From a virus, in IMG/VR virus record IMGVR_UViG_3300021962_006383, positions 1 to 36,213 of that record: a stretch of 36,213 bases of DNA; one strand, given 5' to 3'. How positions within the stretch are numbered: position 1 is the stretch's first letter; the number at the start of each line of letters is the position of its first letter. The notes beneath the pieces are model-generated. The model did not search any database and had not been told where the DNA came from. It worked only from the letters and a program-made list of their open reading frames with translations. Below are positions 1 to 36,213 of this stretch, piece by piece. A program made the translations under genes and the position numbers.

Positions 1-2
1 AT

Positions 3-80
3 TATGATTGGGTTCAGGAAATGAATCCACCTGTAGAGCAAGGTGAGGACATACTCAATCAACCCGTCAATCAATGGTAA
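3..80 (+). CDS. C-terminal end of an upstream gene (partial)
   Basis: An open frame enters from the left edge and ends with TAA at 78-80, after residues ending in DILNQPVNQW. Only about 25 residues are visible, so no family can be named. It overlaps the start of the aminotransferase gene by 7 bases, so the two are probably co-transcribed and translationally coupled. Its product is likely part of the same sugar or surface-modification group, but that is inference from position only. Confidence 0.6.
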   Translation, partial: YDWVQEMNPPVEQGEDILNQPVNQW

Positions 81-1144
81 AACAGATACGTTTCAATGGT
101 GTGGATAGATTGTATGATGCCTACAGTTGGCGTCTGACTCGTCGTGCGAAACGAGTGTGGCGATCAGGTAATGTGCTACAGGGAGAAGAGTTACAAAATT
201 TAGAAAAACAATTCTGCAAGAAGTACAAGAGACGATTTGCTGTAGGTGTGGGATCGGCCACAGATGGTCTCTACTTTGCGATGCGAGCAGTGGGATTGAA
301 TAAAGGCTCGACTATAATATGTCCTGTGCTGAGCTACATCGCCACAGCAGGTTCGATACGCAGATTAGGTGCTAAGATAAATTTCAATGATGTGGATGAG
401 CGTGGTAACCTAGGCAACCTAAAGTTCCAACAAAAACCCAATGCTGTGGTCTATGTCAATCTCTATGGCAATCCAGTAGACTACAAGAGACTGAGACAGT
501 ATTGTGATGAGAATCGAGCATTGCTGATTGAAGATGCCGCACAGTCACAGGGTGCTCACATTGGTTCTTGGCCTAACAAACTGCTGTCAGGACAACTGGG
601 AGATATCTCTGTGTTCAGTTTTGATCCTATGAAAAATCTACCCTGCTTTGGTTCTGGAGGAATGATACTGACAGATTCTGAAATGGTGTATGAGCAGTTG
701 ATATCACTGCGAAGGCACGGATTACAAGGCAGAGCTGTATCATATGGTTACAATAGCCTAATACCAGAAGACCACTGTGCTCAGCTGAGTTTCCTATTGG
801 ACAAATTTGATTCTCTACAGAGCAAAAGAGCAGATGTGGTTAAATTGTATAAAAAATTATTGCCGTATGAAACGTTTATTTCCGCCAGTAAAGATACAAC
901 AAGCAGTAATCATAAACTGGTCATAATGAGTGAACGTAGAGATCAATTAAAGAGCTATTTAGAAAAACACGGTATAGAAACGAAAATACATTATACAAAT
1001 ATATTAGATAAAGTAACTTCTAATTATTACCCTGTTGCTGAAAAAATTTGTACTCAAGCATTGAGTCTACCTGTTTATCCTTTTCTCTCTGACGATGAAG
1101 TGAGATATATTTGTGAAAAGATAGGGCAGTTCAATGGCGTTTGA
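74..1144 (+). CDS. DegT/DnrJ/EryC1/StrS-family PLP aminotransferase
   Basis: 356 aa, slightly shorter than the usual 370-400 aa of this family. These enzymes transfer an amino group to a keto-sugar nucleotide to make amino sugars for surface glycans. Family marks are visible: the glycine/serine cofactor region VGVGSATDGL near residue 57, the LIEDAAQSQGA motif (cofactor Asp154) and FSFDPMKNL with the likely PLP lysine Lys187, followed by GSGGMI. It overlaps the genes on both sides (7 and 11 bases). Phage copies may modify host lipopolysaccharide or virion and DNA decorations; the target here is unknown. Confidence 0.88.
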   Translation: MVKQIRFNGVDRLYDAYSWRLTRRAKRVWRSGNVLQGEELQNLEKQFCKKYKRRFAVGVGSATDGLYFAMRAVGLNKGSTIICPVLSYIATAGSIRRLGAKINFNDVDERGNLGNLKFQQKPNAVVYVNLYGNPVDYKRLRQYCDENRALLIEDAAQSQGAHIGSWPNKLLSGQLGDISVFSFDPMKNLPCFGSGGMILTDSEMVYEQLISLRRHGLQGRAVSYGYNSLIPEDHCAQLSFLLDKFDSLQSKRADVVKLYKKLLPYETFISASKDTTSSNHKLVIMSERRDQLKSYLEKHGIETKIHYTNILDKVTSNYYPVAEKICTQALSLPVYPFLSDDEVRYICEKIGQFNGV

Positions 1145-2441
1145 TTGTGTATTTGTAGATTTCCAAAAAAATAAATCATTTAAGTCCCACATTCTTGAAC
1201 AGTTTCCCTACGCTCGCATAACACCTTTTGTGGACAGTTATTATAATATTTTAAAAAGTTTTGTAGAAGACATACGCACAGAGTTCTTTTGGTTGGCAAC
1301 AGATCTTGTGGATACAACGCATTTTGATTTTGATTACATACCTGAACAACACGAACAACAACAGATACACGTATGGAACAGTAGAGATCAATCGGAAGGT
1401 GATCTGATGCTGATTCCCACAGCAGAATTTAAAAAACAGATAGAGCAATTAAAATTTCTAAGAGACTTTCGTGATATAAACTATCATACAGATGACAGTG
1501 TGATTTATAGACATTGGAATAACAAACCATTCACATTTGATGATCTGATAGATCAAGTTCGATCACAGAAAGAAAAATACATCAATTATCATTACGCAGA
1601 ACCAACAACGATCATTCCCAGTTTCTGGGAAGACCAAAAACTCTATGTACACGACGAGAAAAAACTTAATCTATTAATTCCCCGATGCAACATACGAGAG
1701 GAGTTGTACGAATATTCACCAAAATTCTTAATGAACAATCCCACGACATTTACTATTCATTTTGATGTGTGTTACATACACAACGGAGAACCACAGGCAG
1801 AGGATAACCTACGATTGCTCAAACAGCATCTCAAAGATCGTCCCAATCGCTTACACGAGATCGTAGGAGTCAAGGGAAGAAAAGAAGCATATCAAACCGC
1901 CGCACGTGCCAGCAACACAGAATACTTCTATGCTGTGTTTGCCAAACTGAAAGTGGACAAGGACTTTGCTTTTGATTTCGTGCCAGACACTCTTAAATCT
2001 CCAAGACATTACATATTTGATTGTTATAATCCTGTGATTGATTATACCTATGGACATCAAGCAGTTATACTGTATAACAAAAAGTTAGTGCTAGAAAATG
2101 ATGGTGCAGGATTAGATTTCACACTGGCACAGAAGCACGATCATATACCTCTGTTAAGTGCTGAAACCACGTTCTACACAGATCCACGTGTATGTTATAG
2201 AACTGCTTTTCGTGAGATTGTGAAACTGATGTACAATAAGAAATTAAAGCCCACAGTGGAAAACAACTTCATTCTGAACAAATGGTCGAATCCTGATCTA
2301 GTACCGGGCTCTTCCTATGTACAGGCCGCTGGTGAGGATGCTCGTAATTTTGTAGAATCACACGATTACGATTTTGAGAGTATCTTTAAAAGTTATGAGT
2401 GGGATTATGTGGATCGTTTTTACGATCAACGATATAGTTAA
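1134..2441 (+). CDS. Glycosyltransferase-like protein with duplicated halves
   Basis: 435 aa. No textbook motif is present, but two parts share a plan: TEFFWLATDLVDTTHFDFDY followed by IHVWNSRDQSEGDLML near residues 49-100, and TEYFYAVFAKLKVDKDFAF followed by HYIFDCYNPVIDYTYG and AVILYNKKL near residues 261-320. The T-E-[FY]-[FY]-[WY] strand, then a D/K pair, then a 'histidine-x-[WF] ... G ... L' strand, recalls the GT-A-like proteins common in marine T4-like phages. Lying directly behind an aminotransferase gene it may transfer the amino sugar made there. It ends convergently, overlapping the stop of the minus-strand gene at 2438 by 4 bases. Confidence 0.5.
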   Translation: MAFDCVFVDFQKNKSFKSHILEQFPYARITPFVDSYYNILKSFVEDIRTEFFWLATDLVDTTHFDFDYIPEQHEQQQIHVWNSRDQSEGDLMLIPTAEFKKQIEQLKFLRDFRDINYHTDDSVIYRHWNNKPFTFDDLIDQVRSQKEKYINYHYAEPTTIIPSFWEDQKLYVHDEKKLNLLIPRCNIREELYEYSPKFLMNNPTTFTIHFDVCYIHNGEPQAEDNLRLLKQHLKDRPNRLHEIVGVKGRKEAYQTAARASNTEYFYAVFAKLKVDKDFAFDFVPDTLKSPRHYIFDCYNPVIDYTYGHQAVILYNKKLVLENDGAGLDFTLAQKHDHIPLLSAETTFYTDPRVCYRTAFREIVKLMYNKKLKPTVENNFILNKWSNPDLVPGSSYVQAAGEDARNFVESHDYDFESIFKSYEWDYVDRFYDQRYS

Positions 2442-2794
2442 TTTTTGCGAAATGCTTTTGTAAGTACGTTATTTGTTTTAGATTCCATATCTTGTTTGAG
2501 TCTAGGAACATCAAATTTTAAATCCACACTTTGAATATTTTTGTAGTTGTTTTCAATATACTGTTTGATCCATCCAGCCACATATTTTTGTGGTTTGGTT
2601 TTTAACTCTGTTTCAATATCCAATTTAATTGTGGCGTTATTCTTAAGTATTATGTTGACCCACTGTATGTATTTGAGTGGCATAGTATGAAAGGAAAGGC
2701 CTTCTAATATTTCAGGCCATTCCTTTACAAAGTCTTGTGTGAGTTGAATCCAACTTTTACTTTTTGGGTCTTGCGGATTTCTTTTTAGCGGCAT
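2438..2794 (-). CDS. Unknown 118-aa phage protein
   Basis: I do not recognise this protein. It is soluble, rich in Lys, Asn and Trp, with no signal peptide or membrane segment. The start at 2794 overlaps the end of the upstream gene by 38 bases; no other in-frame Met occurs before MPLKY near residue 39, so this start is kept. It is the last gene of a three-gene unit (3584 to 2438) driven by the promoter at 3621-3650 and ends against the plus-strand gene pair with no spacer. Confidence 0.7.
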   Translation of the reverse strand: MPLKRNPQDPKSKSWIQLTQDFVKEWPEILEGLSFHTMPLKYIQWVNIILKNNATIKLDIETELKTKPQKYVAGWIKQYIENNYKNIQSVDLKFDVPRLKQDMESKTNNVLTKAFRKN

Positions 2795-3284
2795 CTGCTG
2801 TTTTTTCTGTTGTAGTCGCTGTTAGTCCTGCTTCTAGATTAGAAAGTTCTAATACAGTTATGCCTCTTTCTTCTGCTATCAATTTATTCAATTCATCCAA
2901 CTGCACTTCACCTGTTGTACCTGCTCCCATTGTGACAATCACATTGTTAGTGGGTATCTTTTTAAGGAAGTTGTTTTGGTGTAGATATGGTAACATTTCA
3001 ACACCATCGTTGAATCTTGATTTTGCTAGATGAGTTCCTAGTTCAAATGCATTTTGTCCTTCATTTGATTCTAGAGCTTTCATAAAAGAATCGTGGTAAT
3101 TATTGTCTAAAAATTTAGGTCCAATAACAAGGGCATTTTCTGGCTCACCAGGAACAGTTCTAAAAATGATTGCTACATTGGCATTTGAATCTTTCAATTT
3201 TCCAATGTGTTTAATCTGCCTTCTGTTCGCCGCTACTGTTTCTGCTGTTCCTTGGACGTCCATTGGCATCATTTGTTGTACCAT
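2757..3284 (-). CDS. Unknown 175-aa phage protein with basic tail
   Basis: Not recognised. The first 140 residues look like a compact alpha/beta domain (NVAIIFRTVPGEPENALVIG, then NNVIVTMGAGTTGEVQLDEL). The last 20 residues are Ala/Thr/Lys-rich and end in KKKSARPKK, a tail that could touch nucleic acid. A good ribosome-binding site, AGGAG, sits 7 bases before the ATG. It is the middle gene of the 3584-2438 unit. Position next to another Ala/Lys-rich protein suggests that the two act together; function is unknown. Confidence 0.75.
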   Translation of the reverse strand: MVQQMMPMDVQGTAETVAANRRQIKHIGKLKDSNANVAIIFRTVPGEPENALVIGPKFLDNNYHDSFMKALESNEGQNAFELGTHLAKSRFNDGVEMLPYLHQNNFLKKIPTNNVIVTMGAGTTGEVQLDELNKLIAEERGITVLELSNLEAGLTATTTEKTADAAKKKSARPKK

Positions 3285-3293
3285 TTTGTTCTC

Positions 3294-3584
3294 CTATTTC
3301 TTTGCCTCAGCAGTTGCTGGTGCATCTTCTGGTTTGGTTTCTTGTGGTGCCACCTTGGCCAAGAATGCCTGAAGTTTGTTGAACATTACTCCTACAGTGG
3401 CCATTTCATTTGCTCTGAAAGCGCCTCTAGTGGAAGCAACGTCTATGATTGTTGCTAGATTTTTTAAATCAGCAATAGAAAGATCTGCGCCTGACGGAGC
3501 CTGACCTGCAGGTGCTTGAGTAGCCTGAGGAGCCTCTTTGGGTGCTTCTTCTTTCTTAGTAGTTGTCTTTTTTGCTTTTGCCAT
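3294..3584 (-). CDS. Small Ala/Lys-rich protein
   Basis: 96 aa. The first 35 residues are low-complexity (MAKAKKTTTKKEEAPKEAP, then Ala/Gln/Pro repeats); the middle (about 36-80) is a plausible helical domain containing LKNLATIIDVASTRGAFRAN; the tail is again Ala/Pro/Glu/Lys-rich. This layout suits a small nucleoprotein or assembly factor, but I cannot assign a family. It is the first gene after the promoter and twin palindromes at 3599-3650, and AGGAG lies 11 bases before the ATG, so it is probably strongly expressed early in infection. Confidence 0.72.
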   Translation of the reverse strand: MAKAKKTTTKKEEAPKEAPQATQAPAGQAPSGADLSIADLKNLATIIDVASTRGAFRANEMATVGVMFNKLQAFLAKVAPQETKPEDAPATAEAKK

Positions 3585-3598
3585 TTTATTTGTTTCTC

Positions 3599-3614
3599 CT
3601 TAATTGCAATTAAG
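3599..3614. promoter_or_regulatory. 16-bp perfect palindrome overlapping the ribosome-binding site
   Basis: CTTAATTGCAATTAAG reads the same on both strands. Its left end is shared with the AGGAG Shine-Dalgarno of the 3584 gene. With no loop it is unlikely to be an RNA hairpin; it looks like a DNA operator for a dimeric protein. One base separates it from the next palindrome. Confidence 0.5.
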
Positions 3615-3615
3615 A

Positions 3616-3633
3616 ATTATAGTATACTATAAT
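3616..3633. promoter_or_regulatory. 18-bp perfect palindrome covering the -10 region
   Basis: ATTATAGTATACTATAAT is self-complementary over all 18 bases and holds a TATAAT hexamer on each strand. It covers the -10 box of the minus-strand promoter. It could be an operator that blocks RNA polymerase, or simply two face-to-face -10 boxes; the sequence alone cannot decide. Confidence 0.5.
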
Positions 3634-3650
3634 ATAGTTATTGAAGTCAA
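3621..3650 (-). promoter_or_regulatory. Sigma70-like promoter for the 3584-2438 unit
   Basis: On the minus strand, TTGACT (3645-3650) is followed after 18 bases by TATACT (3621-3626), with a second TATAAT at 3616-3621. The transcript would have a leader of about 30 bases ending in AGGAG before the ATG at 3584. Confidence 0.65.
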
Positions 3651-3656
3651 CAACTG

Positions 3657-3923
3657 TTATTGCTGTATTTGAGTCATACCAATTAGAGCAAACAGTGTTA
3701 GGTCACTTGGTTCTTCAAAACCAATTGTGGTAAAAGAACGAACCTCGTCATTCTCCCAACTGGTGGTATCAGTAATACCAAATCTACCAATACATTGAGC
3801 ATATATCCATCTTGCAAGAATATCTTTCTGTGCTTCGTGTACGAGTTTGATGTTGGTTTTGGTAAAATGAGCAGGAATGTACTCTAATCGTCTTTTATGG
3901 AAATTTCGTGGATTAATTTTCAT
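3657..3923 (-). CDS. Unknown 88-aa protein downstream of the VWA protein
   Basis: Not recognised. The N-terminus is basic (MKINPRNFHKRRLEY), the middle is helical with WIYAQCIGRFGI, and the protein ends in LIGMTQIQQ. No membrane segment is evident. It overlaps the VWA/metallopeptidase gene by 11 bases, so it belongs to the same operon (6257 to 3657) and may be a partner of the MoxR/VWA pair. Confidence 0.68.
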   Translation of the reverse strand: MKINPRNFHKRRLEYIPAHFTKTNIKLVHEAQKDILARWIYAQCIGRFGITDTTSWENDEVRSFTTIGFEEPSDLTLFALIGMTQIQQ

Positions 3924-5154
3924 ATGGCACTGTTAATCCAAATGGCGCTTCAATATTTCTGTCGTATGTGTTATTGATCAAGAATATAGTATCGCAATAG
4001 TCAGGATCACCCCAACTGTTAAAAGGCCATCCATCTGTGAACATAATAAATTTTTTAGGTTCAATACCTTCTGATTTCATATATTCCCAATTGCATTCAA
4101 ACTCAGTACCACCACCTGAACCCAACACATAGTCTTCAATCTCGTCTGCGTTATCTGGAGTGAATATTTTTGGATTGAACACAGCAGTATCAAAACTCCA
4201 AAGATGTATATTAAAGTCTTTGTATTGATCCATTATGCCTTTCACTTCTGATAGGAATTCTCGGCATTGTTCTTCTGAGATAGAACCTGAAGCATCCAAC
4301 GCCAAACAGATATCAATTTTATCCGTGTTGAGCATACCTGGTAATATTGCGTCCATATGCCAACTTCTTCTTGAAGGTTTCATAAATGTGTAATCTGATT
4401 TCATTGTGGAAACAATCTGTTGTTGAATGATCTCTCTCCAGTTCATTTTAGGTTCTGTAAGATCCTGTATCATTCTTTGAATAGCACCTGGAAGATTACC
4501 AGCACCCACGGATTGTGCCGCAGATACCATTGCTTCTTTCATCTCATCTCGAATCTTTTTCAACTCTTCCTTACTGTATTTTGGAGCGGATCCAGTGCCC
4601 TTGCCTTTGCCTTCTTGTTCTTTGTTGCCCTGCGAATCCTTGTCCCAATCAATGTGCTCGTCCAATAAGTCACCTAATTTTTTGAGATCATCTTTGAACT
4701 TCTGTCCATTTTTTTTTGCTTTCTTGTACAGCTCGTCATAGATAGCCTCAGAAGCCCAGTCCTTGTATTTGTCATCCTGGAAACCCTTGTCCTTGCCTTT
4801 GTCATCTTTGGGCATCTCGCCCACTCTGTAATCCTTTAGGATTTGATTCACAGCATAGTCACACGCCACATTCCACAGTTGATGCTCTCTTTTGCCTGCT
4901 CTCAATTGGAAATGATCAAACACACAGTGAAGCACCTCGTGTCCAAATAGAAATTCTGTTTCTCTTGGAGTCAAAGAATCAATAAATTCTGTGTTGAAGT
5001 AGAAATGTCTACCATCTGTGGCCGCGGTTGGACACCAGTCATCGGCATTAACAATTTTCAATCTTGTGGCAAGGTTGCCAAAGAAAGGTTGTTTCAACAG
5101 TAGTGCTATTCTTGCTGTGACTAGTTTATCAACTATTCTTGCGTCTGATGACAT
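3913..5154 (-). CDS. Putative metallopeptidase with VWA-like domain (DUF2201 type)
   Basis: 413 aa with two parts. The N-terminal part (about 1-110) has the zinc-protease signature HEVLH (His72, Glu73, His76) with a further His81. A charged linker rich in Lys, Asp and Gly (about 115-200) joins it to a VWA-like domain with the metal-ion adhesion motif DASGS (Asp287, Ser289, Ser291) and a later MFTDGW strand. This matches the VWA-like metallopeptidase family usually paired with MoxR AAA ATPases, as here: the ATPase gene overlaps by one base (TAATG). Such pairs act as ATP-driven chaperones or remodelling machines; the phage substrate is unknown. Confidence 0.85.
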   Translation of the reverse strand: MSSDARIVDKLVTARIALLLKQPFFGNLATRLKIVNADDWCPTAATDGRHFYFNTEFIDSLTPRETEFLFGHEVLHCVFDHFQLRAGKREHQLWNVACDYAVNQILKDYRVGEMPKDDKGKDKGFQDDKYKDWASEAIYDELYKKAKKNGQKFKDDLKKLGDLLDEHIDWDKDSQGNKEQEGKGKGTGSAPKYSKEELKKIRDEMKEAMVSAAQSVGAGNLPGAIQRMIQDLTEPKMNWREIIQQQIVSTMKSDYTFMKPSRRSWHMDAILPGMLNTDKIDICLALDASGSISEEQCREFLSEVKGIMDQYKDFNIHLWSFDTAVFNPKIFTPDNADEIEDYVLGSGGGTEFECNWEYMKSEGIEPKKFIMFTDGWPFNSWGDPDYCDTIFLINNTYDRNIEAPFGLTVPYEN

Positions 5155-6257
5155 TATTTAGACTCCATAGCAGTTATGACATACTTGCCAAACTTCTTAT
5201 GGAACCTATCAAATGATTTTAGTTTGCTAGGATCGAATGGCAACTGATAGTTTGTTAAGGCAATCTTCGCACCCATAACAACCAACTCTGTCTCAAAGTT
5301 GTCCATCATATAGTCAAAGAATCTATCTGCTAACTCGTTCCAATTTTTTTCTTTATTTTCGTGTGCCTGTCTAAGTTCATAGCATAGACTCACTGTTAAA
5401 GAATACATTGCTGATACTTCCTTACACTTCAAATCTTTGACTTTACCTGATAGGATGTCGCTTGGATTAGGCAGTTGGCCGCTGATTTTACGATGATTCA
5501 TAAACTTCACGGCCAACCCTTCTCCTACTGCGCCTGCAACGAGGTCAGTGAGCGTACTTTCAGGCAGGTCATCAGATAGAAGCTCGGATACGAAACTCCA
5601 ACTTCTTGGAGTCGCAAAACTTCTTGATGCGCCTCGAGGATCAAAATCATATAGATCCTGTTTGGCGAATGTTACATAACCCACAACGTCTGGATGGATT
5701 TCATTATTGGTAGCCCAAGTCATCCAGTCGTCGTAGTCTACTCTAAGTTCAATGTGAACAAATCTGTTTGCAAGTGGTGATGGCATTCTGTATGTTACAC
5801 CCTTGTCTGCGTCTCTATTACCAGCGGCAACAATCGCAACACCATCTGGCAGTCGGTATTGTCCTACTCTTCTGTTCAGGATCAACTGATATGCCGCCGC
5901 CTGTACAGCAGGAGCCGCCGAGTTAATCTCATCTAAGAATAGTATTGCTGTGGATTTAGGATCTGTGGGTAATTCTGCTGGTGCCGCCCAGACCATATTG
6001 TTTTCTTTTGAATTGTAATAAGGAATACCTTTGATGTCTGTGGGTTCCCACAGTGGAAGTCTTATGTCAATAACTTCTCTATCCTGTTCATCGCCAATCT
6101 GTTTTACAATATCAGATTTACCAATACCTGGTGCACCCCACATCATTATGGGTCTTCTTAATGAAATACAATGCTGTAATGCTTTCTTTGCCTCGTTTGG
6201 TGTGACTGTTCTATTCTGAGAACCAATCGCGGATTCTTTTTTATCTTTTTTTACCAT
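5154..6257 (-). CDS. MoxR-type AAA+ ATPase
   Basis: 367 aa. Walker A is GAPGIGKS (residues 41-48), Walker B is FLDE (107-110), sensor 1 is in IVAAGNRDAD, and an arginine-finger region reads PSPLANRFVHIEL. This is the MoxR/AAA_5 class, which pairs with VWA proteins to remodel or activate targets. AGGAG lies 8 bases before the ATG and a good promoter lies just upstream. It is the first gene of a three-gene operon with the VWA/metallopeptidase and the 88-aa protein. A role in virion maturation or in disabling a host complex is possible but unproven. Confidence 0.88.
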   Translation of the reverse strand: MVKKDKKESAIGSQNRTVTPNEAKKALQHCISLRRPIMMWGAPGIGKSDIVKQIGDEQDREVIDIRLPLWEPTDIKGIPYYNSKENNMVWAAPAELPTDPKSTAILFLDEINSAAPAVQAAAYQLILNRRVGQYRLPDGVAIVAAGNRDADKGVTYRMPSPLANRFVHIELRVDYDDWMTWATNNEIHPDVVGYVTFAKQDLYDFDPRGASRSFATPRSWSFVSELLSDDLPESTLTDLVAGAVGEGLAVKFMNHRKISGQLPNPSDILSGKVKDLKCKEVSAMYSLTVSLCYELRQAHENKEKNWNELADRFFDYMMDNFETELVVMGAKIALTNYQLPFDPSKLKSFDRFHKKFGKYVITAMESK

Positions 6258-6290
6258 TTAGTACACTCCTGTTTAAATGTTTATAATACC

Positions 6291-6318
6291 ATTATAGCAG
6301 GATTGTGTTATAAGTCAA
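6291..6318 (-). promoter_or_regulatory. Sigma70-like promoter for the MoxR operon
   Basis: TTGACT (6313-6318), 16-base spacer, TATAAT (6291-6296) preceded by TGC, an extended -10. The leader is about 27 bases and carries AGGAG before the ATG at 6257. Confidence 0.7.
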
Positions 6319-6347
6319 TTGATTTTTGGTAAAATAAGTCTTTGATT

Positions 6348-8249
6348 TTATTGGCTTTTTTTAATAGAGCAATGCCAATATCTATTTTTTCGTTGCCAAT
6401 GAAAAGTTTTTAAACAATACTCGTTTAACTCAAACACATTATTTGCATCATAATGATCAAACGTAAATATATTTTTATCGTTATTAAAAAGTATATTAAC
6501 AAACTTTTTAGAAAAGGTTTCTGTGAATGGATATTTTCTTTTATAATCAAAAAACACGCAATCATTAAATTTAATAATTTCGTTTATTTCTTTCTTGTCA
6601 ATGTCAAAATTATTTTTTATCCATTTATAGATGATTTTATAGTAATCTTTTTTATTTTGATAATACACGATTGATGATGACGCTTTTGGATCAAAATATT
6701 TAGAGCAGTTTGATAATACTTTTCTGCCCCATCCTGACTCATTATTTAATGCTTTTCTAAAATGTTTTTTGAGAGAAGTGTATTCGTTATATATTAAATT
6801 ATTTTTTTCTTGTTTGGCATAATTTAAAAGGTTTTCTAATAGATCTATTTGTTTTATAGAATATTTTTTGTTTAGATATTCTATTATATAATGCCCCCAC
6901 CCATAGTAATACAACGATATTACTATCCACGATAATAGATAGGCTTCAATATGTTCCTGTTTTGTAAGAGTGTTTGTTTCTATAATAGCCTCTTGTTTGT
7001 CCAGCCATTTATTCAGATTACTGTCGTCTAGCCCCCAAACTGCCATATTTAAAAATTTGGTTTTTAATCCGTATTTTTTTCTAGTCTGTGGATTATTAAG
7101 TGGAGCATTAGGTTGCACAGTGGTCAAATGTATTTGTAAAAAGTCTCTTTGCCCCCAATCGATTAGATCCTGCATACTTGTTTTTAAAGTATCTTTTGTA
7201 TCATTGGGTAAAGGAAAAACTAATTCACTATAGGTTGAAATTTCTTCTTCTTTAAACTTTGCTAATAACTCTTGTGATTTTAAAGGATCTAAATTAAAAC
7301 GATCTATGGCTTTTAACACATTACTATCTGTGGACTGATAAGCGAACGTGATACCTTTAAATAGATTTGTTTTAGCAAGTTTATTTTCTAAAGCAATATT
7401 AAATATTCTATTATAGTTGTTCTTAGCAAAACTTACGTCCCAGTGTTGAGGATATCCGTATTTTAATTTGTTATGAATCACGTATTTGGTTATATCAAGA
7501 TCTCTTTCAAACATACCCCAATTAGAATCAACGACATTAACATATTCAATTTTATTTTGACTCATCCAATCAATATCTTTATAAATTTTATCAATGTTAA
7601 AAAATTTTACTTTATTATGATAGTGTTCGCCTATGTCACAAAAAGAACAATGGTAAGGGCAACCTCGCATAGTTTCGTAAGCAAGTGCCCAACGTGTATC
7701 TGGATATAATCTATTATACTTGTCTATGATGGTTTCGTAAAATCCAGTTTCCATACCAGAAGGAATAGCATCAAGGTTGTCTGTTCTTTTAATAATGTTT
7801 GGGAAAGAGTGTCCTTTATAAAAAACATTTGGTATAGATTGCGGTTCTAGATTGTTAATTAAAATATTTTTTAGAGCTTCTTCGCCCTCTCCTAATACTG
7901 CTATGTCAAAATAAGGATTTTTTTTAAAAAATAATGTATCTTTTTTTGGTATCGATGGTCCTCCAACAATTATTTTACAATCTGGAAATTTTTTTTTAAT
8001 TGTCTTACTCATTTCTACAGTGTGTTTCCAACTCCAAACATACACACTAAAAGCAACTATATCTGGTTTAAAACTAATTTTGTTAACATATACCGTAGGA
8101 TCTACCTTATCAATCACTACATCAGCAACTCTATATTGGTCTTTAATTTTTTTAAAAGTCTGAGCATATAACCATACATTACTGATAGCCAATGGCAAGT
8201 ACCTGTTAACTATAATGTCCTGCGTTTGTACAAGGATTATGTTTTTCAT
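6348..8249 (-). CDS. B12-binding-type radical SAM protein
   Basis: 633 aa. Residues 1-130 resemble the Rossmann-like cobalamin-binding domain of class B radical SAM enzymes (IIVGGPSIP near 93, VLGEGEEAL near 118), although the classic DxHxxG cobalamin motif is not seen. The radical SAM cluster motif CPYHCSFC gives Cys197, Cys201 and Cys204. The last 250 residues are unusual, Lys/Asn/Tyr-rich and unassigned. The gene is much more A+T-rich than its neighbours (12 G/C in 6481-6540), which suggests a separately acquired cassette. It overlaps the upstream gene by one base. The substrate is unknown; methylation or rearrangement of a small molecule, nucleotide or glycan is possible. Confidence 0.82.
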   Translation of the reverse strand: MKNIILVQTQDIIVNRYLPLAISNVWLYAQTFKKIKDQYRVADVVIDKVDPTVYVNKISFKPDIVAFSVYVWSWKHTVEMSKTIKKKFPDCKIIVGGPSIPKKDTLFFKKNPYFDIAVLGEGEEALKNILINNLEPQSIPNVFYKGHSFPNIIKRTDNLDAIPSGMETGFYETIIDKYNRLYPDTRWALAYETMRGCPYHCSFCDIGEHYHNKVKFFNIDKIYKDIDWMSQNKIEYVNVVDSNWGMFERDLDITKYVIHNKLKYGYPQHWDVSFAKNNYNRIFNIALENKLAKTNLFKGITFAYQSTDSNVLKAIDRFNLDPLKSQELLAKFKEEEISTYSELVFPLPNDTKDTLKTSMQDLIDWGQRDFLQIHLTTVQPNAPLNNPQTRKKYGLKTKFLNMAVWGLDDSNLNKWLDKQEAIIETNTLTKQEHIEAYLLSWIVISLYYYGWGHYIIEYLNKKYSIKQIDLLENLLNYAKQEKNNLIYNEYTSLKKHFRKALNNESGWGRKVLSNCSKYFDPKASSSIVYYQNKKDYYKIIYKWIKNNFDIDKKEINEIIKFNDCVFFDYKRKYPFTETFSKKFVNILFNNDKNIFTFDHYDANNVFELNEYCLKTFHWQRKNRYWHCSIKKSQ

Positions 8250-8644
8250 TATTCTGCTTTTTGTTCGTCAGCCTTGCTCATTGCTCGTGCAAGACCATAT
8301 TTGGTAATATCTCCAGCAAACATCATTAACTGTAGAGCCATTCGTTCCATTGTGACCACTATATTCTTTTTGTCTACAAAATAAGGACAATCTACGAATT
8401 CATCTAACCAAAGATAGGTTTGTGGAGTGAATATGATCTTATCTGGAAATTTGATAGTGTAGGTTTTTATGTCTAGTTTATTAACTGTTTCTAATCCCTG
8501 TTTGGTCAGCCTTAGCGAACGTGCTTGATAGGATTCACGCACATTCTGCCACCAGGTATAATAGTTGGTTTTCACACTCTCATCGTGAATAGGCAGTTCT
8601 AGCAATGTCATAAACGTGCGAGTATACGCAGTCTTTGTATCCAT
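8249..8644 (-). CDS. Conserved 131-aa phage protein, unknown function
   Basis: Contains YYTWWQNVRES and LRLTKQGLETVNKL, then KIIFTPQTYLWLDEFVDCPY, a pattern I associate with small conserved proteins of marine T4-like phages without a known role. No membrane segment or catalytic motif is seen. It lies in the run from the 5' nuclease to the radical SAM gene (10681 to 6348), 9 bases after the next upstream gene. Confidence 0.72.
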   Translation of the reverse strand: MDTKTAYTRTFMTLLELPIHDESVKTNYYTWWQNVRESYQARSLRLTKQGLETVNKLDIKTYTIKFPDKIIFTPQTYLWLDEFVDCPYFVDKKNIVVTMERMALQLMMFAGDITKYGLARAMSKADEQKAE

Positions 8645-8653
8645 TACTGTTAA

Positions 8654-8941
8654 TTATCGTCGGAATTTGTCGCCTGTTTTTAATAGATACACACCAAACT
8701 TGTCGGTCTTGTGCTGGGCATTCAGTTTCTTTGCTAGGTTCTCTGCGTGTCCTGGATTGGAGAAACTGACCTTCTTGTACTTAGGACCTGGATAGTTAGA
8801 AACCAAACTGGATGTTTTTAAGTTAACAGGTTTACCATCGTAAAACACTGCCCATATTCCTTCAGCGGCAAGAACTTCGTCCTGCTTGTAGGTTTCTTTA
8901 TTGCTGGTTGATAACAGCACTGTAGGTTTTGGTCTGCTCAT
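8654..8941 (-). CDS. Conserved 95-aa phage protein, unknown function
   Basis: Starts MSRPKPTVLL and contains AEGIWAVFYDGKPVNLKT, YPGPKYKKVSFSNPGHAENL and a basic C-terminus. I recognise the pattern as one shared by marine T4-like phages, where it has no assigned function. The highly conserved middle suggests a small globular protein rather than a membrane or secreted one. It is transcribed with the 5' nuclease gene. Confidence 0.75.
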   Translation of the reverse strand: MSRPKPTVLLSTSNKETYKQDEVLAAEGIWAVFYDGKPVNLKTSSLVSNYPGPKYKKVSFSNPGHAENLAKKLNAQHKTDKFGVYLLKTGDKFRR

Positions 8942-8974
8942 TTTGGTAACTGTATTTACCAGAAATTGTATAAC

Positions 8975-9226
8975 CTACTCTTTACTGAAAACTCCGCCGT
9001 CCATTTCAAGGTTGATCGTTTGAGACTCTTTTGCTGTTTTTAATGCTTCAATAATCTCTTCTTGTACGGAAACTAGTCTAGTCATTGTTTGTGACAAACT
9101 CTGAGCAAGAGCATCTGCTTCGCTGATTGGAAGAGTCATTACCTGTTGATTTTTAGCTCTAGCCACTCTGTGTTTGGCTATAAAATCTTCAATGGGTTGA
9201 GTTTGTACTTTGTTCTTTGATAGCAT
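8975..9226 (-). CDS. Unknown 83-aa helical protein
   Basis: Mostly alpha-helical by composition, with a likely coiled-coil segment ALAQSLSQTMTRLVSVQEEI near residues 40-60. No recognised motif. Its start overlaps the upstream gene by 38 bases in another frame, which is longer than most overlaps here; the Met at 9226 is the only good start. Function unknown. Confidence 0.62.
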   Translation of the reverse strand: MLSKNKVQTQPIEDFIAKHRVARAKNQQVMTLPISEADALAQSLSQTMTRLVSVQEEIIEALKTAKESQTINLEMDGGVFSKE

Positions 9227-9698
9227 TGTTTAATACCTGTTGCATTTCTATTTTGGTTTTGATAGGTCCTTTAAAAGGATATCTCTGTAGTGTAATTACC
9301 TTTGGACAGTAGGCTTTTCTCCAACCTTTTTCAAAACAGATAATGTAATAGCCTGCACAAAAAAGACTCTTAGATTTGGGTGCTTTAGTGTATATGGGCA
9401 ACTGTTTCTGTACATCAAACATTGGGTTGTATGGTTTTTGATTTACGGGATACCCGTATACTTCGTGTTCAGTTTCCTCTGTTTCAATAATCTCTGTTAT
9501 AGGTTTAATATCATTATTAAAAAGACTCACACCAAACTTATCATACAGTGCTTGTTCTGTTGCAAACTCTTCTCTCTTGTCTCTTTTGCTCAAAAAGATC
9601 CAGCCGTTATTTTCTTGTTTTTGTAGAGTGCCTATTTTTTCGCCATTCTCTTCCACAATCCAGAAACGGTCTTTTACAAGTGTTTTTGCATTTATCAT
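9189..9698 (-). CDS. Conserved 169-aa phage protein, unknown function
   Basis: The N-terminal half (to about 60) looks like a small beta-domain with FWIVEENGEKIGTLQ; the C-terminal half contains PIYTKAPKSKSLFCAGYYII, GWRKAYCPK and LQRYPFKGPIKT. The second half is a pattern found in conserved proteins of T4-like cyanophages without a known role. Two cysteines (FCAGYY and YCPK) could bind metal, but two alone are not a zinc finger. It overlaps the 5' nuclease gene by 4 bases (ATGA), so a link to replication is reasonable. Confidence 0.75.
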   Translation of the reverse strand: MINAKTLVKDRFWIVEENGEKIGTLQKQENNGWIFLSKRDKREEFATEQALYDKFGVSLFNNDIKPITEIIETEETEHEVYGYPVNQKPYNPMFDVQKQLPIYTKAPKSKSLFCAGYYIICFEKGWRKAYCPKVITLQRYPFKGPIKTKIEMQQVLNNAIKEQSTNSTH

Positions 9699-10681
9699 CC
9701 TGCCAACCTCGCATTAAAAGGTTCAACATATAATTGTGCTTGATCTGTAATTTTTACTAGATCGTATTTGGCACAGAACTTCATAAAACGTATACCCACT
9801 TGACTAATCTCTTTGCTTTCTGCTTTGGCCTGATCTATAGTCTGATCTAATTCTTGTACAATAGCCTCTGGTTGTGCGTGTAAATCAACCAATTGCATAT
9901 TTCTTGTGTAATCATCTAATACTCTGTGCTCTTGTCCGTCAGCGTCTACCCATTTGCTTAACATTAAATTATTCCAGGCATAGCCTTTTGAATTTTTATC
10001 TTCAAATGCTTCTGTTAGTCCTACTTTGTTTTTTGTACCTTTAGTCCTCACACCTGGATATGCTGAAAATATATTGTCTGAAGGGTCACCTCTCATTGCT
10101 TTTTGAAACAACAACCAATCTGGAGCATCTAATCTTTTAGGTTCTTTAGTTTTTTTGTCTAATATAGGTTTGCCTTTTTTGTCAAATACTCCGTCTATTC
10201 TCATAGTCTCCTCAGTAACACCGTTGTACTGTGATACTCGTTCTGAAACGAGCTGGTTTAAATCTTTGTCTGTGCTAATTATAACACATTTTTGATCAGG
10301 ATGCCGATCAATCCATCGAGCAATAAGATCATCTGCTTCTACTCTTGGGTTTTGTAGCACTGTGGCATTGGTCTTAGTTTTTATAAATTCACAAAAATCA
10401 TCGTAACATTCCCAGAACAGTTTATTTTCTTCCTGCTCGGTAGGACTCATAGCATCTATGGTTTCTTTCCTGTTTCTTTTATAGGGAGGATAATAATCCT
10501 TACGCCAACTACGACCTTCCAAACAGAACACAAGATGTGAGCCATCAAAATCTGCCCAGGCTTTTTTGATAGAGTTTAATGTGATGTGCATTGCAAGTCC
10601 AATTTTTTCAGATGTGTCACCACGAAAAACGTGTCTTGCTCTAAAGAATGTGTTAGCTGTGTCTACTAGGATGTGTGTCAT
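9695..10681 (-). CDS. rnh: 5'-3' nuclease, T4 RNase H/FEN-like
   Basis: 328 aa, close to T4 RNase H (305 aa). It would remove RNA primers and flaps behind the replication fork. Metal-binding acidic residues of the PIN/FEN fold are visible: Asp7 in LVDTANTF, the PRVEADDLIA helix, and IISTDKDLNQL. PYKRNRK is the usual basic loop, and FQKAMRGDPSDNI with a following GVRTKGTKNKVGL is the helix-hairpin-helix region. The start is firm because Asp7 needs the N-terminal strand. A strong promoter lies so close that the mRNA should begin at the start codon. Confidence 0.87.
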   Translation of the reverse strand: MTHILVDTANTFFRARHVFRGDTSEKIGLAMHITLNSIKKAWADFDGSHLVFCLEGRSWRKDYYPPYKRNRKETIDAMSPTEQEENKLFWECYDDFCEFIKTKTNATVLQNPRVEADDLIARWIDRHPDQKCVIISTDKDLNQLVSERVSQYNGVTEETMRIDGVFDKKGKPILDKKTKEPKRLDAPDWLLFQKAMRGDPSDNIFSAYPGVRTKGTKNKVGLTEAFEDKNSKGYAWNNLMLSKWVDADGQEHRVLDDYTRNMQLVDLHAQPEAIVQELDQTIDQAKAESKEISQVGIRFMKFCAKYDLVKITDQAQLYVEPFNARLAG

Positions 10682-10687
10682 TATACA

Positions 10688-10716
10688 ATTATAGCATTAT
10701 TTTTTTATTGCGTCAA
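10688..10716 (-). promoter_or_regulatory. Sigma70-like promoter giving a leaderless 5' nuclease mRNA
   Basis: TTGACG (10711-10716), 17-base spacer, TATAAT (10688-10693), then 6 bases to the ATG at 10681. Transcription should start at or next to the A of the ATG. The -35 box lies inside the 3' end of the upstream gene. Confidence 0.75.
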
Positions 10717-11431
10717 CGTATGCTTGTTGTATAATGTCTAATTCAACAGAAATATTACCTTTTTGATATTGTTCTATATGGTGTTGGGTATGCAATATAT
10801 GATTATGTTTATACCAAGTTTCATATATTTCATTAAAATCATTTAAATTTATATTAAATTTAAAAAATTTACTTAATTCTATAATTTGTTGTTGTAGAGT
10901 TTCTTTTAAAAGAAAGTTAGATAATGGAAAAAAATATAAGTTATTATGCTTTACACCTGCGAAGTTTTTACGCTCATTGTCGTGTTTTTTTGCTCCACAC
11001 TCGTTTAAATTTTGAAAAGCAAGTTGATAACCAGTTTTTATACTAATGTTTTTTTCTTTACAGATTTTTGGAAAAGAGGACCCGTTTTGAGTTAAAAAAT
11101 TAGAAATTGAGTTTTCGTCAAAAAGATCTGTTCCTGCATCACCTGCTCTATACAAACACGATCTTTCCCAGTATACTATTTCGTCTTCTATTGTAATCAT
11201 AATAGCATCTTTATTTTTATTTGTTTCTAAAAATTGTTCAGTTTGTGGGTCATCAATAAAAATAAATTTTCCACTTTTTTTATAGGGTAAATGAGATGCT
11301 CCTAAATTATTAAATGGCAACGTATCTATATTTGGAGTGTCTGTACATAATCGGTCAAGGAGATAGCACAAGAAGTGCCCGTGTCCTCCGCTAATATTTA
11401 ATACATATATTGGTTGGTGATCAAGGTTCAT
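10697..11431 (-). CDS. Sulfotransferase-like P-loop protein, AT-rich
   Basis: 244 aa. The N-terminus YVLNISGGHGHFLCYLLDRL fits the strand-loop-helix of sulfotransferase-type nucleotide-binding folds, and FIFIDDPQTEQ and IMITIEDEIVYWERS could be later strands; there is no true Walker A. Assignment is therefore tentative. Composition is strongly A+T-rich, like the next gene, with many Asn and Lys codons. It overlaps the SGNH-like gene by 11 bases. A role in modifying glycans is possible given the other transferases around it. Confidence 0.45.
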   Translation of the reverse strand: MNLDHQPIYVLNISGGHGHFLCYLLDRLCTDTPNIDTLPFNNLGASHLPYKKSGKFIFIDDPQTEQFLETNKNKDAIMITIEDEIVYWERSCLYRAGDAGTDLFDENSISNFLTQNGSSFPKICKEKNISIKTGYQLAFQNLNECGAKKHDNERKNFAGVKHNNLYFFPLSNFLLKETLQQQIIELSKFFKFNINLNDFNEIYETWYKHNHILHTQHHIEQYQKGNISVELDIIQQAYVDAIKK

Positions 11432-12098
11432 TTTTAAATTTATTAATTTTATTGTCTATATTAAATTTTAAAAACTCTTTGTTAATTTTACTAGCCAAAT
11501 ATATTTGGTAGAATTTGTTTGGTGTAATTGGAATTTGATCTTTATTGTGAAATCTGTAATATTCATTTTGTTTATAATCATCTATTATATTAAAGTTTAA
11601 ATCTAAACAGGTTAATTTATCAAATAATGGATCATCAAGTTTAAGAGGAGTTCCTAAAATAACAAGTAATGGTAGATTTTTTTCTTTACATATCTTTTCT
11701 AGTAATATTAATTTAATTGCTAAATTTTTTTGTTCAAGTTTAGGGCTGTATAAAAATTTGTAGTATAACTGTTTTGAAATATGATCTTCACTAACAGAAC
11801 TTGGCCAATAGTCCAACCAAGAATAATTTCTTAAACTATCGTTTTTCATAATTTCGACGTTATTTTTGTTTAGTTCAACATCTAATTTTTTAAAACTTGT
11901 AAGTTGACAAATGACGTGAGTGTATTGTTTTTTATTTGATAAAATATTATCAATTAATAAATTACAGATTAAATCGTTAGTAATACCTGGCCCTGTTTGA
12001 TCGTCTATTGGTACTTTACAAAGTTTTAAAACTTTAACCCATGTGGGTAATTGGCCTTTGGCAAAAGATATGCCACACCCGCTGACTAAAACGGTCAT
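11421..12098 (-). CDS. SGNH/GDSL-hydrolase-like protein, AT-rich
   Basis: 225 aa. Features that suggest the SGNH fold are an early VSGCGISFAKGQLPTW block, a following GPGITNDLICNLL block (the G-x-x-N step) and a YTHVICQLT strand; the usual nucleophile serine would lie in the first block. No clear C-terminal DxxH is seen, so activity is uncertain. These proteins often remove or add acyl groups on sugars. Only 11 of 60 bases in 11461-11520 are G or C, marking it and its neighbour as an AT-rich cassette. Confidence 0.45.
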   Translation of the reverse strand: MTVLVSGCGISFAKGQLPTWVKVLKLCKVPIDDQTGPGITNDLICNLLIDNILSNKKQYTHVICQLTSFKKLDVELNKNNVEIMKNDSLRNYSWLDYWPSSVSEDHISKQLYYKFLYSPKLEQKNLAIKLILLEKICKEKNLPLLVILGTPLKLDDPLFDKLTCLDLNFNIIDDYKQNEYYRFHNKDQIPITPNKFYQIYLASKINKEFLKFNIDNKINKFKNEP

Positions 12099-12415
12099 TA
12101 ACTAACTTCGGTCTTGCCGTCGTTTCTTCTGTTGATTTGAACATATCCGCCAGCAACATCACCTAGTCCTTGTTCATTGCCAATGGTTTTACACAATGAC
12201 TGAAACCAAACATCTACTATCTGTTCTTCTGTTTCGCCTTGATAGCCATTTTGTTGTAGCATATTAACAAATTCAGAATTCCAATCTAATTCAAAAAACC
12301 CATTTCTAGGATTGTCTGGATTAACATTTACACTAATAACTTTAACCATAGGCTCTTCGCTTTTGGTTTTTTTAGTTTTGTTTTCAGTTTTCTTTGTGGT
12401 TTTTTTAACTTTCAT
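12098..12415 (-). CDS. Small protein with Lys-rich N-terminus
   Basis: 105 aa. Residues 1-20 are a Lys/Thr run; the rest is a compact domain, VKVISVNVNPDNPRNGFFEL then YQGETEEQIVDVWFQSL. Not recognised, though the domain looks conserved. The ATG at 12415 lies 6 bases below a good -10 box with no Shine-Dalgarno, so it should be read from a leaderless mRNA. A second in-frame Met at 12349 would remove the Lys-rich part and is an alternative start. Confidence 0.7.
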   Translation of the reverse strand: MKVKKTTKKTENKTKKTKSEEPMVKVISVNVNPDNPRNGFFELDWNSEFVNMLQQNGYQGETEEQIVDVWFQSLCKTIGNEQGLGDVAGGYVQINRRNDGKTEVS

Positions 12416-12421
12416 ATCTAT

Positions 12422-12450
12422 AGTATATAGTATTTTTGTTTTTCTGTCTA
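12422..12450 (-). promoter_or_regulatory. Sigma70-like promoter giving a leaderless mRNA
   Basis: TAGACA (12445-12450), 17-base spacer, TATACT (12422-12427), then 6 bases to the ATG at 12415. It would drive the 105-aa, SGNH-like and sulfotransferase-like genes. Confidence 0.6.
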
Positions 12451-13107
12451 TATTTTTCTAAGAACAAAATACTTCCTTTGATTAGTGTCGTCACGAATGT
12501 CCAGTATTTTCAATCCGTGCTTTTCTGCCTGTTCTATGATGAATGGCACATTCCAGGCGAAGAACTCAATCCAACGAGCCTGTGGTTTATCGTGTTGTAC
12601 ACCTGGATTGACACGGAAAAACATGGTGCCTCCTTTTTCCAGCAGATTCACACATTTATCAACTTCGGCTTCAATTTTGGATCTAGAGCCAAAATTTACA
12701 GAACCCAAACATAATATAACGTCATACCGTATTTTAGTTTGGTAATCCTGTAGAGCAATTTTCCAGTCAGCGTGAGCATTGTAGGGATCTATGCCCGTAA
12801 GGTGCTTTATTTTACCTTTGAACTCGTTGTATCCACACCCAACGTCCAACACTGCTCTTGGCTTCAGAGAGTTGACTTCATCAATGAGTTGTAGACCAGA
12901 GTATTTCCATTTCTTCATATCCATTTGCCAGTGTTTGGAAAAGTATTGGTCCAGCACTAGATTATCAATGGCTTCTACGTAATCTTCCAGTCGTTCATAT
13001 TTTTTATGGATCTCAACATCAAATGTTTCTTTGATGTATTCTGGAGTAATTCGTTCAATTTTGTTTTGAGAATATGTCAGCAGTTCTGCCAGTATCTTTT
13101 TATTCAT
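12448..13107 (-). CDS. Class I SAM-dependent methyltransferase
   Basis: 219 aa. The SAM-binding motif I is AVLDVGCGYNEF (about 85-96), motif II is LTGIDPYN, and the strand YDVILCLGSVNFG followed by LLEKGGTMFFRVNPG completes the Rossmann core. An N-terminal helical extension of about 80 residues precedes it. The substrate is unknown; position after a sulfotransferase-like gene suggests a small-molecule or glycan target rather than DNA (no DNA-methylase NPPY/DPPY motif). Confidence 0.82.
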   Translation of the reverse strand: MNKKILAELLTYSQNKIERITPEYIKETFDVEIHKKYERLEDYVEAIDNLVLDQYFSKHWQMDMKKWKYSGLQLIDEVNSLKPRAVLDVGCGYNEFKGKIKHLTGIDPYNAHADWKIALQDYQTKIRYDVILCLGSVNFGSRSKIEAEVDKCVNLLEKGGTMFFRVNPGVQHDKPQARWIEFFAWNVPFIIEQAEKHGLKILDIRDDTNQRKYFVLRKI

Positions 13108-13109
13108 TG

Positions 13110-13715
13110 CTATATTTTACAGTAAACTTCGCAGTCTGTAAACCTTAAATAATTTTTTGGTTTATTGATGCCTAACATTTCTGCGAGATCTAGATTGTTG
13201 TGAATGGAGTATAAACGATGTTGTTCTTTGAAGGTGATTATTGCTTCGTTCTGAATTTCGATCTGATGTCGCATAACCAAATCATTTTGATACCAATGAT
13301 AGTTAGGATATGTGATATCCCAGCCCCCGGCTTCTTTCCACCAATCAAAGCAGTCTTCATTATAACGATATACTAATACAATAGGATCTGGAAATAATAC
13401 ATTAATTTTACCAATGTGTTCTGATAAGACGTGACTTTTTATAATTTTGTTTGGACCTGGCTCTAAAAAAGCAGAATTAAACATCTCTATGAGATCTGTC
13501 TTTGATAGTGTATCAAACTGTTCTAATTTTCCTCCAAATTCCATACCTGGATCAAAGTAACTGCCCAGATGCATTAACTCTTTGGATTTTAAATTGTGAT
13601 ACAATCTTTCCTGTGAGTAGTCTGAACGGTTCACGGAATCGCTAAAATAGATACTTTTGGCCACACCGCTCCAGCGAGAACCAGGTGCACCTACTAGGAA
13701 TATGTAATCGTTCAT
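13110..13715 (-). CDS. Sulfotransferase-like protein
   Basis: 201 aa. The N-terminus FLVGAPGSRWSGVAKSIY resembles the 5'-phosphosulfate loop of PAPS-dependent sulfotransferases; KIIKSHVLSEHI and IVLVYRYNEDCFDWW match the following strands, the second being the 3'-phosphate-binding strand where Arg is expected (YRYN). It is shorter than most cellular sulfotransferases (about 250-300 aa). It overlaps the small membrane gene by 4 bases and precedes the methyltransferase by 2. An acceptor cannot be named. Confidence 0.6.
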   Translation of the reverse strand: MNDYIFLVGAPGSRWSGVAKSIYFSDSVNRSDYSQERLYHNLKSKELMHLGSYFDPGMEFGGKLEQFDTLSKTDLIEMFNSAFLEPGPNKIIKSHVLSEHIGKINVLFPDPIVLVYRYNEDCFDWWKEAGGWDITYPNYHWYQNDLVMRHQIEIQNEAIITFKEQHRLYSIHNNLDLAEMLGINKPKNYLRFTDCEVYCKI

Positions 13716-13939
13716 CGTGCTATGTAGTATATATAGATCAACACAGGTATGATAATAAAAAATTGTGGAAGAAAATTAAGGATTATCGATTTCTCTTTCC
13801 ATTTATATCCCACATACACCCAACCAGCGGCACCCAACATCTGTACAAAACTGTTCCATGGTGTTACACCTGCGACGTGCAACACCATAGCAATTAGAAT
13901 TAACACAGCACTGGTGTATTTTACAACAGTAACCTTCAT
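13712..13939 (-). CDS. Small membrane protein next to TctC
   Basis: 75 aa with two or three membrane segments (about 8-24, 31-46 and 53-73). It is transcribed directly after TctA and TctC (4-base overlaps), where tripartite tricarboxylate transporters carry the small subunit TctB. TctB is about twice this length with four segments, so this is either a minimal stand-in or an unrelated small membrane protein of the type common in marine Alphaproteobacteria. Confidence 0.6.
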   Translation of the reverse strand: MKVTVVKYTSAVLILIAMVLHVAGVTPWNSFVQMLGAAGWVYVGYKWKEKSIILNFLPQFFIIIPVLIYIYYIAR

Positions 13940-14979
13940 TTGGTTAGTGCCTCTTTGTACACTGTGTTATATCCCAATTGATTTTTACCAAAGTCAGATA
14001 AGGTTTTCAGTGCTTGTGGAGTGATGAACGTTTTCAATTTCCTCACTGCCGCATCGCCCTCCGAACCGGTCCTCCATTGATACTTGCCCACTTTCTTTTC
14101 TATTGCGGCAATGGATTGAGGATCAGCCAGCATCTTGTCTAAAGCATCAATCAACTTTTGTTTGTTGGGATTGCCCTTGTTCACCCAGAATGCTTTCTGT
14201 AGTGCATCTCTCCAGCTCTTGACCAATCGATAGGCATCGTAGAAATCGCCCTTGGGTTCTTGCCCCCAGGTCTTTTTGTACAGCTCTTCAAATGTGGGTG
14301 CTGAGAAGTTGGGATCCTTTTCGTGCTTGCCTGTGTTCACATTCAACAAACCATGATGGAACCAAGTGAACGCTATTCCATCCTCGGCCAACGGTTCCAC
14401 GTGCTTCTTGTAGGCGGCGGGATTTTCTCTGGTGGCATTCAAATCACCCCTGCGAAATGCCAGTCGTCTCTCAGATCCCGTCATGCCTTTAACCCACACG
14501 ATCTTTTCTGCAAACACCTGATTGTAATCTGCTCCCGGTCCTCCCAACAGCATTGTGATTGCCATTATCTCCGGTGTCATTCCCGATCCCGCCGCGAACC
14601 TGATTGGTCCTTTCCGTGTGTCGGCGCCCTTCCTGGAACCCACGATGATGTTGAGATTCATCTGTCCCACCGATTCCCAATCTAGATAGTTGTAGTCCAC
14701 TGGCTCAACGAGATAGGATATTCCATTGCCACCGTGTGATACCAATATGGTTTTATCATCAAATCTCAGTGTGTTTTGAAACTCATTGGGACCTGCTTGG
14801 TCTCGAGCTCCCGGTTTGTACACAAGATTGATCTTTTCTCCCAGGTGCTTCTCCCATTCTTTGACCACTATCTGTGCCCATACAGATGTTCCATCTGATG
14901 GTTTTTGTGGCACGATCAACGTGTAATCCGCCACTGCCACTGACGTCATCAACATCAGTGCTGTGATTATTCTAAACAT
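13936..14979 (-). CDS. tctC: Tripartite tricarboxylate transporter substrate-binding protein
   Basis: 347 aa with a clear signal peptide (MFRIITALMLMTSVAVA, cleaved before DYTLIVPQ), so it acts in the periplasm. The mature part follows the TctC plan: a KPSDGTSVWAQIV strand-helix, then INLVYKPGARDQAGPNEF, the ligand loop of this family, and ISYLVEPVDYNYLDWE. It would hand a carboxylate to TctA. The segment is rich in G+C (34 of 60 bases at 14041-14100), unlike most of the window, which points to acquisition from a bacterium of higher GC. It overlaps tctA by 8 bases. Confidence 0.85.
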   Translation of the reverse strand: MFRIITALMLMTSVAVADYTLIVPQKPSDGTSVWAQIVVKEWEKHLGEKINLVYKPGARDQAGPNEFQNTLRFDDKTILVSHGGNGISYLVEPVDYNYLDWESVGQMNLNIIVGSRKGADTRKGPIRFAAGSGMTPEIMAITMLLGGPGADYNQVFAEKIVWVKGMTGSERRLAFRRGDLNATRENPAAYKKHVEPLAEDGIAFTWFHHGLLNVNTGKHEKDPNFSAPTFEELYKKTWGQEPKGDFYDAYRLVKSWRDALQKAFWVNKGNPNKQKLIDALDKMLADPQSIAAIEKKVGKYQWRTGSEGDAAVRKLKTFITPQALKTLSDFGKNQLGYNTVYKEALTK

Positions 14980-16408
14980 AATCTATTCTACTCCTTTTGG
15001 TTATGCCCCAATATCCCAACATTATCACACACAGCATTATTGTTAAGAAGATGGGTCTCGTGACCAACTCTCCCGGTGTGTGCAATGCGATGAGCTGATA
15101 GGTGAGGCTGTAGATCCTATCACTCAACAGGAATCCAATCAGCAGTGCTGGACGGCTGAATTGAAATCTTTTACATAGCAGACCCAGTGCGGAACAGATC
15201 GCCAACATCGCGATGTCCTGCCAACTGCCTGTGTATTGCAGTGTGGCCCACACAATGGTTGCTATAATGAATGGAAAATAATAAACGTAAGGCACTCGTG
15301 TCACCCAGCCTGCGAAGTAGGCCAGGCCATAGCAGATCATAGCAGTGATCACGGTGCCCAATAAGAATGCGTATGTGAGGCTGTCAAATAATTTTGTATC
15401 ATAGAATGTGTCAGGAGATCCCAGGTCTATGCCCACATAGAGAAATAGTGCCATCAGGATGGCGGCGAATGGTGCTCCCGGTATGCCGAACAGCACAGTA
15501 GGAATGAATGACGCGGCCTTCTGGGCATTGTTGGCTCCTTCGCAACCAATTACCCCTCTGATGTTGCCCCGGCCAAAACTCTCTTTGGGATTGGAGGCCA
15601 CTGTGGCTCCATAGGCTAACCAGTCCGCCATCGCTCCTCCCAATCCTGGCAGTAGTCCTATGAATGATCCAATGGCACCGCCACGCAAGGAATCTCTCCA
15701 ACAATTAACAGTATCTCGAATACCTTGTAGAATACCCTTAGTAGATCCTTGTAAATTTTTATGAGAAATTGTCTGTTTCCTTTTGACCCAACCTTCCCAT
15801 AGTTCTGGTATAGCAAACAAGCCTGCTACAAACGGCAATATCTGTACACCATCTTCAAGATATCTCCAACCCGCTGTGAAACGTGGCACGTTGTTCACGT
15901 CCACACCTATCAGTCCAACGAATATGCCCAGTGCTATGGCCAGTATGCTCCTAACGTATTTTCTTGTGGAAACAAATCCCACAGTGACGAATGCCAATAT
16001 GACCAATGCCCACAGTTCAGGTATGCCCATGAACATCACAATCTTTGTGTAGTAAGGTAAAAACAGAAATGTCAGAGATCCAAATAATAATCCATTCAAT
16101 GTAGACGAAGTGATTGCGGCTGACAGTGCTCTGGATGCTTCACCATTCCTCGCCATAGGAAAGCCGTCCACCATGGTAGCGGCCGCAGAGTTAGCACCAG
16201 GTATACCCAACAGCACACCTGAAAAAGAATCACCGGTTGTGGATGAGGCAACGACAGCAACACAGAAGATCACACCCAAATAAGGATCACTCGCAAAGTA
16301 GGGCATGAATCCAAACAGTGTTATCAATCCTGTTGTTGCTCCAGCGGCTGGTATTAGGCCAATGATTAAGCCATAAACAATACCTGCCAGCAGTATAGCA
16401 AGTTCCAT
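14972..16408 (-). CDS. tctA: Tripartite tricarboxylate transporter large membrane subunit
   Basis: 478 aa, normal for TctA (about 500), with about 12 membrane segments. The two family signatures are present: GLIPAAGATTGLITLFGF near the N-terminus and GLLPGLGGAMADWLAYG in the middle, plus TGDSFSGVLLGIPGANSAA. With TctC it should import a di- or tricarboxylate using an ion gradient. It leads a tctA-tctC-membrane protein-sulfotransferase-methyltransferase run. No Shine-Dalgarno lies before the ATG. The 76 bases upstream (16409-16484) hold no promoter I can support. Confidence 0.88.
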   Translation of the reverse strand: MELAILLAGIVYGLIIGLIPAAGATTGLITLFGFMPYFASDPYLGVIFCVAVVASSTTGDSFSGVLLGIPGANSAAATMVDGFPMARNGEASRALSAAITSSTLNGLLFGSLTFLFLPYYTKIVMFMGIPELWALVILAFVTVGFVSTRKYVRSILAIALGIFVGLIGVDVNNVPRFTAGWRYLEDGVQILPFVAGLFAIPELWEGWVKRKQTISHKNLQGSTKGILQGIRDTVNCWRDSLRGGAIGSFIGLLPGLGGAMADWLAYGATVASNPKESFGRGNIRGVIGCEGANNAQKAASFIPTVLFGIPGAPFAAILMALFLYVGIDLGSPDTFYDTKLFDSLTYAFLLGTVITAMICYGLAYFAGWVTRVPYVYYFPFIIATIVWATLQYTGSWQDIAMLAICSALGLLCKRFQFSRPALLIGFLLSDRIYSLTYQLIALHTPGELVTRPIFLTIMLCVIMLGYWGITKRSRIDYV

Positions 16409-16484
16409 ATTAATTTGTTTGGAGTTATGTTGTGAACTTCACTAGGAGCGTTACAACAAGATATATGTATTAATTATCTAACTT

Positions 16485-17372
16485 TTAAGTGCCCCATTTA
16501 TTTCCAAATAGGTCTACGTGTAATCTGCCTGAATATCTATAACCTTCTCGCATACATATTTCAGCCACTTGACGTGCTGTTTTTGCCTGTCCTTCCACAG
16601 TAGCACCCACAGGCATTAGATAAATGTCAGCATTAACACCTGCCCGTTTGTAGAGTTCGTTTGCTCTTGCAACTTCATCTAGATCTTGTTCATCTTCCAC
16701 AACAAATTTAAAATAGATATGTGTGTTGGGCACACCAGCATATTGTGCCGCTACTTCTGGACGAATTGCTTTGTTCCATTCTTCACCTGATATAGACAGT
16801 TTAGGAGATGAACTCCAGGTAATGTGTACAGGGTCTTTTGTGTAATCACCTGCTACCAACCCTTGCACCCATTTGTCAAAACCATCTTTGAACAGATGTG
16901 TTGTGTTTGTTTCTATGGTTAAGTTTTTTAAATCATTAAACTGTGGCTGTCTCAATAACGCCATTATCTGTTTTTGCCACATCATAGGCTCGCCGCCTGT
17001 GATAATAAAGTGTATGTCTTGACCGTTGTCCAAACTCCAACGTTTGTTTGGAGTTGCTTCTAATATTTTATTTGCAATAATGTCCACAGTATCCCATTCC
17101 ACAAGGTCTTTGTATCTTGCTGACCAACTTGCAGAAGCGTCACAGCCTATGTTAACAACTGGAAGATCTCGAACGTGTTTGATATTTGTTAAATCTTGTG
17201 TGGCATATGGCATCTCTTCTGGTTTGAGCCATTTTGATCTATCTCTGCCCTGTCCAAATCCGTGACAGTGAAAATTACAACCAAATGTTCTGAAGAACAC
17301 ACTTGGCACACCAGTGAATCTACCTTCGCCTTGTACTGAATAAAATATTTCTGAATATCTAATTTTGTCCAT
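16485..17372 (-). CDS. queE: 7-carboxy-7-deazaguanine synthase (phage type)
   Basis: 295 aa. QueE converts 6-carboxytetrahydropterin into CDG with SAM and a 4Fe-4S cluster. Typical parts are EIFYSVQGEGRFTGVPSVF at residues 8-26, the SAM motif ITGGEP (124-129) and a WSSSPKLSISG strand. The cluster cysteines are odd: Cys32 and Cys36 are normal (CNFHC), but the third, Cys77 in GCDASASW, is 40 residues later, where ordinary QueE has CxxxCxxCDT. The rest of the gene is intact, so this is an insertion in the cluster loop, not a frameshift. It overlaps the upstream gene by 14 bases. Confidence 0.85.
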   Translation of the reverse strand: MDKIRYSEIFYSVQGEGRFTGVPSVFFRTFGCNFHCHGFGQGRDRSKWLKPEEMPYATQDLTNIKHVRDLPVVNIGCDASASWSARYKDLVEWDTVDIIANKILEATPNKRWSLDNGQDIHFIITGGEPMMWQKQIMALLRQPQFNDLKNLTIETNTTHLFKDGFDKWVQGLVAGDYTKDPVHITWSSSPKLSISGEEWNKAIRPEVAAQYAGVPNTHIYFKFVVEDEQDLDEVARANELYKRAGVNADIYLMPVGATVEGQAKTARQVAEICMREGYRYSGRLHVDLFGNKWGT

Positions 17373-17694
17373 CTGGAAAATCTCTGTATAAAAAATGTTG
17401 TATAGTATCTGTATTCACGTATTGATTGAATCCTACGTGTGCTTTATCTACATCTTTATTAGCAATAGTTATTGTCATGGCATCATCTAATTGTTGCATA
17501 TTATTAAACTCCATATCTATTCTAAATTCTGGCAGATCCATAGAACGAAAACCCAACTTCATTCTTGTGATCCTGTAACAGATCATTTTTTTATTTTCAA
17601 CTAATCTATCTAGAAACACACTCATTTTAGACACAAACTCGTGTGCTGATATGTTATCTTTATGATCTGCGTATATGGTGTATATGTCGGCCAC
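17359..17694 (-). CDS. Small alpha/beta protein, DUF6614-like, unknown function
   Basis: 111 aa. It starts with GTG overlapping the TAG of the cupin gene. The pattern (YTIYADHKD..., YRITRMKLGFRSMDLPEFRI, then HVGFNQYVNTDTIQHFLYRDFPD) resembles small uncharacterised proteins of marine bacteria that end in YRDFPD, which I recall as DUF6614. It sits between a cupin and QueE, but it has none of the His-x-His zinc ligands of QueD, so I do not call it QueD. Confidence 0.65.
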   Translation of the reverse strand: MADIYTIYADHKDNISAHEFVSKMSVFLDRLVENKKMICYRITRMKLGFRSMDLPEFRIDMEFNNMQQLDDAMTITIANKDVDKAHVGFNQYVNTDTIQHFLYRDFPDGQN

Positions 17695-18077
17695 TATTTC
17701 TTCTCTTTTTTATCCAGTCGAACCACATTGCCTGTGTTCAAATGACCCACAGTTTCTCTTTGAATGTCATCATGATTGAATTCTGCCCAGTATAACTCAA
17801 ATGCCACACCGTCTTCTAATCCTTCAAATGAGTGATACAATCCGGGTTTGACTCGGGTAAAGTCTCCAGCATTCAATACGGTCTCATCTACAAGATCATA
17901 ATCCTTTTGCCATACTCGAATTTTCATCCGACCGGATTCCACAAAGAAACCGTTCCATTTGTATTTGTGTAGGTGTTTGGAACAGGTGCCACCTTTCTTG
18001 TATTCAATCCTGTGGAATTCCAACACACCGTTGGCGTGCAATAGTTCTGTGGAGCCCCATATCTTGCCTGCTTTCAT
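17694..18077 (-). CDS. Cupin-domain protein
   Basis: 127 aa single-domain cupin. Motif 1 has the metal ligands in CSKHLHKYKWNGFFVESG (His-x-His) and motif 2 has RVKPGLYHSFEG (third His). Beta strands alternate as expected, and the protein lacks a second domain. Such cupins include sugar-phosphate isomerase-like and regulatory proteins. It is the first gene after a strong promoter whose -10 is 6 bases from the ATG, and it is followed by the DUF6614-like gene and queE in one operon. A sugar-nucleotide role is possible. Confidence 0.75.
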   Translation of the reverse strand: MKAGKIWGSTELLHANGVLEFHRIEYKKGGTCSKHLHKYKWNGFFVESGRMKIRVWQKDYDLVDETVLNAGDFTRVKPGLYHSFEGLEDGVAFELYWAEFNHDDIQRETVGHLNTGNVVRLDKKEKK

Positions 18078-18083
18078 ATCTTT

Positions 18084-18112
18084 ATTATAACAGTATTTAG
18101 ATTAAAAGTCAA
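18084..18112 (-). promoter_or_regulatory. Sigma70-like promoter giving a leaderless cupin-queE mRNA
   Basis: TTGACT (18107-18112), 17-base spacer, TATAAT (18084-18089), then 6 bases (AAAGAT) to the ATG at 18077. No Shine-Dalgarno. Confidence 0.75.
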
Positions 18113-18120
18113 AGTTCTAA

Positions 18121-18585
18121 TTATTTGTCCCACTCTTCCCATGGAAATACCACCCAACGATCCTCGACGCTTTTATCTATTTCATAACCATGGTAATCCA
18201 CAGTAAACGGTGATGGCTTGTTGTTGATTACAGCCGCATATCTAACATTGATATTTCGATCACAATTGAATCGTATGTGTTCAAATGTGGCTCCTGTGTC
18301 GTTAATATCGTCAATAACTAAAATCTTTTCTCCTTTGTCTATGGCCTTATACAAGGAATCCATATTAGGAGAATCAACATTGTCTCTCAGTCGCACATCT
18401 ATAGGAACGTGTTTTTTGTTGATTCTGTGTGATAGGTATACTCCTGGTATGACTCCACCTCTGTTGACTCCCATAATCACATCTGGCATCCAATTACTGT
18501 GTACTAGTTTGTCCTCTATCTGTATCAGAGCATTACGCATCTGTATATTCGTGAAATACAGTTTATTTTGAGTCATAACGGTCAT
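18121..18585 (-). CDS. Purine-type phosphoribosyltransferase
   Basis: 154 aa. The PRPP-binding loop ILVIDDINDTGATFEH and the upstream GVNRGGVIPGVYLSHR (the PPi loop region) mark a type I phosphoribosyltransferase, closest in size to bacterial xanthine or hypoxanthine-guanine enzymes. It would salvage a purine base to a nucleotide. AGGA lies 9 bases before the ATG at 18585; an earlier ATG at 18603 would add six residues and is possible. It follows GMP reductase with a small overlap, pointing to a purine-balancing pair that feeds GTP use by FolE. Confidence 0.8.
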   Translation of the reverse strand: MTVMTQNKLYFTNIQMRNALIQIEDKLVHSNWMPDVIMGVNRGGVIPGVYLSHRINKKHVPIDVRLRDNVDSPNMDSLYKAIDKGEKILVIDDINDTGATFEHIRFNCDRNINVRYAAVINNKPSPFTVDYHGYEIDKSVEDRWVVFPWEEWDK

Positions 18586-19615
18586 AGATTCTGTTCCTAA
18601 CATTGTTAACCTTTACAAAATGGGCACACTTTGGTATATCTTTGATCCTTCTCGCACCTATATACACACAACTACTCCTCACAGAGGATAGTATGTGTTC
18701 TACTGTTTCCTTGACAGGTCCTCGATCATCTAATACCACTGTCTTGCCTTCCGTGCCACGATAGCCGTCTTTGCGGGCACCGTGTGCGTCAAATGCTGAT
18801 TGAGAACTCATACCGTAGAATATTCTTTTTCCATCTCGTAGTTCCAGTTCTGATTCGTCGTGTCCAGCCAACATACCGCCCAGCATCACAAAATGAGCAC
18901 CTGCTCCCAATCCCTTGGCAATGTCTCCCGGTGCTGAGCATCCACCATCCGCCATTATGTGTCCACCTACGCCATTCGCCGCATCAGCACACTCAATGAT
19001 AGCAGAAAACTGTGGCACACCCACTCCTGTTTCTGTCCTTGTGGTACAGACTGATCCAGGTCCTATGCCAACTTTGACAATGTCAGCACCATTGATAATC
19101 AATTCTTCCGTCATCTCTGGTGATACCACATTGCCCGCTATGATGATCTTGTCTGGAAACTCTGTTCTTATCCTGCTGAGGAAATCTACAAACTGCTCGT
19201 GATAGGCATTGGCAACATCTATGGTGATATATTGCACATCTGGGAACATAGTCATAACTTGTTTGAGTGTTTGATAATCACTGGCATTATCGTCCCATAT
19301 AGCACCAGTACCCACACAGGCAGATACATATTTTAATTTGAGACCTGAACCTACAGCAGTCTTCCAATCTTTTATATTATAATGTTTTCTTAGGACCGTC
19401 AGCATTTTATATTCTTGTAATACTTTTGCCATAGCAAAGGTACCAACACCATCCATATTTGAAGCCACTATAGGCACACAGCTCATTTTCTTCTGAGCGT
19501 GTATAAAATTAAATTCTCTCAATATGTCAACTTCCCTGCGAGAGTTCAGTGTGGAACGTTTGGGTTTTAACAGAACATCTGAATAATCTAGATGTGTGTT
19601 ATAATCAATTCTCAT
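18563..19615 (-). CDS. guaC: GMP reductase
   Basis: 350 aa, matching bacterial GMP reductase (about 347). It aligns along its length with the E. coli enzyme: DVLLKPKRSTLNSR, ASNMDGVGTFAMA, the catalytic loop GIGPGSVCTTR with Cys190, MADGGCSAPGDIAKGLGAGA, FVMLGGMLAGH, and FYGMSSQSA. It makes IMP from GMP. IMP dehydrogenase is less likely because there are no CBS domains and the GMPR-specific segments fit better. Phage copies are unusual. Its neighbours are a phosphoribosyltransferase and FolE, so it may steer guanine nucleotides in the modified-base pathway. Confidence 0.9.
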   Translation of the reverse strand: MRIDYNTHLDYSDVLLKPKRSTLNSRREVDILREFNFIHAQKKMSCVPIVASNMDGVGTFAMAKVLQEYKMLTVLRKHYNIKDWKTAVGSGLKLKYVSACVGTGAIWDDNASDYQTLKQVMTMFPDVQYITIDVANAYHEQFVDFLSRIRTEFPDKIIIAGNVVSPEMTEELIINGADIVKVGIGPGSVCTTRTETGVGVPQFSAIIECADAANGVGGHIMADGGCSAPGDIAKGLGAGAHFVMLGGMLAGHDESELELRDGKRIFYGMSSQSAFDAHGARKDGYRGTEGKTVVLDDRGPVKETVEHILSSVRSSCVYIGARRIKDIPKCAHFVKVNNVRNRIYDRYDSK

Positions 19616-19892
19616 TTTTTTCCTCTAGTTCCTTTGCTCTACATAGTCTTAACACTGTCTGATAGTGTTCCCAGGCCTGTTGTAGTGCTGGATATTTTTT
19701 CTTTAATTCCACATAATCAAACACATCAAACATACTAGGAGTGCCAGAATCAAAATAACCAGATTCCACAGTGACCGATTCTGCCACAGAGCCCACATTC
19801 AAACTTTGAGTATCTATGTCTGCCAGTGTCCATTCCGTAGGAGCATCTGGATCATACACGTAGACACCGGGTGTTATTGTTTTATCAGCCAT
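19605..19892 (-). CDS. Unknown 95-aa phage protein
   Basis: Starts MADKTITPGVYVYDPDAP and continues TEWTLADIDTQSLNVGSVAES; the C-terminal half is helical (KKKYPALQQAWEHYQTVLRL). Not recognised. I use the ATG at 19892 because it overlaps the stop of folE by 8 bases, typical of coupling; a start at 19901 would add three residues. It is followed by guaC with an 11-base overlap, so it belongs to the folE-guaC operon, but nothing shows its role. Confidence 0.7.
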   Translation of the reverse strand: MADKTITPGVYVYDPDAPTEWTLADIDTQSLNVGSVAESVTVESGYFDSGTPSMFDVFDYVELKKKYPALQQAWEHYQTVLRLCRAKELEEKNEN

Positions 19893-20613
19893 TGCTACCA
19901 CACGATGCTTCTTGTAATTGAATGTTGTGCATAAATTCGTTCTTTAATCCTGCGTCTGTCTTCAATAAACCTTTCAACACTGTGGTCTGTGTGCTGGAGT
20001 TGGCACTTCTTATGCCTCTGTTCTCACAACATCCATGTCTTGCTCTCATATACACACCCACCGCTGGTGATTCTGTGAGTTTCTGTATCTTGTATGCGAT
20101 CTTCTCTGTTAATTCTTCCTGCAGATGTCCACGTGCCGCTTGGTGTTGTGCTATTCTAGTATATTTGCTCAAGCCAATCAATCGCTTGCCTGGCAGGCAT
20201 CCAATATAACATACACCTGATACAGGTTGGTGATGATGCGAACACATACTCTTGATATCACAACGTACCACAATCAACTGATCGTATCTTCCATCCTCGT
20301 TGGGGAAAGTGGTCACTTCTGGTGGAGCACTGTATCGTCCTCCCATTATCTCATTGATATACATCTTGGCCAATCTCTTGCCTGTGTTCTTTGAGTTAGG
20401 ATCGTTCTCTCGATCAATTACTAGTGAATCTAACACTGCTTCAAACTTTGGAGTTAATTCTTCTATAAGTTTTTGTTTCTCGCCCTCTTGTATAAATTCT
20501 GAGATATTATCCGCCGCATAATACCTAGCTCCTGCTTCTTGAATTCTTTTTTTTATGGTTTCTGCTGTTGATGCTGGCGGTAGCCACGTGTCTTTTAATA
20601 TTTCTTCACTCAT
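19885..20613 (-). CDS. folE: GTP cyclohydrolase I
   Basis: 242 aa, about 20 longer than E. coli FolE. It opens GTP to 7,8-dihydroneopterin triphosphate, the entry to both folate and 7-deazaguanine routes. Zinc ligands are in place: Cys124 and His127 (MCSHHHQP) and Cys195 (RHGCCENRG). GKRLIGLSKYTRI and GIRSANSSTQTTVLKG are family blocks. With QueE, a QueD-like protein and DpdA in the window, its product most likely feeds a modified DNA base rather than host folate. It overlaps galE by one base. Confidence 0.92.
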   Translation of the reverse strand: MSEEILKDTWLPPASTAETIKKRIQEAGARYYAADNISEFIQEGEKQKLIEELTPKFEAVLDSLVIDRENDPNSKNTGKRLAKMYINEIMGGRYSAPPEVTTFPNEDGRYDQLIVVRCDIKSMCSHHHQPVSGVCYIGCLPGKRLIGLSKYTRIAQHQAARGHLQEELTEKIAYKIQKLTESPAVGVYMRARHGCCENRGIRSANSSTQTTVLKGLLKTDAGLKNEFMHNIQLQEASCGSNG

Positions 20614-21650
20614 TAGTTTATTTTCTCCGGATGCATTTTGTTATACCATTGTACAGCAGTTTGAACAATTTTGTCAATAGTACTGTGCTCAGGTTTCCAA
20701 TTTAATTCTGTTAGTGTACGATCAACATCAGCCACTAGTGTGGGAGGATCTCCTGCTCTTCTATCCATTTTAATAATATTCATATCACCTGCATATTTCT
20801 GTATAGTGTCTAATAATTCAAGATTACTAATACCAATACCCGAACCAAGATTATATCTTTCACATATTGTATTGTCTGATGCCTTTATCAATGACAATAC
20901 GTGTCCTTGTGCAAGATCTGTAACGTGTACATAATCTCTCACACAGGTACCATCTGGAGTGTCAAAATCCGTGCCAAATAGTTTAAACTCTTTGTTTTGT
21001 TTTGCCGCTTCTATGGCCAGTGGAACGATATGAGTTTCATCTTCTCTCAACTCGCCTATTTCTGCTTCTGCATCTGCTCCTGCCGCATTGAAATATCTTA
21101 AACTAACACTGGATAAACCATATGCTGTGTGATAGTCTTTTAATATTTCTTCTACAAAATATTTCGTTTTGCCATATGGATTGATTGGTTGTGGTATAGC
21201 ATCAATGTTGGCAATGCCATTTTCAGGTATGCCATATGTGGCCGCACTGGACGAAAACACAAATTTGTTTACTCCTAACGACCTCAATTTATCCAATAGT
21301 CTCAGTGTCATAACAACATTGTTGAGATAGTATTTAGATGGATCTGCTACTGACTCTCCCACTTTGGTATAGGCCGCAAAGTGAATGCAACTGTCTATGT
21401 TAAATCTTTTTATCAGCTCATCCAGTAAATCAACATCTCGTGGAAGATTAATTTCAAAAGCAGGACCATATTGTGTGGCCCATGGTTTGGATTTGATATC
21501 TCGATCCACCACAACAGGTGTGAATCCGTTTTTCTTCAACTGTTTGGCTGTGTGTGAACCAATGTATCCTGCTCCACCCACAACCAGTACTGATTTGTGT
21601 ATTGAACTAATATTTGGGTTCTGCGACATAGTCTCTGTATCTGTTGCCAT
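20613..21650 (-). CDS. galE: UDP-glucose 4-epimerase
   Basis: 345 aa, usual length. The NAD-binding GGAGYIGSH, the catalytic serine region FSSSAATYG, and YGKTKYFVEE with the YxxxK pair identify the short-chain epimerase family; YFNAAGADAEAEIGE and RDYVHVTDLA are GalE-specific. The start at 21650 is preceded by GGAG 5 bases away; a GTG at 21668 gives six extra residues. It overlaps the glycosyltransferase by 44 bases. It would supply UDP-galactose for the neighbouring glycosyltransferase. Confidence 0.9.
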   Translation of the reverse strand: MATDTETMSQNPNISSIHKSVLVVGGAGYIGSHTAKQLKKNGFTPVVVDRDIKSKPWATQYGPAFEINLPRDVDLLDELIKRFNIDSCIHFAAYTKVGESVADPSKYYLNNVVMTLRLLDKLRSLGVNKFVFSSSAATYGIPENGIANIDAIPQPINPYGKTKYFVEEILKDYHTAYGLSSVSLRYFNAAGADAEAEIGELREDETHIVPLAIEAAKQNKEFKLFGTDFDTPDGTCVRDYVHVTDLAQGHVLSLIKASDNTICERYNLGSGIGISNLELLDTIQKYAGDMNIIKMDRRAGDPPTLVADVDRTLTELNWKPEHSTIDKIVQTAVQWYNKMHPEKIN

Positions 21651-22776
21651 CTCTTCTCCATTGTTCACCTTTGCCAGTCATAATATCAACCATTCTATCA
21701 ATGGTGCCATCAGTCCAATTGGATATAGTGCCTTGATGCATAGGACGTTGCAGTAATATTGTTAATTTGTTGTAGGCATCTTCTTTGCTCCACGGAATAT
21801 ACATTCTATTTTTGTCGTTTGCGAAAGTTTCTGGGAATGAACGATAGGCCGGAAACAGCACATTACATCCTAGAGTATCTGCCTCACTCACTGTGTTAGA
21901 TACCCAATCTTGTAGAGCACAGTTAAACATAACTCTTGAATCATTTAATAGTTCATAGTATTTGTTTTTATTTAGATTGTCATAGATTACAAGATCACCA
22001 CGTGCTTGTAATTCTGTAGCTCTAGCCAAATATTTTTCATTGTTGGATCTCAATGGTCCACCTGAGAACACAGCAAACTCAACATCTGGATTGGATTTTT
22101 TAACTCGTTGTGCAATATCCATAAAAAAGTCTGGCTGTTTCTCCTGATCAAAACGAGCCGCGAAACAAACTCTCTTAGTTCTTTGATCAAAAGGTTTGAC
22201 TTTATTGCCAACTCGTTCTAGCACTTCTTGTTTGCCAAAGCTCAATCCTGATATGTTGTAGATGGGAGCTCGCCAGTTCGCGATACGCATATGGGCTACC
22301 ATTTCTTCATTGGTAGCCAATATGTGAACATTAGGAATTTCATTACACATCTGTTCGTATAGACTCATCCATTTAGACATACCCCATACGTGAACAAAAT
22401 CGTCTGGATCAATAGCCTGTGCTAAACATCTTAGGAATATTTTTGGTCTGTATTGTTCTGGTGACTGTTGAATAATGTATGGCAGTGATTCCATACCTGG
22501 TTGAAACATATCTTCAAAGAATACAGCATCGTCTGAGGTAATCTCACCGTTCTTCATCATTCGTACTAGATTCATCATTTGACTCATACCAAAATATGAA
22601 CGACCGTGTGCGTCCAACACCTGTCCTGTTACAATCGCTTTAGAATTATCTATAGTTTCGCCAGGCACAATCATATAGTTTATGCCTCTTCTTTTATAGA
22701 CTCTTTCGGTCCAATCTGTTAATTGTAGTGTGTATCTACCTTCGTAGGGTTCTAACCCCATGTAAAATATTTTCAT
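21607..22776 (-). CDS. GT-B glycosyltransferase (family 4-like)
   Basis: 389 aa. The second half is a typical GT-B C-terminal domain: KRVCFAARFDQEKQPDFFMD, AVFSGGPLRSNNEKYL, GDLVIYDNLNKNKYYELL, and VSNTVSEADTLGCNVLFPAYR, the last being the E-x7-E-like nucleotide-sugar site. The first half is more divergent. It is coupled to galE (44-base overlap) and to the twitch radical SAM gene (4 bases), suggesting UDP-hexose transfer to a phage or host acceptor. The acceptor, which may be virion, LPS or modified DNA, is not shown by the sequence. Confidence 0.8.
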   Translation of the reverse strand: MKIFYMGLEPYEGRYTLQLTDWTERVYKRRGINYMIVPGETIDNSKAIVTGQVLDAHGRSYFGMSQMMNLVRMMKNGEITSDDAVFFEDMFQPGMESLPYIIQQSPEQYRPKIFLRCLAQAIDPDDFVHVWGMSKWMSLYEQMCNEIPNVHILATNEEMVAHMRIANWRAPIYNISGLSFGKQEVLERVGNKVKPFDQRTKRVCFAARFDQEKQPDFFMDIAQRVKKSNPDVEFAVFSGGPLRSNNEKYLARATELQARGDLVIYDNLNKNKYYELLNDSRVMFNCALQDWVSNTVSEADTLGCNVLFPAYRSFPETFANDKNRMYIPWSKEDAYNKLTILLQRPMHQGTISNWTDGTIDRMVDIMTGKGEQWRRDGNRYRDYVAEPKY

Positions 22777-23927
22777 TTCAATAACTCCTTGTATAATTGT
22801 GGGAAAATTTCTTCGCTGTTTATATTTCTTCTTTGATCCATTGTCTTTAAAGTATTATACGTTCTATTTAGGTCTTTGTCAAAAGGTTCGTTGAGATATT
22901 TTAGAACGTTTTCATAACCGTTCTGTAATAAGAATCCTGGTTTTTTATCTATTTCTTTTTGAAATCTGAACTGTAGATCTTTAATAATCTCATCTGGTAA
23001 ATTTAACACGTTCAATGATTCTGGAGTGTATAGAGGACCGAGCACAAAACTGTTATTACCAAAACCTAAAGATCGAAAATAAGATATACACTCAAAAATA
23101 GAAAGATAATTCAATACAAAGTACAACATATTGAAACTGATTTTATGACTGACATTTTCTTTTATTACAGATAAGTTTTTCTCAAAATCATTCCATATTC
23201 CACCGTGACGTATGTACTCGTATTGTTCGTTCATAGATTCCACACTCACTGTCCAATGTACGTTTTTAAATTTTTGTAACAGTTCAAAAACTCCCGTTGT
23301 GGTATGACTTAGGTTTGTATTAACTCTCAGATGCACATTAGAATTTTCTTTCAGCAACAGCTCTAAGAATTCTCGATTTTCGTTCATTAACAAAGGTTCT
23401 CCACCCGCAAGATAGATATTTCTAAGATTTTTAACATTTGAAAAAACATACTCTTTTACTTTTTGTCGACGGTCTTTATCTGATTCTACTTTTTTATTCA
23501 ATTCCTTCGCCCATTTACTACTATATTGTGGACCACAATATACACAGGCCTGATTGCATCGATTAGACCATCGTAAATCTACGTGTCTCAATTCAAAATT
23601 ATTTTCATTATCGAACAGATCAGAAGAGACGTGTGGACCTATTTCTTTGGCATAATAAGTCCTACTGCTGATGTTATCAAAACTTTTTGTCCTGTTTTTT
23701 TCCTGGAAATAACAGCCAGCACAATTGGAAGGATATTCTCCAGATAACATCTGCTTTTTTATATCTATTGCTGGAGAATCATTTAGTATATCTTCTATAC
23801 TATTTTCATTGATAGATCCTAAGTTTTCTTTGGATATGATACAATTTTTAATTGTGCCACTGGGCTCTAATTCAAAACCAGTCCACGGTATTGCACAGAA
23901 ATTGTTGTCTAGTAATTTACGTGACAT
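22773..23927 (-). CDS. Twitch/SPASM-type radical SAM protein
   Basis: 384 aa. The radical SAM motif is CNQACVYC (Cys124, 128, 131) with AGGEPLLM as the SAM strand. Before it lie FCAIPW, IKNCI and NCAGC (Cys11, 29, 69, 72), the cysteine-rich block of twitch-domain proteins that binds an auxiliary cluster, here at the N-terminus. Such proteins are common in phages and marine bacteria near glycosyltransferases and their substrates are mostly unknown. It overlaps the glycosyltransferase by 4 bases. Confidence 0.82.
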   Translation of the reverse strand: MSRKLLDNNFCAIPWTGFELEPSGTIKNCIISKENLGSINENSIEDILNDSPAIDIKKQMLSGEYPSNCAGCYFQEKNRTKSFDNISSRTYYAKEIGPHVSSDLFDNENNFELRHVDLRWSNRCNQACVYCGPQYSSKWAKELNKKVESDKDRRQKVKEYVFSNVKNLRNIYLAGGEPLLMNENREFLELLLKENSNVHLRVNTNLSHTTTGVFELLQKFKNVHWTVSVESMNEQYEYIRHGGIWNDFEKNLSVIKENVSHKISFNMLYFVLNYLSIFECISYFRSLGFGNNSFVLGPLYTPESLNVLNLPDEIIKDLQFRFQKEIDKKPGFLLQNGYENVLKYLNEPFDKDLNRTYNTLKTMDQRRNINSEEIFPQLYKELLK

Positions 23928-23928
23928 C

Positions 23929-24279
23929 TCATCGTGCCACTTTTTTTAAAGTCACACCACCATCTTTGGTGTGTTTGATATGATAATCACAGCTCGCAGA
24001 TAGATGTAGCCAACTGCGTATCTTATCATCTTTCACATACAGAGTCACAGTGTCTTCCATATCTTCGTCATAGCCGTGAAAGGCCCATATGTAGTCTCGT
24101 CCATATTTGTAACCAGCATTGCCCATATGTGAGCAAACATTGGCCACAGCATCTACGAATGTATATGAAGCATTGAGAGCACCGCCGCCTATGGGCAGAT
24201 AGCCCATTCTCTTGGTCAACTTCTTGACTGGTATGTTGACTTCTAAATTAACTGCGTTCGTATCTTGTTTTCGCGCCAT
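23929..24279 (-). CDS. Unknown 116-aa protein
   Basis: Not recognised. MARKQDTNAVNLEVNIPVKK begins the protein, followed by GYLPIGGGALNASYTFVDAV and YKYGRDYIWAFHGYDED. It looks soluble and beta-rich. I choose the ATG at 24279 because AGGA lies 8 bases before it; earlier in-frame ATGs at 24300 and 24288 would lengthen the overlap with the QueD-like gene. It follows that gene directly, so a role in the same step is possible. Confidence 0.65.
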   Translation of the reverse strand: MARKQDTNAVNLEVNIPVKKLTKRMGYLPIGGGALNASYTFVDAVANVCSHMGNAGYKYGRDYIWAFHGYDEDMEDTVTLYVKDDKIRSWLHLSASCDYHIKHTKDGGVTLKKVAR

Positions 24280-24691
24280 TCTCTCCATCCTCTGATACAC
24301 ATATTTCTATAGTTCTACCTGGGTATCGTTTTGCTATCTCTAGATAAAGTTCGTCTGATATCATTTCACAGCTCTTGAAATCTAATTGTAGGGTCTTTTC
24401 CGCATACAACTTTTCCAGCCATCTTTTGAACTGTATGAATTCTATGTCTCTGTCATCGTGGAACACTTCTATTGTAACTTTAAAATGAAATATGTGTCTA
24501 TGTGGGTAGCCAAGGAACGACACGTCGTACTCATCGCCTGTGGCCAGTTTGGGATCTGTCAATGCCGCTGGGTATTTGTGTATACCTTCTTTTTTGAAAG
24601 TCACCCAGATCATTTTAGATCCCCTTTTCGCCTGTTCCAGTAGTGCCTGTTCTCTTAGTTTTTCAGTATCTGTCATATTGAGAGTATCCAT
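24248..24691 (-). CDS. QueD-like T-fold protein (PTPS family), divergent
   Basis: 147 aa. The order of features matches 6-carboxytetrahydropterin synthase: EGIHKYPAA (His38, like the first zinc His), YPHRHIFHFKV (His64 and His66, like the HxH pair), IEFIQFKRWLE (like the IDF..LK helix), LQLDFKSCE, and ICVSEDG with a Glu at the pterin-binding position. However, the catalytic Cys between the first His and HxH is absent, and the Asp-His pair is Asp-Phe. It is either a divergent QueD with another mechanism or a T-fold paralogue; I leave the symbol empty. It should lie in the folE-queE pathway. Confidence 0.6.
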   Translation of the reverse strand: MDTLNMTDTEKLREQALLEQAKRGSKMIWVTFKKEGIHKYPAALTDPKLATGDEYDVSFLGYPHRHIFHFKVTIEVFHDDRDIEFIQFKRWLEKLYAEKTLQLDFKSCEMISDELYLEIAKRYPGRTIEICVSEDGENGAKTRYERS

Positions 24692-24795
24692 CGTTTTTTA
24701 GTTAATATCCAAGATTTGAATCCATCCCAGTAGTAGCCCACTACTTCGGTGTCTTTGTCTTTTTTTCTTGCTGTCTTTTTTTTCTTTTTAGGCAT
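24673..24795 (-). CDS. Small basic 40-aa protein
   Basis: A short frame, MPKKKKKTARKKDKDTEVVG then YYWDGFKSWILTKKRW, begins 8 bases inside the end of the upstream gene and ends 19 bases into the next. Its tight coupling and Lys-rich start followed by an aromatic, folded-looking half support a real gene. Function unknown; the first half may bind nucleic acid. Confidence 0.5.
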   Translation of the reverse strand: MPKKKKKTARKKDKDTEVVGYYWDGFKSWILTKKRWILSI

Positions 24796-25348
24796 TGCTC
24801 GTCTCCTTGTTTGTTGGTATCCAGTCTCCTACATCTATGATTTTATCTTGTTTGTATTGAGCCCAATCTGTGTAGCCTGCTTGTTTTTTAAAATCTATCA
24901 TAGACTGAGTCCAGATACCTTTGTTCGTTGCGTTGAAATCCTCATCATCGATTTTGAAACATAACTGTTTGTCTTCATCAGTATGTGAGAATATAATTGA
25001 ACAGAATGGTATGAATTTTTTATGTGTCCAAAAATGTGAGAATCTTTTCTTGACATCATTGTGTATTGCGTAAGGATAATCCACAGTCACATAGTAACCG
25101 TCTGCTAAGAATTTGCTCATCTGTAATGACTGATTAGCAATATTATGTTGATAACATCTGTTCGCTCCATAATAGATTGCTTCACAATCGTTCATTACAC
25201 ACAGTTCAAGTATTTGATCTGTTGTGAGTGAATTGGTTGCCAAGAACAGTGTGGTTTTTCCATATGCTAGAGTGTGCTCAACTTCAGGACCAACAAAAAC
25301 TTTTACTTCGTTAGCACCAAAAAATCCGTCTTTGTAATCTCTGTTCAT
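24788..25348 (-). CDS. Unknown 186-aa phage protein in the deazaguanine block
   Basis: Not assigned. Strong blocks are VKVFVGPEVEHTLAYGKTTL, CEAIYYGANRCYQ and FIPFCSIIFSH, so an alpha/beta fold is likely and His and Cys are frequent. A start further upstream would use TTG; I take the ATG at 25348 because a TATAAT box lies 6 bases before it. It is the first gene of a long operon leading to the QueD-like, radical SAM, glycosyltransferase, galE, folE and guaC genes, so a part in base or sugar chemistry is a fair guess. Confidence 0.72.
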   Translation of the reverse strand: MNRDYKDGFFGANEVKVFVGPEVEHTLAYGKTTLFLATNSLTTDQILELCVMNDCEAIYYGANRCYQHNIANQSLQMSKFLADGYYVTVDYPYAIHNDVKKRFSHFWTHKKFIPFCSIIFSHTDEDKQLCFKIDDEDFNATNKGIWTQSMIDFKKQAGYTDWAQYKQDKIIDVGDWIPTNKETSNA

Positions 25349-25354
25349 AATATT

Positions 25355-25382
25355 ATTATAACATTCCTTTCTCAATAGTCAA
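25355..25382 (-). promoter_or_regulatory. Sigma70-like promoter giving a leaderless mRNA for the modification operon
   Basis: TTGACT (25377-25382), 16-base spacer, TATAAT (25355-25360), then 6 bases to the ATG at 25348. It lies inside the end of the small membrane gene. Confidence 0.7.
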
Positions 25383-25493
25383 TAGGATTATAAAGTATAT
25401 GAGAATAATTAAAGTCCATACACCCATAACTATCTCAGTTTTTCTGTTGGATGGTAATTTACCCCAGCTCTTTTTCCAATTTCGCAATCGCAT
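25356..25493 (-). CDS. Small single-pass membrane protein, 45 aa
   Basis: Begins MRLRNWKKSWGKLPSNRKTE and continues into a single hydrophobic helix, VWTLIILIYFIILLTI, then EKGML. A basic N-terminus and a 16-18 residue membrane helix suggest a type II-like inner-membrane peptide with its N-terminus inside. It overlaps the end of the DUF465-like gene by 35 bases. Function unknown; small membrane peptides in T4-like phages often affect host membranes or lysis timing. Confidence 0.5.
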   Translation of the reverse strand: MRLRNWKKSWGKLPSNRKTEIVMGVWTLIILIYFIILLTIEKGML

Positions 25494-25650
25494 CTTTTAA
25501 AGCCAATTTTTCTTTTTTAAGTTTCATTAATACTACTTTTGATTCTGGACTTCTGTCATACTTTCTTAATTCTGTAACCTCTGCTACTTTTCTATTTAGA
25601 TATTCGTGATGCATAACTGCTTTTTTTAACTGTTTACTTTTGTTTGCCAT
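25459..25650 (-). CDS. Small coiled-coil protein, DUF465-like
   Basis: 63 aa, almost wholly helical and charged: KKAVMHHEYLNRKVAEVTEL and KLKKEKLALKDAIAKLEKEL are heptad-like. It resembles the YdcH/DUF465 family, whose function is unknown. GAGG precedes the ATG by 5-6 bases. It lies 9 bases after dpdA. Confidence 0.7.
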   Translation of the reverse strand: MANKSKQLKKAVMHHEYLNRKVAEVTELRKYDRSPESKVVLMKLKKEKLALKDAIAKLEKELG

Positions 25651-25659
25651 TTTATCCTC

Positions 25660-27102
25660 CTATTCAAATAATGAACTAAAATTATTTTTACCTTTTCCGC
25701 CACCTGTGGCTCTCTGCCAACGTGTACCTCTAATGTCAGCAAGGAAACTGGTTGCAGAATCGATCACCTCCATTGGTGTCTCAGATGTGAATACTTCTTT
25801 TACAAGTGTGTTAAAATACAGTATGTTTCTTGGCACAAAATCGCTTGGTTCGTCTGTGCTGTCTGAATCCTTAGTTTTCCTCCAGTGTTTGACTTCAGGT
25901 TGATGTTTAACCATCTCTATGTCATTCAAATCGTTGGCTAGATGAGTTGCTTTGATATGATTGTATACATTGTGTGCCATCATCAACACATATGAGAAAG
26001 AATCCCAACTAGTTTTACCTTCTTTGTTATTCTTGTTTAGATCGCCTTCTCCGTAGTAGCACACATCGCCCATTGTTAATCTATCACCAATCACACTAGG
26101 AAAAGGAAACGGAATAGTGGATTCTTTTAATCTCTTGTCATCTGGTGCTTTTTCCATAATGTATGACCATCTCTTAGGAGTGAATAGATTGTGTGTGTAC
26201 ACCAAGCCGTTGGCTGTGCTTAAAAATGCTGATGCTGAATCAAAACTGAGTGTGAAGTTTTCGTTCACGTGTTCTCGAATCTGTCGCTGTACCTGTGTTA
26301 AGAAACAAGCCCAGTCTAACTGCGAAGTTCCAAGTACGTGCATCCAATTCTTGCCATCTAATTTCTTCTCATCTCGCATTATGATCAATCTTCGTAGCAT
26401 CACTTCCATATCGCACATATTGATACCGCCCATCGCCCAACCTTCAAATTCAAAATCTTTAACTTTGTCATACCAAATCTGTGCTGTTTCCCAATCATCT
26501 CCCTGTAGAACGTTTAGGAATTTGGTCTGTCCTAATCTGTTCTTTTGAAAAAACTTGTTATTGTATATGGTACCATCTAGAGTGTCTTGGAAACTCTTAA
26601 GTCCTGTTTTAGGAGAGTTTAGTTCATCTGCCGCCCACGTTGGAACGTCTAGTGTCATTGCCCAATCTGATGTCAGTTCCAACCAGTTTAGAATATCTGA
26701 TCTAACTTTATTTGCTTTATTACCCTCAAAATCTTGCCAGTCAAAATTGATAACACCTCGACCTATTTGATATCCACCTGAATCACCCACAATGGTTGAA
26801 AACTTTCTGTCTCTGTTGACACACATAGAATCTCTATCGGGTGCCTTTTCTAGATCCAGACAGGCGTGACCTGCTGAATATAGTGATGTGGGATATGTGA
26901 AATAGCCTTCTTCAGGATTTAAGAAGTTCAGTCCTTCCACTCCGTTTTCAAATCCTTGAGGAATTCTTTCTTTGGGTATATGAGCACCTTCTGTGACTCT
27001 CTGTTTGCTGATGAAAGTGTTATAGAAATTTGAAATAGCAGGCAAGAACACCGCGTAGTCTCTTTGAGTGTTACCTAGATGTTCTCGCCTTTTATTCGTC
27101 AT
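25660..27102 (-). CDS. dpdA: DNA 7-deazaguanine transglycosylase with clamp-binding-like tail
   Basis: 480 aa, TGT-superfamily. Active-site parts are visible: VGDSGGYQ with Asp107 (base recognition), LDVP with Asp152, WAMGGI with Gly225-Gly226, and LSFDSAS with the likely nucleophile Asp288. The sequence is remote from tRNA TGT and lacks its C-terminal zinc-binding CxCxxC, as expected for DpdA, which swaps guanine in DNA for a 7-deazaguanine. Unusually the last residues are KNNFSSLFE, nearly the same as the polymerase tail KNTFNSLFEF. It follows the clamp gene with a one-base overlap (TAATG), so both are made together. Substrate choice (CDG or preQ0) is open. Confidence 0.85.
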   Translation of the reverse strand: MTNKRREHLGNTQRDYAVFLPAISNFYNTFISKQRVTEGAHIPKERIPQGFENGVEGLNFLNPEEGYFTYPTSLYSAGHACLDLEKAPDRDSMCVNRDRKFSTIVGDSGGYQIGRGVINFDWQDFEGNKANKVRSDILNWLELTSDWAMTLDVPTWAADELNSPKTGLKSFQDTLDGTIYNNKFFQKNRLGQTKFLNVLQGDDWETAQIWYDKVKDFEFEGWAMGGINMCDMEVMLRRLIIMRDEKKLDGKNWMHVLGTSQLDWACFLTQVQRQIREHVNENFTLSFDSASAFLSTANGLVYTHNLFTPKRWSYIMEKAPDDKRLKESTIPFPFPSVIGDRLTMGDVCYYGEGDLNKNNKEGKTSWDSFSYVLMMAHNVYNHIKATHLANDLNDIEMVKHQPEVKHWRKTKDSDSTDEPSDFVPRNILYFNTLVKEVFTSETPMEVIDSATSFLADIRGTRWQRATGGGKGKNNFSSLFE

Positions 27103-27839
27103 TATTGCGCCTGTGCTGGGATTATGTAATTGTATTCCCCTTGTCCAGAATCAACTGTGATCTGCATAGCACCTTCGTTGGAAAACTTCAGTGTTACTTT
27201 GGCTGAATCAGACAATTTAAGTATCTGTAGTACCTGAGCCACTGGCCACGCCCAACCTTTGTTGATTGTGCCTGTTACACCTGTAGCAAAAACAAATTCT
27301 CCACCGTGTGATGCTTGATCACCAAATGTGAAGACAAGATTTCCGTCTTCTGTTCTTACAACAAATGTGTTGTGCTCTGTGTTAGCCACAGATTGGAAAT
27401 TGAATCTTTGTACACCTGCCACAGTGGGTTCGATTTCAACGTCCCACTTAACACCTTTAAATTTTACAGTCTTAAGTTTTTCGTTGATGATCTCAGCATT
27501 CATAAATCTGTAATCGTTTTGGAAGTCACCCTTTTCATTCTCAAAATGGATGCCTGTCGGAAGTGTTGTTCCGTTCCTCTCACCTGACATTACAGTTATG
27601 TTTGCCTTTTCCTTATACTCAGGGCATTTTAAATGTATGTCCAACTTGTTCAGTTGTGGCATACCAAAAGTGCCTTTCATATCTGTTTGTGGCTTGTGAA
27701 AAGATCCCTGCAAGATCACTGATCTATCTTCTGCCATCGAATCAATTGCAGTTTCCGTATCAGTGCCTGTTATTTTTACAAGGTCTAAAAATCCCAGACC
27801 GTGCGTGTGTTTGACTATGTCTTGTAAGATATCTTTCAT
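27102..27839 (-). CDS. 45: DNA polymerase sliding clamp, T4 gp45-like
   Basis: 245 aa, near T4 gp45 (228). It forms the trimeric ring that holds the polymerase on DNA and, in T4, also activates late promoters. Residues GLGFLDLVKITGTDTETAID and DRSVILQGSFHKPQTDMKGT fit marine T4-like clamps. VVRTEDGNLVFTFGD and the C-terminal LKFSNEGAMQITVDSG are beta strands of the second domain. The ATG is 7 bases below a TATAAT box with no Shine-Dalgarno, so the mRNA is predicted to be leaderless. It is followed by dpdA. Confidence 0.88.
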   Translation of the reverse strand: MKDILQDIVKHTHGLGFLDLVKITGTDTETAIDSMAEDRSVILQGSFHKPQTDMKGTFGMPQLNKLDIHLKCPEYKEKANITVMSGERNGTTLPTGIHFENEKGDFQNDYRFMNAEIINEKLKTVKFKGVKWDVEIEPTVAGVQRFNFQSVANTEHNTFVVRTEDGNLVFTFGDQASHGGEFVFATGVTGTINKGWAWPVAQVLQILKLSDSAKVTLKFSNEGAMQITVDSGQGEYNYIIPAQAQ

Positions 27840-27846
27840 AATATGT

Positions 27847-27875
27847 ATTATAAAAGATATTTAGATTTAAATCAA
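27847..27875 (-). promoter_or_regulatory. Sigma70-like promoter giving a near-leaderless clamp-dpdA mRNA
   Basis: TTGATT (27870-27875), 17-base spacer, TATAAT (27847-27852), then 7 bases to the ATG at 27839. The spacer shares AATCTAAATA with that of the cupin-queE promoter, so the two may be co-regulated. Confidence 0.72.
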
Positions 27876-27883
27876 CCTTGAAA

Positions 27884-28684
27884 TTATTTTTCTACTGGTA
27901 TTTCTGTTATTTTATATAACACAACATTTTGATTACCAGGTTTTTTAAAAATAACATAATTAGCACGTGAACAGAATTGTGAAGTTTCTACAGTTTCAAA
28001 CCCAGCATCTTTTAACATTTGAGTCATTTTTTCTCGAGTATTAAAATTCCAATAACCTCGTTTAGCCTCGTGTAAATCCTCATCGTAGTTACAATCTGCA
28101 TAATGAATTAAACCATATCCGCCTGGTAAAATTGTTCTATTAATTTCTTTTAAATATTGTGCTATGTGTTCTTGAGTAAAAAAAGTAAAAGTGTCCCAAC
28201 TGAACATAAAACTACAACTATTTGTAGGTATATCTGATAGTCCTGCATAAAATTTTAAAAATTGATGATGCTTTGGATTTAGTTTTTTTTTAATTTTTGA
28301 AAATACATTAGGTAATATGTCTACTAGATAAATGATTCTCCAACTTAATAAACATTCAATAAATTTTCCATAGCCTGGACCAATTTCTAAACAATTCTGT
28401 AACGTGTTACCCATCTTAGCAAACTGGCCAATTTTTGAACTGATATTTTTAAATAACAGATCATTCTTTAATACTTCATTTCTTTCAGCCCTCCAATCAA
28501 GGTCTTGTTGATACCAATCACGAGTTTTGTCTAATTGAGCGATTTGATCGTCATTGTATGCGTCAACAGTGTTTGCAAGGTCTTGTAATTTTGTTTTAAA
28601 TTCAGAAACAAACTTTTTCCAGTCTTCCTGTTCAAGACGTTCTAATTTTTCTATCATTAGTTTGATTTCTTGTATGCTCAGCAT
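27884..28684 (-). CDS. SAM-dependent methyltransferase with coiled-coil N-terminus, AT-rich
   Basis: 266 aa. Residues 1-90 are helical and charged, then the SAM motif I reads CLEIGPGYGKFIE, with IIYLVDILPN as motif II and FMFSWDTFTFF as motif IV. LPGGYGLIHYAD fits the post-III strand. The gene lies between the clamp and polymerase genes, which are adjacent or nearby in T4-like phages, and is A+T-rich, so it looks like an inserted cassette. Substrate unknown; no DNA-methylase motif. Confidence 0.78.
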   Translation of the reverse strand: MLSIQEIKLMIEKLERLEQEDWKKFVSEFKTKLQDLANTVDAYNDDQIAQLDKTRDWYQQDLDWRAERNEVLKNDLLFKNISSKIGQFAKMGNTLQNCLEIGPGYGKFIECLLSWRIIYLVDILPNVFSKIKKKLNPKHHQFLKFYAGLSDIPTNSCSFMFSWDTFTFFTQEHIAQYLKEINRTILPGGYGLIHYADCNYDEDLHEAKRGYWNFNTREKMTQMLKDAGFETVETSQFCSRANYVIFKKPGNQNVVLYKITEIPVEK

Positions 28685-28692
28685 AGCAATAT

Positions 28693-31353
28693 TTAAAACT
28701 CAAACAGTGAATTGAAGGTATTTTTGGATTCAGTAGATCTTATGTCCCATTCTAACACTCCAATAAGATTATCTATCTTTTGATCTAATATAGTTGCTTC
28801 CATTGCTTCAGAATCAAATGCTAATTCTTTAAACCACTCTGGAATACGCATCTCGTCCACTGGATATGCTATACTTGTATAGCCCAGCGGATTATTTTTT
28901 AATTTACATACAATAACCTTAGCACCGTCTGTGATAGGCATAGAATAACGATCACCATACATATCTCGACAGTTGTTCCAGTTAATAGATGCTCTCACGT
29001 GACCTGGCATATTGGCACGACCTGCTTTCTTTTCTTTTTCCCAATACTCTGTGATATTGTTTGCTCTTTTTGGAGAACCTTTCTCCCAGCCTGGTCTTGC
29101 TTTAAACTCTTCTCGAAAACCTTTGATTCTATCTAATACTTCTGTTTCTGTTTTGTTTGTGAGCACCATCATTAATAGCTCTGATAGAAAATCTTGCACA
29201 AACACAGGAGTGTCTGATCTTTTTAAATCTAAACCCATTGCTTTCATTTTGCCTGGTTTGCCTGCTGTGTCCACACGCTCTCCTTCTTTGTCAAAATACA
29301 GCACAGCATATCTTTTCTTTGTGATGAACAGTCCTTTGGATGCTACAATTTCTCGACCGCCTTTGATCACTTCTCCTCGAGATTTAGGACAGTGAAATGC
29401 CTTAGTCATATATGAGTTAAAAGAACCATTAACTTCCTCAGCAATCTTATCGTATAGTTCTACAACATTCTCTTTCTCCCAGGGTATTTTACCTGCTTCA
29501 ATTTCTTTTTGTAAAGGTTTGTAAGCAGAAAAATACACAGAGTCTGTGTCACCGTATATGATAGAATCACCTCGATGATCATAATTGCCTGTGATAATCT
29601 CATTGGTCTTTGCCGCCATATGTTTTGTAATACATCTGCCTGTTAGTGTGACTGATTGTCCAATACGAATATCAAAGAAACGACAGCCTGGATTTAGAAT
29701 AGCACCATACAGCGAGTTTAGATTGATCTTTTTAACCAGTTGCCTCTTATCCCAAAACTCTCTTTCAATATCATTGTCACCACACTCATACATTTTTTTC
29801 TGCATCTCTTTTCTTTCAGCATACCAACGTTTTAATAAGCCTGGAATAATTGCTTCGTATTCATATGTAAAGATTGTGCCATTCGCACTCAGCATCCATT
29901 GATTATTTCCATCAAATATAATGTCGTGTAATTGAGCCGCTGACATTTTAACTGATGTACCATCTTCCCAATCCACAATAATTTCAGTGCCTCGATCCTG
30001 TTTCATCACTGCTTGATATTCCCAACTGCCAAATTGATTATCCCAAGCCTGAGCAAATGATTTCTTTTGATGTTTGGCTCTGTTTACTTCTGCTGATGTA
30101 ATAACTGGACGACATTGTCCTACTATGCTCTCTGGTCCCATATTCAGTGCTCTAATCACAGACGGATACAGTGAATTAATATCGATTGAACCAATCCAAT
30201 TGTGTAGTCCTTTTTTAGGAGTGGCCACATAAGCACCTGCCGCCGCAACATTTTCACCTTCCTCTCTTTTAATTCTGCCTGGCACAATCATTCCACGTCT
30301 GTGTGCTTCGTTTACAATCGCCTGTTCAGTCACTGCCACAGCACCCATTGTGGTCTGTAGTAACACAGTGTTCTGATGAGCAATCTCATTCGCTAATTCA
30401 ATAAACTTTAATTTCTTTTCCAGTTTAGCCAGCAGTGCGGTATCTTGTCTGTTGTATTCTATGAACAAGCCAAAGTCATTGTTGTAGAGAGCATCTAAAG
30501 ATCCCTCATACACAGTCTTTCTCTCATCCAACTCCCATTCACCTATGGCATCTAATCGATACGAATGTCTTTCCTCATAGGTGTATTTTCTGTACAGTTC
30601 TAATAGATCCAGATGCACTCTACCAATTAAATCATAACTGATCTGCTCTCGACCATATTTTTCAAATGTTCTTTTCTTAGGTTTTTCACCCCAAAAACAC
30701 AATCTACGAGTATCATCAGAACTCAATACCTTTTGTATTCTACCCACTGTGTAGGGAATATCGTATCCCTCTGAGTTCCAACCTGATAGTATATCAGCAT
30801 CTTCAATCAGTGTGAGGAAAGCATCCAACATATCTTTTTCTCGTTCAAACAGCATTACGTTATCAAAACGTTCTGTGGCCATTCGTGCTGATCCCATATT
30901 CATACCACGAGGAGGAACAGCAAAGGTTACGAGCTGATCAGTCCAACTGAGATAACAGGTTATGGCAGTGATAGGCATAAATGGATCATCTGTGGTGGAG
31001 TATCCTCTCTTAGGATCAAAGTCTACCTCAATGTCAAAGAACACCACGTTCAGTTTAGGAGCATCTTTGCCTAGATAGTTTTCTTCTAGGCAACGAAACA
31101 CAGGATTGATATCCTGTTCATATAATTTTTTATTTGATCTTATTTTTTGCTCTCGTATAAAATCTTTAAACGTAGCAGTTTGAACTTTTTGTAGTTTTTC
31201 ACCAAATATACTTCTGTGTTTGCCACGAGCATCTGGATAATAAAATATATAACGAGCATCATATTCCACGAACTTACGCTCGCCTTTGCTGTTTCTTTCT
31301 ACAACATAGACTTTATCTTCATCTCTTTTATAGTAAGCGTCTATATAACTCAT
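28693..31353 (-). CDS. 43: Family B DNA polymerase, T4 gp43-like
   Basis: 886 aa (T4 gp43 is 898). Exonuclease motifs: FFDIEVDFD with Asp107 and Glu109, GWNSEGYDIP near 191, and YNRQDTALL near 300. Polymerase motifs: DINSLYPS with Asp391, KINLNSLYG near 542, and YGDTDSVY with Asp602 and Asp604. The C-terminus ends KNTFNSLFEF, equivalent in position to the RB69 gp43 clamp-binding peptide ending LFDMFDF. It overlaps the upstream membrane gene by 4 bases and belongs to the dsbA-like operon (31888 to 27884). It is intact. Confidence 0.96.
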   Translation of the reverse strand: MSYIDAYYKRDEDKVYVVERNSKGERKFVEYDARYIFYYPDARGKHRSIFGEKLQKVQTATFKDFIREQKIRSNKKLYEQDINPVFRCLEENYLGKDAPKLNVVFFDIEVDFDPKRGYSTTDDPFMPITAITCYLSWTDQLVTFAVPPRGMNMGSARMATERFDNVMLFEREKDMLDAFLTLIEDADILSGWNSEGYDIPYTVGRIQKVLSSDDTRRLCFWGEKPKKRTFEKYGREQISYDLIGRVHLDLLELYRKYTYEERHSYRLDAIGEWELDERKTVYEGSLDALYNNDFGLFIEYNRQDTALLAKLEKKLKFIELANEIAHQNTVLLQTTMGAVAVTEQAIVNEAHRRGMIVPGRIKREEGENVAAAGAYVATPKKGLHNWIGSIDINSLYPSVIRALNMGPESIVGQCRPVITSAEVNRAKHQKKSFAQAWDNQFGSWEYQAVMKQDRGTEIIVDWEDGTSVKMSAAQLHDIIFDGNNQWMLSANGTIFTYEYEAIIPGLLKRWYAERKEMQKKMYECGDNDIEREFWDKRQLVKKINLNSLYGAILNPGCRFFDIRIGQSVTLTGRCITKHMAAKTNEIITGNYDHRGDSIIYGDTDSVYFSAYKPLQKEIEAGKIPWEKENVVELYDKIAEEVNGSFNSYMTKAFHCPKSRGEVIKGGREIVASKGLFITKKRYAVLYFDKEGERVDTAGKPGKMKAMGLDLKRSDTPVFVQDFLSELLMMVLTNKTETEVLDRIKGFREEFKARPGWEKGSPKRANNITEYWEKEKKAGRANMPGHVRASINWNNCRDMYGDRYSMPITDGAKVIVCKLKNNPLGYTSIAYPVDEMRIPEWFKELAFDSEAMEATILDQKIDNLIGVLEWDIRSTESKNTFNSLFEF

Positions 31354-31631
31354 TCAAAAAATACTTTATAATTTCCTATTACATTCATTATAGTAAACCA
31401 ACTAGCGAGTACGCAAGTCCAAATTATTCTTCTTCGAAAACTTGCAACTGCTAATGTGCAGGATCCCACAAGATACAGAGGAAATACCCAATCCATTACA
31501 GGATGTGGCGATGTAAATGTCAAGATGCAGGATCCTGCAATCGTAAACAGCACAGACACTACTTCTAAATAGAACGCAAGTCTATCTGTTACGAAACTCG
31601 TAACCCAAAATTCTCTTATAAGTTTGAACAC
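31350..31631 (-). CDS. Small three-helix membrane protein
   Basis: 93 aa with three membrane segments (about 19-40, 47-64 and 69-87). The size is that of a semi-SWEET-type half-transporter or a phage membrane modulator, but no PQ motif or holin-like pattern is seen. It overlaps the polymerase gene (4 bases) and the DsbA-like gene (1 base), so it is made with the replication proteins. Confidence 0.65.
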   Translation of the reverse strand: MFKLIREFWVTSFVTDRLAFYLEVVSVLFTIAGSCILTFTSPHPVMDWVFPLYLVGSCTLAVASFRRRIIWTCVLASWFTIMNVIGNYKVFFE

Positions 31632-31888
31632 TAGATCTTGCCAGCGGCCGCTAATATAGAATCTACCATATCCATATCGTCCTGTACAGATTTGTAAGAA
31701 TCTTTATGAGCAATAGTGATTGCTTTGCTGATTAATCCTGGTTTGATATCTAATTCTTCTGCTATAGCCTTGACTGTGTCTCTCAACCCACCTTTTAGAT
31801 CGTCAATCTCTCCTAATACCTGAGAGCCTTCTTTGATGATCTGTATTATTTTTTGTTTTTCTGCGTCGTTAAAGTTTTTACCTGACAT
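31631..31888 (-). CDS. Putative dsDNA-binding protein, DsbA-like
   Basis: 85 aa, helical, resembling the small double-stranded DNA-binding protein DsbA of T4-like phages (89 aa), which aids late transcription. The pattern is DAEKQKIIQIIKEGSQVLGE, then AIAEELDIKPGLISKAITIA, a helix-turn-helix-like segment. AGGAG precedes the ATG by 7 bases. It heads an operon with the small membrane protein and the polymerase. Assignment rests on size, fold and position. Confidence 0.5.
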   Translation of the reverse strand: MSGKNFNDAEKQKIIQIIKEGSQVLGEIDDLKGGLRDTVKAIAEELDIKPGLISKAITIAHKDSYKSVQDDMDMVDSILAAAGKI

Positions 31889-31909
31889 TTTTTACTCCTT
31901 TTTTTTTAA

Positions 31910-31938
31910 ATTATAAATGATATATGGAAAAAGTTCAA
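31910..31938 (-). promoter_or_regulatory. Sigma70-like promoter for the polymerase operon
   Basis: TTGAAC (31933-31938), 17-base spacer, TATAAT (31910-31915). The leader of about 15 bases carries AGGAG before the ATG at 31888. Confidence 0.75.
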
Positions 31939-31945
31939 CCTAATA

Positions 31946-32743
31946 TTAATTTTGACGAGTAAATTCCCAATATTTTTCTTTGTCAATGTGTTGGTATTCT
32001 TCTTTTGGTACTGCATACATAATCAACATAGTTTTTCTAGTATCATTGGTAATATTTTTTCCAGTACCGTGCAAAGCATACCCATCAAAAATAACAGCGT
32101 CACCAGATTTTTGTGGTATTGATTTCATAACGTGACCGTTGTAAAATCTAATATTATCAGAAGTATGATCCCAATTTGTACATAAACAAGGATTACCTCC
32201 TACACAACCTTCATCGCAAAATCCTAATCTATTTGATCTTCGTTCTTTGATATCTTCTAACCATAAACATCCGTTATCTACAGTGGTATCAGTTAAACTT
32301 ATATACATAGTGTATAATTCTCCTGTTGTAAATTTTTCATAAAAACCATCATCTCCACTAGAAGTATCTTGATGAGGCCTATGACCTTTTGTTTCAGGTC
32401 CTTGATTCATAATTTTATCTTTAAAGAATATTAAATCTGGATTAATTTTGTGCATTAAAGTTTCCATGCCTTTAATATATTTTTTTCCTATTTCAGTTCT
32501 TACTAGTATGTAATGAGCTTTCCATAGATCCCATTTTCCATTTTTTTTGTAAATGTCTGAACTTATAGTAGTTTTATCTTGTTTTTGTTCGCTATATATT
32601 TTTTCTTTTATTGCTTCGCCTTTTATAATATTCCAATGGTCATCTATTTCTTTTAATTGATTCTGATCAAGAAAATTTTCTATTTTACAATAGCCTAATG
32701 ATTTTAATTCAGAAAGATGTTTTTCGCTGATATCGAAATTCAT
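31946..32743 (-). CDS. Phytanoyl-CoA dioxygenase (PhyH)-family Fe(II)/2-oxoglutarate oxygenase
   Basis: 265 aa. The iron ligands fit HxD...H: His124-x-Asp126 (PHQDTSSGD) and His225 (YALHGTGKN), with Arg236 (NDTRKTML) for 2-oxoglutarate. NGCLWLEDI is the conserved strand. I use the Met at 32743, just past the upstream gene; an ATG at 32803 would overlap that gene by 56 bases. It lies between replication and virion modules and is A+T-rich, suggesting an added cassette. The substrate is not known: hydroxylation of a small molecule, protein or base is possible. Confidence 0.82.
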   Translation of the reverse strand: MNFDISEKHLSELKSLGYCKIENFLDQNQLKEIDDHWNIIKGEAIKEKIYSEQKQDKTTISSDIYKKNGKWDLWKAHYILVRTEIGKKYIKGMETLMHKINPDLIFFKDKIMNQGPETKGHRPHQDTSSGDDGFYEKFTTGELYTMYISLTDTTVDNGCLWLEDIKERRSNRLGFCDEGCVGGNPCLCTNWDHTSDNIRFYNGHVMKSIPQKSGDAVIFDGYALHGTGKNITNDTRKTMLIMYAVPKEEYQHIDKEKYWEFTRQN

Positions 32744-32747
32744 GCAA

Positions 32748-32996
32748 TTATTTAACTGTTGATGAATTTGGATTAGGATTTGCTGGTTGCGGTCTTGGTT
32801 CATTATCTAATGAGTTTGGATCCATTAGAGTAACTGTAGTATTAGTAAATTCGTGAACTTTTTGTAGTCCTCTTGCACCTGCTGAGCGAGGTGATTTAGC
32901 TTGTATGCCAGCATCTACAGTACCAGTTTGTTTTAACTGCTGTTTATCATTAACATATTGTTTATATGAAAACATTGGTGTGTTTAAATCTGTCAT
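32748..32996 (-). CDS. Unknown 82-aa protein, late promoter
   Basis: The first 25 residues (MTDLNTPMFSYKQYVNDKQQ...) precede a low-complexity C-terminus rich in Pro, Asn and Ser (RPQPANPNPNSS). Likely partly disordered. A T4-late-type box, AATAAATA, ends exactly 5 bases before the ATG, so it is a late gene, probably a virion or assembly protein. Not recognised. Confidence 0.65.
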   Translation of the reverse strand: MTDLNTPMFSYKQYVNDKQQLKQTGTVDAGIQAKSPRSAGARGLQKVHEFTNTTVTLMDPNSLDNEPRPQPANPNPNSSTVK

Positions 32997-33001
32997 ACTA
33001 A

Positions 33002-33009
33002 TATTTATT
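33002..33009 (-). promoter_or_regulatory. Late promoter box AATAAATA
   Basis: Matches the T4 late element TATAAATA at 7 of 8 bases and the form NATAAATA I recall for marine T4-like phages. Five bases separate it from the ATG at 32996, so the mRNA would start at the ATG. Confidence 0.5.
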
Positions 33010-33619
33010 TAGATAGAAACTCTTTTACCTGTTGTTCTATCTGTTTTAACGCTTCTGGCAACTCTGACTGCTTCTCTAAGGAGTTGTCTATCTCAAAGAA
33101 ACGATCGCCAAACAGCTCTTGGAATCGGGGTACATTGGCTTTAACAGCACCAAAATTCAGCATTAATACTTTCTCAGGTATACTTCGTTCACGAGCTCTA
33201 TTACGTTTAACCGAAGTTTCAATGTCAGCATCCACATATATCATAGCGGTCTCATAGCCCTGTGCTTCTAATTCTTCTTTGGTGTCTACAACTCTAGCCA
33301 ATGATCTTCCTGTGGTGTCTATCAGCATACCCAGACGCTCCTGTTGGTACATCTGTTGCTGTTTGCCCACGATCTGTTTGCTTCGCTGTCTTTCAATCTC
33401 TCGTGGAGTTTCTTCTTCGGGAGGCATTTTAAGACTTAGATTTTTGTTGCGTAGTAGATACTTGAAAGCGGCATCTGGATTGACTTGTTTCAGTCCGTAG
33501 AATATAGAGGCCAGTCTTCGTGCTATGAACGTCTTGCCAGCACCCGGAACGCCAGCGAAGAATATCGCCTTGTTCTGATATGGATCAAAACGACCCTCTA
33601 TGATCTCAGTTATCCTCAT
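33005..33619 (-). CDS. P-loop kinase / zeta-toxin-like ATPase with capsid-targeting-like N-terminus
   Basis: 204 aa. It starts MRITEIIEG, a tag shared with four neighbours, then a Walker A loop GVPGAGKT (residues 23-30), LIDTTGR and VDADIETSVKRNRARE, the layout of AAA_33/zeta-toxin or small-molecule kinases. The start is set by a 4-base ATGA overlap with the previous gene; an ATG at 33652 would add 11 residues. If the tag is a head-targeting sequence cut after Glu8, a kinase would ride in the capsid and be injected. Target unknown. Confidence 0.72.
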   Translation of the reverse strand: MRITEIIEGRFDPYQNKAIFFAGVPGAGKTFIARRLASIFYGLKQVNPDAAFKYLLRNKNLSLKMPPEEETPREIERQRSKQIVGKQQQMYQQERLGMLIDTTGRSLARVVDTKEELEAQGYETAMIYVDADIETSVKRNRARERSIPEKVLMLNFGAVKANVPRFQELFGDRFFEIDNSLEKQSELPEALKQIEQQVKEFLSK

Positions 33620-34110
33620 AATCGTGATTGCGGATTCTTTTTCAAATCCCAAACTTGTAATTGTGTGTCTTTTCTTAACAGTGCCGCGATGAACCTGCCC
33701 ACGCCCATCACTATCTCGCCGTCCACCATGATGGAAGGTTTGGCCGTTGCGGCAGACATTTTCATATATTTCATATATCTATCTGGATTTTTGTCCAACT
33801 GTCTAGCGGCATCATATTTCACATCTATATTCCAATTTTGATTTATACGATCAACCACTTCTTTGGGAGATCTGCTGATAGAATCTCGATTCATCTCTTT
33901 TTGTAATAATGCTTGGACGGATACTGTTCGAGGCATAGCAGATTGTAGATCCAACCCATTGACAAAAGACAATCCATCTTCGCTGGGTTGTTTTAATACC
34001 CATTCATCGGCCATTTCATCCTGTAATGCCTGTGGCCATTTTTTGTTATTCATCACAGCGATGATATCGTCTCGTGATACTGGTGCTTCTGTGATCTCCG
34101 TGATACGCAT
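33616..34110 (-). CDS. Unknown 164-aa protein with capsid-targeting-like N-terminus
   Basis: Begins MRITEITEAP, so a prohead-type protease could cut after Glu8. The body has helices and a C-terminal segment, PSIMVDGEIVMGVGRFIAAL, faintly like the ParB/sulfiredoxin nucleotide-binding fold (a glycine-rich GVGRFIAAL). It overlaps the kinase gene by 4 bases. A late box lies 5 bases before its ATG. Not recognised otherwise. Confidence 0.68.
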   Translation of the reverse strand: MRITEITEAPVSRDDIIAVMNNKKWPQALQDEMADEWVLKQPSEDGLSFVNGLDLQSAMPRTVSVQALLQKEMNRDSISRSPKEVVDRINQNWNIDVKYDAARQLDKNPDRYMKYMKMSAATAKPSIMVDGEIVMGVGRFIAALLRKDTQLQVWDLKKNPQSRL

Positions 34111-34115
34111 ATCAA

Positions 34116-34123
34116 TATTTATT
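34116..34123 (-). promoter_or_regulatory. Late promoter box AATAAATA
   Basis: The same octamer as at 33002-33009, again exactly 5 bases before an ATG (34110). It lies over the stop codon of the preceding gene. Confidence 0.5.
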
Positions 34124-34301
34124 TTATGCCTAGTATGTGAGCAAGTTGTTTGCCACTGCTTTCCTCAGGTGTAGATACGTGATCCCTCTTCAGTCCGTAG
34201 CCTGTGCCAGCTTTGCTCTTATGGTGTAGTTTTGGATCGAATGTTGATTGCTCTTTTCGATGATTATTCTTGTGTTTATTTCTTTTTCTTGGTTGCGACA
34301 T
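34119..34301 (-). CDS. Small very basic 60-aa protein
   Basis: MSQPRKRNKHKNNHRKEQST is followed by KLHHKSKAGTGYGLKRDH and ends QLAHILGIK. His, Lys and Arg dominate, so it should bind DNA or RNA. A longer reading frame starts at 34466, but its first half is only a shadow of the overlapping gene; the ATG at 34301 has GGAAAGG 7 bases before it. It overlaps that gene by 26 bases. Confidence 0.6.
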   Translation of the reverse strand: MSQPRKRNKHKNNHRKEQSTFDPKLHHKSKAGTGYGLKRDHVSTPEESSGKQLAHILGIK

Positions 34302-34539
34302 TGATTGCCTTTCCTTTTCTGTCAGGATTTGGATCTTGTCGTCGCTTTCTACCCGCCGCACTTGCCCGGCCTTTTTTGCCCAGTGCGTGTGCTTTGGCTT
34401 GTGGTAAACATTTAGGTTTGCCCTCGGAATCACTTCCTCTGGCACACGGTCCTTTGATCTTTCCATCTGGACCGAATCTTACCCATTTCTGTTTAAACCA
34501 TTTTCTGAGGTCTTCGTTTAAAAATTCGTGTGCTCTCAT
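34276..34539 (-). CDS. Basic 87-aa virion-type protein with capsid-targeting-like N-terminus
   Basis: Starts MRAHEFLNEDLRKW. The body, KWVRFGPDGKIKGPCARGSD then KCLPQAKAHALGKKGRASAA, is rich in Lys, Arg, Gly and Ala with two Cys, a pattern I associate with small repeated modules of marine T4-like phages that probably bind DNA. It starts in TAATG with the gene before it. FLNE could be the protease cut site (LxE type). Confidence 0.7.
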   Translation of the reverse strand: MRAHEFLNEDLRKWFKQKWVRFGPDGKIKGPCARGSDSEGKPKCLPQAKAHALGKKGRASAAGRKRRQDPNPDRKGKAINVATKKKK

Positions 34540-34691
34540 TACTTGCTTTTATTACCCCAGTTAGCGGCTCCAACCTTTCTACACTTTGCCAATGCACCTG
34601 ATGCATAAGCAGAAGGCCAGACCTTGTATCGCGACTTCACTTTTCTGTAGCAGGCGTCTTTCTTGCCTTCTACAACTTCGTGTATCCTCAT
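34539..34691 (-). CDS. Basic 50-aa DUF5872-like protein with capsid-targeting-like N-terminus
   Basis: MRIHEVVEGKKDACYRKVKS is followed by RYKVWPSAYASGALAKCRKV and ends NWGNKSK. The YKVWPSAYASGA..KCRKV block is a widely repeated phage module that I recall as DUF5872. Two Cys and many Lys suggest DNA or metal binding. VVE followed by Gly fits a prohead-protease site. It lies between the 333-aa gene and the next basic gene with only one base either way. Confidence 0.72.
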   Translation of the reverse strand: MRIHEVVEGKKDACYRKVKSRYKVWPSAYASGALAKCRKVGAANWGNKSK

Positions 34692-34692
34692 C

Positions 34693-35694
34693 CTATTTTC
34701 CTTGTTGATTGTTTTCAGACAGCTCGTCGGTGTAGTTAACTTCTTTGACTGCCTTTTCCACAGTGTCTTTGTCAGACATTGTATGAATCTCTACGTTCTC
34801 GCCATCCTGTTTTACTTCTGCTTGGACGCCAGCATCTTTTAATTTCTTTTCTACTGTGGAAGCATCACCTTTCACGCTGTGTTTTCTTGGCTCTGATTGA
34901 CCTTCGTGTCCCGATGCTTCGTTGGTATCTTCGTTAGCTCTCATCAATGCATTCTTTACACTAGGGTGATCCGCTAGGCCTGGAGCAATCTTGTTGATCA
35001 CTTCCACAGCACCATCATAGTTGCCACCTTTGTACTTGGGATCATTTAACACACCAAATGCCATTTTGATCTGTTTGTCAGTGAAGCCCGAATCATCTTT
35101 GTCGTCTTCTTCGAGTTCATTAACTAGTTCACCGATGGTTACTCTGCCATCTTCACCAACTTTGATATTCTCGTCAGCGATCATTTTATACATATCAACC
35201 ATTTGGCTTAATGTGGCATTTTTTAAGAAGTATTCTAGCAACTCTCTCAATTTGCCTTTGAAGTTGTCTTCATCGTATGTGTTCTCTTCTAATTCTTGAG
35301 ATTTTAATTCTTCAATTTTTGCTTGTAGTTCAGCAATCTTGTCTAATCTTTTAGATTCTTTTTTCACTTCTTGTTCAATCTCTTCTGCCACAGTTCGTTC
35401 TTTGGTGTCTGCTTCTCTGATTGCCTTAGTGATGATTGACTCTTCTGTTTTTTCTTGTGTGATTGATTCGATCAGTGCTTCTGCTTTTTTGGAAACTTTT
35501 GTAGTTTCAGTGTATTCTTTGATACCTGCCAGTTTGGCAATGTCTGCTAGAGTAACATCTTTGTCATCTAGTATTCTTGGCTCTTGTCTAGCCGCTTCCA
35601 TTAATTGAGCTCGCTCTTTTTCAGGGGTTATATTGCTTAATTCGTTAAGTCTTTTTACAATATCCAGCCAGTTGTCAGTGTGTTTTGTTGTCAT
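34693..35694 (-). CDS. Acidic coiled-coil protein, possible prohead core or internal protein
   Basis: 333 aa, strongly acidic, with a long charged helical region (about 60-145), a middle domain (LLEYFLKNATLSQMVDMYKM, then MAFGVLNDPKYKGGNYDGAV), and a disordered Glu/Ser/Asn-rich part. Several I/L-x-E sites followed by Ala (for example LMEAA and IREAD) would suit a prohead-protease substrate. Coiled-coil and acidic content are features of scaffolding-core proteins, but it is not recognised. A weak late-like box, CTAAATA, lies 7 bases before its ATG. Confidence 0.7.
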   Translation of the reverse strand: MTTKHTDNWLDIVKRLNELSNITPEKERAQLMEAARQEPRILDDKDVTLADIAKLAGIKEYTETTKVSKKAEALIESITQEKTEESIITKAIREADTKERTVAEEIEQEVKKESKRLDKIAELQAKIEELKSQELEENTYDEDNFKGKLRELLEYFLKNATLSQMVDMYKMIADENIKVGEDGRVTIGELVNELEEDDKDDSGFTDKQIKMAFGVLNDPKYKGGNYDGAVEVINKIAPGLADHPSVKNALMRANEDTNEASGHEGQSEPRKHSVKGDASTVEKKLKDAGVQAEVKQDGENVEIHTMSDKDTVEKAVKEVNYTDELSENNQQGK

Positions 35695-35734
35695 ACTGAA
35701 TTATTTAGCTTATATAAACATCTTTGTTATAATG

Positions 35735-35887
35735 TTATTTTACTGATTTTGATTTGGTCTTACGACCTTTTTGGCGTGCTTTACGTCCAGCACAGTGCGC
35801 CTTCTGTGAGAACCCTCGAGGATTGGAACAATCAACAGAACGTTTGTATTTGCGAGTCCAGGCTTCCTGTATCTCGTGAAATCTCAT
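35735..35887 (-). CDS. Basic 50-aa protein with capsid-targeting-like N-terminus
   Basis: MRFHEIQEAWTRKYKRSVDC, then SNPRGFSQKAHCAGRKARQK and ending KTKSKSVK. The DCSNPRGFSQKAHCAGRKAR block is a compact module familiar from T4-like cyanophages, with two Cys. IQE followed by Ala fits the (I/L)-x-E prohead-protease rule. Its ATG overlaps the stop of the upstream gene (TAATG). Confidence 0.75.
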   Translation of the reverse strand: MRFHEIQEAWTRKYKRSVDCSNPRGFSQKAHCAGRKARQKGRKTKSKSVK

Positions 35888-36213
35888 TATATTCCTGTGG
35901 TTCTTAACTTGTCTAATCTTGCTGACAGCTTGTCTTTCAGCTCTTGATCATAGGATGTCCTAGGATCTTTGGATATGGTTGATAGAGCCTGCATCTTGGA
36001 TTGATATGCTTCTCTGTCCTGTTTTTGTTTCACAAGATCCACAGGACCTCTCAGTTTGTTGAGTATTTTTCTTTTGAAGGGAGTATTAACATTGTACTCT
36101 TGTATGTGTCTAGAATAAGGAGCCATTGCGGCCACTTGCTTGCCAAATCTCAGTTCCTGATTCCTTGCCAGTTCCTTGGCTGGTTTGTTATGGAAGTGTG
36201 CTCTCTTTTGGAA
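35887..36213 (-). CDS. Unknown basic protein (N-terminus cut by the window edge)
   Basis: The frame is open to the right edge, so the protein is at least 108 aa; starts at 36135 (GTG) or 36126 (ATG) are possible but not needed. The visible part is basic, ending NTPFKRKILNKLRGPVDL..., then helical and Gln/Lys-rich. Function unknown, but it is coupled to the tagged 50-aa gene, so it is probably part of the same virion cluster. Confidence 0.6.
   Translation of the reverse strand, partial: FQKRAHFHNKPAKELARNQELRFGKQVAAMAPYSRHIQEYNVNTPFKRKILNKLRGPVDLVKQKQDREAYQSKMQALSTISKDPRTSYDQELKDKLSARLDKLRTTGI

Follow-up and report, generated by a model that had tools for sequence, protein, structure and literature searches.

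Putative capsid-targeting propeptides encoded by five genes of one cluster in an uncultured marine giant phage

In bacteriophage T4, foreign proteins enter the head when they are fused to the capsid-targeting sequence (CTS; PMC9958956). The T4 internal head proteins IPI-IPIII and Alt resemble the locus described here in that a short N-terminal peptide ending in hydrophobic-x-Glu precedes unrelated bodies, comprising small basic proteins and an enzyme; they are processed by gp21, and complete relatives of the present phage likewise encode a gp21-family protease. The inner head proteins of phiKZ and SPN3US also belong to jumbo phages in which many proteins are packaged and a protease cuts after x-x-Glu (A-x-E; PMC10052503), whereas their lineage is unrelated and their propeptides mostly span 111-254 residues, the shortest having 20 and 24, against 8-9 here.

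The window analyzed is a 36,213-nt fragment of an uncultured marine giant phage, in which five neighbouring minus-strand genes encode a similar N-terminal peptide (Table 1). With ↓ marking the putative cut, the five N-termini read MRITEIIE↓G, MRITEITE↓A, MRAHEFLNE↓D, MRIHEVVE↓G and MRFHEIQE↓A, a layout (about 6-10 residues, beginning M[KR] and ending hydrophobic-x-Glu) found in the CTS-bearing internal head proteins of T4-type phages. The shared tag and the five gene starts are confirmed as described in an earlier note on this DNA, all five genes lying on the minus strand; the note also correctly called three of the products small and basic (pI 10.8, 10.2 and 11.1). As a small correction, four of the tags have 8 residues and MRAHEFLNE has 9. 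We interpret these N-termini as removable capsid-targeting propeptides, cut by a protease of the T4 gp21 family from cargo that is packaged into the head and probably delivered, and assign this reading a probability of about 0.82. On this reading, the tag of 8-9 residues would anchor its protein in the prohead's scaffolding core during head assembly; once the protease had cleaved behind the final Glu ([ILVF]-x-E↓), the released cargo would remain with the DNA in the head and would probably be passed to the host. The role of the three small basic proteins would be to bind this DNA, and that of the P-loop kinase to supply an enzyme activity from the moment of infection. Sequence comparison establishes the recurrence of the tag at the protein level, the Glu boundary between leader and cargo, the corresponding capsid-protein junction in related jumbo phages and the similar tag of a virion protein; cleavage, packaging and injection in the phage itself, and the role of each cargo, are inferred in the absence of peptide data, close relatives included.

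Table 1. Features of the tagged gene cluster in the window (↓, putative cut)
Feature	Position	Strand	Remark
T4-type family B DNA polymerase	28693..31353	-	cluster anchor in relatives
P-loop kinase, tagged MRITEIIE↓GRFDPYQNKAIFFAGVPGAGKT	33005..33619	-	204 aa; NMP-kinase fold, zeta-toxin/polynucleotide-kinase-like
Putative capsid-targeting propeptide MRITEIIE	33596..33619	-	kinase N-terminus
164-aa protein, fold unknown, tagged MRITEITE↓APVSRDD	33616..34110	-	without family match
Putative capsid-targeting propeptide MRITEITE	34087..34110	-	N-terminus of 164-aa protein
TAAATA, T4-late-promoter-like	34116..34121	-	just upstream of 164-aa gene
Basic 87-aa protein, tagged MRAHEFLNE↓DLRKWFKQKW	34276..34539	-	partial phrog_727 match
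Putative capsid-targeting propeptide MRAHEFLNE	34513..34539	-	N-terminus of 87-aa protein
Basic 50-aa protein, tagged MRIHEVVE↓GKKDACYRKVKSRYKVWPSAYASGALAKCRKVGAANWG	34539..34691	-	phrog_727 4.3e-22
Putative capsid-targeting propeptide MRIHEVVE	34668..34691	-	N-terminus of 34539..34691 product
Acidic 333-aa protein, untagged, in cluster	34693..35694	-	pI 4.8; 21 [hydrophobic]-x-E sites
Basic 50-aa protein, tagged MRFHEIQE↓AWTRKYKRSVDCSNPRGFSQKAHC	35735..35887	-	homologs Bellamy gp122, L001 465-aa C-terminal module
Putative capsid-targeting propeptide MRFHEIQE	35864..35887	-	N-terminus of 35735..35887 product
~500-aa multi-domain protein, 3' end only	35887..36213	-	open-ended ORF matching L001 465-aa gene

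The DNA polymerase places the phage near Atu_ph07 and Phosso. Two untagged ORFs lie inside the cluster (34119-34466 and 34693-35694); the acidic 333-aa product of the second may, speculatively, be a core or scaffold protein. This protein ends in YTDELSE, and in one relative (L178) an upstream stretch with that same ending continues in frame into the basic 50-aa module. The incomplete ORF at the window's edge contains a possible cut site, HIQE↓YNVN, and its relatives begin MKINELN/MRINELNVPVQPDTYEASMF. The T4 late promoter was looked for as a TATAAATA-type sequence, the window showing a late-promoter-like TAAATA close to the 164-aa gene; in relatives, such a TAAATA stands upstream of 27 of 75 tagged genes versus 114 of 722 other genes (p=9e-5).

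The kinase matches Pfam AAA_33 (4.5e-11) and Zeta_toxin (2.5e-9), both above the cut-off, and contains the Walker A motif GVPGAGKT; a TTG start at 33652 is possible, yet relatives retain the ATG at 33619. In its AF2 model (pLDDT 71) the tag is disordered (residues 1-14), and a fold search ranks adenylate kinases and PNK at the top with a TM of about 0.5, while the comparison by sequence with the zeta protein 1gvn gives E=0.011; the substrates considered were UDP-GlcNAc, nucleic-acid 5' ends and NMP. Among ten kinase homologs E8-G9 is invariant despite unlike tags (MRITEIIE↓G, MKTFAELQE↓G, MIPFILKE↓G), and in an Atu_ph07 fusion the kinase homolog follows VTE↓G. A kinase profile search of Phosso and 10 other Atu_ph07-like records found none, so the kinase is a patchy cargo; the "one injected kinase-like effector" proposed earlier remains an inference. 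The 164-aa protein has no Pfam or PHROGs family match and no match in annotated phages, and its relatives in L001-L008 begin MRITEITE or MKINEITE; AF2 gave no usable model (pLDDT 39, alignment of 3 sequences).

About 15 unrelated families with an M[KRQ]xxE[IVLF] start occur in relatives, mostly in one cluster beside the DNA polymerase. Such genes concentrate in a single cluster of ~5 kb in a 172-kb relative (4 of 6) and in a 114-kb relative (5 of 5); the closest polymerase relative (61.8 kb, 60 kb scanned) has no tagged gene. In related phages, too, the tag sits on many unrelated bodies, and it stays largely within one cluster instead of extending to replication or metabolic genes. One 45-aa leader ending NNRxNE↓ precedes four different cargoes, with the junction always right after the last Glu. 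In other genomes the looser pattern M[KR]x(2-6)[LIVMF]xE shows little specificity (30/873 starts versus 33/2123 internal Met in Atu_ph07; 14/607 versus 15/1827 in Phosso), and the argument therefore does not rest on it.

The boundary itself is preserved where the tagged bodies recur fused in larger proteins, again with a Glu before the body. The body of the MRFHEIQE protein forms the C-terminal module of the 465-aa L001 protein, after RLGE↓, while its homolog Bellamy gp122 begins MKSFKQFQE↓SWSNKYKKS; the 87-aa module occurs inside cyanophage T4-GC119 proteins, and 370 phage records were obtained for the 50-aa MRIHEVVE protein, with 94 sequence contexts read. Glu occupies P1 in 76% of contexts at WSxKYKKSI[ND]C (n=29), in 93% at xAAWT[KR]KAGK (n=15) and in 65% at K-CWKGY (n=55), as against mostly 0-30% elsewhere in the same three sets. 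A tagged family of ~88 aa, MRINEI[LV]IKE↓QATAGATSAGNIA, repeats the residues that follow the predicted major-capsid maturation site of Atu_ph07-like phages, LME↓xATAGATSAGNVA (general form LxE↓xATAGATSAGNVA). This predicted site lies near where the T4 mature chain aligns, and [hydrophobic]xE↓x-A-T/S is present in the 32 distinct capsid N-termini read; the match was seen in Atu_ph07-like phages rather than within the clade of the window phage. A gp21-family (Peptidase S77) protease is present in Atu_ph07, Phosso and cyanophage Bellamy, so that the protease gene anticipated earlier exists in complete relatives; neither it nor the major capsid gene was found on the 36-kb fragment or the nearest contigs, which are incomplete.

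It remains conceivable, though unlikely, that the proteins are head components whose leader docks but is left uncut or is cut elsewhere, the cargo being retained by the shell or core instead of injected. The window phage offers no evidence of cleavage, not all head proteins of giant phages are processed (PMC10052503), and some homologs of the 50-aa body lack Glu exactly at the boundary (e.g. KGKGSGTKDACY), with [LIV]xE located 10-11 residues upstream. Against uncut docking stand a P1 Glu that is the most conserved feature while the remaining tag changes, the gp21-family proteases of complete relatives, and a junction common to the tagged family and the capsid maturation site. Two homologs of the 50-aa body, in L223 and L256, carry no recognizable tag.

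Virion data from other phages bear on where the tagged proteins go. T4-GC190, a cyanophage enzyme detected in S-SM1 virions by mass spectrometry, begins MKKFSAFLNE↓A, and the tagged genes of Atu_ph07 (CDS 53-62), with tags such as MRWEQLTE and MRLIDLLE one step away from those of the window, lie inside a virion cluster confirmed by mass spectrometry (CDS 31-76), for which the text of the Atu_ph07 paper does not specify which of the 46 genes were detected. Cyanophage T4-GC119, of which the bodies are modules, adjoins terminase genes and is labelled structural protein in one record. The shared N-terminus could instead be a docking or sorting signal outside the head, directing proteins for example to a phage compartment, the host polymerase or a degradation route, since short linear motifs are presumably versatile in purpose and no virion measurement exists for the window's proteins; we regard this as quite improbable, given the same tag layout on a detected virion protein, the gene set within a confirmed virion cluster and the bodies that are modules of terminase-adjoining T4-GC119. 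The earlier capsid-targeting proposal is supported, in that those of its checks open to sequence comparison turned out favourably, among them a Glu boundary that survives both polyprotein fusion and tag change, and the similar tag on a virion enzyme.

The tag residues are encoded by different codons (Arg AGG/CGT/AGA, Ile ATA/ATC, Glu GAG/GAA), which indicates that the constraint acts on the protein and speaks against recent DNA duplication. A DNA pattern for the tag (ATGCGN..) accordingly gave no match, because Arg and Ile codons vary, and relatives were then scanned at the protein level. A recently duplicated 5' segment (ribosome site and first codons) without protein-level function would explain a start common to neighbouring genes, and was rejected as barely tenable on account of these codons, the differing upstream DNA, and the free variation of position 4 beside a conserved E5, I6 and E8. 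Chance resemblance, for which a short motif and a pattern defined after the fact leave some room, was rejected as equally remote. The pattern MRx[TH]E[IVLF]x(1-2)E fits 5 of the 51 gene starts in the window and none of 244 internal Met contexts (Fisher p=1.3e-4), and all five genes fall within the final 8 of the window (hypergeometric 2.4e-5), although both tests are post hoc, the genes having been seen before the pattern was set; the recurrence in relatives and the exact Glu boundaries of fused homologs also count against chance.

Beyond propeptide function in this phage, a broader reading, for which we see about even odds, is that of a modular head-cargo system common to the marine and the jumbo T4-type phages. 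Interchangeable Glu-ending leaders and cargo (basic DNA-binding domains, P-loop kinase, superoxide dismutase, cytidylyltransferase and ART-like proteins) would be encoded as separate tagged genes or as polyproteins cut by the prohead protease, the virion carrying readily exchanged enzymes into the host. If so, the hydrophobic-x-Glu leader would identify unknown ocean-phage proteins that travel inside the particle, would give a function class to phrog_727/T4-GC119-type proteins, present in hundreds of cyanophages, and would predict a virion-borne kinase, superoxide dismutase and cytidylyltransferase acting within the first minutes of infection; natural leaders would also become available for loading proteins into phage heads.

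Compared with T4, the window's tag MR-x-[TH]-E-[IVF]-x-E differs from MKTYQEFIAE, its bodies are not homologous to the IPs or Alt (neither Pfam nor PHROGs yields such a family for the five proteins), and there are far more tagged families per cluster, whose leaders and cargo are exchanged and joined into polyproteins. T4-GC119/phrog_727 (Bellamy gp123, S-SM1 SSM1_115, Syn9 gp114), encoded between the terminase subunits, contains the basic modules of the 87-aa and 50-aa window proteins, delimited by boundaries that end in Glu, and has CTS-like segments in its interior (LTFQQFQE↓K, LSFQDFQE↓K), but as a single multi-module protein of 440-620 aa rather than as separate tagged genes. T4-GC190 (phrog_395), a virion cytidylyltransferase, is a tagged enzyme like the window kinase, its Melnitz ortholog bearing almost the window's tag (MKKFSEIIE↓A), although it is another enzyme and absent from the window. 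The ART-like proteins and ART-kinase fusion (phrog_12810) of Atu_ph07 CDS 53-62 carry M[KR]W-x-x-L-[TN]-E tags within a virion-protein cluster, and differ in their tag residues and in a kinase fused to an ART-like domain (a weak profile assignment). The kind of mechanism is known from T4 internal head proteins; what these comparisons suggest as new is the swapping of leaders and of kinase, superoxide dismutase, cytidylyltransferase and basic-module cargo across jumbo and marine T4-type phages.

Five minus-strand genes at the right end of the window, located exactly where the earlier note had placed them, begin with short tags that are putative capsid-targeting propeptides. Of the 51 gene starts, 5 fit the strict tag pattern, compared with 0 of 244 methionines inside genes (p=1.3e-4), and all five genes lie within the last eight of the window (p 2.4e-5); both statistics are post hoc, and they agree with the recurrence of the tag in relatives. 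Codons for the residues common to the tags differ among the five genes, so the selection is on the peptide. The window itself is a 36-kb virus fragment whose DNA polymerase is nearest to those of the jumbo phages Phosso of Sinorhizobium (50% identity) and Atu_ph07 of Agrobacterium (45%). It is closely related to contigs of uncultured viruses in IMG/VR.

Features of the window and of compared records (↓ marks the predicted cut)
Record	Position	Strand	Feature	N-terminus
Window	33005-33619	minus	kinase	MRITEIIE
Window	33616-34110	minus	164-aa protein	MRITEITE
Window	34276-34539	minus	87-aa protein	MRAHEFLNE
Window	34539-34691	minus	50-aa protein	MRIHEVVE
Window	35735-35887	minus	50-aa protein	MRFHEIQE
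Window	34119-34466		115-aa ORF
Window	13712-16408		three transporter-like ORFs
L001	2628-3668		superoxide dismutase fusion	45-aa leader
L012 (HTVC008M)	5185-13136		cluster around kinase homolog
L014 (Atu_ph07)	39484-41820		AUZ94865, 778 aa	MKWNDLNE
Bellamy (MF351863.1)	144781-146016		gp170	MKSLFQFLNEAQSQAS

The P-loop kinase proposed among the tagged bodies is supported by a Walker A motif and by AAA_33 and Zeta_toxin matches above their cut-offs; in its structure model the tag is disordered and the fold resembles that of NMP kinases. The three small proteins are very basic, as had been claimed (pI 10.8, 10.2 and 11.1 in table order), and two of them match phrog_727. The 164-aa protein is of unknown identity, with no match to a family or in annotated phages. 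The 115-aa ORF overlaps the 87-aa gene in another frame; the compared record L001 conserves only the part from about MSQPRKRNKHKNNH, so an internal ATG is probably its true start, as judged from sequence. By eye only, three further ORFs resemble a tripartite tricarboxylate transporter, unusual in phage (347-aa with a signal-like start; 75-aa and 478-aa, membrane-like).

On relatives' contigs, collected via polymerase or kinase matches, about 15 families start with M[KRQ]xxE[IVLF]. A single ~5-kb cluster adjoining the polymerase holds 4 of 6 such starts in a 172-kb relative and 5 of 5 in a 114-kb relative; those outside it in the former look like chance matches, and one outside start belongs to a radical-SAM-like protein. 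The tag is thus confined largely to this cluster, and the spread over replication or metabolic genes that would have refuted the packaging proposal is not seen. A late-promoter-like TAAATA lies upstream of 36% of tagged vs 16% of other genes (p=9e-5). A much broader tag pattern, M[KR]x(2-6)[LIVMF]xE, is by itself weakly specific in other genomes.

The same bodies also occur inside larger fused proteins, where Glu directly precedes the body in 76%, 93% and 65% of cases for three modules; the Glu is missing from this exact place in some homologs. The boundary in Bellamy gp123 reads IDIEE↓GKKDACYHKVK, gp123-type proteins of other cyanophages carry leader-like inner segments (LTFQQFQE↓K, LSFQDFQE↓K), and the last module of a 465-aa L001 protein, homologous to the 35735-35887 product, follows RLGE↓. 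E8-G9 of the kinase is kept in ten homologs while the leader varies (MRITEIIE, MKTFAELQE, MIPFILKE), and the Atu_ph07 homolog stands behind VTE↓ in a fusion to an ART-like domain. A 45-aa leader, MKIKExxxx..GPNxRFDFxNKGNNRxNE↓, precedes four different cargoes, with the junction always right after the last Glu. One cargo is an Fe/Mn superoxide dismutase (Sod_Fe_C 2.5e-19), fused in L001 to a CWxGY basic module; present in 1 of 14 records searched, it is a candidate virion-packaged enzyme.

The gp21-like protease (gp21 being the T4 prohead protease) sought on the earlier note's suggestion is encoded, together with the major capsid protein gp23, by Atu_ph07, Phosso and Bellamy; neither protease nor capsid genes were found on the window fragment. 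In 32 distinct gp23 N-termini from Atu_ph07-like phages, the conserved region begins after [hydrophobic]-x-E↓x-A-T/S-[A/S/V]-G, close to the alignment start of the mature T4 chain. This junction is repeated by a tagged ~88-aa family of the window clade (MRINEIxIRE↓TATAGATSAGNIA) and, after ITE↓, by the Atu_ph07 ART-kinase protein. The latter, AUZ94865, combines an ART-like domain, a zeta/PNK-like kinase and the C-terminal junction segment (ITE↓TSSAGSTGAGNVAT); several tagged paralogs of its ART-like part adjoin the gene.

Links to virions come from other phages. A broad scan of Bellamy gave three tag-like starts at first ATGs: two belong to gp122, which is the basic module, and to a cytidylyltransferase (MKSLFQFLNE↓A), and the third is unconvincing. 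The S-SM1 ortholog of this cytidylyltransferase, T4-GC190, starts MKKFSAFLNE↓A, the sole clear tag of this kind in a scan of S-SM1, and was detected in purified S-SM1 virions by mass spectrometry (PMC3037559); NMNAT-like proteins occur in virions of further cyanophages (PMC9602691). The start of a Methylophilales ortholog, MKKFSEIIE↓A, is almost identical to the tag in the window. In Atu_ph07 the tagged genes, CDS 53-62, fall within CDS 31-76; products of 29 genes in this range were detected in virions, without the text naming which (PMC6102473). The annotated start of Bellamy gp170 (144829) omits 16 residues forming a conserved leader, and the true start is probably 144781. The HTVC008M cluster around the kinase homolog includes a DUF6267 protein (MYNDLLVE↓D) that has a ligase-like KWDG motif, a HAD-like protein (LVQE↓Q) and a cytidylyltransferase; several of its members have Glu-ending starts and are possible pelagiphage head cargo.

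Internal proteins of T4 enter the core of the prohead by means of a short leader that gp21 removes, and GFP enters likewise when joined to this leader (PMC9958956). By analogy, the leaders would load the five window proteins into the head, and a cut after the last Glu would free the cargo, which would stay with the DNA. Comparison lends strong support to this loading and cutting, in the absence of proteomic data for this clade. The basic proteins may be DNA-binding partners in the head and the kinase an enzyme delivered at infection; its injection and substrate remain inference.

We found no published description of CTS-type leaders in these phages in the open-access literature searched. The window's tagged proteins would work like the CTS-bearing internal proteins of T4; their bodies are not homologous to the IP and Alt families, and they are therefore not members of these. 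What is new is how many cargo families there are, that leaders and cargo swap at the Glu, that tagged proteins encoded separately in some phages are joined into polyproteins in others, and that the cargo includes enzymes, for example the kinase and superoxide dismutase. T4-GC119/phrog_727, the cyanophage protein holding the window's basic modules, is likely processed head cargo, also a new assignment.
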